A DNA stretch of 64,000 nucleotides, from assembly GCA_009773515.1 (NCBI GenBank), contig WSXX01000012.1, forward strand, positions 62,001 to 126,000. Direction: 5' to 3'. The notes under the pieces are model-generated. The model was not told where the DNA came from. It saw only the letters and a list, made by a program, of their open reading frames with translations, and ran no database searches. Positions 1 to 64,000 of the stretch are shown here, one piece after another. Position 1 is the first letter of the stretch, and the number at the start of each line of letters is the position of its first letter. A program made the translations under genes and the position numbers. This DNA is from Bacteroidota bacterium (GTDB lineage Bacteria > Bacteroidota > Bacteroidia > Bacteroidales > Lentimicrobiaceae).

Positions 1-246
1 CAGAATGTATGCAACTTCAGATGTTGAAGCCATAAAATCAACCGGAATGTTTACGCCAAGTTTGCTCCACACGGCATAAAAGGCATAAACCCAGCCTGGC
101 CGGTTCTCTGAAAATACTACAACATGATCGCCTGCATTTATGCTGAACTTTTCCGCAAAGGCATTGATTTTATTGTGAAATAGTGCGTAGGAGATTTTCT
201 CTTCTCCAAAGGAAATGGCAGTTTTTTCGCCATTAAATTTTAGCAT
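1..246 (-). CDS. AMP-dependent acyl-CoA synthetase/ligase, N-terminal part (cut by window edge)
   Basis: The first 82 codons of a minus-strand gene whose remainder lies before the window. The ATG is at 246-244 and the frame is open to base 1. The peptide begins MLKFNGEKTAISFGEEKISY and continues with a segment containing AGDHVVVFSENRPGW and VWSKLGVNIPVDFMAS, which matches the N-terminal subdomain of ANL-superfamily enzymes (long-chain fatty-acid CoA ligases), where a GDHV/SENRPEW segment precedes the substrate-binding region. Such enzymes activate carboxylic acids as acyl-adenylates and transfer them to CoA. The P-loop-like motif and the adenylation core are outside the window, so substrate class cannot be told. 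The next gene inward is also on the minus strand but is separated by about 260 bp, so no operon is implied. Confidence 0.8.
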   Translation of the reverse strand, partial: MLKFNGEKTAISFGEEKISYALFHNKINAFAEKFSINAGDHVVVFSENRPGWVYAFYAVWSKLGVNIPVDFMASTSEVAYIL

Positions 247-506
247 GTTGTACAATTCTGATCGCTTTAGTGTGTGACAATATTTGTGAAATTGTTATTT
301 AGCAGTTTGTTTTTCACTTTACTGCTTCAACATATTCATCTTTTGGTCGTTAAAAGGATGATTCATGTCAGAAAATCCCTTTTGCAAAGATAATAAATTT
401 ATAGCCGGATTTATAAAACAGAACAAATAACTTGCAATCAATGAGTGTGTTATATAATTCATCCATATATTAATATGAATATTTTTACAAAACGCCTGAT
501 TGTCAA

Positions 507-1340
507 TTATAACAATTCTTCAATTTCGGTTTTCAGCGCTTTTAACTGGCGGGGAGGAAGATTAAGCAGATCAAGCGCTTTGGGATTGACAGACAGGTCG
601 GAGCACAAAATAAAGTTGTTGTCGATGAGAATTTGTTTGTGCTTTTTATTCAATCCGGAAATGGCCGTTACCGGAAATAGCCGGGTGGTTTCTACAAGTT
701 CCTTAAGACTTCCCCGGCGGGGATAATCCCAGCCAATCAGGTGCAATCCAGCACATTTCCCGTAAGCAGCAGCATCATCCGAAAACCGGGTATTTGTAAC
801 CACCCATCCCTGGTAGTTCATGCTCCGGTTTTCAGGTAAACGTTCCCATGCTGCTTTTACATCAAGAAACCTTGATTGTATGTAAAGTGGTACCTGCACA
901 CTGCATATTTTGCCGGGCAGGTTGTGATATTTGCATTCAATAAGGATTTTATGATCGTTTTTCCAGGCAATCACATCCACTTCATGGGTAACACATTTAC
1001 CCTGAACAATTTGCCCGACGAGGGTTTCATATCCAAGTCGATTCATAAGTGCACCAATAAACTTCTCAAAAGGATAACCGGTTGGACCCAACTCCATAAT
1101 GGCAAGTTTGAGGCTATATCGCGAAGCTGTTGACCTTACCTGATTCCTTAGAAGTTTAAATGCTTTGCGGTAAATGCTTCTGGTGGGAATGCCTTCGAAA
1201 AGATACTTCCTTATTTCAATGATGATGGAATGAATAATTTCGTCGGAAGCGCCTGAATTTCTGAGTGAATTATAAAGTTTCTCTTCGGAAAACTCCTGCT
1301 TTTCACCAGATGATTTTCTGACGGATATATTATTAGCCAT
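507..1340 (-). CDS. ATP-cone domain fused to Mrr-like PD-(D/E)xK nuclease
   Basis: A 277-residue protein if the start is the ATG at 1340 (MANNISVRKSSGEK); an upstream in-frame start at 1391 would add 17 residues lacking conservation features. Residues about 4-90 look like an ATP-cone, the nucleotide-sensing fold of ribonucleotide reductases and NrdR. Residues about 90-210 look like a restriction-endonuclease-type fold: E120-V-D122 followed by E135-C-K137 (in ILIECKYH) gives the D/E-x-K catalytic pattern of Mrr/type IV enzymes. The C-terminus (about 215-277) is a small helical region with an LNLPPRQLKAL segment, reminiscent of helix-hairpin-helix DNA-binding tails. Inference: a nucleotide-responsive DNA nuclease, perhaps in repair or defence. 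It stands alone, with no methylase or helicase next to it. Confidence 0.75.
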   Translation of the reverse strand: MANNISVRKSSGEKQEFSEEKLYNSLRNSGASDEIIHSIIIEIRKYLFEGIPTRSIYRKAFKLLRNQVRSTASRYSLKLAIMELGPTGYPFEKFIGALMNRLGYETLVGQIVQGKCVTHEVDVIAWKNDHKILIECKYHNLPGKICSVQVPLYIQSRFLDVKAAWERLPENRSMNYQGWVVTNTRFSDDAAAYGKCAGLHLIGWDYPRRGSLKELVETTRLFPVTAISGLNKKHKQILIDNNFILCSDLSVNPKALDLLNLPPRQLKALKTEIEELL

Positions 1341-1422
1341 TGCGATTCTCTTTATTGGCGATAAATATATGCAAGAAGTGTGAACCGGCAAGCAGGTATT
1401 TTCTGAGAATGAGTTTTTATAT

Positions 1423-1649
1423 CACTATTCTCCGGTGAAAATCGAAAATTTCCTTGCCACCAAATCTCCAAAACTCCAAATTACACAAAATGAATGAATT
1501 AAATTGATGAATTTTGGTGTCCCGATAGCTATCGGGATCGTGTTTTAGTAGCAAATTTTATAAAGTAAGGTATTGTTCTGCAACTTTTGTCAAAGAGAGT
1601 CAATATTAATCAGTTGTAATAAATTCGAAACTTTCCCCGGACAACAATG
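1423..1649. mobile_element. MITE copy 1 (227 bp, imperfect terminal inverted repeats)
   Basis: The ends are CACTATTCTCCGGTGAAAAT at 1423 and, on the other strand, CATTGTTGTCCGGGGAAAGT reading inward from 1649, an imperfect terminal inverted repeat of about 20 bp. A nearly full-length copy in opposite orientation lies at 40414-40641, matching blocks including a CAAAGAGAGTCAATAT segment, the CCCGATAGCTATCGGGAT palindrome and both ends. A 9-bp TTTTTATAT flanks this copy on both sides (1414-1422 and 1650-1658), which fits a target-site duplication, although a TIR-like CATTGTCCGG follows the right flank too. No transposase is encoded, so mobilisation would need an IS elsewhere in the genome. Confidence 0.7.
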
Positions 1650-1696
1650 TTTTTATATCATTGTCCGGTTGAAATAAAAGCAGTTTTTATTGTTAT

Positions 1697-1753
1697 GGTA
1701 AAAATAAAGCCGCTGAATAAAGAAAACACCTGAGTTTTCTCCGATTCAGCGGC
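1697..1753 (-). terminator. Rho-independent terminator candidate downstream of the OsmC gene
   Basis: The arms GCCGCTGAAT (1709-1718) and ATTCAGCGGC (1744-1753) pair perfectly, with an inner AGAAAAC/GTTTTCT stem. Read on the minus strand, the hairpin is followed by a T-rich TTTATTTTT stretch. It lies about 100 bases past the stop of the minus-strand OsmC gene. Confidence 0.6.
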
Positions 1754-1850
1754 ATTGAATGGCTTTTTAAAAGCCAATTAAACTTTTCATCAGTTCAACA
1801 AAGGATAATTCTCCAATGTTTGTAACTGGTTTTAGGACGTGAAAATCTGC

Positions 1851-2267
1851 TTATTCGTTCAAACTCCATTCAGAAGTTATGGTTGTGTTGAGCAGCTTTG
1901 AAATCGGACAATTTTCTTCGGCTGATTTAACCAATTCGGCGAATTTTTCTTTGCTTACATCATTTACATTTGCCTTTAAGATCAGATGTGAGCCGATAAC
2001 GGCGCCGTTTTCAAACTTGATTTCGCATTTGGTTTCCAGCTTATCTGCCACAAAACCAGCTTCATTCAGATTGAAAGATAATTTCATTGTAAAACAGCCT
2101 GCATGGGCGGCAGCTACAAGCTCCTCAGGATTTGTTCCGGTTACACCTTCTTCAAACCGCATTTTAAAAGTGTAAGGAGTGTTTTCCAATACTCCGCTTT
2201 GTGTTGTGAGATTTCCTTTTCCTTCTTTACCTGATCCTTGCCAAACGGCTGTTGCATTTCTTTTCAT
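1851..2267 (-). CDS. OsmC/Ohr-family peroxiredoxin
   Basis: A 138-residue protein starting MKRNATAVWQGSGKEGKG, the classic OsmC opening; the upstream in-frame ATG at 2300 would add 11 unrelated residues. The two reactive cysteines of the family are present: C58 in AAHAGCFTMKL (peroxidatic) and C120 in EENCPISKLL (resolving). The length equals that of OsmC proteins. Known role of the family: thiol-dependent reduction of organic hydroperoxides in the cytosol using dihydrolipoamide-type donors. The gene is monocistronic, with a probable terminator downstream at 1697-1753. The exact subtype is OsmC rather than Ohr, judging by the start and the ENCPISKLL motif. Confidence 0.93.
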   Translation of the reverse strand: MKRNATAVWQGSGKEGKGNLTTQSGVLENTPYTFKMRFEEGVTGTNPEELVAAAHAGCFTMKLSFNLNEAGFVADKLETKCEIKFENGAVIGSHLILKANVNDVSKEKFAELVKSAEENCPISKLLNTTITSEWSLNE

Positions 2268-2573
2268 ACTGTAATTTTTAGAGTTTAAGACATTTAACAA
2301 AGATCAGGAAAAAATGATCAATGGGTTTGAAAATATTCACATTTAGTCAGAGAATATTGCTTTATCTGGAATTCTGACCTCTCTCGTTATCGCTTCGCGC
2401 TCCCGAGACAAGCGACCTCTGACTTCTGATTTCTGACCTCTCTCGTTATCGCTTCGCGCTCCCGGGACAAGCGACCTCTGACTTTCCTAGATTCCTCTAT
2501 AATCTTGCGGATTTAAGCAGGGATTAAATTGTCTGCGATTATCCCATTCAAAATCCGTTTACTTTTGCTGATT
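2268..2573. other. Intergenic region with a 59-bp direct repeat
   Basis: This gap separates the divergent OsmC and DUF2293 genes. It contains the two-copy repeat at 2372-2484 and, just before the downstream gene, a TACTTTTG (2560-2567) that could be a Bacteroidota -7 element. That would place transcription very close to the ATG at 2574. Confidence 0.4.
2372..2484. repeat. Two tandem copies of a ~54-bp sequence, period 59
   Basis: Copies at 2372-2425 and 2431-2484 share a block beginning TTCTGACCTCTCTCGTTATC and ending GCGACCTCTGACTT, with a single A/G difference (CCCGAGACA versus CCCGGGACA). The linking text TCTGATTTCTGACCTC resembles the CTTCTGACTTCTGA strings at about 38574-38588, suggesting a dispersed, simple intergenic repeat family. 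Confidence 0.8.
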
Positions 2574-3281
2574 ATGACAAAAGGTGTGGACTTTGAAAAA
2601 CGTACGGTAAAACCCGGAAACAATGGCACGTTTTCCGGTGAGAATGGTGAAACCCTGATTCCTCCTGCCGGTTGGGCATTTTTGCCTGCCGGTGATGCTG
2701 GCATTACCCGCAGAGTTACTTCGTCAGGACCTTACTGGCGCGTTGAAATCAAAAAAGGCCGTCGGATTATTTCTTTGGGAATTTGGGCTTCCGCTGATTT
2801 GATTGTTCAAGCGAAGGAAGATGTTCATGCTATACGTTTAACTGAAGGATACAAGAAAAAACTGGCATCTGGCATCAAAAGCAGAGAGAAAAAGCAGGAA
2901 TTGTATGGCAATGAGTTTTGCGAAGCAGTTGAAAATTTTCTCAGTTTCCACAGTCAGCATAAGGAGCTTGAGAGATTTCTGGCTAAAGCGATTGTTGCCT
3001 TTGCGGTGCCTGTTGGAAGCGGCACAGTGGCACGTACCAAAATGATTCCCATAGAAAAAAGGGCTGAACTCGCTGTTATTGCCTGGATGCGTCATCAAAC
3101 TACTGCTTATGACAATCTGAAAATTGCCAGAATAAAAGGAGAGCGCCGTGCCGTAAGACGAACGTTGGCTCAGCAGTCGGTTGCTTTGCTTATAAAATAT
3201 CGCGAAGGAAAGTTTGTTTCTTCTGATTGTCCCTTGCAGATGGCTGTTAGAAGGCTTCGGGCTGAGAATATTAATTTCTAA
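2574..3281 (+). CDS. DUF2293 domain protein
   Basis: A 235-residue protein from the ATG at 2574 (MTKGVDFEKRTVKPG); the longer frame from 2529 adds a hydrophobic stretch overlapping promoter-like DNA and is less likely. The N-terminal half has a short SGPYWRVEIKKGRRIISLGIWAS segment, followed by a basic, helical middle. The C-terminal 90 residues (VPVGSGTVARTKMIPIEKRAELAVIAWMRH ... ERRAVRRTLAQQS ... YREG) match my memory of DUF2293, which is arginine-rich and carries the RVG.T.RT...P...RA..AV.A..RH..T.Y pattern. Its function is unknown in the family. The basic character suggests nucleic-acid binding, which is inference. Confidence 0.85.
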   Translation: MTKGVDFEKRTVKPGNNGTFSGENGETLIPPAGWAFLPAGDAGITRRVTSSGPYWRVEIKKGRRIISLGIWASADLIVQAKEDVHAIRLTEGYKKKLASGIKSREKKQELYGNEFCEAVENFLSFHSQHKELERFLAKAIVAFAVPVGSGTVARTKMIPIEKRAELAVIAWMRHQTTAYDNLKIARIKGERRAVRRTLAQQSVALLIKYREGKFVSSDCPLQMAVRRLRAENINF

Positions 3282-3474
3282 ATGCAAAAAGTAATTCCTG
3301 CCCTTGCGGATCATCAATTCCTGTGTCGCTTTGCTGCGATGCAATCATCAGCGGAAAGCGGAAATAGATATTCCGGGCATTCTTCCAGCCTAACCCTCAA
3401 GCGGGTTGGTAGTTTCAAAATATACGCTGCCCTTGCGGTTGATATTGGCAATGCTGAACTGGCAGAATTTTTCT

Positions 3475-3528
3475 TATATTTGCACGTAATTAGTGACAAA
3501 AGTGTGATTATTATCACATATTTGTCAC
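3475..3528 (+). promoter_or_regulatory. Promoter -7 element and operator-like palindrome before the AAA/DUF4143 gene
   Basis: TATATTTG at 3475-3482 fits the Bacteroidota -7 consensus TAnnTTTG. Directly downstream, GTGACAAAAGTGTGAT (3493-3508) and ATCACATATTTGTCAC (3513-3528) form an inverted repeat with 14 of 16 positions paired and a 4-bp centre. It ends 15 bp before the ATG at 3544. Its position between promoter and start suits a repressor operator or a 5'-UTR hairpin. Confidence 0.6.
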
Positions 3529-3543
3529 ATAATGTGTGAAAAC

Positions 3544-4854
3544 ATGAAAATATCGAGGGAAATACTTAGCGATTTAAAGGCTTGGAAAACCAACGAGCGC
3601 AGGAAGCCTCTTCTTTTGCAGGGCGCCAGGCAAGTGGGTAAAACCTGGATATTAAAACATCTCGGAGAAAAGTTCTTTGAAAACACCGCATACTTCAACT
3701 TTGACTTACAAACTGAGTTAAAGGACTTCTTCGAAAAAACCAAAGAACCTGCCAGGATAATAGAATTTCTTTCGATAATTAATGGAAGACCTATCATGCC
3801 TGGAAAAACGCTGATTATATTTGATGAAATACAGGAATGTAATGCTGCGCTTAATTCACTTAAGTATTTCAATGAAGATCATCCTGAATATATTATTGCT
3901 GGCGCAGGATCGCTTTTAGGAGTTGCTTTAAGCCGTGGAGCCTCTTTCCCAGTCGGAAATGTTGATTTTCTTCACATGTACCCTCTAACATTCAAGGAAT
4001 TCCTGTCAGAAGCTGACCCTGCTATGCATGATTATCTAAACAGCTTGCAGAAGATTGAGCCTATTCCTGAGATTTTCTTCAGTAAATTAACCGATAAACT
4101 CAAATTGTATTTTATCTCAGGAGGAATGCCAGAGGCGGTTACTGCATTGTTGGAAAATCATGACACTCAACTTTGCCAGCGTGTACTTCAGAATATACTA
4201 AATGCATATACACTTGATTTTTCAAAATATATTGACAAAAAGGATGTAGCAAGAGTTAGTTATATCTGGTCATCGTTACCGTCGCAATTATCAAGGGAAA
4301 ATAAGAAATTTCTTTATCAGGCGGTTAAACCTGGAGCAAGAGCAAGGGAATATGAGGATGCACTTACCTGGTTGGTAAATGCAGGTCTAGCCTATAAAAT
4401 TCAACGGGTCACAAAACCGGGATTGCCTTTAAAAGCCTATGAAGATCTGACAGCATTTAAGATTTATTTATCCGATACAGCTATCCTGCGACGGCTATCT
4501 CAGCTTGATCCGGTCGCTATATCAGAGGGCAACAGGCTTTTTACAGAATTTAAAGGGGCGCTGACTGAAAATTTCGTAATTAATTCTATTCTTTCTCAGT
4601 TTAAATCAATGCCTCATTACTGGAAGTCAGCAAATGAATCTGAAGTAGATTTCATTATTCAGTACAAAAATAGTATTATCCCTATTGAAGTAAAATCAGA
4701 TCAAAATATCAGAAGCAAGTCATTGTCGGTTTACCGTGAAAAATACAATCCCGAAATCAGTTTTCGGTTTTCTTTAAGGAATCTAAAGAAGGAAGAAGGA
4801 TTGATTAATCTGCCGTTGTTTATGGCTGATTATCTTGAATCATTTTTAGGTTGA
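3544..4854 (+). CDS. AAA_14/DUF4143 family ATPase
   Basis: A 436-residue protein from the ATG at 3544 (MKISREILSDLKAW); the upstream ATG at 3532 adds only four residues. The Walker A motif GARQVGKT is at residues 27-34, the Walker B-like LIIFDEIQECN around 90-100 and IIAGAGSLLGVAL near 118-130 as sensor. The C-terminal DUF4143 region contains ESEVDFIIQYKNSIIPIEVKSD near residues 375-395, a nuclease-like E-x-D/E-x-K arrangement. The family is very common in Bacteroidota and archaea as mobile-looking solitary genes. Proposed roles in the literature range from defence to toxin-antitoxin-like functions, without settled biochemistry. The palindrome right upstream suggests tight control. Confidence 0.92.
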   Translation: MKISREILSDLKAWKTNERRKPLLLQGARQVGKTWILKHLGEKFFENTAYFNFDLQTELKDFFEKTKEPARIIEFLSIINGRPIMPGKTLIIFDEIQECNAALNSLKYFNEDHPEYIIAGAGSLLGVALSRGASFPVGNVDFLHMYPLTFKEFLSEADPAMHDYLNSLQKIEPIPEIFFSKLTDKLKLYFISGGMPEAVTALLENHDTQLCQRVLQNILNAYTLDFSKYIDKKDVARVSYIWSSLPSQLSRENKKFLYQAVKPGARAREYEDALTWLVNAGLAYKIQRVTKPGLPLKAYEDLTAFKIYLSDTAILRRLSQLDPVAISEGNRLFTEFKGALTENFVINSILSQFKSMPHYWKSANESEVDFIIQYKNSIIPIEVKSDQNIRSKSLSVYREKYNPEISFRFSLRNLKKEEGLINLPLFMADYLESFLG

Positions 4855-4885
4855 TTTAAGACCTTAATAATTTGTTGTCAGATGT

Positions 4886-5031
4886 CACGACTCTCTAACA
4901 AACATAGCCCCACTTTTATCAAACTCAACTATCACACCATCTGCTGAACCTTCCAGCAGTTCACTCACCAATATTGGTTCGAGGTTAAGCTTACATACTG
5001 ATGGAAGGATTTTCCCAGAACAATAAAGACT
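4886..5031 (-). pseudogene. Possible C-terminal gene remnant
   Basis: On the minus strand a 48-codon open stretch ends in TGA at 4888-4886 and reads as a plausible protein C-terminus, including LNLEPILVSELLEGSADGV and then IVEFDKSGAMFVRES. It has no start codon and is bounded upstream by a stop (5034-5032). The acidic/hydrophobic alternation is more protein-like than a random frame, so it may be the decayed tail of a lost gene. I do not recognise the family. Confidence 0.3.
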
Positions 5032-5091
5032 TTAATACACTCCTTCTCCTCCCTTTTTGTTAATTTTGATGCCTGAACCTAATCCCTGAAA

Positions 5092-7236
5092 ATGAAACTC
5101 TGCATAGCCGAAAAGCCCAGCGTTGCTAAAGAAATTGCACGAATACTGCAGGCCGGCACGCGCAAAGATGGTTATTTTGAGGGCAATGGTTATCAGATTA
5201 CCTGGACATTCGGCCATCTCTGTACACTTAAAAATCCCGATGATTATACTCAGGATTGGAAACAATGGTCGTTGTATTCGCTGCCTATGATCCCGCCAAG
5301 GTTTGGTATAAAACTTATCGACAACGAAGGTGTAAAAAAGCAGTTTGAAACCATAAAATCACTGGTAGCCACTTGCGATGAAGTAATAAACTGTGGTGAT
5401 GCCGGAATTGAAGGAGAACTGATTCAGCGGTGGGTGCTGACCATGGCCGGCTGTCAGAAACCCATTATGCGCTTGTGGATATCATCCATGACCGATGAAG
5501 CCATAAAAGAAGGCTTTGAAAAGCTGAAGGATGGAAAAGATTTCGATAAGCTATATGCTGCCGGAAATGCCCGGGCAATTGGTGATTGGCTGTTGGGAAT
5601 GAATGCCAGCCGCCTCTACACCCTGAAATATGCCAACGGCAAAGGCGTTCTTTCTGTCGGCAGAGTGCAAACCCCAACGTTGGCGCTGATTGTCAGGCGG
5701 TTTGAGGAAATCAGCAGTTTCATTCCAAAGCAATATTGGGAAATTAAAACCACTTACCGTGAAGTAATTTTCAATGCAACAAGCGGGCGTTTCGACACGG
5801 TGGAGGATGCTGCACGGATTATTGAAGAGATTAAGGATAACCTTTTCGAAATTATTTCGTTTGAGCAGAAAAAAGGGAACGAATCACCACCAAAGCTGTT
5901 CGACCTTACCTCATTGCAGGTGGAATGCAACAAAAAATTCAGTTTTTCTGCAGATGAAACTTTGAAGTACATTCAAAGCCTTTATGAAAAAAAGATGGTG
6001 ACCTATCCTCGCGTAGATACCACTTTTTTGCCCAATGATATATATCCGAAAATCGCGGGAATCCTTAGTGCGATGGAGCCTTACGCAAATTTTACTGCAC
6101 CGCTGCTCGGGAAAGCCATCAGAAAAACAAAGAAAGTTTTCGACGATACAAAAATTACAGATCACCACGCAATCATCCCTACAGGTGAGAAACCCTATGG
6201 GTTACAACTTGAAGAAAAACGGGTTTACGATCTCATTGCCCGCCGGTTTATTGGTGCTTTTTATCCCGATTGTATTGTCTCGAACACCACAGTTAAAGGA
6301 ATGGTTAGTACTTATGAGTTTAAGGCTACCGGAAAAGTGATTCTTGAAGATGGCTGGCGGGTGCTTTATCCGAAAAAGGAAAACGATAAAGAGGAAAATG
6401 CGGAAGCGGATCAGGAACAGGTTATGCCCATTTTTGTGAAAGGTGAAAAAGGCGATCACATTCCCGAACTTCTCGACAAACTCACTCAACCTCCGAAACT
6501 GCTTACGGAAGCTACTTTGTTAAGGGCAATGGAAACTGCCGGCAAACAAATGGAAGATGAGGAATTACGTGAGTTGATGAAGGAAAATGGCATTGGCCGG
6601 CCTTCAACGCGCGCCAATATCATTGAAACACTTTTTAAACGGAAGTATGTGGTGCGCGAAAAGAAGAATCTTGTGCCTACCCAAACAGGGATTCAACTGA
6701 TAAATACCATTCAGCAGGAGCTGCTCAAATCGGCTGAACTCACCGGTATCTGGGAGCGCAAATTAAGGCAGATTGAAAAAGGGGAGTACGATCCCAAGAT
6801 CTTCCTCGATGAAATGAAAGCGATGGTTTCTTCGCTGGTTGCGGAAGTTAAATCAGAGCAAAACCACACGATTGATATTGCACAGGTTGAGGAGCAAAAA
6901 CCTGAAAAAGCTGATAAATCTCCTAAAGATCAAAAAAAGACAACAAATGAACCGGTTGCGAAAGTAAATGTTGATATCACTTCACTTACTTGTCCTAAGT
7001 GTGGCTCCGGTAAAATTCTGAAAGGCAATTCCGCATACGGTTGCAGCGCTTATAAGTCAGGATGTGCATTTCGGGTAATGTTCGAGCAGTTTGGAAAACA
7101 GCTCACGAACGAACAGGCATTCACCCTGATTGATAAGGGGAAATCCACAAAAATCAAAGGACTGGTAATCAATGGTCAAACGGTGGATGCGGTTTTGGTT
7201 TTTGATGGAGAATTTAATGTAATCCCTGATAATTAG
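5092..7236 (+). CDS. topB: DNA topoisomerase III (type IA)
   Basis: A 714-residue type IA topoisomerase. The TOPRIM domain opens with MKLCIAEKPSVAKEIA (E7) and contains the acidic motif CGDAGIEGELIQRW (D103, E109). The catalytic tyrosine is Y305 in KMVTYPRVDT, preceded by the SLYEKKMVTYPR helix, and the GRPSTRANIIETLFKRKYV signature lies near residue 503. A charged, Lys/Glu-rich linker around 595-620 precedes a C-terminal zinc-binding-like module, CPKC followed by CSAYKSGC, and a final topo C repeat-like segment (QFGKQLTNEQAFTLIDKGKS). Known function: single-strand cleavage and passage, decatenating and resolving recombination intermediates. In Bacteroidota such genes occur both in the core genome and in conjugative elements. 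No transfer genes are nearby here, so a chromosomal copy is likely. Confidence 0.97.
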   Translation: MKLCIAEKPSVAKEIARILQAGTRKDGYFEGNGYQITWTFGHLCTLKNPDDYTQDWKQWSLYSLPMIPPRFGIKLIDNEGVKKQFETIKSLVATCDEVINCGDAGIEGELIQRWVLTMAGCQKPIMRLWISSMTDEAIKEGFEKLKDGKDFDKLYAAGNARAIGDWLLGMNASRLYTLKYANGKGVLSVGRVQTPTLALIVRRFEEISSFIPKQYWEIKTTYREVIFNATSGRFDTVEDAARIIEEIKDNLFEIISFEQKKGNESPPKLFDLTSLQVECNKKFSFSADETLKYIQSLYEKKMVTYPRVDTTFLPNDIYPKIAGILSAMEPYANFTAPLLGKAIRKTKKVFDDTKITDHHAIIPTGEKPYGLQLEEKRVYDLIARRFIGAFYPDCIVSNTTVKGMVSTYEFKATGKVILEDGWRVLYPKKENDKEENAEADQEQVMPIFVKGEKGDHIPELLDKLTQPPKLLTEATLLRAMETAGKQMEDEELRELMKENGIGRPSTRANIIETLFKRKYVVREKKNLVPTQTGIQLINTIQQELLKSAELTGIWERKLRQIEKGEYDPKIFLDEMKAMVSSLVAEVKSEQNHTIDIAQVEEQKPEKADKSPKDQKKTTNEPVAKVNVDITSLTCPKCGSGKILKGNSAYGCSAYKSGCAFRVMFEQFGKQLTNEQAFTLIDKGKSTKIKGLVINGQTVDAVLVFDGEFNVIPDN

Positions 7237-7307
7237 GTTGAGGTTAAGGTTGAGGTTAAGGTTGAGGTTAAGGTTGAGGTTAAGGCTGAGGTTAAGGTTG
7301 AGGTTAA
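7236..7307. repeat. Six tandem copies of a 12-bp repeat
   Basis: The unit GGTTGAGGTTAA is repeated six times without gaps; one unit has C for T (GGCTGAGGTTAA at 7284). The array starts inside the final codon of topB. It is a simple-sequence minisatellite that could vary in copy number by slippage, and it is too short and unspaced to be CRISPR. Confidence 0.95.
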
Positions 7308-7449
7308 TAACATTCTATTCCGGCAAGCAACTGCAAAATTTCTAATTGGAGAGTGATTCAGATAATAAAAAAATATAGATATCAATACTTAATTTTATGT
7401 GGAATGTCTTAAATTTGAAAGCTGAAATTGATCAGAAAACGCTGTTATT

Positions 7450-8628
7450 ATGAGCACAAAAGATAATCCTTCCGAATCAGGTCGCCGTAATTTCTTCAAA
7501 CTCGCCGCCGCCGGTAGTTTAGGCGCATTAATGGCATCAACGCCACTGAAAAAAGTTCTGGCACAGGTACAGGATCCCGAAAAGCCGGCAACCAATATTG
7601 CTGATGCGTTGAAGATTCCGAAAACAGAAACTTCTATGCCCGGAAAATTTCCCGGTAAGGTTGTAAAGGTCTTTGATGCACAATCAGTTGTGGAGGATAA
7701 ACCAGTGAAAACGGCAGCTTACCAGATGCTTTCTGATGCCATGCTTCAGCTGACCGGCGCGGCAACGCTTTCCGAAGCCTGGCTGATGTTTGTGCAGCCG
7801 CATGAAAAAATCGGGCTGAAACTCAACCCCATAGGTGGGAAATTGCTCTCATCGAGTCACGAAGTCGTGCAAAGTGTGATTGAGCAACTGCTGGAAGCCG
7901 GTATTCCAAAAGAAAATATTGTGCTTTGGGACAGACGTGAATTTCAGCTTCATGAAGCCGGTTTCACGGCTGATGCTTATCCCGGGATTGCAATCACCGG
8001 CACCGAAAAAAAGGATGCCGATGGATCATATTACAACAAAGAGGGTAAGCTTTACAGCGAAGAAATGATTGATAAAGATTGGTTTTACTTTGCTGATGTA
8101 GATGGCGAATACGATGATTACACCCTGCCTTACATGGTGAACGCTGGTAAGTATTCCTATTTCACAAAAATCCTCACTCAGGATCTCGATAAAATCATCA
8201 ATATTCCCATCCTGAAAAATGCCGGATCGTCCATTACGTTGTGTCTCAAAAATCTCGGTTACGGAGTAATCACAAACACCGGTCGTTTGCATGCAAAGCT
8301 TTGGGGCGACACCAGTGCTGAAGTTTGCTGTTTTCCACCTGTGCGCGATAAAGTTGTGCTGAATGTGGTGGATGGTCTTCGCGGTTGTTATCAGGGTGGA
8401 CCTGGTGCCAATCCTCAGTACATCTGCAATTACAATACCTTGCTCGTTGGTACCGATGCCGTTGCAGTTGATCGTATCGGCTACGATATCGTACTAAAAA
8501 AACGCATTGAAGAAGGCATTCAGCAGGAAGACTCACCCCGTGGACGGCAGTTTATGGAATACGCCGCCCAACTTGGACTGGGCGAAGCAGATATTGAAAA
8601 GATTGATCTGGTGGAAGTGATTAAGTGA
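7450..8628 (+). CDS. Tat-exported DUF362 domain protein
   Basis: A 392-residue protein. A twin-arginine signal is visible at the N-terminus: SGRRNFFKLAAAGSLGALMA with R12-R13, ending around LAQ at residue 39, so export in folded form is expected. The rest matches the DUF362 family: KIGLKLNPIGGKLLSSSHEVVQS, ENIVLWDRREFQL, LDKIINIPILKNAGSSITLCLKNLGYG and a C-terminal LVGTDAVAVDRIGYDIVLKKR. I see no ferredoxin-type CxxCxxC cluster, unlike many DUF362 proteins. The family has no settled activity. The next gene, a DUF6599 protein, lies about 210 bp downstream on the same strand. Confidence 0.9.
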   Translation: MSTKDNPSESGRRNFFKLAAAGSLGALMASTPLKKVLAQVQDPEKPATNIADALKIPKTETSMPGKFPGKVVKVFDAQSVVEDKPVKTAAYQMLSDAMLQLTGAATLSEAWLMFVQPHEKIGLKLNPIGGKLLSSSHEVVQSVIEQLLEAGIPKENIVLWDRREFQLHEAGFTADAYPGIAITGTEKKDADGSYYNKEGKLYSEEMIDKDWFYFADVDGEYDDYTLPYMVNAGKYSYFTKILTQDLDKIINIPILKNAGSSITLCLKNLGYGVITNTGRLHAKLWGDTSAEVCCFPPVRDKVVLNVVDGLRGCYQGGPGANPQYICNYNTLLVGTDAVAVDRIGYDIVLKKRIEEGIQQEDSPRGRQFMEYAAQLGLGEADIEKIDLVEVIK

Positions 8629-8640
8629 AATGATTTCGTT

Positions 8641-8810
8641 TTTATCCTTCGTTCCGATAGCTATCGGAACCGCTACCAATGACAGATTGTTCGTTTTGTC
8701 CTTCGACTCCGCTCAGGAGGACATCGTATAGGGTTGATAACGTGTGCTATAAAGAGAATCAAGTCAACTTAACACGACTGTCACACTGAGTCGAAGTGTT
8801 TAGTTGATAG
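8641..8810. repeat. Dispersed intergenic repeat (reverse-complement of the 51.5-kb repeats)
   Basis: The segment CTACCAATGACAGATTGTTC through CTTCGACTCCGCTCAGGAGG (about 8673-8720) is the reverse complement of sequences at about 51481-51535 and 51671-51763. It also carries a perfect GTTCCGATAGCTATCGGAAC palindrome (8651-8670) and a further CACTGAGTCGAAGTG motif near 8786. This is the 'gagcggagtcgaagga' type of intergenic palindromic repeat seen in many Bacteroidota. Confidence 0.75.
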
Positions 8811-8838
8811 ATATTTTGAAGTCAAACAATTTATATCA

Positions 8839-9681
8839 ATGAAAAACACTCTAATTCTGTTTCTTTTCCTGTTTGCCGGCAATTGTTTTGCACAACAGCC
8901 TTTTGTACTTCGTGATGATGTTTTACCGGACATAACTTCTGTCAATACCAGATTGTTTGATAAAGACGGACTCTGGGGCTACATCAATGGTGGTGCTGAC
9001 CTGTATCTTGAATACGGATTTGAGCAGGTAACTGTTTTTGACATCAAAGCCGGAGGTATTGATTATAAGGCAGATGTATACAGAATGGCATCACCTGAAG
9101 CTGCATTCGGTATTTTTAGCATTTCGAGATTCAAATGCCAGGAATCGGCACGAATCACCCCCGATGACTGCCTTACGCCTTACCAGTATATTGCAGCAAA
9201 AGGTAATTTCTATTTTTCAATTTCCAATTCAAGCGGCAGCCCCGAAGCGCAGGTGCATTTGCTGGCTATTGCCGGAAATTTGCTCGAACAGATTGAAAAT
9301 CTGTCCATCGAAAAACCATCTTTATTCAATTACGAAATGCTGGGTCCGCATTTATCCGGACTAAAATACATAAGCGGACAACTTGGTATGCAGAATGGCT
9401 TTGTACGTTGGGAACCTTTATTTCAGCAGTCAAAGAATTATACGGCCTGGATTATGCCTGTGAAACAGGATGGGAGTATATTTTATGTTGCTTTGGTTGA
9501 TTTTTCTGATTCTGCGGATATGGAAACATTTATGCAGAAGAACGGACTAACGGCTTCCAATGGACTGAATCAAGTTGTTGGAAACAAAATATATACATTA
9601 TTTATCAAACAGAATAATCGTTTGGTTTTGACCGAAGGTGTAATTCCTGAAAGCCTGCGTGATTATCTGGAAAAATTTTAG
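8839..9681 (+). CDS. DUF6599 family exported protein
   Basis: A 280-residue protein with a clear signal peptide (MKNTLILFLFLFAGNCFAQQ, cleavage after FAQ). The mature part includes KDGLWGYINGGADLYLEYGF near residues 44-63, then VYRMASPEAAFGIFSISR, which I recognise as the DUF6599 pattern: a secreted or periplasmic protein with a conserved 'INGGA(D/E)LYLEYGF' motif. The function is not known. Its location after a Tat-exported DUF362 protein, on the same strand, is a pairing that may be functional, but a repeat-containing 210-bp gap separates them, so co-transcription is unproven. Confidence 0.85.
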   Translation: MKNTLILFLFLFAGNCFAQQPFVLRDDVLPDITSVNTRLFDKDGLWGYINGGADLYLEYGFEQVTVFDIKAGGIDYKADVYRMASPEAAFGIFSISRFKCQESARITPDDCLTPYQYIAAKGNFYFSISNSSGSPEAQVHLLAIAGNLLEQIENLSIEKPSLFNYEMLGPHLSGLKYISGQLGMQNGFVRWEPLFQQSKNYTAWIMPVKQDGSIFYVALVDFSDSADMETFMQKNGLTASNGLNQVVGNKIYTLFIKQNNRLVLTEGVIPESLRDYLEKF

Positions 9682-9740
9682 AAAACAGACTTCATAAATG
9701 CTATTTATTGCCACGAATGCACGAATGAGGTTTTTTTGTT

Positions 9741-10260
9741 GTCATTCCTTCAGCTAATGCTGGAGGAATTCAGCAGCACGCGTCAGTGGACGCGCGCTAG
9801 CAGCGGGTTAGTCAAAAAGTTCTTTCCACGAATGCACGAATAGAGGGATTGAAAAATGTTGCTAATCAATGACGAGGTCAGGATCAGGCGTGTTGCACGC
9901 GTCAGGGGACGCGCGCGAGCGGCATGGGTGATGAAAGAAAATGCTATAAGAAAATCAAATGAATTGCCACACGGCTTTAGCCTGTGGCAAGATGTCATTC
10001 CTCCAGCTAAAAAAGGAGGGAATTCAGCAGGAGGGAATTCAGCAGCACGCATCAGGGGCGCGCGCTAGCAGCGGGTTAGTCAAAAAGCATTTGCCACGAA
10101 TGCATGAATAAAGGAAGTGAAAAAGTGTTGCTATCCAAATATAAGCTCAGGATCAGGCGTGCTGCACGCGTCAGGGGACGCGCGCGAGCGGCATGGGTGA
10201 TGAAAGAAAATGCTATAAGAAAATCAAATGAATTGCCACACGGCTTTAGCCTGTGGCAAG
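9741..10260. repeat. Duplicated composite palindromic repeat (left array)
   Basis: Two direct copies, 9741-9991 and 9994-10260, each run in the same order. First comes a GTCATTCCT(C/T)CAGCT...GGAGG palindrome with GAATTCAGCA, then a GC-rich hairpin around GCACGCGTC/GACGCGCGC, a GGGTTAGTCAAAAAG string, CCACGAATGCA(C/T)GAATA, a second GCACGCGTC hairpin, GATGAAAGAAAATGCTATAA, and finally a CCACACGGCTTTAGCCTGTGG hairpin. The second copy carries an extra GGAGGGAATTCAGCA unit. The same parts recur at 14615-15030 on the far side of the next two genes. Confidence 0.85.
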
Positions 10261-10278
10261 AAAAAGGTTGATGGATGT

Positions 10279-10322
10279 ATGGGGCTTTAGCCCAATATTT
10301 CGGAAGGATTGGGCTGAAGCCC
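10279..10322. repeat. GGGCTTTAGCCC / GGGCTGAAGCCC hairpin
   Basis: GGGGCTTTAGCCCAATATT is followed after a few bases by ATTGGGCTGAAGCCCGG. Each half is itself palindromic and the two halves are inverted relative to each other. It recurs at about 14828-14872, with a partial copy at 14620-14640. It is part of the repeat family around the surface-protein gene. Confidence 0.75.
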
Positions 10323-10661
10323 GGTGTGGTGTTGAGGTTTTTAATTATCCACTAATCGTATTAAAAAAAAAGAAGTCAATCAATATCAGGAAGTTGATCG
10401 AAGTATGTTTTATGTAAATATGTTTTACGTTAGAGTCAGGTTCTCTGATAAATGGGAAGAAGCCTGCCAGCAATGATATTTTGCTATTTTGAAACTTTTG
10501 TTTTTAAGATACTTAACAGATAATATAAAATATTTTACGTTAGAGATGTAATTTGTATTAATTATGTACTATTTTTACTGCCTTTTTTAAAGATAAATAA
10601 GGTTTCATGAAACTTTAAATTATCCTGCGATTGCACCATTAATTCAAACTCAATATTTCCT

Positions 10662-13600
10662 ATGAAAAAACTAACTACTTTTTTACTTAACTTTACGCTA
10701 ATAGCAGGCCTTTTCGTGCAGACTGCAATTGCACAAATCACCGTTTCCGGGTCCAATGGCGCAGATGGCAATTACACTTCACTGACAAATGCCGGTGGCG
10801 TATTTGCGGCCCTTAACGTCACATCTCAGGCAGGGCAAACAATTACAATTACAGTCACAGCAGATGTTACCACAGAACTTGGTACCACTGCATTGACCGG
10901 AGCTGCCGGTTTGTGGACCAGCCTGACAATAAATCCTAGTGGAGCCAGAACTATATCCGGCAACGTGGACAAACCGCTGATTGACCTCAATGGAGCACAG
11001 CATGTAATCATAGACGGGGTGAATACAGGGGGCAATTCACTCACGATTGAAAACCTGAGTACATCAACCACCCTGGGGACTTCTACGATCAGGTTTATCA
11101 ACAATGCCTCAAACAATGTGGTAAAAAATTGCACGATCAAAGGTTCTGGTAGGGCAAGCACCGCAGCCTACTCATTCAATGGCGGAGCAATCCTGTTTTT
11201 TAGCACCAGTAGTACCACGACGGGTAATAACAACAATCTGATTGATAATAACGTTTTTACCAATGCCGGTGGCAACAGACCTAAGAATGTAATATTTTCA
11301 TACGGTAGTATTGGGGCCGCAAACGATGGCAATACCATCAGCAACAATATGTTCTATGATTTTTTCAACCCGGGGACATCATCAAACGGCATATTTGCTA
11401 GTTCATATTCTTCTGCATGGAATATCACCGGAAATACCTTTTATGAAACCACAACATTATCTCCAACGGCCTCATCAGCTTATTGTGCAATGCGAATTGG
11501 AAACTTTAACATATCAGAAGGCAGGGGAAATAATTTTACAGTATCAGATAACTTTATCGGTGGTAATGCAGCTGATCACACAGGCACCTTCACAATAAAC
11601 TCAGCACAAGCACACGCATTTATTGGCATTTACCTTAATGTTGGGGAAACTATAGCCAGTACTGTACAGAATAACACCATCACACGTATTAATTTTACAA
11701 CGACTTCACAAGAACCTTTTTATGGAATAAGGGTCGTCGCTGGTAACGTAAATATAGGAACGGTAAGCGGCAATACAATCGGTTCAGCCACGGGAAATGG
11801 GTCAATAACAATTACAACAACATCAACCAACTTAGCAAAAAGCATAGGAATAAGTTTTGGAGGCGCTGGGACAGTGAATATAGAGAATAACACAATAGGA
11901 GGCATCACCATTGTTGGCTCCGAATCTGCCGATGTCGCCGGCCACAGTTTTAATGGAATTGAGGCTTACACCGGATTCAATATAATCAGAAACAATACAA
12001 TTGGCAGTACGGATGCCGGTACAACAAACAGTATTTGGGCCAATACTTCCACAACAACCGGCAAACAACATATCTACGGAATTTATAACGAAGGCGCAAC
12101 TTCAGTAACAATTTCGGAAAATATAATTTCCCAGCTGACCAATGCCGCAACAGGCAACAATAGTGAAGTTGCCGGTATAAAATTATCAACCTTGATACCC
12201 TATCAAATTCCCCTCAAAACAAGCAACATAACAAACAACATTATCAGCCTTGGCGGAGAAACAAAAACAACTATTTACGGAATTTACGAAACCGGAAATT
12301 ATGAAAGTGGAAATTTTTCATCTACTAACAACATCTATTTTAATACAGTGTATATCGGTGGGACTGTGCCATCGGGCAGTGCCAAATCGTATGCCTTGTA
12401 CAGTGCGGTAAATACCACCACGCGCAATTTCAGAAACAATATTTTTAATAATGCGCGTTCAACTACCGGTGGCTCCGGTTTACATTATGCAATGTACATA
12501 GTTTCAACCGGTGGACCATTAACCTGCGATTTCAATGATTATTTGGCTTCAGGAACCGGCGGAATGCTGGGATATTACGGTGCAGATAAATCAACACCGG
12601 TTATCGTAACCGGGCAGGATACGCATAGTTTAAATACCGATCCATTGTTTGCCAGTGCAGGCGGCAGCAATGCTGTAAGCTATATACCCTCAGCAGCGCT
12701 TGCAGGAGTTAGCATTTCGGGAATCACCACCGATTATGCCGGAACCACCCGCGCTTCCACTCCAACCATGGGGGCTTATGAAGTCAACTCCTCTGTGATC
12801 TGGGATGGCTCTGAAAGCACCGACTGGAATACGGCTGCCAATTGGAGTACTAATGCAGTCCCTTCTGCGAATGCCGATGTCACCATTCCCGATGTCACGA
12901 ATGACCCTGTTGTAGCATCCGGCGTGGGCGCTTCGTGCAATAACCTTACGGTTAACAGTGGCGCCAGCCTTACCGTGAACTCCGGTGGCTCGCTTATCAC
13001 CAACGGAACTGTAACAGGAGACATTACAATACAGAGAGAAATATCCGGAAGTTCAACCCTGACCGCCAATAAATACCACCTGGTATCGGTGCCTTTGCAT
13101 CCGGATAATAATTCCTTATCCGGACTTTTTCTTGGATCATACCTGTTTAGTTATAATCCTGTTGTTAATGAATGGGTGCCATTGGGAATACCTACCGATA
13201 CCCCTCTCGATGAAACTACAGGCTACATGATTTATTTTCCGGGAGAAACAAATACTTACAGTTTCACCGGCCAACCCAATACCGGTGTTTTCACGCCAAC
13301 AGTGACTTATGCTGGTAATTCAGGCGGCAATAATTTTGCACTTGTTCCCAATCCTTACCCCAGTAATATTGACTGGAATGCTTTAGCGGGTTGGACCAGG
13401 ACCAACATTGGCAACAGTATTTGGGTGTATAACAATGGTAGTTATTCTGTTTGGGATGGAACCAACTCTACAAATAACGGTTCCCGTTACATCGCCGTCG
13501 GACAGTCATTTTTTATACAAACCACGGCCGCTTCGCCTGTTCTTTTAATGGATAATTATGCAAGAACCCATACTTCAGCTACCTTCCTGAAAAACACTAA

Positions 13601-14270
13601 AACAATTGAAAATCAACTCAGGGTGAAAGCCTTGGCCAATAGTATGCAGGATGAAATCATTGCCGGTTTTGCCGAAGGTATGAGTGCGGCGTACGATCCT
13701 ATGGAAGATGCCCTGAAACTTTACGGCGCTGAAGATGCACCACAGTTGTACACTTTGGCAGGCGACAGCAAAGTCAGTATCAACCAGTTGGCTGAGTTGA
13801 ATGGCAGTGCTGAAATCCCCATGCATTTTGAAACTGAATTCATTGGTGAAATTACACTGGACTTCAGCCAGATGGAGAGCTTCCCGGCTGATTTAAAAAT
13901 CAGGCTCGAAGACAAACTTACCGGCCAATGGGTAAACCTGCGCGAAACCTCACAATACCTCTTCACCCACAACCCGGCTAACGCCACCGACCGTTTTATA
14001 CTGCATTTTGGCAGCGCTACAGGCATGGAAGAAACTGAAACCCAGAATATCAGCAGCTGGTTCTCAGGAAATACACTTTATCTGAGCACCCCGGAACAAG
14101 CAGGAGAAAAAGCACGGATTGAAGTATTCAACACTTCAGGGCAACTGCTTTTCAGTAAAGATGTAACCCTGAATACCTTGCAGCAGTTTGATGTATCTGC
14201 AAAAGGCATGATCATCTCAAGGGTAACATTGCGCAATAAAGTGCTTAATACAAAGGCCATTGTATTCTAA
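10662..14270 (+). CDS. Large secreted beta-helix protein with T9SS-type C-terminus
   Basis: A 1202-residue protein. The signal peptide is MKKLTTFLLNFTLIAGLF...AIAQ (cleavage near residue 24). Residues about 25-700 are Asn/Thr/Ser/Gly-rich with many short 'NN(T/I)...NTI' turns (for example NNTITRINF, GNTIGSATGNG, ENNTIGGI), typical of a right-handed parallel beta-helix. Around 710-790 there is a segment with WDGSESTDWNTAANWSTNAVPSA, a repeat-type cap seen in Bacteroidota surface proteins. The C-terminal ~80 residues (SGNTLYLSTPEQ...ARIEVFNTSGQLLFSKDV...) resemble a T9SS sorting domain but lack the usual YPNP start. Known families suggest an adhesin or polysaccharide-related cell-surface role; the ligand is unknown. 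A 73-residue membrane peptide follows by 33 bp, and repeat arrays flank the pair. Confidence 0.88.
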   Translation: MKKLTTFLLNFTLIAGLFVQTAIAQITVSGSNGADGNYTSLTNAGGVFAALNVTSQAGQTITITVTADVTTELGTTALTGAAGLWTSLTINPSGARTISGNVDKPLIDLNGAQHVIIDGVNTGGNSLTIENLSTSTTLGTSTIRFINNASNNVVKNCTIKGSGRASTAAYSFNGGAILFFSTSSTTTGNNNNLIDNNVFTNAGGNRPKNVIFSYGSIGAANDGNTISNNMFYDFFNPGTSSNGIFASSYSSAWNITGNTFYETTTLSPTASSAYCAMRIGNFNISEGRGNNFTVSDNFIGGNAADHTGTFTINSAQAHAFIGIYLNVGETIASTVQNNTITRINFTTTSQEPFYGIRVVAGNVNIGTVSGNTIGSATGNGSITITTTSTNLAKSIGISFGGAGTVNIENNTIGGITIVGSESADVAGHSFNGIEAYTGFNIIRNNTIGSTDAGTTNSIWANTSTTTGKQHIYGIYNEGATSVTISENIISQLTNAATGNNSEVAGIKLSTLIPYQIPLKTSNITNNIISLGGETKTTIYGIYETGNYESGNFSSTNNIYFNTVYIGGTVPSGSAKSYALYSAVNTTTRNFRNNIFNNARSTTGGSGLHYAMYIVSTGGPLTCDFNDYLASGTGGMLGYYGADKSTPVIVTGQDTHSLNTDPLFASAGGSNAVSYIPSAALAGVSISGITTDYAGTTRASTPTMGAYEVNSSVIWDGSESTDWNTAANWSTNAVPSANADVTIPDVTNDPVVASGVGASCNNLTVNSGASLTVNSGGSLITNGTVTGDITIQREISGSSTLTANKYHLVSVPLHPDNNSLSGLFLGSYLFSYNPVVNEWVPLGIPTDTPLDETTGYMIYFPGETNTYSFTGQPNTGVFTPTVTYAGNSGGNNFALVPNPYPSNIDWNALAGWTRTNIGNSIWVYNNGSYSVWDGTNSTNNGSRYIAVGQSFFIQTTAASPVLLMDNYARTHTSATFLKNTKTIENQLRVKALANSMQDEIIAGFAEGMSAAYDPMEDALKLYGAEDAPQLYTLAGDSKVSINQLAELNGSAEIPMHFETEFIGEITLDFSQMESFPADLKIRLEDKLTGQWVNLRETSQYLFTHNPANATDRFILHFGSATGMEETETQNISSWFSGNTLYLSTPEQAGEKARIEVFNTSGQLLFSKDVTLNTLQQFDVSAKGMIISRVTLRNKVLNTKAIVF

Positions 14271-14303
14271 ATCAATTGAGGAACACAAAAAAAACTACAT
14301 AAA

Positions 14304-14525
14304 ATGAAAAAGACAGTTCAACTAACTTTATTCTTCCTTTTCTTTTCAGGATTAACCTTATTGGCCCAGGCACCACCCACTCCGCCATCAAACGCTGGCG
14401 ATGGCGGTGGACCAGTTGGAGGCAACGCACCTGTTGGCAGCGGTGTGGCCATTATGCTTGTCTTAGGCGCAGCTTATGGCGGCAAAAAATTCCATACATT
14501 TACAAAGCATCAGCACAAAGACTGA
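14304..14525 (+). CDS. Small signal-peptide/transmembrane protein with Pro/Gly spacer
   Basis: A 73-residue protein in three parts: a signal peptide (MKKTVQLTLFFLFFSGLTLLAQ), a short Pro/Gly/Asn spacer (residues about 23-45, APPTPPSN then GGGPVGGNAPVGSG) and a C-terminal hydrophobic helix VAIMLVLGAAYGGKKFHTFTKHQHKD with a basic tail. The order 'P-V-G-S-G, hydrophobic stretch, Lys/His tail' resembles tripartite sorting signals. I recall similar tiny proteins downstream of T9SS cargo genes in other Bacteroidota, but not a function. It lies 33 bp after the beta-helix gene and is followed by a terminator, so the two probably share a transcript. The signal peptide, the position and the intact frame make it a real gene. 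Confidence 0.8.
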   Translation: MKKTVQLTLFFLFFSGLTLLAQAPPTPPSNAGDGGGPVGGNAPVGSGVAIMLVLGAAYGGKKFHTFTKHQHKD

Positions 14526-14567
14526 GCGTTCATTCAAGAGCGCATCTATATGAATGCTTAATTTCTT

Positions 14568-14606
14568 AATCCTTTGGGGGAAATTTCTCCTAAAGGATTT
14601 TTTATT
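14568..14606 (+). terminator. Rho-independent terminator after the 73-residue protein gene
   Basis: AATCCTTT (14568-14575) pairs with AAAGGATT (14592-14599), with GGGG/CTCC extending the stem, followed by TTTTTTATTATT. It closes the transcript of the surface-protein pair. Confidence 0.85.
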
Positions 14607-14614
14607 ATTACTGG

Positions 14615-15030
14615 TGAAAAGGATTGGGCTAAAGCCCGGATGAATGATGAGTTTTTGTTGTCATTCCTCCAGCTGAAGCAGGAGGGAATTCAGCAGGAGG
14701 GAATTCAGCAGCACGCGTCGGGGGACGCGCGCTAGCGGCATTGGTAATAAAAGAAAATGCTATAAGAAAATCATATGAATTGACACACGGCTTTAGCCTG
14801 TGGCAAGAAAAGGGGATGGATGTAAGGGGCTTTAGCCCAATATTAAAAAGAGTTGGGCTAAAGCCCGGCGTGGGGTAGAGGTTTTTTGTTGTCATTCCTC
14901 CAGCTAAAGCTGGAGGGAATTCAGCAGGAGGGAATTCAGCAGCACGCGTCGGGGGACGCGCGCTAGCGGCGAGTTTAAATTGGGGGTTAAATGTTCAGGA
15001 GCACGCGTCGGGGGACGCGCGCTAGCGGCG
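14615..15030. repeat. Composite palindromic repeat array (right array)
   Basis: The elements are the same as in the left array at 9741-10322: GGGCTAAAGCCCGG half-hairpins, GTCATTCCTCCAGCT...GGAGG palindromes (about 14660 and 14891), the duplicated GGAGGGAATTCAGCA unit, GC-rich GCACGCGTCGGGGGACGCG hairpins (three, at about 14710, 14940 and 15000), AAAATGCTATAAGAAAATCA, and the CACACGGCTTTAGCCTGTGG hairpin (about 14783). The order is rearranged and the copies are diverged. Confidence 0.85.
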
Positions 15031-15255
15031 TTAAATAACTGCAAAAAAGGCATAAGATTTTCTGGCCGGCAAAGCCAAACTATAGATGGTTGAGTGTGTT
15101 TTTGCAATGTTTTGTTTGCTTTATTGTTTTGGAACGAAAATTTATATATTTGAAGTGCCCATTGATTGGTGTTTTTATCATGCGATGAAACACAAAAAGG
15201 AAATTTAAATCGTGCTTTTGTATTTTGCTGTTCATGCTGTAAAAAACTATTCTAC

Positions 15256-16884
15256 ATGGTGAATATTGGCCAAAAACACACAACAAAATCATTAACTCTG
15301 ATTGTTGTTTTCTTTGCGTGTAACTTACTTGCAATGTCTCAGAATGAGATTAATTCCAGGGTACTGAAAGTTGGGGTATATGACAACCCTCCGAAAATAT
15401 TTATCAATAACCACGGGAAACCGGATGGAATTTTTATTGATATCATCAACTCTATTTCCAGAAGCGAAAAGCTACAGGTAGAATATATTGAGGGGAGTTG
15501 GTCAGCATTATATTCCATGCTTGAAAATCACGAGATTGATGTTCTGCCCGATATGGCATATTCTGATTCACGGGATTCACTCTTTAATTTCAGCATGCCT
15601 GTGCTGAGCTCGTGGTTAGAAGTTTTTTCCAAAAAGGGTACTGAGATCAATAAAATTACAGATTTAAACAACAAACGGATTGGAGTATTAAAAGCTTCGA
15701 GTCAGGAGGATTATTTGAAACTTGATTTGAAAAAGAAATTCAATATTGATTATCATATCCTTACTTACGAAAGCTATAATATTTCGGTTGAAGCACTGAA
15801 AGAAGGTAAAATAGATGCGCTTGTTGCAAACCGCTTCTTTTATTTTTCCGAGTTGTGTGATGACGAAGTGGTACCTTCGGGCATTATACTGCAGCTTTCT
15901 GAATTGCATTTTGCTTTTTCAAAAGACACCGATCTACGGATTATTGAGATGTTCGACAAGAATATTTCGCTGCTGAAAAATGACTTGCAATCAGATTATT
16001 ATGCCTCATTGCTGAAATGGTTCAGAAAAGGAAAGACTACGATACCCGGCTATCTGAAAGTGCTGATTGCAATACTGATCTCAGGTTTAACTATATTTCT
16101 GTTATTTACATTTATACTTAATTATAAGGTAAATGCAAAAACCAGGATTCTTAATCAGCAAAACAACGATTTGATCATTGCAAGGCAAAGGGCAGAAGAA
16201 AGCGACAGACTTAAAACTATTTTTCTGCAAAATATGTCGCACGAAATCCGAACCCCCATGAATGGGATAATGGGTTTTGCAGAGTTGCTTCAGGAGCAAG
16301 AATTACCGGAAGAAATGCAGCAAAGTTACCTTGAAAGCATAAAGCTAAGCGGTGCGCGTATGCTCAATATAATTGATGACATCGTTTGTATTTCAAAAAT
16401 TGAATCCGGTATAATGGAATTAGACCTGAAAGAAATAGATGTCAATGATCAGCTGGAGTACCTCTTTAATTATTTTACACCAGAAACAGAAGCAAAAGAT
16501 TTGATCTTATCATTGAAAATTCCACCTCTTTCATCAAAAACCAAAATAAAGACCGATAAGAATAAATTCAATATAATTTTTAAGAACCTCATAAAGAATG
16601 CAATAAAATACACCGACTATGGCTTGATTGAATTTGGTTATAATACAAAGGCCGGGTTTGTAGAATTTTATGTTAAAGATACGGGCATGGGAATTGAGAC
16701 AGGACGGCAGACAGCCATTTTTGAGCGTTTTATTCAGGCTGATATTGAGGATAAAATGGCGAAACAAGGAGCAGGACTTGGATTGGCAATAGCAAAAGCC
16801 TATGTGGAAATACTGGGTGGGAAAATATGGGTAGAGAGCAGTGTTGGAAAGGGTTCTGTTTTCTATTTTTCAATTCCGCTTTGA
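15256..16884 (+). CDS. Periplasmic substrate-binding-domain sensor histidine kinase
   Basis: A 542-residue membrane kinase from the ATG at 15256 (MVNIGQKHTTKSL); an upstream ATG at 15166 lacks signal-like character. The N-terminal hydrophobic segment (about 10-30) is a signal/TM. Residues about 35-255 form a bacterial extracellular solute-binding protein family 3-like domain (LKVGVYDNPPKIFINNHGKPDGIFIDII, then LNNKRIGVLKAS). A second TM follows (VLIAILISGLTIFLLFTFIL), then HisKA with MSHEIRTPMNGIMGF, and HATPase_c with KNLIKNAIKYTD, DTGMGIE and GAGLGLAIAKAYVE. No receiver or PAS domain is present. The family senses small amino-acid-like or other ligands through the SBP domain. No response regulator sits in the same transcript; the OmpR-type regulator starts about 320 bp downstream but has its own kinase. 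Confidence 0.92.
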   Translation: MVNIGQKHTTKSLTLIVVFFACNLLAMSQNEINSRVLKVGVYDNPPKIFINNHGKPDGIFIDIINSISRSEKLQVEYIEGSWSALYSMLENHEIDVLPDMAYSDSRDSLFNFSMPVLSSWLEVFSKKGTEINKITDLNNKRIGVLKASSQEDYLKLDLKKKFNIDYHILTYESYNISVEALKEGKIDALVANRFFYFSELCDDEVVPSGIILQLSELHFAFSKDTDLRIIEMFDKNISLLKNDLQSDYYASLLKWFRKGKTTIPGYLKVLIAILISGLTIFLLFTFILNYKVNAKTRILNQQNNDLIIARQRAEESDRLKTIFLQNMSHEIRTPMNGIMGFAELLQEQELPEEMQQSYLESIKLSGARMLNIIDDIVCISKIESGIMELDLKEIDVNDQLEYLFNYFTPETEAKDLILSLKIPPLSSKTKIKTDKNKFNIIFKNLIKNAIKYTDYGLIEFGYNTKAGFVEFYVKDTGMGIETGRQTAIFERFIQADIEDKMAKQGAGLGLAIAKAYVEILGGKIWVESSVGKGSVFYFSIPL

Positions 16885-16909
16885 ACATCATTGAATTTGC
16901 AATTCAATA
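16876..16909. repeat. Direct repeat with 19-bp palindrome, copy 1
   Basis: The segment CCGCTTTGAACATCATTGAA continues into TTTGCAATTCAATA and overlaps the stop codon of the kinase gene. Its core ATTGAATTTGCAATTCAAT is palindromic. It is repeated at 17087-17120 (core with TGT at the centre) and, core only, at 20244-20263. Confidence 0.8.
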
Positions 16910-17206
16910 ATTAATCTCTGATCTGTGTTACAGCTGTAAGATTATGTTGTTGCCCCTGGCAGATGGCTGGATAATTGCAAATTGTCCAGTGCTCAGAGCG
17001 GCATTGCAACCGAAAGAAGGGAGCTCAGCGAAGCTAAATGCCGCTCTGACAGGGACTCGTCCGCCAGGGCGGCCATGGCAGTAATACCGCTTTCAACACC
17101 ATTGAATTTGTAATTCAATATAAAAAGAGCTAAAAAATATTTTCGCACTTTCTTTCTACAACATTTATCCAAATTTGTTTACTTGCTTTGCAGAAATTTA
17201 ATTGAC
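16885..17206. other. Intergenic region between the two kinase loci
   Basis: A 322-bp gap with two copies of the ATTGAATT-AATTCAAT palindrome (16889-16907 and 17101-17119) and, between them, a GC-richer hairpin with perfect 11-bp arms AGAGCGGCATT (16995-17005) and AATGCCGCTCT (17037-17047). The loop string CTCAGCGAAGCTAAAT recurs inverted at about 20584 and 46109. The promoter of the two-component operon should lie near its 3' end but has no clear consensus. Confidence 0.6.
17087..17120. repeat. Direct repeat with palindrome, copy 2
   Basis: CCGCTTTCAACACCATTGAA continues into TTTGTAATTCAATA; it differs from copy 1 at three or four positions. It ends 86 bp before the response-regulator start, so it is also placed as a possible operator. 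Confidence 0.8.
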
Positions 17207-17902
17207 ATGAAATTGCTTATTATCGAGGATAATCTGGATTTGCTTGATACGATATCCACATCATTACTTACAGAAAAATTTGTGTGTGAAACAGCGGCTG
17301 ACTACAACAGTGGTTACGAGAAGATATATATGTATGAATATGATATTGTGGTGATAGATATAAACTTACCTGGAGGCTCTGGACTTAAACTTATAGAAGA
17401 GTTAAAAAAAATTAACACAAAAACTGGTGTAATCGTAATTTCTGCCCGTGATTCTCTGGCTAATAAAGTCGAAGGTCTTGAGTTAGGCGCTGATGACTAT
17501 ATCACAAAACCTTTTGATATGGCAGAACTGATAGCACGCGTTAAAGCATTGATGCGACGTCGTAACTTCTCAGGAAGCAATACTTTTTCCTTAGGCGACA
17601 TTGTTATAAATACAGACAACAGAGAAGTATTGGTAAAAAATATAAAAATCGAATTAACCAAGAGTGAGTATGACATTCTGCTGTTTTTCATTTCAAATCC
17701 CAAGAGGGTAATTACCAGAGAAAGCATTGCAGAGCATATATGGGGAGATAATATGGATTTGGCTGACTCCTTTGATTTCATATATTCACACATTAAAAAC
17801 CTCAGAAAGAAAATTACAGCCCAAAGTGCTCCTGACCCCATTAAAGCAGTTTATGGCATAGGTTACAAACTTGAAATACCTGACAAATATGAAATTGATT
17901 AA
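17207..17902 (+). CDS. OmpR/PhoB-family response regulator
   Basis: A 231-residue regulator from the ATG at 17207 (MKLLIIEDNLDLLD). The receiver domain has acidic residues E7-D8, phosphoacceptor D51 in YDIVVIDINLPGGSGL, the conserved ISARD segment and the switch lysine in ITKPFDMAELIARVKALMRR. The winged-helix effector (about 135-225) carries LTKSEYDILLFFISNPKRVITRESIAEHIWGD and RKKITAQSAPDPIKAVYGIGYKLE, typical of OmpR-type DNA-binding domains. Its stop codon overlaps the start of the downstream histidine kinase, indicating translational coupling. The targets probably include the two small genes at the end of the operon (inference). Confidence 0.95.
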   Translation: MKLLIIEDNLDLLDTISTSLLTEKFVCETAADYNSGYEKIYMYEYDIVVIDINLPGGSGLKLIEELKKINTKTGVIVISARDSLANKVEGLELGADDYITKPFDMAELIARVKALMRRRNFSGSNTFSLGDIVINTDNREVLVKNIKIELTKSEYDILLFFISNPKRVITRESIAEHIWGDNMDLADSFDFIYSHIKNLRKKITAQSAPDPIKAVYGIGYKLEIPDKYEID

Positions 17903-19121
17903 GCGTACCTATCTGGAAACATTCTTGTGGTTAATACCTGTCTTGCTGATTGGTAGTATATTTTCATTCTTCATGATCAAGTATATTATTTATGAAGAAA
18001 CAGATGAGTATTTAACTTATGAGATGCAACGTCTGTCAGAATATCATGCAAAAAACAATGATTTACCAGAATTTCACAAGGTAGCGGATGTTATCGACAA
18101 TTTAAAACTGGATAAACCTTTATATAAAGACACCCTTATCATTGAACCACGCGACAACGAATTGATTCCTTATCGCGAACTGCATTTTTCGATTAAACAT
18201 GAGGGCAAAGACTTTACAATTGTTTTACGTCATCTGCTACCAGGGAATGACGACATTTTTGAAGGCACCTTGCTAATGATGACAGGATTATTATTTCTGA
18301 TTTCACTTTTTCTTCTTTTGATGTTAAACTCTATTTCGGTTAAACTTTGGTCACCATTTTACAGAACACTTGGCATACTAAATAAATACAGAATAACAGA
18401 ACCTGTTCCGGTTTTTCCAAAATCGAAAATTGAAGAGTTTAACTCTCTTGACAGCACGATTGAAGAGTTGCTAAAAAAAATTGTTTATGATTATAAACGA
18501 ACAAAAGAGTTTAATGAAAATGCATCGCATGAACTACAAACCCATCTGGCAATTATAAGGCTCAATTCTGAAAAACTTCTGAATACAAACCAAGACGAGA
18601 TTTATAACCCATTGTATATTCAGCCAATTATAAATGCAACAGCAAAACTTTCTCTTGTTCAAAAATCATTATTGCTACTCAGCAAAATTGGAAATCTGGA
18701 ATACAAAAACAACACAAACCTGAATTTAACTGAAATTACCAACAATTCATTGTCACTTTTTCAGGAAGCAATTTCAATTCGCAATATTTCAGTAATTAAA
18801 AATCTTGAAAGTTGTGTTTTATTTATGGATGCAGGTCTGGCAGAAATATTGGTTAATAATCTGCTCAAAAATGCAGTGAAGCACAATATACAAAATGGTA
18901 ACATCAAAATTAATCTTATGCAACAACACCTGATTATAGAAAACTCAGGCATGCCTTTTCAAGGCAATCCAAAGACCCTATTCGAGCGTTTTACTATCGG
19001 AACTTCAGGCAATCTTGGTCTGGGACTTGCGATTGTAAAGCAAATCTGTGAAGTATATAAGTTTGATATAACTTATGATGTGGTTGACAACTTGCACAAA
19101 ATTCAAATTTCTTTCCCTTAA
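17889..19121 (+). CDS. Membrane sensor histidine kinase (partner of the OmpR-type regulator)
   Basis: A 410-residue kinase from the ATG at 17889, which overlaps the regulator's end by 14 bp. TM1 is about residues 12-32 and TM2 about 127-147, with a ~95-residue periplasmic region between that shows no known ligand domain. HisKA contains NASHELQTHLAIIRLNSEKL with H214 as phosphoacceptor. The canonical proline after the T is replaced by H219. HATPase_c contains NNLLKNAVKHN (N box), a shortened G1 region, FERF and LGLGLAIVKQICEVY. In this kinase type the HK/RR pair controls envelope or redox stress genes (QseBC-like arrangement), which fits its companions here. Confidence 0.94.
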   Translation: MKLIKRTYLETFLWLIPVLLIGSIFSFFMIKYIIYEETDEYLTYEMQRLSEYHAKNNDLPEFHKVADVIDNLKLDKPLYKDTLIIEPRDNELIPYRELHFSIKHEGKDFTIVLRHLLPGNDDIFEGTLLMMTGLLFLISLFLLLMLNSISVKLWSPFYRTLGILNKYRITEPVPVFPKSKIEEFNSLDSTIEELLKKIVYDYKRTKEFNENASHELQTHLAIIRLNSEKLLNTNQDEIYNPLYIQPIINATAKLSLVQKSLLLLSKIGNLEYKNNTNLNLTEITNNSLSLFQEAISIRNISVIKNLESCVLFMDAGLAEILVNNLLKNAVKHNIQNGNIKINLMQQHLIIENSGMPFQGNPKTLFERFTIGTSGNLGLGLAIVKQICEVYKFDITYDVVDNLHKIQISFP

Positions 19122-19246
19122 AGATAATTCTCCAAAATCTCTCCAGATTCAAAATTTACCTTTGCTTCATAATTAACTGCAAGGGTAATTATTGGAGAAA
19201 ACTGAAAATCCACAAAAGAGTAAGGTTACTTTAAACTTCAAAACTT

Positions 19247-19672
19247 ATGAAAAAATTGCTTTTATTCGCCGCCATTCCTTTTTTACTAATCAGCTGTGAA
19301 AAGGAAAAGATTTTGCCTTTAACCGATATCCCCTCTGAAATTCCTGATTATATCAATACTCACTTCCCTGAAACAAGCATTATTCAGGCAGTAAAAGATA
19401 CAGATGGATTTGAGCTAACCTATGACATCACACTGAATGGTGGTTACTTCCTGGAATTTAACAGAAAAAAAGAAGTAATTGATATTGATGGAATTTCAGA
19501 GCTTCCTGACAGCGTAATCCCTGAAAAAATCCTTGAGTTTGTTACAACGAATTATGAAGAATATTTCATAACCGGATGGGAGGAAGACAAACGCAACCAG
19601 CAAATTAAGCTTGACAACGGGCTGGAACTTGTGTTTAATATGAATGGTGATTTTTTAAGAATTGACAATTAA
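19247..19672 (+). CDS. PepSY-like domain lipoprotein
   Basis: A 141-residue protein with a lipoprotein signal (MKKLLLFAAIPFLLISCEKEK, lipobox ISC with Cys17). The mature part has two similar halves: DIPSEIPDYINTHFPETSIIQAVKDTDGFELTYDITLNGGYFLEFNRKKEVIDI and ELPDSVIPEKILEFVTTNYEEYFITGWEEDKRNQQIKLDNGLELVFNMNGDF. This is the PepSY-like (BLIP-like) repeat of the DUF2874 type. Family members are small envelope proteins often encoded beside two-component systems. It lies 125 bp after the kinase and 8 bp before the next gene, so the last two genes form one transcript, probably with the kinase pair. Confidence 0.88.
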   Translation: MKKLLLFAAIPFLLISCEKEKILPLTDIPSEIPDYINTHFPETSIIQAVKDTDGFELTYDITLNGGYFLEFNRKKEVIDIDGISELPDSVIPEKILEFVTTNYEEYFITGWEEDKRNQQIKLDNGLELVFNMNGDFLRIDN

Positions 19673-19680
19673 AAAAAACG

Positions 19681-20079
19681 ATGAAACAGATAACCGTGAG
19701 TAGAATTATTTTGTTGCTTTCGATACTTATTTCTATCAGCAACCTTTCCTTTGGGCAGTTTCAGGGTCCGGGTGTTATAAATAAAACCTTTACTATAAAA
19801 GAAGTTTCTGACAATGCGTCAAAGTTTGACCGCTCAGATGCGCTGGTAAAAGTACAAGGTTATATTGTTAAGCAGATGAATGCTGACACTTACGCGTTTA
19901 AAGACAAAACTGGTACTATAAACGTGGAAATTGACAGAAAACTTTTGACCAACAGACCTTTTGATGATAAAACTGAACTAATTTTAATTGGGGAAGTTGA
20001 TCATGATATATTCGAACCATTGGAAATTGAAATTAAGGAAGTTTTGTTTGTTGTATCTGAAAGTAAGGATGACAAATAG
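19681..20079 (+). CDS. YgiW/YdeI-like exported OB-fold protein
   Basis: A 132-residue protein with a signal peptide (MKQITVSRIILLLSILISISNLSFGQ). The mature domain FQGPGVINKTFTIKEVSDNASKFDRSDALVKVQGYIVKQMNADTYAFKDKTGTINVEID matches the bacterial OB-fold (BOF/YgiW/NirD) family: a GPG opening, an 'alpha-then-V.V.G.I' strand, and the 'D.Y.F.D.TG.I.VEID' motif. In E. coli, ygiW is stress-induced and sits next to the qseBC two-component genes; here the same neighbourhood appears with an unrelated-looking PepSY-like lipoprotein in between. The gene is last in the operon, with a strong hairpin at 20115-20152 downstream. Confidence 0.9.
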   Translation: MKQITVSRIILLLSILISISNLSFGQFQGPGVINKTFTIKEVSDNASKFDRSDALVKVQGYIVKQMNADTYAFKDKTGTINVEIDRKLLTNRPFDDKTELILIGEVDHDIFEPLEIEIKEVLFVVSESKDDK

Positions 20080-20882
20080 AATCAGGGAAAAATTCATGAC
20101 AGGCGTTGCACTTAAATAACCTCAGGTTCAGTAAAACTAACCGGAGGTTATTGGAGTGTAATTTAACTTAACAGCAATACATAAATAAGCTTTTCTGAGC
20201 TGTTGTGCCTCATGCTGATCACTTGCAGTTCTTTATTTAACAACATTGAATTTGCAATTCAATACATTTGGCCGGTTAATTAACTTTCCTACCTCCTTCG
20301 GTCACTGCTTGAGTCACTCATATTCATTTTCTGTCACTCAGACCGTTAGGCCTCGTATCCGTCCTGTTCATATTATTGATATGTATAGCTATCAGGATCA
20401 TGAACAGGACGACTGCCTAAAATTTGACCATATTATAATTGTAGCGGAAGTATTCAGTTTTTTAGTCTATCATTTCCGGTAGTCAATTTTAGAAGGTCGC
20501 TCCCGCGGATACTGAAAATTTGCGCTCTTCTTTACGGAAGTTCTTTCTCCATTCTGATATACCTTCAACACTCGGCTATGCGGAATTTAGCTTCGCTGAG
20601 CCTGCCCTAATTTGGAGGGCTCGTCGCAAAGCCGAAACCGGAACAGGCTTTAAAAGGCTTTTAAAACCGTTTTTGAATGGACTTTAAATGTCATTAAATT
20701 TATGATTGAATTGAAGAGCCGCTCTATCGCCGGCATATCTAAAAAGTTATTATATTTGAAAGCAAGTATCTGATTTGTACCATTGGTCTCAGAAGTGAAG
20801 ACTAGTCTGATAAATACCCACGGTTGATGATATTAATTGTATGCACTATTCAGAAGAAAATCACAAACTAAAATTAAGTACT
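20080..20882. other. Long intergenic region with hairpins and repeats
   Basis: This ~800-bp gap contains the hairpin at 20115-20152, a third copy of the ATTGAATTTGCAATTCAAT palindrome (20244-20263), and a 12-bp-arm hairpin at 20360-20411 (CGTCCTGTTCAT / ATGAACAGGACG). Around 20574-20640 an AATTTAGCTTCGCTGAGC string occurs that is related to 17023-17037 and 46108-46123. TATATTTG at 20751-20758 is a likely -7 element for the next gene. I see no credible gene in it. Confidence 0.6.
20115..20152 (+). terminator. Hairpin downstream of the two-component operon
   Basis: AATAACCTCAGGTT (20115-20128) pairs with AACCGGAGGTTATT (20139-20152) at 13 of 14 positions with a 10-nt loop. There is no T-run directly after it, so it may act as an mRNA-stabilising hairpin or a weak, Rho-assisted terminator. 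Confidence 0.55.
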
Positions 20883-22760
20883 ATGAAAAAACTTACTTTT
20901 TTATTCACATTGATAGTGCTTTTCTCTGCTTCTGGATTCTCGCAAGGATGTCTGCCTGAGGGTGTAGTTTTTTCATTACAGGATGATATTGACAATTTTC
21001 AGACTGATTTTCCCGGATGTACTGAAATTGAAGGCAATGTTTTTATTACCGGTGGGAATATCACGGATTTATCAGGATTAAATGTTCTTGAGTCAATTGG
21101 TGGCGAATTAAATATTGCTTATTGCGATTCGCTTATCAGCCTGAACGGACTTAACAACATCACTGCCATTGGTGGAAATGTTGACCTTTCAACAAATCCC
21201 AGGCTTAAAGATTTAATAGGTTTAGATAACTTAACATCCATTAATGGATACCTTTGGATTGGATATAATGATTCACTTCAATCTTTAAATGGGCTTGAGG
21301 GTTTAACTACAATAAATGGCAAAATTCAGATTGCCGGAAATACACAGTTGACCAATATCGAAGGATTATCCAATATAGATCCAAATTCAATAACGAAACT
21401 TCTGATATTAGAAAACAGTTCATTGTCAGACTGCAGTGCGCAAAGCATTTGTGATTATATAACCAATCCCACCGGAACTATTGACATATTGAATAATTTA
21501 CCGGGATGCAACAGCCCTGGTGAAATAGCAATCAACTGCGGTGTCGTTATACCCTGCCTGCCTTATGGCAATTACCATTTGAACCATCAATATCAGATTG
21601 ATAGTTTTAGCTCCTATTACCCTGACTGTGTTACACTAAACGGCCAGGTGAAAATTACAGGAAATGATATTACAAACCTGAACGGGTTAAACCAGATTAC
21701 CTCAATAAACGGAAGTCTGCTTGTTTCAGAAACAAACATATCAAGCCTTGAAGGCTTAGAGGCCATAGATACAATTTCAGGATACCTGGATATCGTATTA
21801 AACAACAACCTGCTCAGTGTTGAAGGATTGGACAATCTACAATTCATCGGGCAGGATCTGGATGTAATACAGAATCACCAACTGGAGAATTTTGCAGGAT
21901 TCAACTCACTTACCAGGGTTGGCAGTTTTCTAAGGTTCTGGTATAACAGTAAACTTAAAAATATAAGAGGGTTCAGCAATCTATCTTCTGTTAATGGTGA
22001 TCTGTGGATTGAATCAAATTCCGATCTGACAGATCTTTCTGGTTTTGCAGATATAGATTCAGTAGGTGAGCAGTTGTATTTTCGAGGAAATACTTCTTTA
22101 CAGGACTTTTCAGGACTGGGTTCAATATCTGTTGTCGGAACAAGCGTAATCCTGATTAACAATGACTCCTTATTGTCTTTTGATGGATTGAATAGTCTTT
22201 ATTCTGTGGGTCAGGATCTGGTAATAAGTGATAATTATGCGCTGTTGGATATGCATGCATTAAATAACCTTATCAATATCGGGAGGTATCTTGGAATTAC
22301 TTATAACGATAATCTGGTAAGTTTAGAGGGATTAAATAATATTGACCCAGGCTCAATAACAGACTTGAGTATATCAGATAATCAATTACTAAGTACATGT
22401 GATGTTGAAAGTGTGTGTGCATATCTTTCCAGCCCAAACGGTTATGTAAGTGTTCATGATAACGCTCCGGGATGCAACAGCCAGGCAGAAATTGAAGCAG
22501 CATGTCTGGTCGGTGTATCGGAATTGAGTGATACACCGGTAAGCATTTACCCCAATCCGGCATCAGATTTTATAAGCATTAACGGAATTGACCCAAATAC
22601 TGAAATCAGCATTACCATCTATAATCCGTTAGGACCCATAACCAGCACAATAGCTTTAACTTCCGACAGACTTGATATTTCACTTCTCGGAAAAGGATTA
22701 TATATCATCGAAATTAAAACAAACACCTGGGTGAGCAGACAAAAATTGATTAAGAAATAG
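20883..22760 (+). CDS. Secreted receptor-L-domain/LRR-like protein with T9SS sorting domain
   Basis: A 625-residue protein from the ATG at 20883 (MKKLTFLFTLIVLFSASGFSQG, signal peptide). It has two homologous blocks, about residues 25-225 and 226-540, each starting with a QDDIDNFQTDFPGCTEIEGNV- or QIDSFSSYYPDCVTLNGQVKI-like strand. Each continues with ~23-residue 'L.GL..L..I.G.L.I..N..L' repeats and ends in a Cys-rich cap (LSDCSAQSICDYITNP...GCNSPGEIAINC; LSTCDVESVCAYLSSP...GCNSQAEIEAAC). This is the receptor L-domain type of leucine-rich structure. The C-terminus (VSIYPNPASDFISING ... GLYIIEIKTNTWVSRQKLIKK) is a textbook T9SS type A sorting domain. It probably acts as a surface-exposed binding protein; its partner is unknown. 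Confidence 0.92.
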   Translation: MKKLTFLFTLIVLFSASGFSQGCLPEGVVFSLQDDIDNFQTDFPGCTEIEGNVFITGGNITDLSGLNVLESIGGELNIAYCDSLISLNGLNNITAIGGNVDLSTNPRLKDLIGLDNLTSINGYLWIGYNDSLQSLNGLEGLTTINGKIQIAGNTQLTNIEGLSNIDPNSITKLLILENSSLSDCSAQSICDYITNPTGTIDILNNLPGCNSPGEIAINCGVVIPCLPYGNYHLNHQYQIDSFSSYYPDCVTLNGQVKITGNDITNLNGLNQITSINGSLLVSETNISSLEGLEAIDTISGYLDIVLNNNLLSVEGLDNLQFIGQDLDVIQNHQLENFAGFNSLTRVGSFLRFWYNSKLKNIRGFSNLSSVNGDLWIESNSDLTDLSGFADIDSVGEQLYFRGNTSLQDFSGLGSISVVGTSVILINNDSLLSFDGLNSLYSVGQDLVISDNYALLDMHALNNLINIGRYLGITYNDNLVSLEGLNNIDPGSITDLSISDNQLLSTCDVESVCAYLSSPNGYVSVHDNAPGCNSQAEIEAACLVGVSELSDTPVSIYPNPASDFISINGIDPNTEISITIYNPLGPITSTIALTSDRLDISLLGKGLYIIEIKTNTWVSRQKLIKK

Positions 22761-22834
22761 ATAAGGAGAATGTGGAACGGCTTTCCGGCGCGACGGCTTA
22801 TCTTGCAGGTGAATTGAAAAGGCAGATGAATGGC

Positions 22835-22862
22835 TTGGATATTTAAAAACTTGTTATATTTG
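22835..22862 (+). promoter_or_regulatory. Bacteroidota-type promoter
   Basis: CTTG at 22834-22837, a 17-bp spacer, then TATATTTG at 22855-22862. This is close to the TTTG-N19-TAnnTTTG consensus and lies ahead of the small hypothetical gene, leaving a leader of about 130 nt. Confidence 0.45.
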
Positions 22863-22994
22863 TGATGAGGATCTGGGTTGTTGATGCAATCCGATGGATT
22901 GTTAACAAGTCAGATATAAGTGCAGTGATGCGTGTTTTTGCTCGTTAGCAACTATTTTAAGACAAACGACGAATTTCAAATTAGCGATAAAGAA

Positions 22995-23423
22995 ATGTTA
23001 GAAAATATTATTGAAAAATATTTCGGATTTCTTGAAAGAGAATTTGGTTTCAAAAAGACTCCAGAATATAACCATGTACGAGAAATTCATAATGACTATA
23101 TCAAGAATAATTTGATAATCAAAATTAATTTTGAAGGCAGTTACATCGTTGATTTTATGAAAGCTAAATTCCCTGAAAAGGATTTATTAGACGGAAAGAA
23201 AAAGACAATTGATTATGACTATTCTTTCTTTAAATATTATAACCTGAATCAATTTACGCGAAACGAGAAAGCTAATAAATCCTTGGAGAAAGTAAATGAC
23301 TCAGAAAAAGACCTTTTCTATTGCGCAGAAATATTAAGAAATAATCCAGAACTATTGAACGGGAATACAAGTAAATTTTCATTTTTCAACAGAATGCTAA
23401 AGAAAATCGGGATCAAGAAATGA
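22995..23423 (+). CDS. Small hypothetical protein
   Basis: A 142-residue protein from the ATG at 22995 (MLENIIEKYFGFLEREFGFK); an in-frame GTG at 22932 would add 21 residues (including NYFKTNDEFQISDKE), which also look protein-like, so the start is uncertain. It is charged, cytosolic and Lys/Phe/Tyr-rich, with no signal peptide or TM. The body has a FEGSYIVDFMKAKFPEKDLLDG stretch and a C-terminal basic FFNRMLKKIGIKK. I recognise no family. The low-GC composition and isolated position between a surface protein and an esterase suggest an acquired accessory gene. Confidence 0.7.
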   Translation: MLENIIEKYFGFLEREFGFKKTPEYNHVREIHNDYIKNNLIIKINFEGSYIVDFMKAKFPEKDLLDGKKKTIDYDYSFFKYYNLNQFTRNEKANKSLEKVNDSEKDLFYCAEILRNNPELLNGNTSKFSFFNRMLKKIGIKK

Positions 23424-23645
23424 AAAACAGTTGCTAATAAATAGGACTCTGAGCGGTCTGCAAGACCCAGCGATGAGTTCCCGAAGTTTCGCTATTGAAC
23501 TACATCCCTTGGGGTGTCTATTCAGTAGTATCTGCAAAATTTGTAATTTTAACCAGGATTCTGCAAGCCACGAAGAATTGTAATTTTAAATGCCTGCCAG
23601 CGCTCAGCCTCATCTGTCATGCGTAATTTAAATAGACATCAACCA

Positions 23646-24743
23646 ATGAAATACACTATAATAATATTTCTGTTTTTAAGTAACTTATCTTTTGGACAGA
23701 CTAATGGTGACATTGTAATTGGAATAAAGGACAGTTTGTTTTCCCAAAAGCTAAATGAAAACAGAGAACTAATTATTTATGTTCCGAAATTAGAAAATGA
23801 GTATGTTCAATCAGCAACTTATCCTGTCCTTTATCTTCTGGACGGTGACAGACTATTTACTCAAACAGTCGGAATATTAGAACATTTAAGTGGCGAATAT
23901 GGCAACGAGCGTTGTCCAAAAATGATTGTGGTTGGTGTTGTAAATAATAATCGAATAAAGGACCTATTGCCCATTACAAGCAATGACACAAAAGATAATG
24001 ACGATAATTTCACTCAATTTCTTGAAAAAGAATTAATACCATTTATTGACCAAAAATATCCAACGCAACAATACAGAACAATACTTGGTCATTCGCTTGG
24101 TGGTTTAAGAGCAATCAATACGTTGGTTTATCAATCTCGTCTATTCAATGGATATATTGCATTAGACCCAAGTTTGGGGCACGACATTAATAAATGGTCT
24201 GACAAAGCACACCTCTTACTGCCATATAAAAAATTCAACAATAAGTCCTTATATTTAGCAATGGCTCAAACAATGCCGAATTTGTTGGACACAGTTGTAA
24301 TAAACAAAGACACGACTGGAGCATCAAGACATATGCGGTCAATTATGAGATTTGCAAAGGATATCAATACTGACAATGCTTTAAGTTTTAATTGGAAATT
24401 TTATCCTGAGAAAACACACAGTGAGGTTACATTCATTGGAACATATGACGGTTTACAGTCAATATTCTATTGGTATTATTTACCTGAAAAGAATCAGTTA
24501 TTCGACCCAAATATTAACCCAATTCAAGCAACAGGTATTGTAATTGAAAAATTTAAAACCATATCACAGAAAATGGGATACAATTTTTTACCACCAGAGG
24601 AATATTTAATGAATATCATAGGAATACTTTTACAGAAAGGCCAAAAAGAAAAAGCCATTGCTTTCGCTAAGCTAAACATAAAGAACTATCCCAAGAGCGA
24701 GTTAGCAATATATTATTTAAGTGAAATCGAAAAACAGGAATAA
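23646..24743 (+). CDS. Secreted esterase of the esterase D/IroE-like alpha/beta-hydrolase family
   Basis: A 365-residue protein from the ATG at 23646 (MKYTIIIFLFLSNLSFGQT, signal peptide). The alpha/beta-hydrolase features are YPVLYLLDGDRLFTQTVGILEHLSGE (oxyanion-side strand), the nucleophile elbow GHSLGGLRA (Ser in G-H-S-L-G-G) and a late His in PEKTHSEVTFIG; the acid is likely in the YIALDPSLGHD segment. This matches the PF00756-type putative esterases (ferric-enterobactin/S-formylglutathione-like), here predicted to be periplasmic or secreted. The last ~60 residues (IGILLQKGQKEKAIAFAKLNIKNYPKSELAIYYLSEIEK) look like one TPR-like helical pair, as in many Bacteroidota homologues. Substrate not predictable. 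Confidence 0.9.
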   Translation: MKYTIIIFLFLSNLSFGQTNGDIVIGIKDSLFSQKLNENRELIIYVPKLENEYVQSATYPVLYLLDGDRLFTQTVGILEHLSGEYGNERCPKMIVVGVVNNNRIKDLLPITSNDTKDNDDNFTQFLEKELIPFIDQKYPTQQYRTILGHSLGGLRAINTLVYQSRLFNGYIALDPSLGHDINKWSDKAHLLLPYKKFNNKSLYLAMAQTMPNLLDTVVINKDTTGASRHMRSIMRFAKDINTDNALSFNWKFYPEKTHSEVTFIGTYDGLQSIFYWYYLPEKNQLFDPNINPIQATGIVIEKFKTISQKMGYNFLPPEEYLMNIIGILLQKGQKEKAIAFAKLNIKNYPKSELAIYYLSEIEKQE

Positions 24744-24943
24744 AAAAACTACGCACAATCGAGTAGACGGCTCCGCCAGTAGTTAGCTGATGTCATGCGG
24801 CTTTGTAGCTGCTGCAAAGCTGTAGCGAATTTCTATCCCTAAAAGATGCTGTCGATCTATATGATAAGATGAAAAGATGATTATTTTAAACAAATTGATC
24901 AATAATCGTTCAACAAAAAACTTCAAAAAGAAGACTTTTGTTA

Positions 24944-26944
24944 TTAATCCAACAATATTTCTGAGATAGACCTTTCAATTTCTTCTTTCAGTCCGACTAC
25001 CACTTTTACCTTTTTATAAGAAGGATAATTGACAATGATTTTATCTGCATATTTCATTGCGATTTTATAGTATTTTAGATTGTCAACATATGCCGAATCA
25101 CATGAATAATAAAGTTCACTTATTTTATGGTATATTTCCGGAGTAAATTCCGTGTCAGGATATTTCTTTATGATTGATTTGTATTTTTCTATGGCTGTCA
25201 GATTAAAGGAGTTGTCACCACCCTCGTGGGAACCACCTTCTATGTGGCTTAAAATTAAAAATTCAGCATCATCAGCATATTTACTTTTTGGGTATTTTTT
25301 CAATAGGCTTTCAAAAAATAAAAAAGGGAATGTCATATCTATTGAACTTACTTCAGTTTCGGATCCTACATGAAGAAATAAATCATAATATGCCTTACCT
25401 GATAGCCACAATTTTTCATCTGGTGGAAGGCTTGAAGAATTGATTGATGTTATTGATTTGTAACTTTTTGCGACCTCCCTCATTTGATTATTGTGGTAAT
25501 CTGTTATGAAATCAGGGTAAGAATGGTTCAAAATGGAATCAAATCCCAATGATTCTTTAAGTTTACCATTATGATTAGCCACCCTTATGGCTTGCAAATA
25601 AAATAGTGCAATTATTTCGGTGTCATTTATAGAATCCAAAACATACTTTTCCAAAGATTTTATTTCTTCGAAGTTTTTAGGTAGCCGCCATTTTAAGGAT
25701 TCTTTAATATCATTCAAATGAAATTGAATGCGTTTGCTTTGTGAATTACTGAATTTCGTGTGCAGGATTTTATACGAATTATAAGAGCTGATAAAATCAA
25801 ATGTCTTATAGATGCCAAGTGAGTCTATCAAATCATTCAATCTTTTCTCTTCATTTACAAAACCACTTATGTCGATTGATTTTTTAAACAAATAGGCTTT
25901 TTCGTAAATCTCAATACCATGCCATGTATTAATGTACAGGTATTTTGAATCTACAATTGCATTATATATTCTTTCCTCAATGGTGAACTGATGCGTTGAA
26001 TAATCAATCTTGTTAAACCACAGAATTTCATTGTCATAATACAACCAGATCAGGTCATTAGTATTTAGTAGTTTATAATCTCGCAAACCGTAACCTATTG
26101 GAATCGATTCAATTGAATCATTGATCAGATTGTATTTCAGAATGGCTTTTTCTGAGTTCTGGAGTGGAATCCATGCTATTTCATCATCAACGATAACATT
26201 ATCAATTAAATAGTTAGGGTAATGCATTTTTTTTTCAAGATCTCCTTTTTTTATTCTGAGGTTATTGTTCTGGTAAGTAGTAATTTCAACATCCTTTATA
26301 TTTTTGCTGGCATAGATATTTGAATTCTTTTCTCTTGTTTTAACAATGCTATCCTTATCTATATCAAACTCATACATATCGTTAATCAAAAGAAGGCTAC
26401 TGCTGATTTTTTTGATGTTATTAACATTAACTCCCTCAAAACTATGGCTCTTAACCGCAGCTTTATAATTTCTGTCTAAAAGATATAATCCTTCTAATGT
26501 TCCGATTACAATATTGTTTTCCAGAAAGCATATTCCTGAGACATGCTTAACGGATTTAAATTCAATATAGCTTTCATTTACAGTGTTGTAAGCAATTAAA
26601 CCACTTCTAAAATTACATATCCAGATCAATTCCTTATCTATTGTATCTCTGACTATATTGTCCTTTTTTAACCCATATGAATATTTTCCGAATTTATTAT
26701 CCAGATTCGTCCAGGAGCTATCAGTTAGTTTTAATTCAAAAGAGGGCCCGTTCGTGTTAAATGTCCATATTGCATTGGACCCGATAGGTGAAATCATAAA
26801 ATCATCAATCCCAATGGTATCGTTACTTAATTTTGCGAAATCCTTAATATCGATACTAATAAAAGGTTTTGAGTCTTTTTGAAGATTACCGGTTGAACAG
26901 CTGAGTAGAAATATCGATAGTAAAATTATGATTGAGTTTCTCAT
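24944..26944 (-). CDS. Large lipoprotein: beta-propeller-like N-terminus, TPR-like C-terminus
   Basis: A 666-residue protein with a lipoprotein signal (MRNSIIILLSIFLLSCSTGN, lipobox LSC, Cys16). Residues about 40-350 have repeated short strands (SGLIAYNTVNESYIEFKSV, NNIVIGTLEGLYLLDRNYK, DEIAWIPLQNSEKAILKYN, TNDLIWLYYDNEILWF) typical of two-component-regulator-type propeller blades. Residues about 520-666 contain helical repeats with PKSKYADDAEFLILSHIEGG and KYPDTEFTPEIYHKISELYYSC, resembling TPR/outer-membrane-lipoprotein motifs. I do not recognise a named family. It stands alone on the minus strand between unrelated genes. Confidence 0.75.
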   Translation of the reverse strand: MRNSIIILLSIFLLSCSTGNLQKDSKPFISIDIKDFAKLSNDTIGIDDFMISPIGSNAIWTFNTNGPSFELKLTDSSWTNLDNKFGKYSYGLKKDNIVRDTIDKELIWICNFRSGLIAYNTVNESYIEFKSVKHVSGICFLENNIVIGTLEGLYLLDRNYKAAVKSHSFEGVNVNNIKKISSSLLLINDMYEFDIDKDSIVKTREKNSNIYASKNIKDVEITTYQNNNLRIKKGDLEKKMHYPNYLIDNVIVDDEIAWIPLQNSEKAILKYNLINDSIESIPIGYGLRDYKLLNTNDLIWLYYDNEILWFNKIDYSTHQFTIEERIYNAIVDSKYLYINTWHGIEIYEKAYLFKKSIDISGFVNEEKRLNDLIDSLGIYKTFDFISSYNSYKILHTKFSNSQSKRIQFHLNDIKESLKWRLPKNFEEIKSLEKYVLDSINDTEIIALFYLQAIRVANHNGKLKESLGFDSILNHSYPDFITDYHNNQMREVAKSYKSITSINSSSLPPDEKLWLSGKAYYDLFLHVGSETEVSSIDMTFPFLFFESLLKKYPKSKYADDAEFLILSHIEGGSHEGGDNSFNLTAIEKYKSIIKKYPDTEFTPEIYHKISELYYSCDSAYVDNLKYYKIAMKYADKIIVNYPSYKKVKVVVGLKEEIERSISEILLD

Positions 26945-27110
26945 TTGCAGATATTACTTTGGATTGCGGCAGAATTACTTAAATCAAATTATTTCAACAA
27001 ATATAAAAACTTTTCTAAAAGCCCAGCATTCTATTGAACGTGTGTAAGTGAGAAATGCAAGGTTTTACATTGATTCGCTGTTCAATATGTTTCTTCCTGA
27101 CAAAATTGAT

Positions 27111-27962
27111 TCATTTAAAGCTTCTTTCCATCGGGTGCCCAATCAGAAACGTCACCTTCAAACCATATCTGCTCTTTATTTTGCCAGCTTTCCATGAATA
27201 ATTTCCGGGGTTAACTTCATTGGCAATCTGTAAAAGTTCTTCAGGGCGGTATAAGCGGATGATGGAAACAATGCCATCCCAAACCGTGCAAAAAGGAATT
27301 ACCGGAATGAGATAGGTAAAAAATAACCTTGAAAACCGGAAAGGCCTGAAGAAAGGTGTGAAAAAGAAAAATAGAATCGGATGAAACAGAATAATAGCCA
27401 GAATAGCCAGTATGTTTTTATCTCCACCGTCAAAAATCCCGATTCCGGAATTGGCATCTACCGCATTTTTTATTACGGATTTTGCAGTGCTTTTGTCGAA
27501 ATGATGGAAGCCTGAAAAAATGGTTCTGAAACCTTTAAGGTTCGAAGGAACATCTGCTGCATCAACCGAAGCATCAATAAATGAAATGCTGCCATTTGTT
27601 TTAGCCGATAAGTATTGATATGCACTTATGTTGGGATATTTATCGGTGAGGATTATTTTGATTTCCTTTTCAGATTGTGCATGAAGTTCATTTTTAATCT
27701 GCTCAATGGCACCGCCTCCACCCGAGCACAAATCAATAATCTGACTTGTTTTTGTGATATTCATTCCTTCGATCAGCAAAGGAACAACGGGCCGGTAAAA
27801 ATCAACTTTAGTTATCAGAAAACGCAGATAGTCTGTCATACTTTCCCTGATGGTATTGGGAAACCAGTCCAGATCTTCAAATTCAAAAAGGTAATCTCTG
27901 AGTTTTTTGCTTTTGCCACCAAGGCACCAGGGCACCAAGTCGCACAAATTTATTTTGCTCAT
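27111..27962 (-). CDS. Membrane-associated class I SAM methyltransferase (last gene of type III PKS cluster)
   Basis: A 283-residue protein. Motif I of SAM-dependent methyltransferases is visible as SQIIDLCSGGGGAIEQIKNEL near residues 72-92, followed by a motif-II-like acidic strand (KIILTDKYPNISAY) and RTIFSGFHHFDKST (the usual F.FHH region). Unusually, about 50 residues near 192-240 are strongly hydrophobic (ILAIILFHPILFFFFTP and LFFTYLIPVIPFCTVWDGI), suggesting membrane attachment. Its start overlaps the 3' end of the upstream hydroxylase gene by 4 bp, so it is translationally coupled to the cluster. It probably methylates a lipidic phenol or quinone made by the upstream enzymes; this is inference from context. 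Confidence 0.8.
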   Translation of the reverse strand: MSKINLCDLVPWCLGGKSKKLRDYLFEFEDLDWFPNTIRESMTDYLRFLITKVDFYRPVVPLLIEGMNITKTSQIIDLCSGGGGAIEQIKNELHAQSEKEIKIILTDKYPNISAYQYLSAKTNGSISFIDASVDAADVPSNLKGFRTIFSGFHHFDKSTAKSVIKNAVDANSGIGIFDGGDKNILAILAIILFHPILFFFFTPFFRPFRFSRLFFTYLIPVIPFCTVWDGIVSIIRLYRPEELLQIANEVNPGNYSWKAGKIKSRYGLKVTFLIGHPMERSFK

Positions 27963-29611
27963 TTGGTAAAACTTAGTGACTTCCTGGCAAGCTCTTTTTT
28001 AATTTTAACCGGGGCATAGTGAATTGGCATGAGTAAATGCTCCAGAAATTTGCTTAACTGACTGGAATTCATGGTTGCAGATCGCAATGCGATGTAAGCA
28101 TCCGGTCGGATCAGATAATATCCGGAAAACCTGATGCCAAGCATTGTGTACAACTTTTCAGTTTCAGGCAGTTTGTTTATCAAAACCACCTTAAGGTTAT
28201 ACTTTTTTGATAAAGATTTTATTTCAGGCGTTAACTCCTGAGCAAATACCAGAATTGTAAACCTTGTGGGGTCAAGTATTTCGTGACTGTTGGTTTGATT
28301 TTGATTGTAAATAAAATCAGCAAACGGAAATCTGCATCCTGGTTTTGGCGATCCGTTAAAAAACTTTTTTTCATCATCTTTTTCCGTAGGGAAATCTGAT
28401 TGATAACGAATGCCAATCTGTGAAATGGACTTAAAAAACTTTAGCCGTGATTCTTCTTTGTTTGCCAGTTTTGGGAATATTTTCATGAAGAAGAACTTCA
28501 GGACAGAAGTTCGGAATAGTCTGACAGCCGGATTTGCACTTGTCACCATTTTAAAAACCACATCGCTGTAACGTGCAAAACCTTTTGAAACGCCCAGGCG
28601 CTCAGATGAGTAGGAATCGAGAAGTTCGGGTTTTGCTCTTTGTTTTAACACTAAAGCCAGTTTCCACGCCAGGTTATGCGCATCCTGAATGCCTGTATTC
28701 ATTCCCTGAGCGCCAACAGGCGTATGCACATGTGCCGAATCGCCGGCCAGAAAACAATTTCCAACACGAATGGTGCGGGCATATTTTTGCTGAGAATGTG
28801 ATACTGAAAACCATTCGGTATCTTGTATATTAAAATTCAGGGAATTCAAATCCTGATTGCCGTTTATAATGGTTTCAAGACTAATTCTATCCGATGTTTT
28901 TATAGTTTTCGGAAAGCTTCCATCAACCCTCCACCTTTTGTTGCGCAACGGGAAAAACCCGGCCACTGATTTTTTTGTAAAAGCTATTGAAATTGCACCT
29001 GAACGGATTTCAGTGTTTGCGCTGCAATCAAGAATAAAAATGGGTTTCGGGTAAGTTTTACCCTCAAAAGGAATATTCAGAAAGTTTCTGATGGCACTGT
29101 TGCTTCCATCAGCGCCGATAATAAAATCAGATTCAATGGTTTGTGCTGAACCGTCCGGCATAAAGACATCCGTTGATATTTTGTTTTTACCCTGCACAAA
29201 GCTTTTAAAAATCACACCTCTTTCAAGGCTGTGGCCGCGATCATTCAGAAATTTAAGTAACAACTTTTCGGTTTCCGATTGTTCGAGCATCAGCAAAAAA
29301 GGGAATTGCGTAAGATTCTCACCGATATTTTTTATTGATGTGCCGGCTATTTTTTTTGCATCATACAGAATGTCAATTTCATCGGCAACAATTCCCTTGC
29401 TTATTGCTTCGCTTGCAATTCCCAGCTGCCGGAAGATTTCAAGGGTGCGTGCCTGCACAATCAAAGCCCCGGAATTGGCAGAAGGGGAGTCTTTTTTGTC
29501 AATAATCCGAAACGATACCTTGTGAATGGCTAACTGGCATGCCATCATCAGGCCGGTTGGTCCGGCACCCACGATAAGGACTTCGGTTGATGGCTTAAGG
29601 GTTTGTTCCAT
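27959..29611 (-). CDS. FAD-dependent aromatic hydroxylase (phenol 2-monooxygenase/TfdB-type)
   Basis: A 550-residue flavoprotein if started at the ATG at 29611 (MEQTLKPSTEVLIVGAGPTG); an in-frame ATG at 29632 adds seven residues, and both overlap the end of the upstream methyltransferase gene. The three family fingerprints are present: GAGPTG at 15-20 (FAD Rossmann), GADGSNSAIRNFL at 166-178 (the DG motif) and FLAGDSAHVHTPVGAQGMNTGIQDAHNLAWKL around 287-317 (the GD motif). The C-terminal ~170 residues are the thioredoxin-like domain of the PHBH/phenol-hydroxylase class. Known chemistry: NAD(P)H- and O2-dependent ring hydroxylation. In the srs-type pathway a homologous flavoprotein (SrsC) oxidises the alkylresorcinol ring to a hydroquinone or quinone, which is the likely job here. 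Confidence 0.93.
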   Translation of the reverse strand: MEQTLKPSTEVLIVGAGPTGLMMACQLAIHKVSFRIIDKKDSPSANSGALIVQARTLEIFRQLGIASEAISKGIVADEIDILYDAKKIAGTSIKNIGENLTQFPFLLMLEQSETEKLLLKFLNDRGHSLERGVIFKSFVQGKNKISTDVFMPDGSAQTIESDFIIGADGSNSAIRNFLNIPFEGKTYPKPIFILDCSANTEIRSGAISIAFTKKSVAGFFPLRNKRWRVDGSFPKTIKTSDRISLETIINGNQDLNSLNFNIQDTEWFSVSHSQQKYARTIRVGNCFLAGDSAHVHTPVGAQGMNTGIQDAHNLAWKLALVLKQRAKPELLDSYSSERLGVSKGFARYSDVVFKMVTSANPAVRLFRTSVLKFFFMKIFPKLANKEESRLKFFKSISQIGIRYQSDFPTEKDDEKKFFNGSPKPGCRFPFADFIYNQNQTNSHEILDPTRFTILVFAQELTPEIKSLSKKYNLKVVLINKLPETEKLYTMLGIRFSGYYLIRPDAYIALRSATMNSSQLSKFLEHLLMPIHYAPVKIKKELARKSLSFTK

Positions 29612-30320
29612 AATTTTTTGTTTTTCCAACAATCAGTAAGCGGAAGAATCGCTTTTTCTGAATGGTATAATTACTGATGTTTGCATTTAAAAGCAATTGT
29701 CTTAGTTCGCTGATGCTGAATGCGCGAAGAACCGATACTGGCCCGTCATGTTTTGCCAGTGCAGTTCCGTTTAATAAACGCGGGAAAAGCCATGCGCTGT
29801 AATAAGCCAGCCTGTTTCTTTGCAGATCGTTGATCACAAATCCTGTAGTGACTTTTTCGCTGAAATATTTGAACAAGCGAGTAAGCTGATCATCACTTAA
29901 GTGGTGGCAAAACAAGGAACAATGCACAATATCAACAGATGTATTCCGATCAAGAAATTCCTGATAATCGGCAGCAACACCCGTGATTTCCGGATAGGCA
30001 CGGCAATGATTTTTTAAATATGCAATCACATCTGCATTCATATCCACACCTGTTAACTGTACTTTAAAATTGTTTTTGCGAGCCCAATCGGCAATTGCCC
30101 GCATCGAATCGCCGCTTCCGCATCCGAGGTCAACCACCTGATAGATTTTAGCAGGATCTGCAATCAATTGTTTTATGCCTTGCAACGAAATGGAATGTCC
30201 ACCTGTGATTCTGTTCAGAATATCAAGTTCCCTGAGATTTCTGAAAAGCAAATCCTTCGGGATGTTTGTTTCATCGAGCAATTCCTTTTCATCAGAGCGA
30301 AATTTGAATTTTGAATCCAT
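29595..30320 (-). CDS. Class I SAM methyltransferase (type III PKS cluster)
   Basis: A 241-residue protein with motif I VVDLGCGSGDSMRAIADWA (near residue 66), the acidic end of beta2 in LTGVDMNADVIAYLKNH and a motif-III-like region VDIVHCSLFCHHLSDDQLTRLFKYF. The C-terminal part (LAKHDGPVSVLRAFSISELRQLLLNANI...) is as in UbiE/COQ5-like small-molecule methyltransferases. It lies 14 bp after the polyketide synthase gene and overlaps the start of the hydroxylase gene, so it is one operon. It parallels SrsB, the O-methyltransferase of phenolic-lipid operons; the exact methylated position is not predictable. Confidence 0.92.
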   Translation of the reverse strand: MDSKFKFRSDEKELLDETNIPKDLLFRNLRELDILNRITGGHSISLQGIKQLIADPAKIYQVVDLGCGSGDSMRAIADWARKNNFKVQLTGVDMNADVIAYLKNHCRAYPEITGVAADYQEFLDRNTSVDIVHCSLFCHHLSDDQLTRLFKYFSEKVTTGFVINDLQRNRLAYYSAWLFPRLLNGTALAKHDGPVSVLRAFSISELRQLLLNANISNYTIQKKRFFRLLIVGKTKNYGTNP

Positions 30321-30334
30321 CCGTAAGTTTCTGG

Positions 30335-31528
30335 TTATTGGATGGATACAACTTTACGTTTGCTGTTGACACGCTTGTTTGACTTGCTTACAACCGCATT
30401 CTTATTTGTGCTTGATTTCTTTGTCGCGTTTGTTTTGTAGGTCAGCAATGCGGATTCAATACTCAAACCCGGGCCAAACCCAATGGAAAACACAGTTTCA
30501 CCTTCAGCGGGTTTTGACAACATGATTTCATTCAGCACAAAAAGTATGGTGGGCGACGACATGTTGCCGCAATCAGAAAGTACTTTATAGGAATACTGCA
30601 AATCGGTATCCTGCAATTTTGCTGATTTTCTGACGGAATCAAGTATTTTTTTTCCTCCCGGATGTACAGCCCATTTATCAATGGCAGAAGGATCAAAGTT
30701 TAACTTTTCGCTGGCTTTCTGAACGATTTCATTCACCTCATCACCAATAAATTCGGGTATTCCGGTATCGAGAACCATTTCGAAATTTACCGGCGTAATA
30801 TTCCAACCCATCAGATTTTTGCCTTTGTAAAGCATCAACGAATGGAATCCATTAATGGAAAGTCCTGGCTGCTGATTCTTTTTTGCAGCTGTATCGGAAA
30901 CTACTACCACCGCTGCTGCTCCATCGCCAAATACAGTGTTTGCCAGTAAATTATCGTTGTTGTCGATCGCCTGAAAATGTAAGGTGCACAACTCTACACA
31001 AACAATCAGCACTTTGGCATTTTCGTCGGTGCGGGTTATCATATCCGCGAGATTTAAGGCCGGAAATGCAGCATTGCAACCCATAAAATTGATGGCGGTA
31101 TGAAAAATATCTTCGGGTAAGTTCAATTGCTCAATCAATGCAGCTCCGATTCCTGGAGAATAAATTCCTGTGCAGGAAACGGTAATCAGGTGGGTTATTT
31201 TAAAACCGGCGATGTTTGTATCCAATTTTTGAAATGCGTTCTGTATGGCATTGATGGCAAGTGAAGCCGCATTTTCTTTAAATACATTCATCCTTTTACT
31301 TACATCCGGAACTTCAAGGTTTTTATCAAAAAGCTGAGATTCTGATTGCTTGTTACCGAAATCAGGTACAACGGAATAACGGGTTTTTATGCCACTGTTG
31401 TGGAATAAAATATTCAGCTTTCGCGAAGCAATGGCATCGTTGTAGGCGCTTTTCATAAACTCAAGGATGTTGCCTTGGTCTGCGCTGCATTGTGGAACGG
31501 CTGTTCCTATGGAGATTATTGTGCTCAT
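30335..31528 (-). CDS. Type III polyketide synthase (chalcone/stilbene synthase superfamily)
   Basis: A 397-residue homodimeric ketosynthase-fold enzyme. The catalytic triad is intact: C151 in FMGCNAAFPALNLA, H289 in KWAVHPGGKKILDSV and N322 in SDCGNMSSPT. The signature FGDGAAAVVV (about 200-209) and the C-terminal FSIGFGPGLSIESALL (GFGPG loop) are also present. The enzyme should extend a CoA-linked fatty starter with malonyl-CoA units and cyclise to an alkylresorcinol or alkylpyrone, going by characterised bacterial homologues such as SrsA and ArsB/C. The last ~28 residues (NATKKSSTNKNAVVSKSNKR...) are a basic, low-complexity tail beyond the usual end of the fold, which is unusual. It lies 1 bp from the prenyltransferase gene. 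Confidence 0.96.
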   Translation of the reverse strand: MSTIISIGTAVPQCSADQGNILEFMKSAYNDAIASRKLNILFHNSGIKTRYSVVPDFGNKQSESQLFDKNLEVPDVSKRMNVFKENAASLAINAIQNAFQKLDTNIAGFKITHLITVSCTGIYSPGIGAALIEQLNLPEDIFHTAINFMGCNAAFPALNLADMITRTDENAKVLIVCVELCTLHFQAIDNNDNLLANTVFGDGAAAVVVVSDTAAKKNQQPGLSINGFHSLMLYKGKNLMGWNITPVNFEMVLDTGIPEFIGDEVNEIVQKASEKLNFDPSAIDKWAVHPGGKKILDSVRKSAKLQDTDLQYSYKVLSDCGNMSSPTILFVLNEIMLSKPAEGETVFSIGFGPGLSIESALLTYKTNATKKSSTNKNAVVSKSNKRVNSKRKVVSIQ

Positions 31529-31529
31529 G

Positions 31530-32435
31530 TTAAAACCAGGTATAGTGATTGTTAAGAATCAGTACCAGAAAGTACAGATTCATGAAGGTTGAGGTAAGGA
31601 GGTTCATTTTCATTGTATTTTCAAAGTTTGCGTGGTTCGTATCCTTCCTCACTTTGGCAAACCACATCGACAAATCAATAATTACAGGCAACGTCAATAC
31701 AATAAACAGCAACATTTCAATCTGCTGATTCTTCAGATATAAATAATAGAAGAGGAATACGGTTGCAATTGAGAACAATATCCCTGAAAACACAAATGTG
31801 CCGTTGTATCCGAGTTTATAGCTGATGCTGATTACTCCGTCATTTTTATCTGCTTCGTGCTGATAAATCTGCGTAAGCGGATAAACACTGCCAATAAAGA
31901 AACTTGCCACACTCATACAAATGATGTTGTTGATTGTGAAAAATGCTGCAAAAGAAAACGTGGAAATTGCTGAAGAAGCCATCATATAAACAAAAGCTCC
32001 CTGAAAGAGAAACACAGTCAGGAATCCAATAACCGCGTATTTTTTTAACCTCACATTCCTGTAGCTGTAGGCCCTGGAAGTCAGAATGAAAATCAGAACG
32101 AAAAGCGAGAAACTCCAGGAAATCAACAATCCACCTAACACCGCCATAATATCCATAAGCAGCGTTGCCTTAAATAAATTGCGGGAAACTTCGGGCGGAT
32201 GTTTCAGCCCGCCGATACTTCCTGTGTCGCGGTCCTGAAAACTGTTGTACCCGTTGCTGGACGGAAAAACAAGCAAGTGTAATATAACAAATGCAATGGC
32301 TGTAGTCTGCCAGTTGATGGTGCCGGCCTGACTAACAGCAAACAGAAACACAGGCATCAGAAAGAACGAAAAAGGCAAGCGCAAATGCTTAACAGTGCTT
32401 TTATCAAACCATGAAAGGATAAGTATTTTCTTCAT
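31530..32435 (-). CDS. UbiA-family membrane prenyltransferase (first gene of type III PKS cluster)
   Basis: A 301-residue polytopic membrane protein from the ATG at 32435 (MKKILILSWFDKS); the ATG at 32453 adds six residues. Aspartate-rich motif 1 is N64-S-F-Q-D68-R-D70 in SNGYNSFQDRDTGSIGG, and motif 2 is the YQHEADKNDGVISISYK region (D196, D199). There are about eight to nine hydrophobic helices. UbiA enzymes attach a polyprenyl or related chain to aromatic rings or other acceptors at the membrane. Its adjacency (1 bp) to a type III PKS suggests it prenylates or otherwise modifies the polyketide phenol. However, many Bacteroidota UbiA homologues have untested substrates, so the acceptor is unproven. 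Confidence 0.93.
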   Translation of the reverse strand: MKKILILSWFDKSTVKHLRLPFSFFLMPVFLFAVSQAGTINWQTTAIAFVILHLLVFPSSNGYNSFQDRDTGSIGGLKHPPEVSRNLFKATLLMDIMAVLGGLLISWSFSLFVLIFILTSRAYSYRNVRLKKYAVIGFLTVFLFQGAFVYMMASSAISTFSFAAFFTINNIICMSVASFFIGSVYPLTQIYQHEADKNDGVISISYKLGYNGTFVFSGILFSIATVFLFYYLYLKNQQIEMLLFIVLTLPVIIDLSMWFAKVRKDTNHANFENTMKMNLLTSTFMNLYFLVLILNNHYTWF

Positions 32436-32599
32436 CTTTTTAAAGTTAAACAAATGAAAACCAGGTTGGTTAATAAAAATATGATATCAGGTTTTTTTTT
32501 GCAAATTTTTAACAACTCAGCATTAGACTGCCAGGGTTCATGATGTGCCCGTAGTTTTCGACCGCAACAGTTATTGAATAGCTCCATTAATTTTTCATT

Positions 32600-32899
32600 T
32601 TATATGCTTTGTTCGTAAAGGCGAAGGCGGTTGCGGAGCACAATAATTTCGTCATGCATGCTACGAATGCGATCGAGCAAATGCGAAATGGCTTCAATAC
32701 CTTCGATGTTTATGTCCAGTTCGTAGTAAAAACGGATGAATTTTTCCACCTGTGGAAGCTGATCCACGACAATAAATCCATTTTTATCGATGGTTTGAAT
32801 TTCGATTAGTCCGTTTTGCTGTAAGGAGCTGATAAATGAAATCTCAATATTGTGACTGGCACAGAATTCATTCACGTCAACTAAATATTCGGTTTGCAT
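32600..32899 (-). CDS. cbpM: CbpM-type chaperone modulator
   Basis: A 99-residue protein placed 10 bp after the CbpA-type DnaJ gene, the usual order for the cbpA-cbpM pair. The sequence (LVDVNEFCASHNIEISFISSLQQNGLIEIQ...EVEKFIRFYYELDINIEGIEAISHLLDRIRSMHDEIIVLRNRLRLYE) has the MerR-like 'helix-turn-helix then coiled coil' build of CbpM (DUF1153-like MerR_2 family). In E. coli CbpM binds the J-domain of CbpA and inhibits its co-chaperone activity. Confidence 0.9.
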   Translation of the reverse strand: MQTEYLVDVNEFCASHNIEISFISSLQQNGLIEIQTIDKNGFIVVDQLPQVEKFIRFYYELDINIEGIEAISHLLDRIRSMHDEIIVLRNRLRLYEQSI

Positions 32900-32909
32900 G
32901 GCTAATGTT

Positions 32910-33797
32910 TTAAGATTTGGATAATTCGGTAAACAATTCTTTTTGCTTGTCAGTTAGATTTGTAGGAATCTTAATATTCCAGGTTACAAACAAAACGCCA
33001 AAATGCCCTTCATTTTTGTAAACCGGGAATCCTTTGCCTTTAAGCTTTATTTTGCTTCCATTTTGAGTTTCGGGAGCAACTTTAAGTTTTACCTGGCCAT
33101 CCAGGGTGTCAATTGTGATTTCGCCTCCAAGCACTGCCGTATATAAATCAAGATCAACGGTAGTGTACAAATTATCACCTAAACGTTTAATGCGGGTGTG
33201 ATCTGCTATTGAAAAGGTAATATAAAGGTCACCTTTAGGCCCGTTGTTTCGGCCCGGACCGCCATGCCCGGGAATTTTAATAGTTTGTCCGTTTTCGATA
33301 CCGGCAGGAATGGTAATCCGTATTTTTTTTCCGTTTACCGTTAAAGTTTGTTTCTGAGTTTTATAGGCATCAATAAGATTCAATTGTAATTCAGCTTTAA
33401 AATCCTCGCCTCGGTATTGGGCCTGCCTGCTTCGGCCAGTACCTGCCGAACCACCAAACAGGTTTTCAAAAAAGTCGGAAAAATCGCTTTCGGATTGTCC
33501 ACCGGAGAATCTCTGTCTGCCTGATGTTGCCGATTGTCTTTCATATTGCTTTTGTTTTTCATATTCATCAGCATGTTGCCAATCCTTGCCGTACTGGTCA
33601 TATTTTTTTCGCTTCTCAGGATCGCTCAGCACTTCGTTGGCTTCGTTTATTTGCTGGAATTTGCGGTTCGCATCCTTATAATCAGGATTTAAATCAGGAT
33701 GATATTTTCGGGCTAATTTCCGGTAAGCACTTTTGATGTCCTTTTCCGTTGCCGTTTTATTGATTCCTAAAATTTTATAATAATCGACGAAATCCAT
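32910..33797 (-). CDS. cbpA: CbpA-type DnaJ co-chaperone (no zinc finger)
   Basis: A 295-residue protein. The J-domain (about 1-70) contains the HPD tripeptide at 33-35 in [14 protein letters not shown] Gly/Phe-poor linker rich in Gln/Lys/Arg follows ([17 protein letters not shown]), then [17 protein letters not shown]. The C-terminal client-binding domains ([48 protein letters not shown]...) come directly, without CxxCxGxG zinc repeats, which defines the CbpA/DnaJ class B type. It works with DnaK on unfolded proteins, and in E. coli is induced in stationary phase. Confidence 0.95.
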
Positions 33798-33863
33798 GAT
33801 TTTGGGTGTGAAATGTTTTAGAGTTTCTGGTTGAGGTTCGCTGAGTTCGCAATGGGTCTGGCT

Positions 33864-34445
33864 TTATAACAGGTCATTTAATTGCTTAATAAACGCCTCA
33901 TTGTTATATCCGGCAATGCCTTCATGTTTCAATACTACTTTCCCTTCTTTGTTGATAACCACCGTTGTGGGCAAAGTACCACTGAAAATTTCGTCGGGTA
34001 TGGCTCCGGATCGGGTTTGTAAAGGAATTGAAAATTGATTTTTTTTCAGATACTTTTCAGCTTTTGACTTGACTTCGTCTTCGTTGATAAACAGAAAAAC
34101 AAACCTGTCATCATTTTGAAATTTCCGGTACAACGCATCCAATTCAGGCATTTCGGCGCGGCATGGCGGACACCACGATGCCCAGAAATTGATAAATACA
34201 ACCTTACCTCTTAACCCGGCGGTGGCGGCTGTTATTCCTTTTGAATCTGTAAATGAAAAGGAAGCCGATGCAGGTAGATTATTTGCGGCATGCTTTATTT
34301 CTGCTTTATACAAACCAGTTAAAACCAATTTTTGCAAAAGAAAAGCCTTTGCATCCGGAACGAAGAGAAAAACAGCCAGAAAGCCATAAAGCAAAATGCT
34401 CAGCCATCTTTTTTTTACTACACTGAAAAAAGTTTTTGTATCCAT
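33864..34445 (-). CDS. TlpA-like membrane-anchored thioredoxin-fold protein
   Basis: A 193-residue protein from the ATG at 34445 (MDTKTFFSVVKKRWLSILLYGFLAVFLFV); the longer frame would need a TTG start at 34469. It has an N-terminal signal-anchor helix (about 15-30), then a thioredoxin-like domain with active site WASWCPPCRAEMPELD and the cis-Pro region SGTLPTTVVINKEGKVV. The 'KGKVVFINFWASWCPPCR' style places it with TlpA/ResA-type disulfide reductases exposed to the periplasm. These often serve cytochrome c maturation or envelope redox control; here no ccm genes are near. Confidence 0.92.
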   Translation of the reverse strand: MDTKTFFSVVKKRWLSILLYGFLAVFLFVPDAKAFLLQKLVLTGLYKAEIKHAANNLPASASFSFTDSKGITAATAGLRGKVVFINFWASWCPPCRAEMPELDALYRKFQNDDRFVFLFINEDEVKSKAEKYLKKNQFSIPLQTRSGAIPDEIFSGTLPTTVVINKEGKVVLKHEGIAGYNNEAFIKQLNDLL

Positions 34446-34505
34446 AAACTGTGGTGATTTTATTGCCAAAAGTTGAACCTTTTTGACAGAATTTTGATAC
34501 CTGAA

Positions 34506-34898
34506 TTATAAACTGTGAATCAGATATGCTATCAGAAAAATTCCGACGGCAAGTATTGCGAGTGTGAGCAGTAAATCAAGTAATGATGAGGGTTGGAATG
34601 TATCTGAGTTAATTTGTTTTTCAACTTTTTTGTATCTTAAAAATGAGAGTAAAGCGAGCAAAATACCAAGACCGACAAGGAAGATTCCAACAACAACTGA
34701 ATATCCAGACGTAGGAGGTGCCGGAGTTTCTAATGTTGTTGTCCCCAGAATAACCGACATTTGTTTCATGAACAAAGCAAACCTTTCGACAACAAATCCA
34801 AATGCCATTATTCCGATACTGGTTCGAATCCAGGCAAGATAGGTGCGTTCATTTGCCAAATGATCACCGGTTGATCCCTGTCTTTTTTCTCCCTTCAT
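34506..34898 (-). CDS. DUF202 (YidH-like) small membrane protein
   Basis: A 130-residue protein from the ATG at 34898 (MKGEKRQGSTGDHLANERTYLAWIRT), the typical DUF202 opening with the 'LANERT.LAWIRT' motif; the ATG at 34979 would overlap the preceding gene's end and add a 27-residue basic extension. Three hydrophobic helices follow (about 28-48, 64-88, 105-127). The family has no known function beyond small membrane proteins, sometimes linked to vacuolar transporter chaperone-like complexes. It lies 34 bp after the CheB-like gene on the same strand. Confidence 0.9.
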   Translation of the reverse strand: MKGEKRQGSTGDHLANERTYLAWIRTSIGIMAFGFVVERFALFMKQMSVILGTTTLETPAPPTSGYSVVVGIFLVGLGILLALLSFLRYKKVEKQINSDTFQPSSLLDLLLTLAILAVGIFLIAYLIHSL

Positions 34899-34932
34899 AC
34901 AATCCTGTTGTTGAGATAAAATCTTCAAACTA

Positions 34933-35526
34933 TTATTCAGCTTTTTCCTTGTGTGCAATAAGTCTGATCTTTTCAGCAATTTCTTCAGGTGAAAGAATAT
35001 AATCGATGCACCCGCTGTTAATTGCGCTTTCGGGCATATCAGGTTGTGATGCTGTTTCGGGTTTCTGAGCTATGGTGATGCCACCAACTTCTTTTATGCC
35101 GCAAAGTGCATCTGCGCCATCGCCATCGTAGCCTGAAACTATGACTGCCACCAATTTGCCATCCCAGTGATGAGTGAGCGAACGCATAAAAACAGTAATT
35201 ACATCGGGCCATCCCCATGGTTTTGAAATGGGTTTTAAACGAAATTCACCATTAAGAACATGTAAGTCGCGTTTTGAGGGAATGATGAAAACGTTATTGG
35301 GAATGATGTCTAATTTCTCCTCAATCAGTGTGACAGGCATCTGAGTGTAATTCGGAAGAATCTTGTGTAAGTGGGTGTCCACCGTTCTCAGATGAGTAAC
35401 AATAACTAATGCAGCCCCCATGTCAGATGGAAGATTTTTCAATAAACGTATATAAGCATCCAGACCACCGGCAGAACCGCCCACGCATATGATAGGAAAG
35501 TTTTTTGCAACATTTTTAGCTTTCAT
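34933..35526 (-). CDS. Stand-alone CheB-type protein-glutamate methylesterase domain
   Basis: A 197-residue protein consisting only of the CheB catalytic domain. The N-terminus has the Ser motif PIICVGGSAGGLDAYIRLLKNLP, the His region VIVTHLRTVDTHLHKILPNYT, the IIPSKRDLHVLNGEFRL stretch and the Asp-bearing VIVSGYDGDGADALCGIKEVGG. There is no receiver domain and no CheR or chemoreceptor nearby, so it is an orphan; such stand-alone CheB proteins are frequent in Bacteroidota and may deamidate/demethylate non-chemotaxis targets (inference). Confidence 0.92.
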   Translation of the reverse strand: MKAKNVAKNFPIICVGGSAGGLDAYIRLLKNLPSDMGAALVIVTHLRTVDTHLHKILPNYTQMPVTLIEEKLDIIPNNVFIIPSKRDLHVLNGEFRLKPISKPWGWPDVITVFMRSLTHHWDGKLVAVIVSGYDGDGADALCGIKEVGGITIAQKPETASQPDMPESAINSGCIDYILSPEEIAEKIRLIAHKEKAE

Positions 35527-35713
35527 CCTGCTTTCTTGATTAATTGGTAAAGGCCATCAAAACAGATGAACTTATCGCGCACTAAATTATAGTGCATTGC
35601 AACAATGTGACTTATAGAACTTTGAAAATATGTATCGTCATTCACACATTCGTGGTGCTTTTTCCTTTGTGAAAAAATGAAAATATCTTCCTCAAAGAAT
35701 TCACATTTTATTA

Positions 35714-35735
35714 TCCCCCTTTCGAAAAAGGGGGA
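35714..35735. terminator. Perfect hairpin between the CheB-like and Ca2+-ATPase genes
   Basis: TCCCCCTTT pairs with AAAGGGGGA around a CGAA loop. It sits about 80 bases past the stop codon of the minus-strand ATPase gene and could be its terminator, though the minus-strand flank is only A/T-rich (ATAATAAAA) rather than a T-run. Confidence 0.45.
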
Positions 35736-35815
35736 CGATTACTTTCGTGTTTTTTGAAACATCTGTTTGTAGAAGGAAGGGATACTGCAAGAATGGTGAA
35801 GTTATCTCGAGAGTT

Positions 35816-38494
35816 TCACTTAACAAGATGATCCGTGCTCATTTTTCTTTGGTTTGAACGAATGAAAACCTTGAAGATTTCGTTCGCCAGCAGCGGAACC
35901 AATCCCAATGAAATGGCTATTATCCAGCCTTGCAGGTCGAGCATCTGTAAATGGAAAGCGCGTTGCATTACCGGTATTTCAATCACAATTAATTGAAGAA
36001 GTATTCCCAACACTATGGCTCCTGTGAGGTATTTATTGGTGAAAAAGCCAATCCGGAAAATTGATTTTGAAGCATGCCTTACAGCAAACGAATAGAATAA
36101 CTGGCACATAACCAGAACCATAAAAGCCATGGTTCGTGCATATTCCACGATATTAACCGGAACGGTATGGTCAAACGGACTGTAACCATGTTCGTAATAT
36201 CCGAACCAGAATGCACCAATAGTCAGTAACCCAATTAAAACCCCGCCAAGAATAACATGAAGTGCAGCGCCGCCGGCAAAGAAGCTTTCATTGGCATCGC
36301 GCGGCTTTTCCTTCATCACATCAGGACTGCCGGGGTCCATGCCAAGGGCGACTGCCGGAAACGAATCGGTGACGAGGTTAATCCAAAGAAGCTGAGTGGC
36401 GATTAACGGAGCTTCCCAACCTATAAGTATGGCGACAAACATTGAAATTACTTCGCCCAGGTTACAGGTCAGCAGAAAGATAACTGACTTTTTAATGTTG
36501 TTGTAAATGTTTCGTCCATGCTCTATGGCTGAAACGATGGTTGCAAAATTATCGTCGGTCAGAATCATATCCGCCGCTCCTTTCGCTACATCGGTGCCTG
36601 TAATTCCCATTGCTACGCCAATATCCGCAGCATTTAGCGAAGGGGCATCGTTTACACCATCGCCGGTCATTGAAACAATGTTTCCATGCGATTTCAGGGC
36701 ATGAACTATCTGCACTTTATGGGCGGGCGATACCCGGGCAAAAACACGATAATTAACTGCTCTTTCAACAAATTCCGCTTCCGGAAAATTTTCGATATCC
36801 TGACCGGTAATCGCCTGGTCAATTTTATCGGCAATTCCCAGTTCGCTGGCAATGGCAAAGGCGGTTTTTTTATGGTCGCCGGTAATCATTATGGTTGTAA
36901 TCCCGGCAAGTTTCGCTTTCTGAATGGAATCTTTTACTTCCGGTCGGGGAGGGTCGATCATTCCAACCAACCCGATCAGAATCAGATTCTTCTCCATTTC
37001 TTCAGCTTTAATGACTGAATCTGCAGTTTTGTAAGCTACGCCCAGCGTACGAAGCGCGTTTTCCGACATGACGTCAGTCGCCTTGCGGAATTGTTGTTTA
37101 TGTGCTTCGGTAATCGGAATGACTTCCCCTTTCTCCAGAACGTACGTGCTGATATTCAACAGATTGCCAATGGCACCTTTCGTATAAACGGTAAACTTTT
37201 CATTTTCTTCGTTGAGCGTGGACATTAATTTACGGTCGGAATCAAAAGAAACTTCAGCGGTACGTTTGTTTTCAGCATTCACCTTTTCACGGTCAATTTT
37301 CAGATCATCCGCCATAAGCAACAAGGCAATTTCGGTTGGATCGCCTGTGCCGGTTTCATTCTCAAAAGTTGCATCGGAACTGAGCACCATCGCTTTGGCA
37401 AGCAGTCTGACATCTTCAGTAGAATCATTCTCTTTGCCCCGTTCAATGGCAATTTCACCTTCCAGATTGAAATAGCGCTGAACAGTCATTTTGTTCTGCG
37501 TTAAGGTTCCTGTTTTATCGGTACAAATCATGTTGACCGATCCAAGTGTTTCAACAGCAGGCAACTTTTTGATGATGGCGTTTTTCTTCGACATACTGGT
37601 TACGCCTATCGAAAGCACCACTGCCACAATGGCTGCAAGTCCTTCGGGAATTGCTGCAACGGCCAGTGAAACCGATATCAGAAACATTTCAAGCAGGTCG
37701 CGTCCCTGAATCAGGGAAATCAGGAAAATAAAGACACAGATACCGATAGCGATTTTGCCAAGGGTTTTGCCGAGTTTGTCAAGCCGGATTTCAAGCGGAG
37801 TATCCGACTTCTCTTCTGTATTGATGATGTTCGCGATTTTGCCAACTTCGGTGTTCATTCCGGTTTCAACCACCACGCCAATGCCCCGCCCATTGGTAAC
37901 AAGCGTTGACATAAATGCGGTATTCGCGCGATCTCCAAGCGGTGTTTTCAGATCGGGGTGAGTTACTGAAGCGTCTTTTTCTGAAGGAACAGATTCGCCC
38001 GTTAAAGCCGATTCTTCTATTTGCAGATTGGCAGATTCGATTAAACGAATATCCGCAGAAATGTAGCGCCCGGCATCCAGAATTACAATATCTCCGGGCA
38101 CAATTGTATCGGAATCAACCTCTTTTACATCTCCGTTTCTGCGGACAAGCGCTTTTGGAAACGACATTTTCTGGAGCGCCTCAATCGCTTTTCCGGCTTT
38201 CACTTCCTGAACTACACCCAGTGTGGCATTTACAATGATAACGAGCAAAATGATTGCAGCATCGATATATTCGCCCATAAACAAAGTGATAACTACTGCT
38301 GCAAACAATATATAGATCAGCCATTCCTGAAGTTGGGCAACAAACAGTTGGAAAATGTTTTTCTTCTTCTTCGCAAGTAACTTATTGTGGCCGTATTTTT
38401 CTAACCTGACTTTTGCTTCTTCATCGGAGAGCCCTTCCGATACAATAACATCAAGTTCTTTAAGAATATCTTCGTTTGGTTTCGTAAACCACAT
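35816..38494 (-). CDS. P-type Ca2+-transporting ATPase (P2-type)
   Basis: An 892-residue P-type ATPase. Cation_ATPase_N is visible at 1-45. The actuator domain has TGES at about 165-168. The TM4 ion site motif is AIPEGL near 281-286, as in Ca2+ pumps of the SERCA/PMCA group. The phosphorylation site is DKTGT with D326. The nucleotide domain includes the KGA motif (VYTKGAIGNLL), and the hinge TGDGVNDAPSLNAADIGVAMG is present. Ten TM helices are expected, with the C-terminal cation-ATPase domain including ATQLLWINLVTDSFPAVALG. It probably exports Ca2+ (or Mn2+) from the cytosol. It is monocistronic, with a hairpin downstream. Confidence 0.95.
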   Translation of the reverse strand: MWFTKPNEDILKELDVIVSEGLSDEEAKVRLEKYGHNKLLAKKKKNIFQLFVAQLQEWLIYILFAAVVITLFMGEYIDAAIILLVIIVNATLGVVQEVKAGKAIEALQKMSFPKALVRRNGDVKEVDSDTIVPGDIVILDAGRYISADIRLIESANLQIEESALTGESVPSEKDASVTHPDLKTPLGDRANTAFMSTLVTNGRGIGVVVETGMNTEVGKIANIINTEEKSDTPLEIRLDKLGKTLGKIAIGICVFIFLISLIQGRDLLEMFLISVSLAVAAIPEGLAAIVAVVLSIGVTSMSKKNAIIKKLPAVETLGSVNMICTDKTGTLTQNKMTVQRYFNLEGEIAIERGKENDSTEDVRLLAKAMVLSSDATFENETGTGDPTEIALLLMADDLKIDREKVNAENKRTAEVSFDSDRKLMSTLNEENEKFTVYTKGAIGNLLNISTYVLEKGEVIPITEAHKQQFRKATDVMSENALRTLGVAYKTADSVIKAEEMEKNLILIGLVGMIDPPRPEVKDSIQKAKLAGITTIMITGDHKKTAFAIASELGIADKIDQAITGQDIENFPEAEFVERAVNYRVFARVSPAHKVQIVHALKSHGNIVSMTGDGVNDAPSLNAADIGVAMGITGTDVAKGAADMILTDDNFATIVSAIEHGRNIYNNIKKSVIFLLTCNLGEVISMFVAILIGWEAPLIATQLLWINLVTDSFPAVALGMDPGSPDVMKEKPRDANESFFAGGAALHVILGGVLIGLLTIGAFWFGYYEHGYSPFDHTVPVNIVEYARTMAFMVLVMCQLFYSFAVRHASKSIFRIGFFTNKYLTGAIVLGILLQLIVIEIPVMQRAFHLQMLDLQGWIIAISLGLVPLLANEIFKVFIRSNQRKMSTDHLVK

Positions 38495-38556
38495 GTTTTC
38501 TGCAATTAAATTGGGATGAAAAGAAGTTCAGTCCTAAAAACTTTAGCTGAAATCAG

Positions 38557-38598
38557 GAAGCCGGAACCTCAGTCTTCTGACTTCTGACTTCCGGCTTC
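38557..38598 (-). terminator. Hairpin downstream of the release-factor-like gene
   Basis: GAAGCCGGAA (38557-38566) pairs perfectly with TTCCGGCTTC (38589-38598), 12 bases past the stop of the minus-strand gene. There is no T-run on either side, so its role as terminator is tentative. The loop carries CTTCTGACTTCTGA, similar to the repeat at 2420-2440. Confidence 0.4.
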
Positions 38599-38609
38599 AG
38601 ATTTCTGAT

Positions 38610-39653
38610 TTAATACCGCACCTTCAGCGCAATGTTTCCGAAAGATTTGAATTCTTCGGAGTCGGTAAAGATGGCCCGTCCTTTTTTTGATATCACATCC
38701 CAGGCCAGGTTGCTGGTAATGTCGTCAATAACCCCAGGCAACGTAACATCCTCAACGGTATGAAATGAATATTGTCCGTTCATTTTCACTGCCTGATGGT
38801 AATTGTCGTGGGTAATTAATAAATCACCGCGGCCAGCTTTAACTGCCGTAAATATTTCAAGCAAATCTGTAATTACTTTGCCTTCTCTGTTCGCATCCTG
38901 CATTTCGCGTATTGCAAGGGCTCTATGTTCATCCTGAATGGCAACTACAATTTTCCAGGCTTCTGAACCCAGGGTACTAAATGGTGAGCCGTTATGGTTA
39001 TTGCTGACCGGGCCAAAGTAAATTGATGGTTTGTCGGCAACCTGCATAAAACGGCTCCAGTTATTTTCGGTGCTGACAACCACAATATACATGTCTGTTT
39101 TGTTGTAAATTTTCAACAGCGCTTTGTCAATCTGGTTGAAAAATTCATCAATCTGACTGTCGGTTTGTTTCCAATCGTTGGCTTTAAACGGGAAATCATC
39201 GTCTATAATTTCTATAGAAATGGCATCGTTGGTGGCTTTCAATAACCTTACATCCGATTTTGATAACACCAGAATAAAGTATTCTTCGATCCGGTTAAAG
39301 TCTTTAATGAGCGGTTTTACAACAAAATTTTCGGCAACTGAAACTGAATTTTTAAATATTGGCCACGATGATTTTACAATTTCTGTTGTTGTTCCGGAAA
39401 GGAAAATGTGAAGACTATCCAGGCTATAGTTTACGTCAATCAGTTCATCAAGTGAATCTATTTTTTCGAGCAAAGATTTCACTTCGAACTGTCCAAATTC
39501 ATTTATTACATGGTCGCGGGCTTCTGCCATGAGTTTTTCCAGTTCTGTAATATCTTCAAGATTTTCGGGAAATGTACGACATGTATTCATGGAAATTGTA
39601 ACACACGGGAAACTTCGTTCAGTGGCGAGTTTTTCTAGTTTATTTTTTTGCAT
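38610..39653 (-). CDS. Bacterial archaeo-eukaryotic release factor (BaeRF)-like protein
   Basis: A 347-residue protein from the ATG at 39653 (MQKNKLEKLATERSFPCVTISMNT); an ATG at 39725 would add 24 unsupported residues. The pattern 'PCVTISMNTCRTFPENLEDITELEKLMAEA', followed by SLDSLHIFLSGTTTEIV (the eRF1-like beta barrel) and IEEYFILVLSKSDVRLLKA, then a mostly helical second half with WKIVVAIQDEHRALAIREMQDANREGKVITDLLEIFTAVKAGRGDLLITHDNY, matches my memory of the BaeRF family 3-type proteins, which resemble the eRF1 middle and C domains. These are thought to act on stalled ribosomes or be hibernation/stress factors; no experiment is implied here. The gene has its own promoter region and is monocistronic. 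Confidence 0.8.
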   Translation of the reverse strand: MQKNKLEKLATERSFPCVTISMNTCRTFPENLEDITELEKLMAEARDHVINEFGQFEVKSLLEKIDSLDELIDVNYSLDSLHIFLSGTTTEIVKSSWPIFKNSVSVAENFVVKPLIKDFNRIEEYFILVLSKSDVRLLKATNDAISIEIIDDDFPFKANDWKQTDSQIDEFFNQIDKALLKIYNKTDMYIVVVSTENNWSRFMQVADKPSIYFGPVSNNHNGSPFSTLGSEAWKIVVAIQDEHRALAIREMQDANREGKVITDLLEIFTAVKAGRGDLLITHDNYHQAVKMNGQYSFHTVEDVTLPGVIDDITSNLAWDVISKKGRAIFTDSEEFKSFGNIALKVRY

Positions 39654-40222
39654 TATAGATGTATTGAATCCCGCTTCTGGCGGGTCAGGTATGCCTGTTT
39701 TAGCAACAGTTAAAGATAGACGCACTATTTGGGATGCATTTTACAAAACTTTGGGAAAGAATTTCATTATTCACACAATTGAAGATGTAGTGATTGATTT
39801 GGCTAATTGCCTCAAAGCAGAGCGTTAAGTTGTTGGAAGTTGCTGCAGATATTGAAAATCTGAGTTCTTCTAACTGTAAAGTCATTACAAACCTTTGCGC
39901 TTTGCTGTCATTTCCCTCATGCTATACACTATAAGCGCCGGCTTAAACGATCAGAAAACTCCTTAATGCACTGATAATTAGGCTTTGGGGATATTTTCCC
40001 ACAGCACTTTCAGTGATCTCTGTTATTTCAAAAGCATAGAAGTGGATTGAGGAATATGTCAGTCGGGTAAGGTTAATTAAGTTTAAGGTCAAACACAAAC
40101 CGGTTTCTCACAGCGCGTTAGAAAGTGGGAATCATTAAATAATTTCAAAAGATTGTGTAACACTCAAATTATCTATCAGAAATATTTTTGCATTTCTTAG
40201 TCAATACCAAAATTAAATCATC

Positions 40223-40399
40223 ATGAATACAAACACAAAAATGCGAGGTACCGCGCAGGAAACAAGATCAATGAATGGTGGGATGCAATCATCACAACTA
40301 ATGAAATTATTTAAAGATGAACTGAAGGACCTTTATTGGGCCGAAAAAGCAATAGATATAGACGTGACTCAAAAAGAAGCAAAACTTAATTTTTATTGA
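40223..40399 (+). pseudogene. Truncated DUF892/YciE-like ferritin-like gene
   Basis: The frame opens MNTNTKMRGTAQETRSMNGG and reaches SSQLMKLFKDELKDLYWAEKA, the characteristic start of DUF892 (YciE/YciF-like, ferritin-superfamily) proteins, which normally run to about 165-190 residues. After roughly residue 44 the similarity ends and a stop follows at 40397-40399 (58 codons). A MITE begins 14 bp downstream, so an insertion or deletion linked to it probably removed the rest. No continuation of the family is visible beyond the element. Stress-related iron or oxidative roles are assumed for intact members. Confidence 0.65.
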
Positions 40400-40413
40400 T
40401 TGTGTTTTAAAAT

Positions 40414-40641
40414 CATTGTTGTCCGGGGAAAGTTTCGAATATTATTACAAATTATTGATATTGACTCTCTTTGACAAAAGTTGTAGAACAGTACCTTACT
40501 TTATTATAATATGCCACCAATGCACTAAATCACCAAAAATCACCAATTTAATTAATTCGTTTTGTGTATTTTGGAGTCTTGGAGTCCCGATAGCTATCGG
40601 GATGGTGGCAAGAATCTTTTCGATTTTCACCGGACAATAGT
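40414..40641. mobile_element. MITE copy 2 (228 bp), inverted relative to copy 1
   Basis: It starts CATTGTTGTCCGGGGAAAGT and ends CACCGGACAATAGTG, the same TIRs as the element at 1423-1649. Interior matches include a TATTGACTCTCTTTGACAAA segment, the CCCGATAGCTATCGGGAT palindrome (about 40585-40602) and TTTTGGAGTCTTGGAGT. It lies next to the truncated DUF892 gene. No target duplication is evident. Confidence 0.7.
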
Positions 40642-41032
40642 GATTGGAAATTAAAAGACCAGTGAAAGAATTCAGAACGTTAAACTTGTCCTTTTTCATT
40701 GTTCCTGAGGGTATTACCACTATAATAACCCTTTACGGATTTCTTTTTCGCTTTCATTAATTTCTGCTTCAGTTCATTGTACCTGCTGATATGCAATATC
40801 AGGAGATACTTTCTACACATATGTTTTAAAACAAGCTCAGTATTTCATGCATTAATAAATCTGCCGGTTACTGAATCTTCAATAGGTTTAATGGCAAAAG
40901 TGTTCCAACTGCACATTTGTCATTTTCAAAAACAATGAATTATTGAAATCTCTCAAACAATTATATAACAATTATCTATAGCATTAACTATAATTTTGTG
41001 GAGTAGTGATTCATTTATCTGATTATTAATAC

Positions 41033-42556
41033 ATGGCAGTTATGAAGCAACCAAAAGAGAATAAAACAACCTCAAAAAATTTTTCAATTCCCAAATCTCC
41101 AAGCGGCATAATTGGACTGGATGAAATTACATTTGGAGGTCTTCCCCATAACCGATCAACGCTGATAATGGGCAGTTCAGGTTGTGGAAAAACCATTATG
41201 GCAATGGAATTCCTGAACAATGGAATTGATTTTTATAATGAGCCCGGTGTATTTATGACGTTTGAAGAAAATAAAGACGATCTCGTTCTGAATGTTAAAT
41301 CATTGGGCTACGATCTGAAGAAATATATTGAGGATAATAGTTTATGCATCGATCAGGTAAGGATTAACACGGATGAGTTGGAAAATGCCGGAATGTATGA
41401 TCTTGAAGGAATATTTGTGCGACTTGATCGGGCAATAAAAAAAGTTAATGCAAAACGTGTTGCCATTGATTCTCTGGATAAACTCTTTTATGGCCTTGAC
41501 GAGAAAATACTCCGTTCGGAATTTCTGAGGCTTTTATCGTGGTTAAAAAAAAAGGATGTTACCGTAATAATTACTTCAGAAGTCGGCGAGCCTGCCCATT
41601 CGCGCAGCGGAATTATTGAATATGTATCCGATTGCGTTATTCTTCTGGATAACCGTATTACCAACCAGATCGCAAACAGGAGGTTAAGGATTGTAAAATA
41701 TCGTGGATCTATGCATGGCAGCAATGAATATCCATTTATCATCGACGAAAAGGGGATATCTGTTTATCCGGCAGTAAGTGAAGCATACCAACAGAAATCA
41801 AGTTCCGACAGAATATCTTCAGGTATAAAGGATCTGGATGAAATGCTGGGCAAAAAAGGCTTTTACTTAGGGAGCAGCATTCTCATCTCAGGCACGGCTG
41901 GTACCGGAAAAACCAGTGTAGCCACCTCATTTGCCAATAGTGTTTGTAAATCCGGAAAGCGATGTCTGTATTGTGCGTTTGAAGAAGCGCCGAATCAGGT
42001 AATCAGAAATATGGATTCAATCGGTGTTCATCTTGCCCCGTTCGTCAAATCAGGAAGACTGACTTTCTATTATGCAAGACCAACCTTACAAAATCTTGAA
42101 TTACATTTTCTATCCATAAAAAAAATGATAGAAGAGTTGAACCCATCAGTGGTTGTGCTTGATCCGATTACAAACCTTATGACTGAAGGTCCCAATAGCG
42201 ACATCCGTTCGATGCTAACCCGGTTTGTCGATTATCTGAAAACCCAGCATATCACGGTAATGTTTACGGCTGCCATCACAGTTGGGTCGATTGAGCGCAA
42301 TCCAAGCGATGAAGGAATCTCATCGATGGTTGACACATGGATGATGGTTCAGGATATTGAGGTGAATGCCATGCGAACCCGAAGCTTGTGTGTTATGAAA
42401 TCGAGGGGAATGGAGCATGCAACAGATGTTCGCCGCTTTATTATTTCAAAAAAGGGAATCACACTATTCTCTATTCAATCTGAGTTGGATGAATCAGAAG
42501 CCATTTTAAGAAGAAAAGCCAAAGAACATACAAATTTGTCTATTTCAACAGAGTGA
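41033..42556 (+). CDS. kaiC: KaiC-like double-domain ATPase
   Basis: A 507-residue protein with two RecA-like KaiC domains. CI (about 20-250): Walker A GSSGCGKT at 47-54, catalytic EE at 78-79 (MTFEENKDD). CII (about 255-490): Walker A GTAGTGKT at 287-294, EE at 317-318 (CAFEEAPNQV). The CII autophosphorylation site corresponding to cyanobacterial S431-T432 is S430-S431 in EGISSMVDTW, keeping two hydroxyls. The C-terminus carries the last conserved segment (SRGMEHATDVRRFIISKKGITLF) but no long A-loop-like tail. The gene is followed by kaiB and a histidine kinase on the same strand. Non-cyanobacterial KaiC proteins hydrolyse ATP and may serve as an hourglass or stress timer rather than a clock. 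Confidence 0.96.
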   Translation: MAVMKQPKENKTTSKNFSIPKSPSGIIGLDEITFGGLPHNRSTLIMGSSGCGKTIMAMEFLNNGIDFYNEPGVFMTFEENKDDLVLNVKSLGYDLKKYIEDNSLCIDQVRINTDELENAGMYDLEGIFVRLDRAIKKVNAKRVAIDSLDKLFYGLDEKILRSEFLRLLSWLKKKDVTVIITSEVGEPAHSRSGIIEYVSDCVILLDNRITNQIANRRLRIVKYRGSMHGSNEYPFIIDEKGISVYPAVSEAYQQKSSSDRISSGIKDLDEMLGKKGFYLGSSILISGTAGTGKTSVATSFANSVCKSGKRCLYCAFEEAPNQVIRNMDSIGVHLAPFVKSGRLTFYYARPTLQNLELHFLSIKKMIEELNPSVVVLDPITNLMTEGPNSDIRSMLTRFVDYLKTQHITVMFTAAITVGSIERNPSDEGISSMVDTWMMVQDIEVNAMRTRSLCVMKSRGMEHATDVRRFIISKKGITLFSIQSELDESEAILRRKAKEHTNLSISTE

Positions 42557-42636
42557 ATCAAAGAGATGAAGAACCGCTGATTAAATAAGTAAAACGAATT
42601 ATTTTGATTCTTCTTACTGAAAACAAACAGGATGTG

Positions 42637-42978
42637 ATGAACAGAAAAACTCCGGATAAAATAAAAACACATGAAAAGTCGGAAGATCCCGGCCAAAAGG
42701 CTTATGTGCTTAAGTTGTTTGTAACTGGCATCCTGCCAAATTCCGTAAGGGCAATTGCCAATATAAAAGCCATTTGCAATAAGTATCTGAAAAATGGATA
42801 TGAACTCGATATTATTGATATTTATCAGCTTCCCGATCTGGCCATATCTGAAGAGATAATTGCAGTTCCTTTATTGATAAAGAAATTCCCCTTGCCTGAA
42901 AAGCGGTTGATCGGAGATTTGTCAGATACCGATAAAGTTCTGAAAGCACTGAATCTGGTTCAATCTTTAAATGATTAA
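42637..42978 (+). CDS. kaiB: KaiB-family protein
   Basis: A 113-residue protein from the ATG at 42637 (MNRKTPDKIKTHEKSEDPG); an ATG at 42604 adds eleven residues. The KaiB thioredoxin-like fold is evident: AYVLKLFVTGILPNSVRAIANIKAICNKYLKNGYELDIIDIYQLPDLAISEEIIAVPLLIKKFPLPEKRLIGDLSDTDKVLKAL. The 'LF(V/I)TG' opening, the LIDVY/IIDIY strand and the P.LIK..P.P..RLIGD motif are diagnostic. KaiB binds the CI ring of phosphorylated KaiC. It starts 80 bp after kaiC and its end overlaps the kinase gene. Confidence 0.95.
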   Translation: MNRKTPDKIKTHEKSEDPGQKAYVLKLFVTGILPNSVRAIANIKAICNKYLKNGYELDIIDIYQLPDLAISEEIIAVPLLIKKFPLPEKRLIGDLSDTDKVLKALNLVQSLND

Positions 42979-42982
42979 TGCT

Positions 42983-44353
42983 ATGGAAAAGAACAAGAGT
43001 AAGCCCCGGGCAGAAACAGAAAAGTTGAAAAAAGAGAATATTGTCCTTCAGCGAAAGCTAAGATCAGCCATCGAGGCTATTGAAGCTATTAAGGAGGATA
43101 ATATAGATGCATTATTATCAGATGCCCGTGAGAATGCCAGGAAAGTTTATACTGAAAAAACAGCAGATAAACCTTATCGTATCCTGATTGAAAAAATGCA
43201 TGAAGGAGCAGTTATGCTCAGTGAAGACGGTATTATTATATACTGCAATGCCCATTTTGCACTTATGGTGAACCAGCCATTGGAAAAAGTATTTGGAACA
43301 TATCTTTTAGATTATGCCGATGATTCCTCAAAAGAAGATTTAGAAAAATTGGTCGAACAATGTCAGATTCAGCCTGCAAATGATGAAATAATCTTGCATT
43401 CAGGTAATGGAAAAAAGACACATACCTTAATGTCGTTAACTGCATTGACCCTTGATAATAAACCCTTTATAAGTGTTATAATTACTGATCTTTCTAAACA
43501 GATTGAATACCAGAGAAAACTGATCATAAGGACAAAGCAGATAGAAGCGAAAAATGAAGAACTTGAAAATGCAAACATAGAACTCGCTTTTCAGATCAAA
43601 GAGAAGAAAAAACGGAGTAAAGAACTGAGGATAGCCAAAACTGATGTTAAGGATCTGGAAGAAATAAATACACACAAAGACAGCGTAATGGCAATTTTAT
43701 CGCATGATCTCAGAAGTCCGCTCACCGGAATTATCGGAATAGCAGAATTGCTGAACTCTGATTTTGATGAAATGAAACAAAGCGAAGTCAAAAATATGCT
43801 TGGGTTACTTCTCAAAGAATCAACCAAAGAATTGAGAATGCTTGATGAATTGCTGGAATGGGGCAGAATAAAGTATGCGTCTGAAGCTTTTTTACCGGAG
43901 AATATTGAGTTGGCTCAATATGTAAAAAGGGCTTATGATACTTTAGAAGAAGTTGCTGACAAAAATCACATTCTGTTAAATAATGAGGTTGAAGAGAATA
44001 TCAAAGTGTATGCAGATGAAAAAATGTTATTATCAATCCTGCAAAACATTATTTCAAATGCCATAAAATATACCCCGTCAGGTGGCAGAATAACTGTTAC
44101 AGCAAAGAATACAGGTGAAAAAGTTGAAATTGAAATAACTGATTCCGGGATAGGTATGTCCAAAGAACTTACAGAAATACTTTTTACACCACAAATGAAC
44201 ACGCTCTTGAATCCCCGTGAAAAGAATAAAGGAGGCGGAATCGGGCTGTTGTTGGTAAAAGATTCATTGGATAAAAACAATGGAGAAATATGGGTTAAGA
44301 GCGAGGAAGGAAAAGGAACAACCGTTTATTTTACATTAATGACAGGGAAATAA
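42983..44353 (+). CDS. PAS-domain sensor histidine kinase of the kai operon
   Basis: A 456-residue soluble kinase from the ATG at 42983 (MEKNKSKPRAETEKLKKEN); an ATG at 42971 overlaps the end of kaiB, giving four more residues and tight coupling. It lacks a TM. An N-terminal coiled coil (about 1-50) leads to a PAS domain (YRILIEKMHEGAVMLSEDGIIIYCNAHFALMVNQPLEKVFGTYLLDYAD, about 65-125), a second coiled coil, HisKA with HKDSVMAILSHDLRSPLTGIIGIAELLNSD (H-box), and HATPase_c with NIISNAIKYTPSGGRITV, DSGIGMSKELTE and GGGIGLLLVKDSL. In cyanobacteria the clock output kinase SasA has a KaiB-like N-domain; this one instead senses through PAS. No cognate regulator is adjacent. Confidence 0.93.
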   Translation: MEKNKSKPRAETEKLKKENIVLQRKLRSAIEAIEAIKEDNIDALLSDARENARKVYTEKTADKPYRILIEKMHEGAVMLSEDGIIIYCNAHFALMVNQPLEKVFGTYLLDYADDSSKEDLEKLVEQCQIQPANDEIILHSGNGKKTHTLMSLTALTLDNKPFISVIITDLSKQIEYQRKLIIRTKQIEAKNEELENANIELAFQIKEKKKRSKELRIAKTDVKDLEEINTHKDSVMAILSHDLRSPLTGIIGIAELLNSDFDEMKQSEVKNMLGLLLKESTKELRMLDELLEWGRIKYASEAFLPENIELAQYVKRAYDTLEEVADKNHILLNNEVEENIKVYADEKMLLSILQNIISNAIKYTPSGGRITVTAKNTGEKVEIEITDSGIGMSKELTEILFTPQMNTLLNPREKNKGGGIGLLLVKDSLDKNNGEIWVKSEEGKGTTVYFTLMTGK

Positions 44354-44807
44354 AATAATTGAATTAGCAACTTTCAAGAGGATATCTGTCCCACCTGACA
44401 CTGTGCGAACCTGCACCAATGCCACGGCAATTGCTGCCTGGTTTTATCGGACTGTAAATTATAAATCCTTGTCTGGCTCATGCACTCCGCTATCATGTGT
44501 CGATTTGCCTGGTATGCATTGGAGCCAGGATTCTGCCGAATCAGCTCGGGTAAATGGATCATATATTACATTATTCGCCGGATTAGGCATAATATATCAG
44601 CCGCCGGGCGATGTTTGAATGGGTTTTGAATGGTATTAATCTTATGGCTTAATTAAATACAAATAAATAGTTTGGATTTAAAATTTGTTATTTTTGATGC
44701 GGTAATCTGAATTGTGCTGTTGGCTTCAGCGTAAAGTCAAGGCAGATAAGTGCGCGGGTTTGTCTTTATTTCTTCTTTAGTGAAAATGATAAAAAACATT
44801 CAACAAT
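44354..44807. other. Intergenic region
   Basis: A 450-bp gap after the kai operon. Only a possible -7 element TATTTTTG at 44689-44696 is seen, followed by a leader whose GGCAGATAAGTGCGCGGG string resembles GTCAGATATAAGTGCAG at about 22911. Two short open frames here show no protein signature. Confidence 0.45.
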
Positions 44808-45173
44808 ATGAAAAAGCTATTTTTATTTTTAACAATTCTCAGTTTGACAAGTTGTTCGGTAAATTACCCAACTACAACCTTTTATGTAAAAAACACAACG
44901 AACAAAACACTTAACTTTAAAGCAAGCATTATTAAATATAGTTCAATGGGTCCATTCGAAATGACTTTACCTTTTTCAGTGCCACCCAATGACAGTGTTT
45001 TAGCAAGGCAGGTTGGTTTTAAAAAAGATGCTGAACCGACAGACTGGTTTACAAAATTTATTATTTTCCCGTCTGACAGTATAAACTTTAACGACCCAAA
45101 TAATGCAACAAATTGGGTAAAATCTACAGACCAGAAAGGAAGGCCCGTGTTTATATTTAACATGACAAAATAA
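44808..45173 (+). CDS. Small hypothetical lipoprotein
   Basis: A 121-residue protein with a lipoprotein signal (MKKLFLFLTILSLTSCSVNY; lipobox TSC, Cys16). The mature part has beta-rich strands (TTFYVKNTTNKTLNFKASIIKYSSMGPFEMTLPFSVPPNDSVLARQVGFKKD). I do not recognise a family. It overlaps the next gene by 1 bp at the ATAATG junction, so the two probably form one coupled unit with a common envelope function. Confidence 0.75.
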   Translation: MKKLFLFLTILSLTSCSVNYPTTTFYVKNTTNKTLNFKASIIKYSSMGPFEMTLPFSVPPNDSVLARQVGFKKDAEPTDWFTKFIIFPSDSINFNDPNNATNWVKSTDQKGRPVFIFNMTK

Positions 45174-46066
45174 TGACAAAAATTAAATTACAGTTCATTC
45201 TGCTTTTTATAAGTAGCATATCATTTGGACAAGTTAACGACAACATTTTTTCGCGACTACAAGCAATTTCAAATAATGGGGTTGATTTTTTCAATATTGA
45301 TGGCACCGAAATTACCAGTCAGAAAATTGACGCTTCGTTCACACCTAAAAATATCTCTAAAAAATTTAAGCAATTAAAAATAAAAGAAAACGAACTCATA
45401 GAAAGTGACAGTTTGCTTGGGTTTAAAAATTATTATGTTTTCAAATCAATAGAAGAGCCAAAAGGAATTAACAATAATATTTCTTACTACTTTATTGAAA
45501 CTTCCGACCAAAAAATTTTAGGATTTACTTTTACTTCCATCAACAAGACTGATAAGGATTTAGAACGTAATTTTATTAGACTTGTTAAAGACAACTTAAT
45601 TCCTGAATCAGTTTATAATAATTTACAAATAGACAACATTGACTTTGCCGGAAGAAAAATTCCATTAGGAGGGAATTGTCATTGGATGGGGGTGAACAAT
45701 GTTCAATGCCGCTATTATGGGCAAATGAATTGGAGTGTTCACAAAGATTTTGATGATGCCATTAAAACCGTTAACAATCAGTTTGAATCAATTAAATCAA
45801 GAAATAACGCGAAAATCATTTCCGATACATTGGTAAATGTAATATTTGAAGGAACGAAAACCACAGCAAGAAGAGTTATTTATGACTTTACAGGTATAAC
45901 ATCTGCATTAGTTGGAATGAGCGGCGGAAAAACATTGACAATATATTTTGTGGCAGCTCCAGTCAGACAAAATTATGTAAGTTGTGTAATGAGTTTTTGG
46001 AATAATGATCAAATTAACCCAAGTGGACTTGCACCGCTGTTAGAACAAGTAATGAAACTAAATTAA
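45173..46066 (+). CDS. Exported hypothetical protein coupled to the small lipoprotein
   Basis: A 297-residue protein with a signal peptide (MTKIKLQFILLFISSISFGQVND). The mature body (ISKKFKQLKIKENELIESDSLLGFKNYYVFK ... NCHWMGVNNVQCRYYGQMNWSVHKDFDDAIKTVNNQFESIKS) is beta-rich and unfamiliar; the segment GNCHWMGVNNVQCRYYGQMNWSVH, with two Cys, is probably structural. Function unknown. The ATG overlaps the previous stop (TAATG), which argues for a two-gene operon. Confidence 0.75.
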   Translation: MTKIKLQFILLFISSISFGQVNDNIFSRLQAISNNGVDFFNIDGTEITSQKIDASFTPKNISKKFKQLKIKENELIESDSLLGFKNYYVFKSIEEPKGINNNISYYFIETSDQKILGFTFTSINKTDKDLERNFIRLVKDNLIPESVYNNLQIDNIDFAGRKIPLGGNCHWMGVNNVQCRYYGQMNWSVHKDFDDAIKTVNNQFESIKSRNNAKIISDTLVNVIFEGTKTTARRVIYDFTGITSALVGMSGGKTLTIYFVAAPVRQNYVSCVMSFWNNDQINPSGLAPLLEQVMKLN

Positions 46067-46144
46067 CAGAATCACTTTTTCTAATAGAGTCTATGTTCTG
46101 ACCAGAAAGAATTTAGCTTCGCTGAGACTTCCAACTCCGGCTAA

Positions 46145-46230
46145 GAGATTGTCTCAAAAGTCCAATCAGGCTTCGTTCCGATGGCAATCGTGACGAAATA
46201 TCAACAATCATTGGCTTTTGAGACAACCTC
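46145..46230. mobile_element. 86-bp MITE-like element
   Basis: GAGATTGTCTCAAAAGTCCAA (46145-) and CATTGGCTTTTGAGACAACC (ending at 46230 with TC) form terminal inverted repeats, the inverse reading GAGGTTGTCTCAAAAGCCAA. Only small differences separate the arms. The ~45-bp interior has no coding capacity. Such GAGGTTGTCTC ends are familiar from Bacteroidota insertion sequences, of which this may be an internally deleted derivative. It could also act as a transcription terminator for the two-gene unit upstream. Confidence 0.6.
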
Positions 46231-46288
46231 CTTTTAAATTCAGATTCTGCGATCTACTGTAAGGAATATGTAATTTATCCCGCCATTA

Positions 46289-46852
46289 TTAACCTCGTGC
46301 ATGTTTCGCCTGCATCTGCGCCATTTTGTGTCCGATAAAACCCAGTATCAACCAGGGTACAATTGCATCAGCGAAATGAGCAAATATATCCGGTTCTTTA
46401 TACCAGATAAAGTTTGTGTAAGGTGTAAACAAGAATCCAATCATTCCAACAGCCAGTGAAAGCAGTACGCGGTTCATTAACGTTGGACTCTTTTGTTGCA
46501 GGAAGAGCCAGAACAACAAAAATGAAAGTACAAAACAAACCATGATGCCACGGATCATAGGCATGGTCATATCCATCGAACTTTCTTTATGATAATTGAT
46601 AACAGCCCAGGGCTTGCCTTCATATGCCTCCATAGAAGATTGTTGTTCTGCCTTACTCAACGATGGGTCTGGCTGCCCAAGATAGTACATGCCCTCGCTA
46701 AGTCCCTGTTTTTCAAGCATATTTAAGATGCTATCCTGCGCTGGCGTATAAGCAGTAGCTGATTTATGAAAATTAGGCATGGCATAAGACAGAAACTGCC
46801 AGGCAAAAATGACGATGGCGCCAATCAATGAAAAAAGTAATTTGTGTTTCAT
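46289..46852 (-). CDS. Hypothetical integral membrane protein
   Basis: A 187-residue protein from the ATG at 46852 (MKHKLLFSLIGAIVIFAWQFLSYAMPNF). TM segments are at about residues 5-22, 100-120 (IRGIMVCFVLSFLLFWLFLQ), 128-146 (VLLSLAVGMIGFLFTPY) and 160-178 (FADAIVPWLILGFIGHKMAQ). A ~75-residue extracytoplasmic loop between the first two (with TAYTPAQDSILNMLEKQGLSEGMYYLGQPD) is soluble. I recall similar uncharacterised four-TM Bacteroidota proteins but no name. Confidence 0.75.
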   Translation of the reverse strand: MKHKLLFSLIGAIVIFAWQFLSYAMPNFHKSATAYTPAQDSILNMLEKQGLSEGMYYLGQPDPSLSKAEQQSSMEAYEGKPWAVINYHKESSMDMTMPMIRGIMVCFVLSFLLFWLFLQQKSPTLMNRVLLSLAVGMIGFLFTPYTNFIWYKEPDIFAHFADAIVPWLILGFIGHKMAQMQAKHARG

Positions 46853-47155
46853 CTTTTTGGATTTTGGTTTATTCAAAGATAAACAAAAAAAGATGTGAAA
46901 TGGTTATGTGAATTCATTAGGAAATAGCATTTGCTTGTCTTATCCTGAATGAGTATGTCAAATCTATGGCTAACAAGGCTCATAATAAAATCAGATTGAT
47001 GAAACAATATATTTATAGTTGCAGAGTTTTGTAGCTGAACAGTTGATTAAAGACTAAATTATATCATACAGCTTTGCAATACAATTGTTCATCATTTTTT
47101 TTCTTTCATATTGATCAGTACTTTAAAAAACCATAACCAATTATATCTTAAAACT
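46853..47155. other. AT-rich intergenic region
   Basis: Divergent promoter region between the membrane protein (minus) and the surface-protein gene (plus). I see no palindrome, repeat or clear promoter match. Confidence 0.3.
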
Positions 47156-48775
47156 ATGAAACCCAATCTGATTTCCACATTATTAATAGTGCTGCTGTTC
47201 CCATTGATCCAGCTGAAATGTCAGACAATTTACGTTTCAGACACCATTGAACCTGGTACTGTCTGGAATGCCGATACGGTAAAAGTTATCGGAGACCTCG
47301 TTGTACCACAGGGAGTTAAACTTCAGATTAATTCAGGCACGTATATTGAGTTTCAGGGCTACTTTAAATTTGATATTTCAGGCAGCATCAGTGCTTTGGG
47401 TGCATTGAATGATACCATTGTTTTTACAAATCACAATACAAATGCTTTTTTTACCGACACGTTGTCTGCAAAAGGTGGTTGGGCAGGCATCCGCTTACAT
47501 AACAGTTATTCATCCCCAGACAGCTCAATATTTGAATACTGCAAAATTCAGTTTGCCAAAAAGTTTGGTGAATATGCCGGCGACATTATGGGTGGAGCAA
47601 TCAGGGCTGAAAACTATGGAAACCTTATCATCAGGAACAGTGAATTAAGTTCAAATATGGTTATTTGCTACACTAACGGCGTGTATGGAGCGGCCGGAGG
47701 GGCCATTTATTGTGAAAATGTAAATCAGGTTCGCATAGAAAATAATATCTTTCTAAATAACAGATCATTTGAGGTAGGGGGCGCAATTTGTATCAACCAA
47801 GGGTGCCATGCCCGAATCGATAGAAATACTTTTAAAGGAAATACAGCGATGTGGTGGAAAATCGGTGGTGGATGGATTTTCATCGGAGGGTCTGGGGGAG
47901 CCATCAGTACTTATGATGCATTTGCCTATAGCCCGACCATAAGCAACAATTACTGTTTCAACAATCAATCTATATCAGGAATTATATACACAAGTAATCC
48001 GGAGGCTCTGGTCTATAACAATGTAATTTGCAATAATTACGGTGTCGGATTTTTTGACGGACATCAGGGATCAGTTACACGGGTATTTAACAACACCATT
48101 GTGAACAACTATTCCTTAAGCGGAGGAATCGATTTTTTTTCCAGGGCGCGTATCTATAACAATATATGCTGGGGAAATGAGCGTTACCCTGGCCAGATCA
48201 GTGATCAGATTCATTTACAGAACGCAAACCTGGGTTATCAACTCTTCAATAATTGCGTTGAGTACGGCAATGGCGGGACAAATTCTATCTATGAATATCC
48301 GGATTTTATTTCTCCGACTCCTGGCGCAGGTTTACAGTATGATGGTTCCGTTGCAAACTGGAATCTATCAGATTTTTCACCCTGTGTGAATCATGGGACA
48401 GCCGATACAGCCGGACTTCATATCCCAACCATGGACATTTTGGGTAATCCAAGAATAATAGGGACTTCTATAGAAATAGGCGCTTACGAAAATATAAATG
48501 TCATTACCAATATTGCGGTTAACCCCAGAGGCACTGAAAGTTCAGGGGTCTTTCCGAACCCCGGACACTCAAGCCTTTCTGTTTTTACAGATATTCAGAA
48601 TTCCGGATTCCAATTGTTTGATGTTTCCGGCTCTCTCGTATTAAACCAGTCTATTACCGGAAATGAGCTTAGCCTGAATGTTGGATCGCTGGAACCGGGA
48701 ATTTACATCTATCGGATCATTTCAGCAGCGAATGGAAACACAACAAAAACGGGTAAATGGATGAAAATCTTCTAA
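47156..48775 (+). CDS. Secreted beta-helix protein with T9SS sorting domain
   Basis: A 539-residue protein from the ATG at 47156 (MKPNLISTLLIVLLFPLIQLKCQT, signal peptide). The N-terminal region has TIYVSDTIEPGTVWNADTVKVIGDLVVPQGVKLQINSGTYIEF, the cap of a right-handed parallel beta-helix, followed by coils with 'NNIFLNN', 'RNTFKGN', 'NNYCFNN', 'NNVICNN' and 'NNTIVNN' turns (about residues 150-330). A choice-of-anchor-like segment with LGNPRIIGTSIEIGAYEN closes the helix. The C-terminal ~70 residues (ESSGVFPNPGHSSLSVFTDI...GSLEPGIYIYRIISAANGNTTKTGKWMKIF) are a T9SS type A sorting domain. It probably binds or cleaves polysaccharide at the cell surface, though no catalytic site can be assigned. 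Confidence 0.9.
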   Translation: MKPNLISTLLIVLLFPLIQLKCQTIYVSDTIEPGTVWNADTVKVIGDLVVPQGVKLQINSGTYIEFQGYFKFDISGSISALGALNDTIVFTNHNTNAFFTDTLSAKGGWAGIRLHNSYSSPDSSIFEYCKIQFAKKFGEYAGDIMGGAIRAENYGNLIIRNSELSSNMVICYTNGVYGAAGGAIYCENVNQVRIENNIFLNNRSFEVGGAICINQGCHARIDRNTFKGNTAMWWKIGGGWIFIGGSGGAISTYDAFAYSPTISNNYCFNNQSISGIIYTSNPEALVYNNVICNNYGVGFFDGHQGSVTRVFNNTIVNNYSLSGGIDFFSRARIYNNICWGNERYPGQISDQIHLQNANLGYQLFNNCVEYGNGGTNSIYEYPDFISPTPGAGLQYDGSVANWNLSDFSPCVNHGTADTAGLHIPTMDILGNPRIIGTSIEIGAYENINVITNIAVNPRGTESSGVFPNPGHSSLSVFTDIQNSGFQLFDVSGSLVLNQSITGNELSLNVGSLEPGIYIYRIISAANGNTTKTGKWMKIF

Positions 48776-48864
48776 AATCTTTTTTTGATAAAGTTTGGAT
48801 AAAGTTAAAAGTCTTTTTTTGGGTCAACTTTGGACATGAACAACCGGGGAATCGGTTAGGAGAT

Positions 48865-50268
48865 TCACTTCCCGATACAAAACTTCCCAAAAATATTGCC
48901 CAGCAGCTCTTCTGATGTCACTTCGCCGGTAATTGTTCCCAAATGGTGCAGTGCCTGGCGGATATCGATCGCAATCAGATCGGAGGGGACTTTTTCGGCA
49001 AATCCTTTTTCGATGCTTTCTATGCTTTGGGCAGCGCGGGTGAGGGCATCAAAATGGCGGAGACTGTAAACTATGGTCTGATCGCCGGTTTCTCCGTAAT
49101 GTGAAGAAGTCAGTAAACGATCGGTTATAAGATTGATGTTTTCGTTTCGCTTTGCTGAAATAAACAGGGTGTCAAGCTCAACCAGCTTTTTAAAGGAATG
49201 TGGTGATTCCATCAGCATATCGGTTTTGTTGGCAATCGGAATAATCTGCTTATCAGAATCTTCCAGAAGAACGCGGATTTCAGCTATAGCATCATCAATT
49301 TCCTGCTCGCTGGCTGTGGTAATATCAAAAACATAAAGTACCACTGAAGCCTGATTCATTTTTTCGTAAGTGCGTTCAATACCAATGTTTTCGATGGTAT
49401 CTTCCGTATGTCGCAGCCCGGCGGTATCAATAAATCTGAAAGTAACCCCCTGAATGCTGATGGTATCTTCAATGGCATCGCGGGTGGTTCCCGGAATTTC
49501 AGAAACGATTGCCCGTTCTTCATTTAACAGGGCATTCAGGAGTGTTGATTTTCCGACATTGGTTTTTCCTGCAATCGCAACAGGAATGCCATGTTTCATC
49601 ACATTTCCGAGAGAGAAAGATGATTTAAGGCTTTCAATTTCAGTTTTGATGGTTTCCAGAAGTTTAAAAAGTGCAGTGCGGTCGGCAAATTCCACATCTT
49701 CTTCTGCAAAATCAAGTTCAAGTTCTATTAATGAAGCAAAATCGACCAAACGGGCCCGAAGATCTCCGATTTTTATGGAAAATCCTCCGCGCATCTGATT
49801 GATTGCCAGCTTATGCGATGCTTCAGAATTGGAAGCGATCAGATCAGCCACAGCTTCTGCCTGCGACAGATCGAACCGACCATTCATAAATGCCCTCATG
49901 GTAAATTCGCCGGGTTCGGCAAGTCTTGCTCCTGCAGAAAGCAAGAGTTCAAGTATTTTTTGTTGGATATAAACCGAACCGTGACATGAAATTTCAACAA
50001 CATCTTCACCGGTATAGGAGTGAGGATTCCTGAAAACGGTAACCAGCACTTCATCTACCATTTTGCCATTGAACTCAATGTTACCGAAAATTGCTTTGTG
50101 AGATTCAACTTCTTCGAGCAAAGTTGCAGTTCGTTTGGGCCGGAATATGGATGAAGTATATTCAACAGCCTGACTGCCAGACAGCCTGATAAGAGCAATA
50201 GCACCTGATCCGGCCGGAGTGGAAAGTGCACAAATGGTATCAACGGAAGAGAGAAAATCTATGTTCAT
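48865..50268 (-). CDS. mnmE: tRNA modification GTPase MnmE
   Basis: A 467-residue protein. The N-terminal THF-binding domain starts MNIDFLSSVDTICALSTPAGSGAIALIRLSG and contains HKAIFGNIEFNGKMVDEVLV and SYTGEDVVEISCHG. The G domain has GKTNVGKSTLLNALLNEERAIVSEIPGTTRDAIEDTISIQG (G1/G2), FIDTAGLRHTEDTIE (G3) and IPIANKTDML (G4). The C-terminus has GTITGEVTSEELLGNIFGKFCIGK with the terminal CIGK cysteine needed for activity in the family. With MnmG it makes the 5-carboxymethylaminomethyl modification at wobble uridine 34 of tRNAs. Monocistronic. Confidence 0.98.
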   Translation of the reverse strand: MNIDFLSSVDTICALSTPAGSGAIALIRLSGSQAVEYTSSIFRPKRTATLLEEVESHKAIFGNIEFNGKMVDEVLVTVFRNPHSYTGEDVVEISCHGSVYIQQKILELLLSAGARLAEPGEFTMRAFMNGRFDLSQAEAVADLIASNSEASHKLAINQMRGGFSIKIGDLRARLVDFASLIELELDFAEEDVEFADRTALFKLLETIKTEIESLKSSFSLGNVMKHGIPVAIAGKTNVGKSTLLNALLNEERAIVSEIPGTTRDAIEDTISIQGVTFRFIDTAGLRHTEDTIENIGIERTYEKMNQASVVLYVFDITTASEQEIDDAIAEIRVLLEDSDKQIIPIANKTDMLMESPHSFKKLVELDTLFISAKRNENINLITDRLLTSSHYGETGDQTIVYSLRHFDALTRAAQSIESIEKGFAEKVPSDLIAIDIRQALHHLGTITGEVTSEELLGNIFGKFCIGK

Positions 50269-50410
50269 GGCGTAAGTTTTTTTTCAGTACTTTTAAACCC
50301 TCGAATTAATGCAGAAATATACGCAATTTCTGCTTCAATATTGAACAAAATTAGATAATTTTCATTCTTAGGAGTGACAATTTCGTTTTAACCCCAGTAA
50401 ACAAGCATTT

Positions 50411-51283
50411 ATGAGTATCCTGGTCAACAAAGATTCAAAAGTAATTGTGCAAGGATTTACCGGCACAGAAGGTACATTTCATGCCACTCAAATGATAGAA
50501 TACGGAACCAATGTAGTTGGTGGCGTAACTCCCGGAAAAGGTGGCAGGTTCCATTTGGGGAAGCCGGTTTTTAATACCGTTTCCGAGGCAGTTTCATCAA
50601 CAGGTGCTGATGTTTCCATCATTTTTGTTCCACCTGCATTTGCTGCTGATGCCATAATGGAGGCTGCTGAAGGCGGAATTAAAGTTATTGTCTGCATCAC
50701 TGAAGGTATTCCTGTAAAGGATATGATGATGGCTAAAGAATACATTAAAAACCGCGATTGCCGCCTGATTGGCCCGAATTGCCCGGGCATTATCACTCCC
50801 GGAGAAGCTAAAATCGGTATTATGCCTGGTTTTATCCATCAGAAAGGTGTTGTTGGAATTGTCAGCCGCTCAGGCACCCTTACCTATGAGGCTGTTGATC
50901 AGCTGACCAAAGCCGGATTGGGACAAACAACCGCTATTGGTATCGGAGGTGATCCTATCAATGGTACTTCAACCCGCGATGCTGTTGAGTTGTTTATGAA
51001 TGATCCCGAAACCAAAGGTATTGTAATGATAGGCGAAATTGGAGGTGGAATGGAAGCCGAAGCCGGATACTGGATTAAAGAGCATGGTACCAAGCCGGTT
51101 GTTAGCTTTATTGCGGGTGCTACTGCTCCCAAAGGCCGCACAATGGGTCATGCCGGTGCAATTGTAGGTGGAAAAGACGATACTGCTGAAGCTAAAAAGG
51201 AAATCCTTCGCGAATGTGGAGTGCATGTTGTTGATTCTCCCGCAGACTTAGGCTCAAAAATGCTTGAGCTTCTGAAAAAATAA
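50411..51283 (+). CDS. sucD: Succinyl-CoA synthetase alpha subunit
   Basis: A 290-residue protein. The CoA-binding domain [45 protein letters not shown] is at the start; [21 protein letters not shown] and [17 protein letters not shown] follow. The phosphohistidine region is [14 protein letters not shown] near residue 240-253, where the active-site His of the family lies (in GHAGA). It catalyses succinyl-CoA + ADP/GDP + Pi to succinate with NTP formation in the TCA cycle. Unusually, the beta subunit gene (sucC) is not adjacent, as is common in Bacteroidota. A clean terminator follows. Confidence 0.97.
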
Positions 51284-51302
51284 ATAGCTGAGAATGAAAT
51301 AT

Positions 51303-51339
51303 AAAAGCCGGTTCTGATGAAGAATCGGCTTTTTTTTTT
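51303..51339 (+). terminator. Rho-independent terminator of sucD
   Basis: AAAAGCCGGTTC (51303-) pairs with GAATCGGCTTTT, followed by nine or more T. Classic GC-stem plus T-tract, 20 bp after the stop. Confidence 0.9.
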
Positions 51340-51360
51340 GGGGAATTGATCAAAAACACT

Positions 51361-51763
51361 TTCCCGCACGTTCGGGACTCAGTGTGACATTCGTGTTAGG
51401 TCAGCAATGATTCTCCGCTCAGTGTGACATTCGTTTATAGTGTACACTGCATCATCTTAATGCACTAATTATCAATTCTATACGATGTCCTCCTGAGCGG
51501 AGTCGAAGGATCAGACGAACAATCTGTCATTGGTAGTTGTAACTCAAAAAATATTGAGTATAATGAGGAGATCACATCAGATCAGGCGTTTAGACACTTC
51601 GACTCCGCTCAGTGTGACATTCGTGTAAGGTCAGCGTTGTTCCTATTTAATGCATTATCAATCAATTGTTTACAATGTCATCCTGAGCGGAGTCGAAGGA
51701 TCAGACGAACAATCTATCATTGGTAAAGGTTTCGATACCTATTGGAACGAAGGATATTTATAT
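51361..51763. repeat. Cluster of dispersed 'GAGCGGAGTCGAAGGA' and 'CTCAGTGTGACATTCGT' repeats
   Basis: Two copies of GTCnTCCTGAGCGGAGTCGAAG (about 51485 and 51676), each followed by GATCAGACGAACAATCTGTCATTGGTA, and three copies of a CTCAGTGTGACATTCGT string (about 51379, 51419 and 51609). The reverse complement occurs at 8641-8730, where similarity extends about 90 bp through GGAACGAAGGAT. These are probably mobile palindromic intergenic units. Confidence 0.8.
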
Positions 51764-51812
51764 TCAAATCCTTATCTTAAATGACATTTCAAGAGGTGAT
51801 GAAGCATTCAAT

Positions 51813-53270
51813 TTACCTCTTTCTCTCTTCCGGAAGCTGAAACTCATATGCTCCGATATCCGGGGCTTCATCAGAAATACGTGAATTTCCTTCAATATCA
51901 GTAGAAAGATCAATAAATGATCCCTGATGAACACTCAGGTTTCCTTTGTTTATTAAGGCAGATAAAGTGCTGTCAGGTTGGAATTGTCCCAGCATTGGGT
52001 CTCTGAACCACGGAGTTTCATTCTTTAAGCTGCCTGGAAATTTCTCCTGATCGGAGATGTTGAGTTCGGTTTTGAGCAGGCAATGATCAAATCTGTAGTT
52101 TAAAACACCGCCGGAACTGTGCTGATCGATGGTAATTTCTTCGTTTTTTTCTCCGTAAATAACACAGTTTCCGAAATATGCCATTTCAAGCGGGCGCAAT
52201 TGCACATTATTGTCCACATCAAAATAATAGTTGTTCAATTCAAGTGCTGATCCGCGGCGGAAGCTTTTGTTCCAGAAATTTCCGATGCTGCAATGCCTGA
52301 AGTCGTATTTCCCGCCAAGGGTGAGTGCAACAGAGCGGTTGCCACAGTTTCCTACTACACAGTTTACAGCTTCTATATGAGTTCCCTGCCCGAGAATGCC
52401 GGTCTGGCTCATGTTATAAATGATGGAATTACTGATTCGCAGCGTGGGGTTTGGTGAGTTTCCGGTTGTGTCGGCATGTATGCCCACTTCCCCGTTTCGG
52501 ATAATGGCATAGTTTATTTCGTTGTCAATGCTTCCTGCATACAGCCATATTCTGCCCCATTGCCCTGCAATGTCCTGATAATAAGGTTCAAGCCTGTCAC
52601 CCTGAAAAATTACAGGATTTTCTTTGGTACCATTTACTTTCAGGGTTGCAGCGGTGTATACCAGCAGAAAAGAACCGCTGTGAAAATGTAGTTTGCTCCC
52701 GGCTTCAATGGTGAGTGTAAAAAGAGAATCTACAGCCAGAAATCCATAGATTACATGTGGCTTGTCCGCAGTAAAAACATAATCGCTGCCTATAATTCCA
52801 TTGCGGTAAAAATGTGCATCCTGTCCCCATGCCACCAGTTTCACATCCTGAATGTTTCCATTGGTGGTAAATACAATGCTGTCCTGCTGTATCAGCGGAT
52901 TGTTGGCTTCGTTGGGATCAATGGTGACTTTCACAAAAACAAAAGCAGAGTCTTTTGCAGCTATTTCAAGGTCATTGATTTCAGTAGCTGAAATTCCATC
53001 AACATTTATGCGAAATGGAGAACTTTCACCTCTGGCCAGCCTGATGGAACTTATGCTGATCCTTTCTTTCGAAGGATTATAGATCATAAAAACCCTCGAA
53101 GATGAGCCAACAGTTGAAAATACTGTATCAAAAAGTACTGTATCGGTTGAAAAGCTTAGTCGGGTATCCGGGCTGGTGTCGAATTTGTCCTCTTTCCGGC
53201 ATGAAATAAATATCAGAAACAGTAAAAAAACTACCATTCCGCTTTGAAGAGATTTTGAGGGTAACTGCAT
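51813..53270 (-). CDS. Beta-helix lipoprotein
   Basis: A 485-residue protein from the ATG at 53270 (MQLPSKSLQSGMVVFLLFLIFISCRKEDK; lipobox ISC). The N-terminal ~120 residues (SFSTDTVLFDTVFSTVGSSSRVFMIYNPSKERISISSIRLARGESSPFRINVDG) resemble an immunoglobulin-like choice-of-anchor domain. Residues about 155-430 form a right-handed beta-helix (TIEAGSKLHFHSGSFLLVYTAATLKVNGTKENPVIFQGDR, YAGSIDNEINYAIIRNGEVGIH). A Bacteroidota 'LSTDIEGNSRISDEAPDIGAYEF' closing motif ends the protein. It is probably an outer-membrane-anchored surface lipoprotein; its ligand is unknown. Confidence 0.87.
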   Translation of the reverse strand: MQLPSKSLQSGMVVFLLFLIFISCRKEDKFDTSPDTRLSFSTDTVLFDTVFSTVGSSSRVFMIYNPSKERISISSIRLARGESSPFRINVDGISATEINDLEIAAKDSAFVFVKVTIDPNEANNPLIQQDSIVFTTNGNIQDVKLVAWGQDAHFYRNGIIGSDYVFTADKPHVIYGFLAVDSLFTLTIEAGSKLHFHSGSFLLVYTAATLKVNGTKENPVIFQGDRLEPYYQDIAGQWGRIWLYAGSIDNEINYAIIRNGEVGIHADTTGNSPNPTLRISNSIIYNMSQTGILGQGTHIEAVNCVVGNCGNRSVALTLGGKYDFRHCSIGNFWNKSFRRGSALELNNYYFDVDNNVQLRPLEMAYFGNCVIYGEKNEEITIDQHSSGGVLNYRFDHCLLKTELNISDQEKFPGSLKNETPWFRDPMLGQFQPDSTLSALINKGNLSVHQGSFIDLSTDIEGNSRISDEAPDIGAYEFQLPEERKR

Positions 53271-53346
53271 AGTAGTTATGTAAGGCCACAAAGTTAGTTA
53301 ATCGATATGTAATTACGGTTTTAATCACTGATTATTGCAGATATTA

Positions 53347-53402
53347 AGAAAAAAAACGCCGGATTTAACAGTCAAATGCTATTTTGAATGTCGCAAGGCG
53401 TT
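53347..53402 (-). terminator. Terminator candidate for the GNAT gene
   Basis: On the minus strand, AACGCC (53402-53397) pairs with GGCGTT (53360-53355) after a ~36-nt loop and is followed by TTTTTTTTC. It lies about 80 bp past the stop of the minus-strand acetyltransferase. The long loop makes this uncertain. Confidence 0.45.
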
Positions 53403-53478
53403 AATTTCAGAAAATAATATTTATTCAAATTAATCTGCGGAGCCTTCACATTTTACTGATTTCAGGCATTTTCAGTGG

Positions 53479-54021
53479 CTATTTTTTATAAACTACCTTG
53501 TGTATTTCCTGAACAATATCCTCAATAGGATCAGGCATAATCAGTCTGTTGCTCAGCAAAAGCATTTTTACCGGATTTTTCTCAGAATTGTATGCCGGTT
53601 GTTCATAATTTTCATCAATAATATCAAATCCTGCACGTTGGTAAAATGCAAGTCTGCTGGCAGAAACAGCATCAGTTGCATGCGCAGTTTCCAATACAAC
53701 CGGTTTGTCCTGATTATCAATAATCATTTTAATTGCAGTTTCTCCGATTTTCCGGTTTCTGAATTGTTCGGTAACTGCTATATGTTCAACAAAAATGAAA
53801 CTGCTGAATTGCCAGATTGCGACCAAACCAACCGGTTTGTCGTACATCATAATCATAAGCAACGTAAACGCGGGATTGTCCATCTGGGCTACCAAATCAG
53901 CGGCTTCACGTCTTTCGTCAGGCTGAAAAGCCCTGTGATACAAAAGTTTAACTTCTGCAAAACCCGGATAATCCTGAGTGTCAATCTTTTTTAATGATAA
54001 AATTCCGTTTGTGATTTCCAT
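53479..54021 (-). CDS. GNAT-family N-acetyltransferase
   Basis: A 180-residue protein. The core GNAT elements are PAFTLLMIMMYDKPVGLVAIWQFSSFIFVEHIAVTEQFRNRKIGETAIKMIIDNQ (acetyl-CoA pyrophosphate-binding R.(R/K)xxG as QFRNRKIGET) and VLETAHATDAVSASRLAFYQRAGFDIIDENYEQPAY. The typical 'RLxFYxRxGF' motif is intact. The substrate cannot be told; many such solitary cytosolic GNAT proteins act on small amines or protein termini. It lies 11 bp downstream of a DUF1801 gene. Confidence 0.9.
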   Translation of the reverse strand: MEITNGILSLKKIDTQDYPGFAEVKLLYHRAFQPDERREAADLVAQMDNPAFTLLMIMMYDKPVGLVAIWQFSSFIFVEHIAVTEQFRNRKIGETAIKMIIDNQDKPVVLETAHATDAVSASRLAFYQRAGFDIIDENYEQPAYNSEKNPVKMLLLSNRLIMPDPIEDIVQEIHKVVYKK

Positions 54022-54032
54022 TTACAATTGTG

Positions 54033-54410
54033 CTATTTTAACCTGTCAATTTCGGCTGCCTTTTTCAAAAAAGTGATAATTATCTGCGGTTCAATATCTT
54101 CGACTGTGTTGAAATGAAGAGTCCGAATCATTTTTCGGGTTCCTGCATGCAGTAATCCATCCTTATCTTCGATCCGGTTTCCGTAACAAAAACCAAGATG
54201 AACACCCTTTTTGACTCCTCCCCAGGGTATTTTGGAGGGCCAAATATAGCAAATTCGCTTGTTCATCGAGAAGAAAGGTACATTATAAGCCATCTTTTCT
54301 TTTATGCCCGGTAAGGTTTCTATGACTATGTCTCTCAATAACAGTGATATAAGCCTTTCTTCGCCATCCAGATAGTTTATGAATTCTGCTGAGTTGAAAA
54401 GTTGAATCAT
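54033..54410 (-). CDS. DUF1801 domain protein
   Basis: A 125-residue protein (MIQLFNSAEFINYLDGEERLISLLLRDIVIETLPGIKEKMAYNVPFFSMNKRICYIWPSKIPW... and C-terminal KMIRTLHFNTVEDIEPQIIITFLKKAAEID). The 'LPGIKEK.AYN.PF....K..CY' and 'G.(R/K)MIRTL.F' elements match DUF1801, the iron-chaperone-like/YdhG fold. The function is unknown for the family. It is followed 11 bp later by the GNAT gene, so the two may be co-transcribed. Confidence 0.88.
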   Translation of the reverse strand: MIQLFNSAEFINYLDGEERLISLLLRDIVIETLPGIKEKMAYNVPFFSMNKRICYIWPSKIPWGGVKKGVHLGFCYGNRIEDKDGLLHAGTRKMIRTLHFNTVEDIEPQIIITFLKKAAEIDRLK

Positions 54411-54484
54411 ATGCTCCGGGTTTTAAGTTTTGGTTTTACAAAAAAAATAAGTCCATTCCAAGTTTCATAAGCAGGTAAGGCAAC

Positions 54485-57289
54485 TCATAGTTTTCCTTTT
54501 TCTAAAGCCGGAACCCCCGTTTTCAGCCATTCAGGCGCCGGAGCATCTTTCAGATAATGATCGAAAAACTGCATCATTCTTTTATCTAGATCCATCATGT
54601 TGGCACGTTGCTTCAGGTTGTGCTCATCATTGTTGTAATTAAGCATCCACACCGGTTTTTGAAGCCTCCTCATGGCTGTAAATAGTTCAATGCCCTGATA
54701 CCAAGGTACTGCGCCATCACCATCGTTTGACATAATTAGCAAGGGTGTTTCTATTTTATCAGCCCTGAAAAGCGGTGAGTTTTCAATGTACAGATCGGGT
54801 CTTTCCCAAAGATTGGCACCTATCCTGCTTTGTCCTGCTTCATATTGAAATTGTCGCACCATGCCTGATTCCCAGCGGATTCCGCCATATGCACTGGTCA
54901 TATTGCTCACCGGGGCTCCGGCCATCGCAGCTTTAAAGAGGTTGGTTCTGGTTATCAGCCATGCAACCTGATATCCGCCCCAGCTCTGTCCCTGAATTCC
55001 GATTTTGTTTTTGTCGATAAATCCTTCTGATATCAAGGATAATGTTCCGCTGACAACCGACTCGTAAGAACTCTGTCCCGGATAACCGTCGGTGTAATTT
55101 ATATCAGGAATAAAGACAACATACCCGTTGCTGACACAATAAGTTGGACTTATTATGCTGCGCGATGGGCGGGGTGCATAGTGCTGATGCAGCTGATCGG
55201 TGTATTTTTCGTAAAAGTAAACCAGCATCGGATATTGTTTTGTTTGGTCAAAACCCTCCGGTTTGTAAAGCAATCCCTGCAAGGAATCACCCTCCGTGCT
55301 GATCCAGTCATAAAGTTCAACACTTCCCCATAGATAATCAGCCTGTTGAGGATTGGCTTCTGAAACTTTCTGTGGCTTTCCGAAACTCAGGTCCGATAAC
55401 CAGAGATCGGGGAATGTGTTGAAATCTGATCTGGTAAATAATACCGTTTCACTGTTTTTTGATTTAATTGGTGCACCGAATTTAGCATCGTCTTCAAGCA
55501 ATTGCCAGAGACCTGATGTTTCATGCCCCCGGCAATATCCCGATTTTTTGGTTTTTTTATTGAATGAGGATACAAGAAAAGCTGATTGCTCATCTCCAAT
55601 GTAAGGTACCTCACTGTTGATTTTCAGGTTTCGGAATATGGTGGCTGTTTTTCTTCCTTCGCCTCCGGTAATGTTTACGGGATTATTTTTCCCATCGGGT
55701 GAAAGTCCCCACATATCGTATTTGTCGTAAACCATAAATAGTTTATCGTCATAGGTCCATCCTGCGCTACCTTCCGGACCCGGAGTTCCTGGCACATCAT
55801 GCGATTCATCATAAAATGCAATGCCCTGAACTTTGTGTTTTGTTGTTTTCTTGTCACGGATTGTCATTGTACACCACAGGCTGTCGCCGGATGAATACCA
55901 GGCCAGGTAATTCCCGCCATTACTCAGCGAAACCGGTCCGTCATGCATACTGAGGAGCAGTTCTTTCGAACCGTTTAAATTGTTGATAAGGTAAATGTCT
56001 CTGTACCTTTTTCCCGACCAGGATTGTTGAAGCAGATACTGTTCATCGGCAAAACCGAGCGCCATCTGTCCATCGCCTCTGAAGCCCGGATTAACCGACT
56101 GAGTATTTTCATCGCCAAGCACAACCAATTCATTTTTTTTGGTGTGAAAAACGGAAAGCAGGGTCTTTTTCCTGTCTTCTTCAAGTTGTTTTAGCTGCTG
56201 TGTCTGAAGTCTCTGATCGCGATAATGCCAGATGTCAACTTTTGCTTTTTCGTCATCGGTTAATGTATCTTTCGGCTGCGGGCGTGGGGTTTTGGCAATT
56301 CCGAAGTAAAGCTTGCTGCCATCATGAGAAAAATAAACTTTACCATGCTCTCCGGGACTATTGCCTTCGGGTAGTTTTATATCGGAAGTGTCTGCGATAA
56401 TTTTTCCGTTTTCTTTGTTATAATAATGCAGACTATATCTCTTCGCATCAATGGTATCGCTGCTGTGCATAAAAGTAAATTGTTCCCCGTTTCGGTGAAT
56501 GTTCAGATTTTTGATCACGCCCGGTTTGCTGAAAACCATCTTCTCCTGATTTTTTAAAACGTCATAATACCAAACCGAACTAAGCTTCAGACTGTCATCA
56601 CCGGAAATTACAAAAACCAGACTCTTGCCGTTATCAGAAAGCTCTGCTAGTGTAACCCTTTCGCGAAGAAATATAAAATCTGCTTCAGGACCAATCAGAT
56701 TCAGGGTAAACAGTTCTGTTTTATCTTTTTTTGACCCGGACTTTTCTTTTTTTACCGGCTTTTTCTCTATAACAGCAGTATCGCTGACAGCAGTATCGGC
56801 TTTTGGAGTTTCTGGTTTAAGCATTGCCAGTAAAATGTTCCCTGATTCTGAGGGAACAGCAAAAGATTTTAATCCGGCAAATTTGAGCAGCTTACTGCTG
56901 GATGTAAGCACACCCAAAGAATCCAATGGAAGATCCTCTTTTTTCTTGCCATCTAGTTTTGCTTTTCTGATGGACTGAAGGGGTGCTTTTATTTTAAACG
57001 CAGCAAATGATTCATCTGCAGAAATAAGCGTACCGTATGCCCTTGGTATTGTGTCGTTCTGTTGGGTTTTAAGGTTTCTTAAAATCAGGGAACCATCTCC
57101 GTACTGAGGATTTAATTCATAATGAATAATCTGGCCATTTTGTGATACTCCGGGATTGTTGATGGCTTTCCATGAATCATACACCCCCTGATGTAAGGGT
57201 TTTCTTTGCTGAGCGGATACCAGAGTTGAGTTTGAAAGCAGCAGAATAAAAAGTGCGCTGAAAAAGTAGATTTTGTGGAAACTATTCAT
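54485..57289 (-). CDS. S9-family prolyl oligopeptidase-like peptidase, exported
   Basis: A 934-residue protein with a signal peptide (MNSFHKIYFFSALFILLLSNSTLVSAQQ). The N-terminal two thirds are beta-propeller-like repeats. The C-terminal alpha/beta-hydrolase domain holds the triad: Ser in GIQGQSWGGYQVAWLI, Asp in LLIMSNDGDGAVPWYQG and His in NYNNDEHNLKQRANMMD. A Lys/Glu-rich segment (KKPVKKEKSGSKKDKTE) interrupts the propeller. Members of S9 cleave post-proline or act as oligopeptidases; this periplasmic or secreted version is larger than most DPP-like enzymes in Bacteroidota. Likely part of protein-derived nutrient use. Confidence 0.93.
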   Translation of the reverse strand: MNSFHKIYFFSALFILLLSNSTLVSAQQRKPLHQGVYDSWKAINNPGVSQNGQIIHYELNPQYGDGSLILRNLKTQQNDTIPRAYGTLISADESFAAFKIKAPLQSIRKAKLDGKKKEDLPLDSLGVLTSSSKLLKFAGLKSFAVPSESGNILLAMLKPETPKADTAVSDTAVIEKKPVKKEKSGSKKDKTELFTLNLIGPEADFIFLRERVTLAELSDNGKSLVFVISGDDSLKLSSVWYYDVLKNQEKMVFSKPGVIKNLNIHRNGEQFTFMHSSDTIDAKRYSLHYYNKENGKIIADTSDIKLPEGNSPGEHGKVYFSHDGSKLYFGIAKTPRPQPKDTLTDDEKAKVDIWHYRDQRLQTQQLKQLEEDRKKTLLSVFHTKKNELVVLGDENTQSVNPGFRGDGQMALGFADEQYLLQQSWSGKRYRDIYLINNLNGSKELLLSMHDGPVSLSNGGNYLAWYSSGDSLWCTMTIRDKKTTKHKVQGIAFYDESHDVPGTPGPEGSAGWTYDDKLFMVYDKYDMWGLSPDGKNNPVNITGGEGRKTATIFRNLKINSEVPYIGDEQSAFLVSSFNKKTKKSGYCRGHETSGLWQLLEDDAKFGAPIKSKNSETVLFTRSDFNTFPDLWLSDLSFGKPQKVSEANPQQADYLWGSVELYDWISTEGDSLQGLLYKPEGFDQTKQYPMLVYFYEKYTDQLHQHYAPRPSRSIISPTYCVSNGYVVFIPDINYTDGYPGQSSYESVVSGTLSLISEGFIDKNKIGIQGQSWGGYQVAWLITRTNLFKAAMAGAPVSNMTSAYGGIRWESGMVRQFQYEAGQSRIGANLWERPDLYIENSPLFRADKIETPLLIMSNDGDGAVPWYQGIELFTAMRRLQKPVWMLNYNNDEHNLKQRANMMDLDKRMMQFFDHYLKDAPAPEWLKTGVPALEKGKL

Positions 57290-57597
57290 GATTTGGTTTT
57301 TTATTGCGGGCTAAAATTATGGGAAATCTTATAAAAAAATACCAAATGCATGAGATTATTGATGGCAGTTTAAAATTCGCAAAATGAAAATTAAAATAAT
57401 ATTCTGAAAAAATGAATTTAATGATAGTGTAGTCAGTACTTTAGCATTGAACATTTCCAATTGGTCTTTGTTGACTGTCAGGTTTTTTGAATATTTTCTT
57501 TTTTTTTATTTGCTTTACTCCCAATGTTTGATGATCTTTGTTTATGTTGTAATTTTGCAACCGGATTATTAATAGGTTAAAGTACAATTTTGCTGCT
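57290..57597. other. Divergent intergenic region before the glycogen operon
   Basis: A 308-bp gap between the S9 peptidase (minus) and the debranching enzyme (plus). AT-rich; it contains the promoter at 57527-57557, and nothing else is recognised. Confidence 0.5.
57527..57557 (+). promoter_or_regulatory. Consensus Bacteroidota promoter of the glycogen operon
   Basis: TTTG at 57527-57530, an exact 19-bp spacer and TAATTTTG at 57550-57557, matching TTTG-N19-TAnnTTTG. A transcription start near 57565 would leave a ~33-nt leader before the debranching-enzyme ATG. Confidence 0.75.
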
Positions 57598-59550
57598 ATG
57601 AGTTACATATCTTTCGAAAAAAAACAACTGGTAAATCTTGAGTATAGTTTACCCAAAGAGCTTTTACGCACCAGCCGCGAAGGAGCTTATGCAAGTACAA
57701 CTATAATCAATTGCAATACAAGGAAATATCATGGTCTTCTGGTTGTTCCGCAACCGGCAATGGACAGTGGAAACCATGTATTGCTTTCGGCATTTGATGA
57801 AACCTTAATTCAGCACAATGCAGAATTTAACCTGGGGATAAGGAAATACAAAGGCGATGTTTATTTGCCCAAAGGTCATAAATACCTTAAAGATCTGACC
57901 AACGAGCCGATTCCACGACTAACATATGCAGTTGGTGGAATAGTTTTTACCAAAGAGATGCTTTTCTCTCACAAAGACGGACGTACAATTATAAAATATA
58001 CACTGGTCAGCGCCAATTCCCCAACTACCATCAAGTTCAGGCCTTTTCTTGCATTCCGCAACAGTCACGCCCTTTGCAAAGCCAATTATGACGTTGACAC
58101 CAGCTACGAGCAAATCAACAATGGCATACGGCTTCGCATGTACAAGGGATATTCCCATCTTCATCTGCAGTTTTCGAAGGAGCCGGAGTATGTTCATGTG
58201 CCTGATTGGTATTACAATATTGAGTACATCCGCGAAAAAGCCCGGGGCTACGATTGTTACGAAGATCTTTATGTTCCCGGTTATTTCGAAATGCCTATTG
58301 CCAAAGGTGAAAGCATTTATTTTTCAGCCGGCACTGAGCCTGTAAGTCCTGAAAATCTGAAAAAGCTGTTTCAATCTGAAATAGCACGACGAATTCCCCG
58401 CGAAAGTTTCGAAAATTGCCTGGTGAATGCTGCTCAGCAGTTTATTGTAAAAATGGGCAAACGTTATGAAGTAATTGCCGGATATCCCTGGTTTGGAAGG
58501 TGGGGCCGTGATACCTTTATTTCGTTGCCCGGACTGGCAATGGTTACCGGCGAAATGAAACAGGCAAAAGCTGCCATCGATTCTCTTTTGCCCGAAATGC
58601 GTGGTCCGCTTTTTCCCAATAAAGGGGTAGGTGATAATGCTTATTACAACTCTGCGGATACACCACTCTGGCTTTTCTGGACACTTCAGCAATACAGCCT
58701 TTTTGGCGGCGGAAAATCAAAAATCTGGAAAGAGTACGGAAAATACATGAAAACCATCCTCAATGGCTACAGAGATGGTACTTCCTTTAACATCAAACTC
58801 CACAACAACGGATTGATTTATGCCGGTGAAACCGGAATTCCGCTTACCTGGATGGATGCAATGGTTGAAGGAAAACCGGTAACACCGCGCACTGGTTTTG
58901 CTGTTGAAATTAATGCACTGTGGTACAATGCTGTAATGTTTGCCATAGAGCTTGCCGCTGAAAATGGGGATAAAGACTTTGTAAGCAATTGGAAACCCAT
59001 TGCCGATGCTTTCCCTGCTGCATTTATTGAAAATTTCTGGGACGAAAAACGCGGATATCTCGCTGATTATACGCATGATGAATACAAAGACTTCTCAGTA
59101 AGACCAAATCAGGTGTTTGCTACATCCCTGCCATTTACTCCGCTTACTGAAGAAATGCGTGTAAGGTTGCTTGAAAGAATAAAATCTGAATTACTTACTC
59201 CACGGGGTTTGCGTTCTCTTGCTCCCAAAAATGTGCTTTATAAAGGCATCTATAGCGGAACCCAGACAGAGCGCGATCTGGCATATCATCAGGGAACTGT
59301 ATATCCATGGCTGCTTGGCCATTTTGTGGAAGGTTACCTTAAAATTCATGGAAAATCGGGAGTAAGTTTTGTTACTTCACTTTACCGTGGTTTTGAAGAT
59401 GTTATGATGGAGCATGGAATTGGTACCATTTCTGAAGTTTATGACGGAGATCCTCCGCACAAAGCAGGTGGTGCAATCTCGCAGGCATGGAATGTTGCTG
59501 AACTGCTGCGGATCAACTGGTTGATCAGAAATTACTCATCAAAAAAATAA
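57598..59550 (+). CDS. Glycogen debranching enzyme (amylo-alpha-1,6-glucosidase type)
   Basis: A 650-residue protein. The N-terminal domain (STTIINCNTRKYHGLLVVPQPAMDSGNHVLLSAFDETL..., about 30-250) is the bacterial GDE N-domain with the RKYHGLL motif. The C-terminal (alpha/alpha)6 barrel (about 290-640) is the GH-type debranching domain with AGYPWFGRWGRDTFISLPGL, NSADTPLWLFW, TGIPLTWMDA, YLAD(Y), RPNQVFA and QGTVYPWLLG. It should hydrolyse alpha-1,6 branch points of glycogen or maltodextrin. It heads a four-gene plus-strand set: next come GT4, GH57 and GT3, matching the usual glycogen locus in Bacteroidales. Confidence 0.93.
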   Translation: MSYISFEKKQLVNLEYSLPKELLRTSREGAYASTTIINCNTRKYHGLLVVPQPAMDSGNHVLLSAFDETLIQHNAEFNLGIRKYKGDVYLPKGHKYLKDLTNEPIPRLTYAVGGIVFTKEMLFSHKDGRTIIKYTLVSANSPTTIKFRPFLAFRNSHALCKANYDVDTSYEQINNGIRLRMYKGYSHLHLQFSKEPEYVHVPDWYYNIEYIREKARGYDCYEDLYVPGYFEMPIAKGESIYFSAGTEPVSPENLKKLFQSEIARRIPRESFENCLVNAAQQFIVKMGKRYEVIAGYPWFGRWGRDTFISLPGLAMVTGEMKQAKAAIDSLLPEMRGPLFPNKGVGDNAYYNSADTPLWLFWTLQQYSLFGGGKSKIWKEYGKYMKTILNGYRDGTSFNIKLHNNGLIYAGETGIPLTWMDAMVEGKPVTPRTGFAVEINALWYNAVMFAIELAAENGDKDFVSNWKPIADAFPAAFIENFWDEKRGYLADYTHDEYKDFSVRPNQVFATSLPFTPLTEEMRVRLLERIKSELLTPRGLRSLAPKNVLYKGIYSGTQTERDLAYHQGTVYPWLLGHFVEGYLKIHGKSGVSFVTSLYRGFEDVMMEHGIGTISEVYDGDPPHKAGGAISQAWNVAELLRINWLIRNYSSKK

Positions 59551-59586
59551 ACATCACAACAAATAAAACTTAAAAAGCTGTAATAT

Positions 59587-60873
59587 ATGAAAGTACTGAT
59601 GTTTGGATGGGAGTTCCCGCCTCATATTACCGGAGGGCTGGGAACCGCTTGTTTTGGAATGACAAAAGGTTTGCTGAAAAATGATGTTGAAGTCATCTTT
59701 GTAGTGCCTAAAGCATATGGTGATGAAAGTCAGGAAGCTGTCAGGCTGGTGAATGCAAGCGATGTCAGTATTGATATCAGAAAAACCGAACAAACAGAAT
59801 TCTGGAAGAACATCACATACCTCGAAGTAAATTCAAGTCTTGTGCCTTACATCGGACCAGAAGCTTTCGATAACCTGATGGAATCGAATGAGAAAGTCAC
59901 AACACTGAATGAAGAATCAGTTTTTAATGCCCGTTATGTTTTTTCAGGAAAATACGGCGAAAACCTTTTGCAGGAAGTTGCGCGTTATGCACTGGTAGGA
60001 GCGCAGATTGCCCGCGATTCTGAATTTGATCTTATTCATGCCCACGACTGGCTCACGTATTCAGCAGGAGTTGCTGCCAAACAAGCTACCGGTAAACCAC
60101 TTGTGGTGCATATGCATGCCACTGAGTTTGACCGCTCAGGCGAAAGTGTTAATCAACGTGTTTATGATATTGAACGCGCCGGAATGATGGCTGCTGATCG
60201 GGTTATTACTGTTAGCAACCTTACCCGGAATATTGTGATTGACAGGTACGGAATCGATCCCGCAAAGGTAATTACTGTTCACAATGCAGTGGAACCTGTT
60301 GATAGACCTGATGCTGAAAAACCAGAAAAACATGTTCCGGAGAAAATAGTAACTTTTCTTGGAAGGGTTACTTTTCAGAAAGGACCGGAATATTTTATTG
60401 AAGCAGCTTACAAGGTGCTGCAGCGCGATCCTAATGTGCGTTTTGTAATGGCCGGCACTGGTGATTTATTAGAGAAAATGATACGTCGTGTTGCTCAGCT
60501 CAGAATTTCAACGAAGTTTCACTTTACGGGATTTCTTAGAGGTGATAACGTTGATAAAATGTTTGCCATGAGCGATGTATATGTAATGCCTTCTGTTTCA
60601 GAACCTTTTGGCATTTCTCCGCTCGAAGCCATGCGCTCAAATGTACCTGTCGTTATTTCCAAACAATCAGGAGTTGCCGAAGTTCTTCATCATGCACTAA
60701 AGGTCGATTTCTGGGATATTGATGCAATGGCCGATGCAATCTACGGATTGCTTCAATACAAGAGCCTGCCTGAGATGTTCTCAAAATACGGCGCAATGGA
60801 AGTAGATAACCTTAAATGGGAAAATGCGGCCAGACACATCAAAACAGTTTACGAACAGGTTTATCAAGAATAA
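59587..60873 (+). CDS. GT4-type glycosyltransferase of the glycogen locus
   Basis: A 428-residue protein that opens MKVLMFGWEFPPHITGGLGTACFGMTKGL, with the starch-synthase-like 'GGLG' loop, then LIHAHDWLTYSAGVAAKQ and VVHMHATEFDRSGES. The C-terminal GT-B half carries VTFLGRVTFQKGPEYFIEAAYKVLQ, KFHFTGFLRGDNVDKMFAMSDVYVMPSVSEPFGISPLEAMRSNVPVVISKQSGVAEVL, with the EX7E-like EPFGISPLE motif. Members of this group (GT4, nucleotide-sugar donor) sit with GH57 and debranching enzyme genes in Bacteroidota and may elongate or prime alpha-glucan; the exact donor and acceptor are not assignable. Confidence 0.93.
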   Translation: MKVLMFGWEFPPHITGGLGTACFGMTKGLLKNDVEVIFVVPKAYGDESQEAVRLVNASDVSIDIRKTEQTEFWKNITYLEVNSSLVPYIGPEAFDNLMESNEKVTTLNEESVFNARYVFSGKYGENLLQEVARYALVGAQIARDSEFDLIHAHDWLTYSAGVAAKQATGKPLVVHMHATEFDRSGESVNQRVYDIERAGMMAADRVITVSNLTRNIVIDRYGIDPAKVITVHNAVEPVDRPDAEKPEKHVPEKIVTFLGRVTFQKGPEYFIEAAYKVLQRDPNVRFVMAGTGDLLEKMIRRVAQLRISTKFHFTGFLRGDNVDKMFAMSDVYVMPSVSEPFGISPLEAMRSNVPVVISKQSGVAEVLHHALKVDFWDIDAMADAIYGLLQYKSLPEMFSKYGAMEVDNLKWENAARHIKTVYEQVYQE

Positions 60874-60901
60874 TATTTTTAATGCTTTAAATTCCTTTAT
60901 T

Positions 60902-62440
60902 ATGAGGTCAATTTGTTTATACTTTCAGGTACATCAGCCTTCCCGACTGAGAACTTACCGGTTTTTCGATATTGGTGTTAACCACCACTATTATGATGAT
61001 TATCAAAACAGAACCATTGTGCGGAGAGTGGCTGAAAAGTCATACTTGCCCATGAACAAGCTTTTGCTTGATCTGATTAATGAGTACGGGGCAGCCTTCA
61101 AGGTTACTTTTTCTATCTCGGGTATAGCCCTGGATCAGTTTGCTCAGTATGCACCTGAAGTAATTGACAGCTTTAAAAAACTGGCGAATACCGGTAATGT
61201 GGAATTTCTCGCTGAAACTTATGCCCATTCGCTGGTTTCGCTTAAAGATACCGAAGAATTTCGCAGTCAGGTGATGATGCATGCCGATCGTATTGAATCA
61301 TTGTTTGGAAAACGCCCAACCTCATTCCGGAATACTGAGCTTATTTATTCCGATTACATCGGAGAGCAGGTTCTTGATATGGGATTTAATATTATGCTGA
61401 CTGAAGGTGCAAGACATATTCTGGGTTGGAAGAGTCCAAACTTTATGTATTGTAATGCTGCCAGCCCTAAGTTAAAGTTGCTGCTCCGAAATTACCAGCT
61501 GAGCGACGATATCAGATTTCGTTTTTCGAACCAGAGCTGGATCGAGTGGCCGCTTACCGCTGAGAAGTTTGCCAACTGGATAAACTCATACGACAAGAAT
61601 CAGCAGGTGCTTAATGTATTTCTCGACTATGAGACTTTCGGAGAGCACCAATGGGCTGAAACCGGGATTTTTGAGTTTATGAAAGCAATGCCTAAACAAG
61701 TATTTGCTTTAACTGATTATACTTTTGATACACCTTCCGGAATTGCAGGGAAAGTTCAACCTGTTTCAGCTGTCTCGGTTCCGGTCCCCATTTCATGGGC
61801 CGACGAAGAACGTGATCTTACCGCCTGGCTGGGCAATGAAATGCAGGATGAAGCTTTTGAGTCAATCTATAAATTGTTGCCGCAGATGAAGGGATGCAAA
61901 AATCCTGAGATTATTAAGGATTGGTTATACCTGCAAACTTCTGACCATTTCTATTACATGTGTACCAAATGGTTCTCAGATGGTGCTGTTCATAATTATT
62001 TTAATCCTTACAGCTCTCCCTATGAGGCATTTATAAATTATATGAATGCTTTGTCTGATTTTATCAGAAGATTAGAAACCGCTCAGGTACAGGCAGAGCC
62101 TGCGCCTGAATACAGTATTCCTGATCCCAAAGCGCTTACATCAAAGTCAAGACTCGCTATCAGGGATAGTGAAGAGCCTGAAACCTCTGAAGATTTTGAA
62201 ATTCTTCTCAGCCTTTCCAAAGCCAAACTCAAAGAATTTTTAGCGTCTGTTGATGCAAAAACATTGGCTTATTCCTTGTACGACCGATCAGAGGATGAGA
62301 TTAAAAAATTGATAAAAAAACTTCCTGATACATTTCGTGAAGAGCTTGCAGCAGTAAGGACTCAGATAAAAAAACCACGTAAGTCCACACTCGACTCCTA
62401 CAAAAACAAGGTGACTGATATGCTGAAGTCGCTGTTTTAA
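60902..62440 (+). CDS. GH57-family alpha-amylase/4-alpha-glucanotransferase
   Basis: A 512-residue protein from the ATG at 60902 (MRSICLYFQVHQPSRLRTYRFFDIG); a longer frame from 60824 overlaps the GT4 gene and has no family features. GH57 motifs: CLYFQVHQPSRL (motif 1, HQP), the catalytic Glu region SFRNTELIYSDYIGE, and the acid/base Asp region VFLDYETFGEHQWAETGIFEFM. The last ~110 residues are charged and helical (SLSKAKLKEFLASVDAKTLAYSLYDRSEDEIKKLIKKLPDTFREELA), beyond the catalytic fold. It degrades or transfers alpha-1,4-glucans and is 28 bp from the GT4 gene, so co-transcribed. Confidence 0.93.
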   Translation: MRSICLYFQVHQPSRLRTYRFFDIGVNHHYYDDYQNRTIVRRVAEKSYLPMNKLLLDLINEYGAAFKVTFSISGIALDQFAQYAPEVIDSFKKLANTGNVEFLAETYAHSLVSLKDTEEFRSQVMMHADRIESLFGKRPTSFRNTELIYSDYIGEQVLDMGFNIMLTEGARHILGWKSPNFMYCNAASPKLKLLLRNYQLSDDIRFRFSNQSWIEWPLTAEKFANWINSYDKNQQVLNVFLDYETFGEHQWAETGIFEFMKAMPKQVFALTDYTFDTPSGIAGKVQPVSAVSVPVPISWADEERDLTAWLGNEMQDEAFESIYKLLPQMKGCKNPEIIKDWLYLQTSDHFYYMCTKWFSDGAVHNYFNPYSSPYEAFINYMNALSDFIRRLETAQVQAEPAPEYSIPDPKALTSKSRLAIRDSEEPETSEDFEILLSLSKAKLKEFLASVDAKTLAYSLYDRSEDEIKKLIKKLPDTFREELAAVRTQIKKPRKSTLDSYKNKVTDMLKSLF

Positions 62441-62560
62441 TCCGTATTTTTGCACCGCCGAATTTCGGGATGAAATCTGGTAGTTCTGTAATGAACTGCT
62501 TATCAGATATTCATGTTCGGAGATATGTTAAACGGCGAAATCTTAACCCAGATAATAAAC

Positions 62561-64000
62561 ATGACCGAAAAGAAAAACCTAAGGCCAGATTATATTTTTG
62601 AAACAAGTTGGGAAATCTGTAATAAAGTTGGAGGCATATATACGGTTGTTTCAACCAAAGCCCCTGGAATACAGAAAGAATACGAAGATAACTACATCCT
62701 CATAGGCCCTGATGTTTGGAAGGAAACCGATCAGAATCCTGATTTTATCGAAGACAGGTATATTTACAAATCATGGCGTGAATTTGCCGAATCGCGTGGC
62801 CTGCACATTCGTATTGGCCGTTGGAACATAAAAAGCCGCCCTATTGTTGTGCTGGTGGACTTTACTCCATATTTCCATCAGAAAGATATAATCTTTGCCA
62901 AGTTCTGGGAATCTTATCAGCTCGATTCAATCTCCGGTCAGTGGGATTATGTTGAACCTGCACTTTTTGGCTACGCTGCAGCAAGAGTGATAGAAAATTT
63001 TTATGAGTTCAATATCTCCGCTCACGATAAACTGGTCGCTATTTTTCATGAATGGATGACAGCAACAGGAGTGCTTCACCTGAGAGAGAATGTTCCGCAG
63101 ATCGGTTGTATTTTTACTACGCACGCCACCGTGCTTGGCCGTTCAATTGCAGGTAATAACCTTCCGCTTTACAGCGAATTCGACAATTACCCCGGAGAAA
63201 CCACAGCCAGAAGGTTTGACGTGATGTCAAAGTTTTCGCTTGAAAGAGCTGCTGCCCGTGTCAGCGATGTTTTTACAACAGTAAGTGAGATTACAGCCGA
63301 AGAATGCAAACATTTCCTGGGGCGGCAGGTTGACATTGTTACTCCTAATGGATTTGATGATGGTTTTGTACCTCCACCGGCTGAGTTTGCTAACCGGCGC
63401 GAAATTGCCCGAATCAAACTAATGCAGGTTAGCCGTGCGTTGTTTAATACCGATCTTCCGGATGACAGCCTGCTGGTAATCAACAGCGGCCGTTATGAGT
63501 TCAGAAACAAGGGAATAGATCTTTATATTGATGCGCTCGCACGCCTGAATAAAAATCCTGACCTTAAAAAGAGCATTATTGCATTTATTGCAGTTCCAGC
63601 GAATCATACCGGTGCTTCAGCCGACCTTAACAACAGATTAAATAATCCCGATTTCAACCATCCGGTTGAAGGTGTTTATCTGACTCACGGACTTCACGAT
63701 TATGAATACGATAGTGTAATCAACCGTGCTAGATCAGCTGGTTTGCTCAATAAAACCGGTGATAAAGTAAAACTGATTTTTGTCCCTTCATATCTTAATG
63801 GTTTTGATGGAATTTTTAACCTTGATTATTACGAATTGCTGATCGGGTTTGATTTATCGGTTTTCCCATCTTATTACGAACCTTGGGGATATACTCCTTT
63901 AGAGAGTCTTGCCTTTCATATTCCTACCATCACCACCTCTCTGGCTGGTTTTGGATTATGGATACGAGAAAAATATAGTGAATGTGAGCCCGGGGCCTGG
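62561..64000 (+). CDS. Eukaryote-type (GT3) glycogen synthase, 3' end beyond window
   Basis: The frame is open from the ATG at 62561 to the window end (480 codons, no stop); in-frame ATGs at 62513 and 62525 precede it but lack family support. It starts MTEKKNLRPDYIFETSWEICNKVGGIYTVVSTKA, the GT3 signature. It continues with YILIGPDVWKETD, VAIFHEWMTATGVLHLRENVPQIGCIFTTHATVLGRSIAGN, RAAARVSDVFTTVSEITAEECKHFLGR, VTPNGFDDGF, INSGRYEFRNKGIDLYIDALARL and, near the edge, FPSYYEPWGYTPLESLAFHIPTITTSLAGFG. It uses UDP-glucose to extend glycogen in yeast-type enzymes, and its presence with a GH57/debranching set is typical of Bacteroidales. Confidence 0.95.
   Translation, partial: MTEKKNLRPDYIFETSWEICNKVGGIYTVVSTKAPGIQKEYEDNYILIGPDVWKETDQNPDFIEDRYIYKSWREFAESRGLHIRIGRWNIKSRPIVVLVDFTPYFHQKDIIFAKFWESYQLDSISGQWDYVEPALFGYAAARVIENFYEFNISAHDKLVAIFHEWMTATGVLHLRENVPQIGCIFTTHATVLGRSIAGNNLPLYSEFDNYPGETTARRFDVMSKFSLERAAARVSDVFTTVSEITAEECKHFLGRQVDIVTPNGFDDGFVPPPAEFANRREIARIKLMQVSRALFNTDLPDDSLLVINSGRYEFRNKGIDLYIDALARLNKNPDLKKSIIAFIAVPANHTGASADLNNRLNNPDFNHPVEGVYLTHGLHDYEYDSVINRARSAGLLNKTGDKVKLIFVPSYLNGFDGIFNLDYYELLIGFDLSVFPSYYEPWGYTPLESLAFHIPTITTSLAGFGLWIREKYSECEPGAW

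Follow-up and report, generated by a model that had tools for sequence, protein, structure and literature searches.

What might a tightly packed run of five genes in a member of the Lentimicrobiaceae (Bacteroidales) produce, and do these genes belong together? The run lies on the minus strand of a 64,000-nucleotide window (assembly GCA_009773515.1, contig WSXX01000012.1, positions 62,001 to 126,000; coordinates below count from the first letter of the window), and an ORF check found all five reading frames intact. A membrane protein of the UbiA prenyltransferase superfamily (31530..32453 from a TTG start, with an ATG at 32435, the end used in the sequence-only reading, as the likely start) is followed by a type III polyketide synthase (PKS; 30335..31528) and a class I SAM methyltransferase that forms part of the core trio (MT1; 29595..30320). 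Next come a class A FAD monooxygenase with a ring-hydroxylase C-terminal domain (27959..29632 from a TTG, with the ATG at 29611, near the start of most homologues, more likely) and an optional second SAM methyltransferase, assigned from its predicted fold and carrying a strongly hydrophobic insertion (MT2; 27111..27962). The sequence-only reading had described these genes as overlapping or lying within 15 bp of one another, which holds: the gaps are 1 bp between UbiA and PKS and 14 bp between PKS and MT1, MT1 overlaps the monooxygenase by 17 bp with the ATG start or 38 bp with the TTG start, and the monooxygenase and MT2 share a 4-bp ATGA overlap. Scans for promoters (17 found, 18.0 expected from shuffles) and terminators (3 found, 6.8 expected) gave no excess, and the Bacteroidota promoter consensus, TTG-(17-22)-TAnnTTTG, is absent from the minus strand of 26700-34000.

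A search for the same gene order elsewhere, which the sequence-only reading had suggested as a check, recovered all five genes in order in four other loci (L017, from Natronoflexus pectinivorans DSM 24179, where the gaps are wider, L018, L022, and L103). Because the full order recurs in these loci, the arrangement exceeds chance. The proposal that the five genes form a unit nevertheless stands only in part. MT1 is present in every annotated locus that holds both UbiA and PKS (24/24) and in 39 of 46 annotated PKS loci, so that UbiA, PKS, and MT1 form a conserved set, whereas the flavoprotein alternates between two families across genomes and MT2 occurs in 5 of the 24 UbiA and PKS loci; it stands at the same place in the four loci named above. 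Among 36 UbiA-positive genomes MT2 was found in 10, one of which (G097) retains just a remnant of 81 positions interrupted by two stops; among 118 genomes of the phylum it was found in six, all of which have the PKS; in L118, L120, and L150 it is paired with a UbiA gene apart from the PKS. With MT2 so often missing and the flavoprotein swapped, we rejected a fixed five-gene unit. In these counts L096-L098, whose contigs equal those of L018, L017, and L019 in length, are treated as duplicates of them; L104, whose UbiA gene is cut by a contig end, stands outside the locus counts, and the cut clusters L023 and L024 are excluded from the locus counts, the PKS tree, and the comparison of residue W242 described below.

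Both chalcone/stilbene synthase domains of the PKS score well above the Pfam cut-off of 27 (Chal_sti_synt N, 85.7 bits; C, 72.4 bits), and the Cys-His-Asn triad that had been read as intact is present as C151/H289/N322, invariant in all eight aligned PKSs; together these features place the protein in the type III PKS class. Its nearest solved relatives by sequence are Steely1 and, second, Pks18. W242 occurs in all 24 UbiA-linked PKSs, in Steely1 by alignment, and in 44 of the 46 PKSs compared, its putative equivalence to W281 of ArsB being placed via the alignment to Pks18 and Steely1. A tryptophan of this kind is tied to resorcinol synthesis in the excerpts of two sources (PMC9927152, PMC5916927), and the PKS is likely an alkylresorcinol synthase on this sequence evidence. 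The residue is not exclusive to this pathway, because six PKSs without an adjoining MT1 (L117, L125, L131, L132, L133, and L135) also have it. Pks18 and Steely1, the sole outside references in our PKS tree, sit on very long branches that join each other, and we used the tree for relationships within Bacteroidota only, not to position the PKS relative to SrsA, ArsB, or alkylpyrone synthases.

Two alternatives turn on the PKS. In one, the enzyme would make alkylpyrones, which would be methylated while the monooxygenase and UbiA act elsewhere. Pks18 is itself a pyrone synthase, and pyrones are common side products of bacterial PKSs; however, Pks18 has Leu at the position of the Trp conserved in the UbiA-linked PKSs, and pyrones do not need a ring hydroxylase, so we regard this alternative as highly unlikely. 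In the other, the PKS would use a short starter or no acyl starter, as DpgA-like or orsellinate-like enzymes do, and UbiA would prenylate a small phenol to give a ubiquinone-like isoprenoid quinone. The combination of UbiA, a ring hydroxylase, and two methyltransferases does mirror ubiquinone synthesis, and of the NCBIfam models it is DpgA that the PKS fits best. The score, however, is 180.8 bits, far under the equivalog cut-off of 425, and we rejected a DpgA identity on that ground; DpgA is a 3,5-dihydroxyphenylacetyl-CoA synthase, whose product is a different phenol. Moreover, the surroundings of the cluster showed no additional DpgA-type biosynthetic genes, and W242 and the trio context point towards alkylresorcinols. 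A small-phenol route is distinctly unlikely.

MT1 matches Pfam Methyltransf_25 (51 bits, cut-off 27), and its best NCBIfam model, PRK06202, stays below threshold (136 bits, cut-off 243). The flavoprotein is of the aromatic-hydroxylase type: it matches FAD_binding_3 (239.4 bits, cut-off 22) and Rng_hyd_C (28.3 bits, cut-off 27.5), its nearest solved structures are polyketide and phenol hydroxylases, and the GxGxxG, DG, and GD motifs, read by eye, are intact, as in class A enzymes. For MT2, neither Pfam nor NCBIfam gave a match at the thresholds applied, and its relative in L118 has a weak Methyltransf_25 match (22.6 bits, under the cut-off of 27). The model of MT2 (pLDDT 77) has a SAM methyltransferase fold with the C-methyltransferase CouO as top match. 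Fold matches of this kind do not separate C- from O- or N-methylation.

From the genes, their order, their intact catalytic residues, and their linkage across the phylum, we infer the chemistry that follows, including the starter, the order of steps, the prenyl donor and its length, the product, and the role of the cluster. The PKS would extend a fatty acyl starter with three malonyl units to a 5-alkylresorcinol or alkylresorcylic acid, MT1 would methylate a ring carbon or oxygen, and the FAD monooxygenase, with O2, would hydroxylate the ring to give a methylated alkyl-hydroquinone or quinone. The membrane-bound UbiA would attach an isoprenyl group either directly to the ring or to one of its oxygens, and MT2, when present, may methylate again, perhaps at the membrane. 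The expected product is a prenylated, methylated alkyl-hydroquinone or quinone residing in the membrane. We judge it moderately probable that the cluster encodes a phenolic-lipid (meroterpenoid) pathway of this kind, of the Srs/Pkq type plus prenylation. The sequence-only reading had arrived at a similar pathway, possibly prenylated or leading to a quinone, and it is supported by the order of PKS, methyltransferase, and hydroxylase, by W242, by the linkage of UbiA to PKS, and by a precedent in an actinomycete.

That precedent is the agq cluster of Actinoplanes missouriensis, which Awakawa in 2011 is said to have described as producing alkyl-O-dihydrogeranyl-methoxyhydroquinones. Excerpts of papers that cite this work describe alkylresorcinols that a type III PKS makes and that are then prenylated by a UbiA/MenA-type membrane enzyme and hydroxylated (PMC10896814, PMC4044012). 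By these descriptions agq would share the PKS and the prenylating and hydroxylating steps with our locus, in which PKS, methyltransferase, hydroxylase, and UbiA genes are present; it belongs to an actinomycete rather than to Bacteroidales. The gene combination would therefore not be unprecedented. Full-text searches of the open-access literature directed at Bacteroidota showed no product that had been characterised for a type III PKS of the phylum. The flexirubin route relies on DarA and DarB and uses no type III PKS. As a Bacteroidota route to an alkylated resorcinol, this dialkylresorcinol pathway (darA/darB) is similar to the one proposed here, as far as the excerpted source describes it (PMC9606717).

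As had been suggested for Srs, the srsABC operon of Streptomyces griseus and pkqABC of Mycobacterium smegmatis match our locus by description in running from PKS to methyltransferase to hydroxylase or oxidoreductase; the resorcinol ring is oxidised to a quinone, giving phenolic lipids and polyketide quinones, and the excerpt mentions no prenyltransferase and no second methyltransferase (PMC9927152). Operons of a type III PKS, a methyltransferase, and an FAD oxidoreductase in cyanobacteria (hidABC) and planctomycetes lead to alkylresorcinols, which the planctomycete PKSs also yielded in a host (Corynebacterium glutamicum), according to an excerpt (PMC10896814). These operons differ in their order (methyltransferase, oxidoreductase, PKS), and one cyanobacterial hierridin-like cluster is described in part of its source as including a prenyltransferase (PMC8086630). 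In a Paludisphaera locus (L137) the flavoprotein is shorter and closer to the other family, and the PKS is 33% identical. In Micromonospora endolithica, genes for UbiA, a methyltransferase, and a type III PKS are tabulated close together at losA, where an acyl-CoA dehydrogenase takes the place of the monooxygenase (PMC7587189). The same source reports that a cloned fragment with these three genes, its PKS promoter activated, gave alkylresorcinols (loseolamycins) that were unprenylated, which counts against prenylation (PMC7587189).

In a third alternative, PKS, MT1, and monooxygenase would make an unprenylated alkylquinone of the Srs or polyketide-quinone type; UbiA and MT2 would then serve a different substrate, or UbiA would have lost prenyl transfer. 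The UbiA protein scores 53.8 bits against PF01040 (cut-off 34.2), and its AlphaFold model (pLDDT 87.7) matches the folds of DGGGP synthase and AfUbiA, which together place it in the superfamily. It retains the metal- and diphosphate-binding residues of AfUbiA save one: N70, D74, D76, D202, R25, Y129, and K137 are invariant in all 30 aligned proteins, which speaks against an unprenylated product, whereas Q198 replaces a metal-binding Asp (D198 of AfUbiA), which speaks for it. The cluster family accordingly has NSxxDxD and QxxxD in place of the strict NDxxDxxxD and DxxxD motifs. By alignment, the second-position Asp is likewise missing from ApUbiA, and the Asp aligned to Q198 from chlorophyll synthase. 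Because changing the equivalent residue of EcMenA abolished or nearly abolished activity (PMC4106721), the prenyl donor or activity of this UbiA may differ from those of known enzymes. A PDB profile search with the 30-row UbiA alignment matched ApUbiA and chlorophyll synthase; searches with initial alignments of UbiA and of MT2 yielded chance-like matches only. For both proteins the fold search was more informative than the PDB profile searches.

The distribution of UbiA bears on the same question. The PKS family is matched in 178 of 395 Bacteroidota genomes sampled evenly across the phylum (at 1e-30), and wherever UbiA is strongly matched, in 26 genomes, the PKS is present too (hypergeometric 3e-10, ignoring kinship between genomes). 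In 20 of the 26, no more than 1 kb separates UbiA from the PKS, and in Bacteroidales UbiA heads the operon, here a single base pair from the PKS. These observations favour a shared pathway. Conversely, the majority of PKS-positive genomes lack a cluster-type UbiA, UbiA lies away from the PKS in six of the 26, and no MT1 lies near the PKS in two of these six (L117 and L125), all of which counts against it. Trios of PKS, methyltransferase, and flavoprotein without UbiA are widespread, in favour of the unprenylated alternative; plasmids of Psychrobacter, Paludisphaera, and Deinococcus carry PKS-methyltransferase-flavoprotein trios too, in line with a phenolic-lipid pathway, and no plasmid-borne UbiA relatives were found at 1e-5. 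Taking both sides together, we rate an unprenylated alkylquinone as unlikely and retain the prenylated phenolic lipid as our preferred product.

A role as an electron carrier had been offered as speculation, and as the main role it appears unlikely because the genome has menaquinone marker genes. MenB is found above its cut-off (444.7 bits) on contig C30, adjoining a different UbiA homologue, one of three besides that of the cluster, and cytochrome bd is also present; on these markers menaquinone is probably made separately, and we rejected the cluster as the main supply of respiratory quinone. A bolder idea, in which we place little confidence, is that a sizeable minority of Bacteroidota makes a second lipoquinone, with a type III PKS ring and an isoprenoid tail, and that this would complement menaquinone when oxygen is low or the cell is stressed, either carrying electrons or protecting the membrane as an antioxidant; UbiA would then represent a new subfamily whose metal site is changed.

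Our findings concern a PKS family matched in almost every second Bacteroidota genome of the sample. If the proposed pathway is correct, a major bacterial phylum would have a class of membrane phenolic lipids with a prenylated branch, a kind of product known from soil actinobacteria and apparently not yet identified in Bacteroidota. The five-gene operon is compact enough for a single heterologous expression experiment, and the phylum-wide link to UbiA, the exchange of one oxidising enzyme for another, and the unusual metal site pose precise, testable questions.

The five minus-strand genes at 27111-32453 of the window, which encode UbiA, a type III polyketide synthase (PKS), a class I SAM methyltransferase (MT1), an FAD monooxygenase and a second methyltransferase (MT2), are intact open reading frames whose junctions are gaps of 1 and 14 bp and overlaps of 17-38 and 4 bp, and the first four each exceed a Pfam cut-off, which confirms the cluster as the sequence-only reading had described it. 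A PF00195 search of the genome gave a single PKS match. The proposal of a phenolic-lipid pathway, possibly prenylated or quinone-forming, is supported as to pathway class, the level at which our interpretation holds. The closest precedent is the agq cluster of Actinoplanes missouriensis, as papers citing it describe it: alkylresorcinols made by a type III PKS are then prenylated and hydroxylated (PMC10896814), and a membrane enzyme O-prenylates a small polyketide (PMC4044012). A UbiA gene lies near losA of Micromonospora, and one cyanobacterial hierridin-like cluster is described as having a prenyltransferase. The darA/darB route to resorcinols is distinct from type III PKS synthesis. Flexirubins of Bacteroidota are attributed to darA/darB (PMC9606717), and type III PKSs are stated to make up 10.74% of Flavobacteriaceae clusters (PMC10734526). 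In the results of full-text searches of open-access papers directed at Bacteroidota, we found no characterised product of a type III PKS from this phylum.

The same five-gene order, whose recurrence had been proposed as a check, is present in Natronoflexus pectinivorans (L017) and two MAGs (L018, L022) among nine loci from one scan of genome contigs. Two further loci (L019, L020) carry UbiA-PKS-MT1-monooxygenase, two (L021, L025) carry UbiA-PKS-MT1 with a different flavoprotein, and L023 and L024 probably derive from a single cluster split between them in the same MAG. Across the order, a search gave the cluster UbiA in 11 of 393 genomes, including that of the window. Sampling the phylum evenly gave UbiA in 60 of 395 genomes at 1e-20, comprising 26 strong matches (223-553 bits) and 34 weak ones (78-132 bits), all of the latter in one family, f142; the PKS, found in 178/395 at 1e-30, was present in 26/26 and 34/34 of these genomes, respectively. 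In 20 of the 26 strong-UbiA genomes the two genes are no more than 1 kb apart. The presence of the PKS in all 26 has a hypergeometric value of 3e-10, a statistic that ignores shared ancestry. The f142 UbiA relatives are more distant (e.g. L126:7840-8706 and L153:6806-7693); NSxxDxD and QxxxD-like motifs occur in the one aligned, from L126, and the f142-type UbiA of G665 and G447 is on another contig than the PKS.

Among 46 annotated PKS loci, many chosen for UbiA or PKS subtype so that counts are not frequencies, MT1 is present in 39, being missing at L117, L125, L131, L132, L133, L135 and, by ORF search, L139. It is found in all 24 loci with UbiA and PKS, which span at least ten families. Where UbiA is unlinked (six genomes), PKS, MT1 and flavoprotein are together in four (L119, L121, L123, L151) and not in two (L117, L125). 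The best NCBIfam match of MT1 is PRK06202, under the cut-off. The monooxygenase has FAD_binding_3 and Rng_hyd_C domains, and its closest solved structures by sequence are polyketide hydroxylases, rifampin monooxygenase and 2-hydroxybiphenyl 3-monooxygenase. The other flavoprotein of L021 and L025, about 380 residues long with DAO as its best Pfam match, occurs in 12 of the 24 UbiA-PKS loci, the window-type monooxygenase in 11 and neither in one (L115). The oxidising enzyme is thus replaced while the remaining genes stay, as would be expected if both flavoproteins perform the same kind of step.

The PKS residues C151, H289 and N322 are retained in 45 of 46 proteins compared, the exception being a Microbacterium plasmid PKS (L139) aligned as two pieces. 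W242 is present in 44/46, including all 24 UbiA-linked enzymes, and in Steely1, whose product we take to be an alkylresorcinol; Pks18 has Leu at this place, and 4b0n and 7cb3 likewise lack Trp there in alignments. Six PKSs without an adjoining MT1 still have W242, so this residue characterises the family at large and does not single out this cluster. Through alignment and chalcone synthase numbering, we take W242 to correspond to position 281 of ArsB. Trp at this position is reported to mark the resorcinol-forming enzymes SrsA, FtpA, PKS10 and PKS11, and ArsC has Gly (PMC9927152, PMC5916927). In family f124, Phe replaces the conserved Trp (L134, L152), and at L152:5054-9657 genes resembling a ketosynthase and a hotdog-fold dehydratase adjoin the PKS; this branch may yield a different product.

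Outside the phylum, plasmids of three species, Paludisphaera borealis, Deinococcus radiodurans and Psychrobacter urativorans, the last with its PKS on the other strand, carry adjoining PKS, methyltransferase and FAD oxidoreductase genes; a Microbacterium plasmid has them in fragmented form. MT1 is 25-27% identical to the methyltransferases of the three species. Planctomycete PKSs are reported to give pentadecyl- and heptadecylresorcinols, and adding one species' methyltransferase and oxidoreductase led to one methylation, probably on carbon, the role of the oxidoreductase being left open there (PMC10896814).

The AlphaFold model of UbiA (pLDDT 87.7, built from nine sequences) matches DGGGP synthase and AfUbiA in fold (E 2.5e-6 to 8e-5). 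In AfUbiA, N68, D72, D198, D202, R22 and K146 are described as binding metal and diphosphate, with Y139 also important (PMC4106721). N70, D74, D202, R25, Y129 and K137 are invariant in 30/30 aligned cluster-family proteins, and an invariant Gln, Q198, takes the place of AfUbiA D198; the motif residues were equated through weak HMMER alignments to ApUbiA and chlorophyll synthase (E 1e-4 and 0.015), and R25, Y129 and K137 by position only. The D198A variant of AfUbiA is reported to bind GPP 45-fold more weakly yet still to bind it, and changing the corresponding residue of EcMenA to abolish activity or nearly so (PMC4106721); we therefore regard the cluster UbiA as a probable, putative prenyltransferase.

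MT2 matched no Pfam or NCBIfam model. Its AlphaFold model (pLDDT 77, four sequences; 25 of 283 residues below 50) has a SAM methyltransferase fold, with the aromatic C-methyltransferase CouO as top match (TM 0.53/0.63), NovO ranking seventh and yeast Coq5 seventeenth. Since O-, N- and other methyltransferase-fold proteins rank between these, the matches do not tell the kind of methylation. A mostly hydrophobic stretch of ~50 residues, around 182-235 by eye and with lower pLDDT, would fit membrane association. MT2 is found in 5/24 UbiA-PKS loci. Three genomes that belong to a single genus (G477, G571, G788) have UbiA adjoining MT2 far from PKS-MT1-flavoprotein, which ties MT2 to UbiA, and this pairing may reflect a single event. 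MT2 is also found in PKS-positive genomes without a strong UbiA match (G426, G430, G447, G483), away from the PKS in the three checked (G430, G447, G483), and thus does not depend on UbiA. At L100 (G097:C101:1777-2019), an MT2 remnant of 81 positions with two stops directly follows the cluster's monooxygenase gene and probably records the loss of the fifth gene.

In a PKS tree of 48 rows, 12 cluster PKSs from Bacteroidales and close relatives form one group (support 100/100), in which the window PKS joins L018 first and next L017 (starred). Of 18 further genomes sampled from the window's genus, G008 (apparently the L022 record) alone gives a strong match, its PKS being only 53% identical, and G013 gives a weak one (5e-4); identities to PKSs of other families are 71-73%. 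Together, these comparisons suggest horizontal transfer or extensive loss. L021, which has the other flavoprotein, nests inside the 12-row clade (96/79), so the flavoprotein has probably, though with weak support, been swapped more than once, or moved.

Upstream of the cluster, on its higher-coordinate side, are genes for a CbpM-like MerR protein, DnaJ, thioredoxin, a DUF202 protein, a CheB-type protein, a P-type ATPase and a baeRF protein. Neighbourhood genes shared between window 33864-39725 and the cluster surroundings in L017, L018, L019 and L024 encode a CheB-type methylesterase, an alpha/beta hydrolase, a P-type cation ATPase, and YtxH/DUF2383 or baeRF proteins, not all in each; we would guess at a shared, perhaps mobile, stress-related island. 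Elsewhere in the window, a KaiC-like ATPase, a KaiB-domain protein and a further long ORF follow one another on the plus strand (41033-44353), and two minus-strand ORFs (9783-10052 and 14629-14895) have near-identical stretches (SCHRLKPC..DFLIAFSFIT), which suggests a repeated element rather than genes. The cluster's monooxygenase needs oxygen. With genes for MenB, cytochrome bd and four UbiA homologues, the organism is probably a menaquinone producer able to use oxygen.
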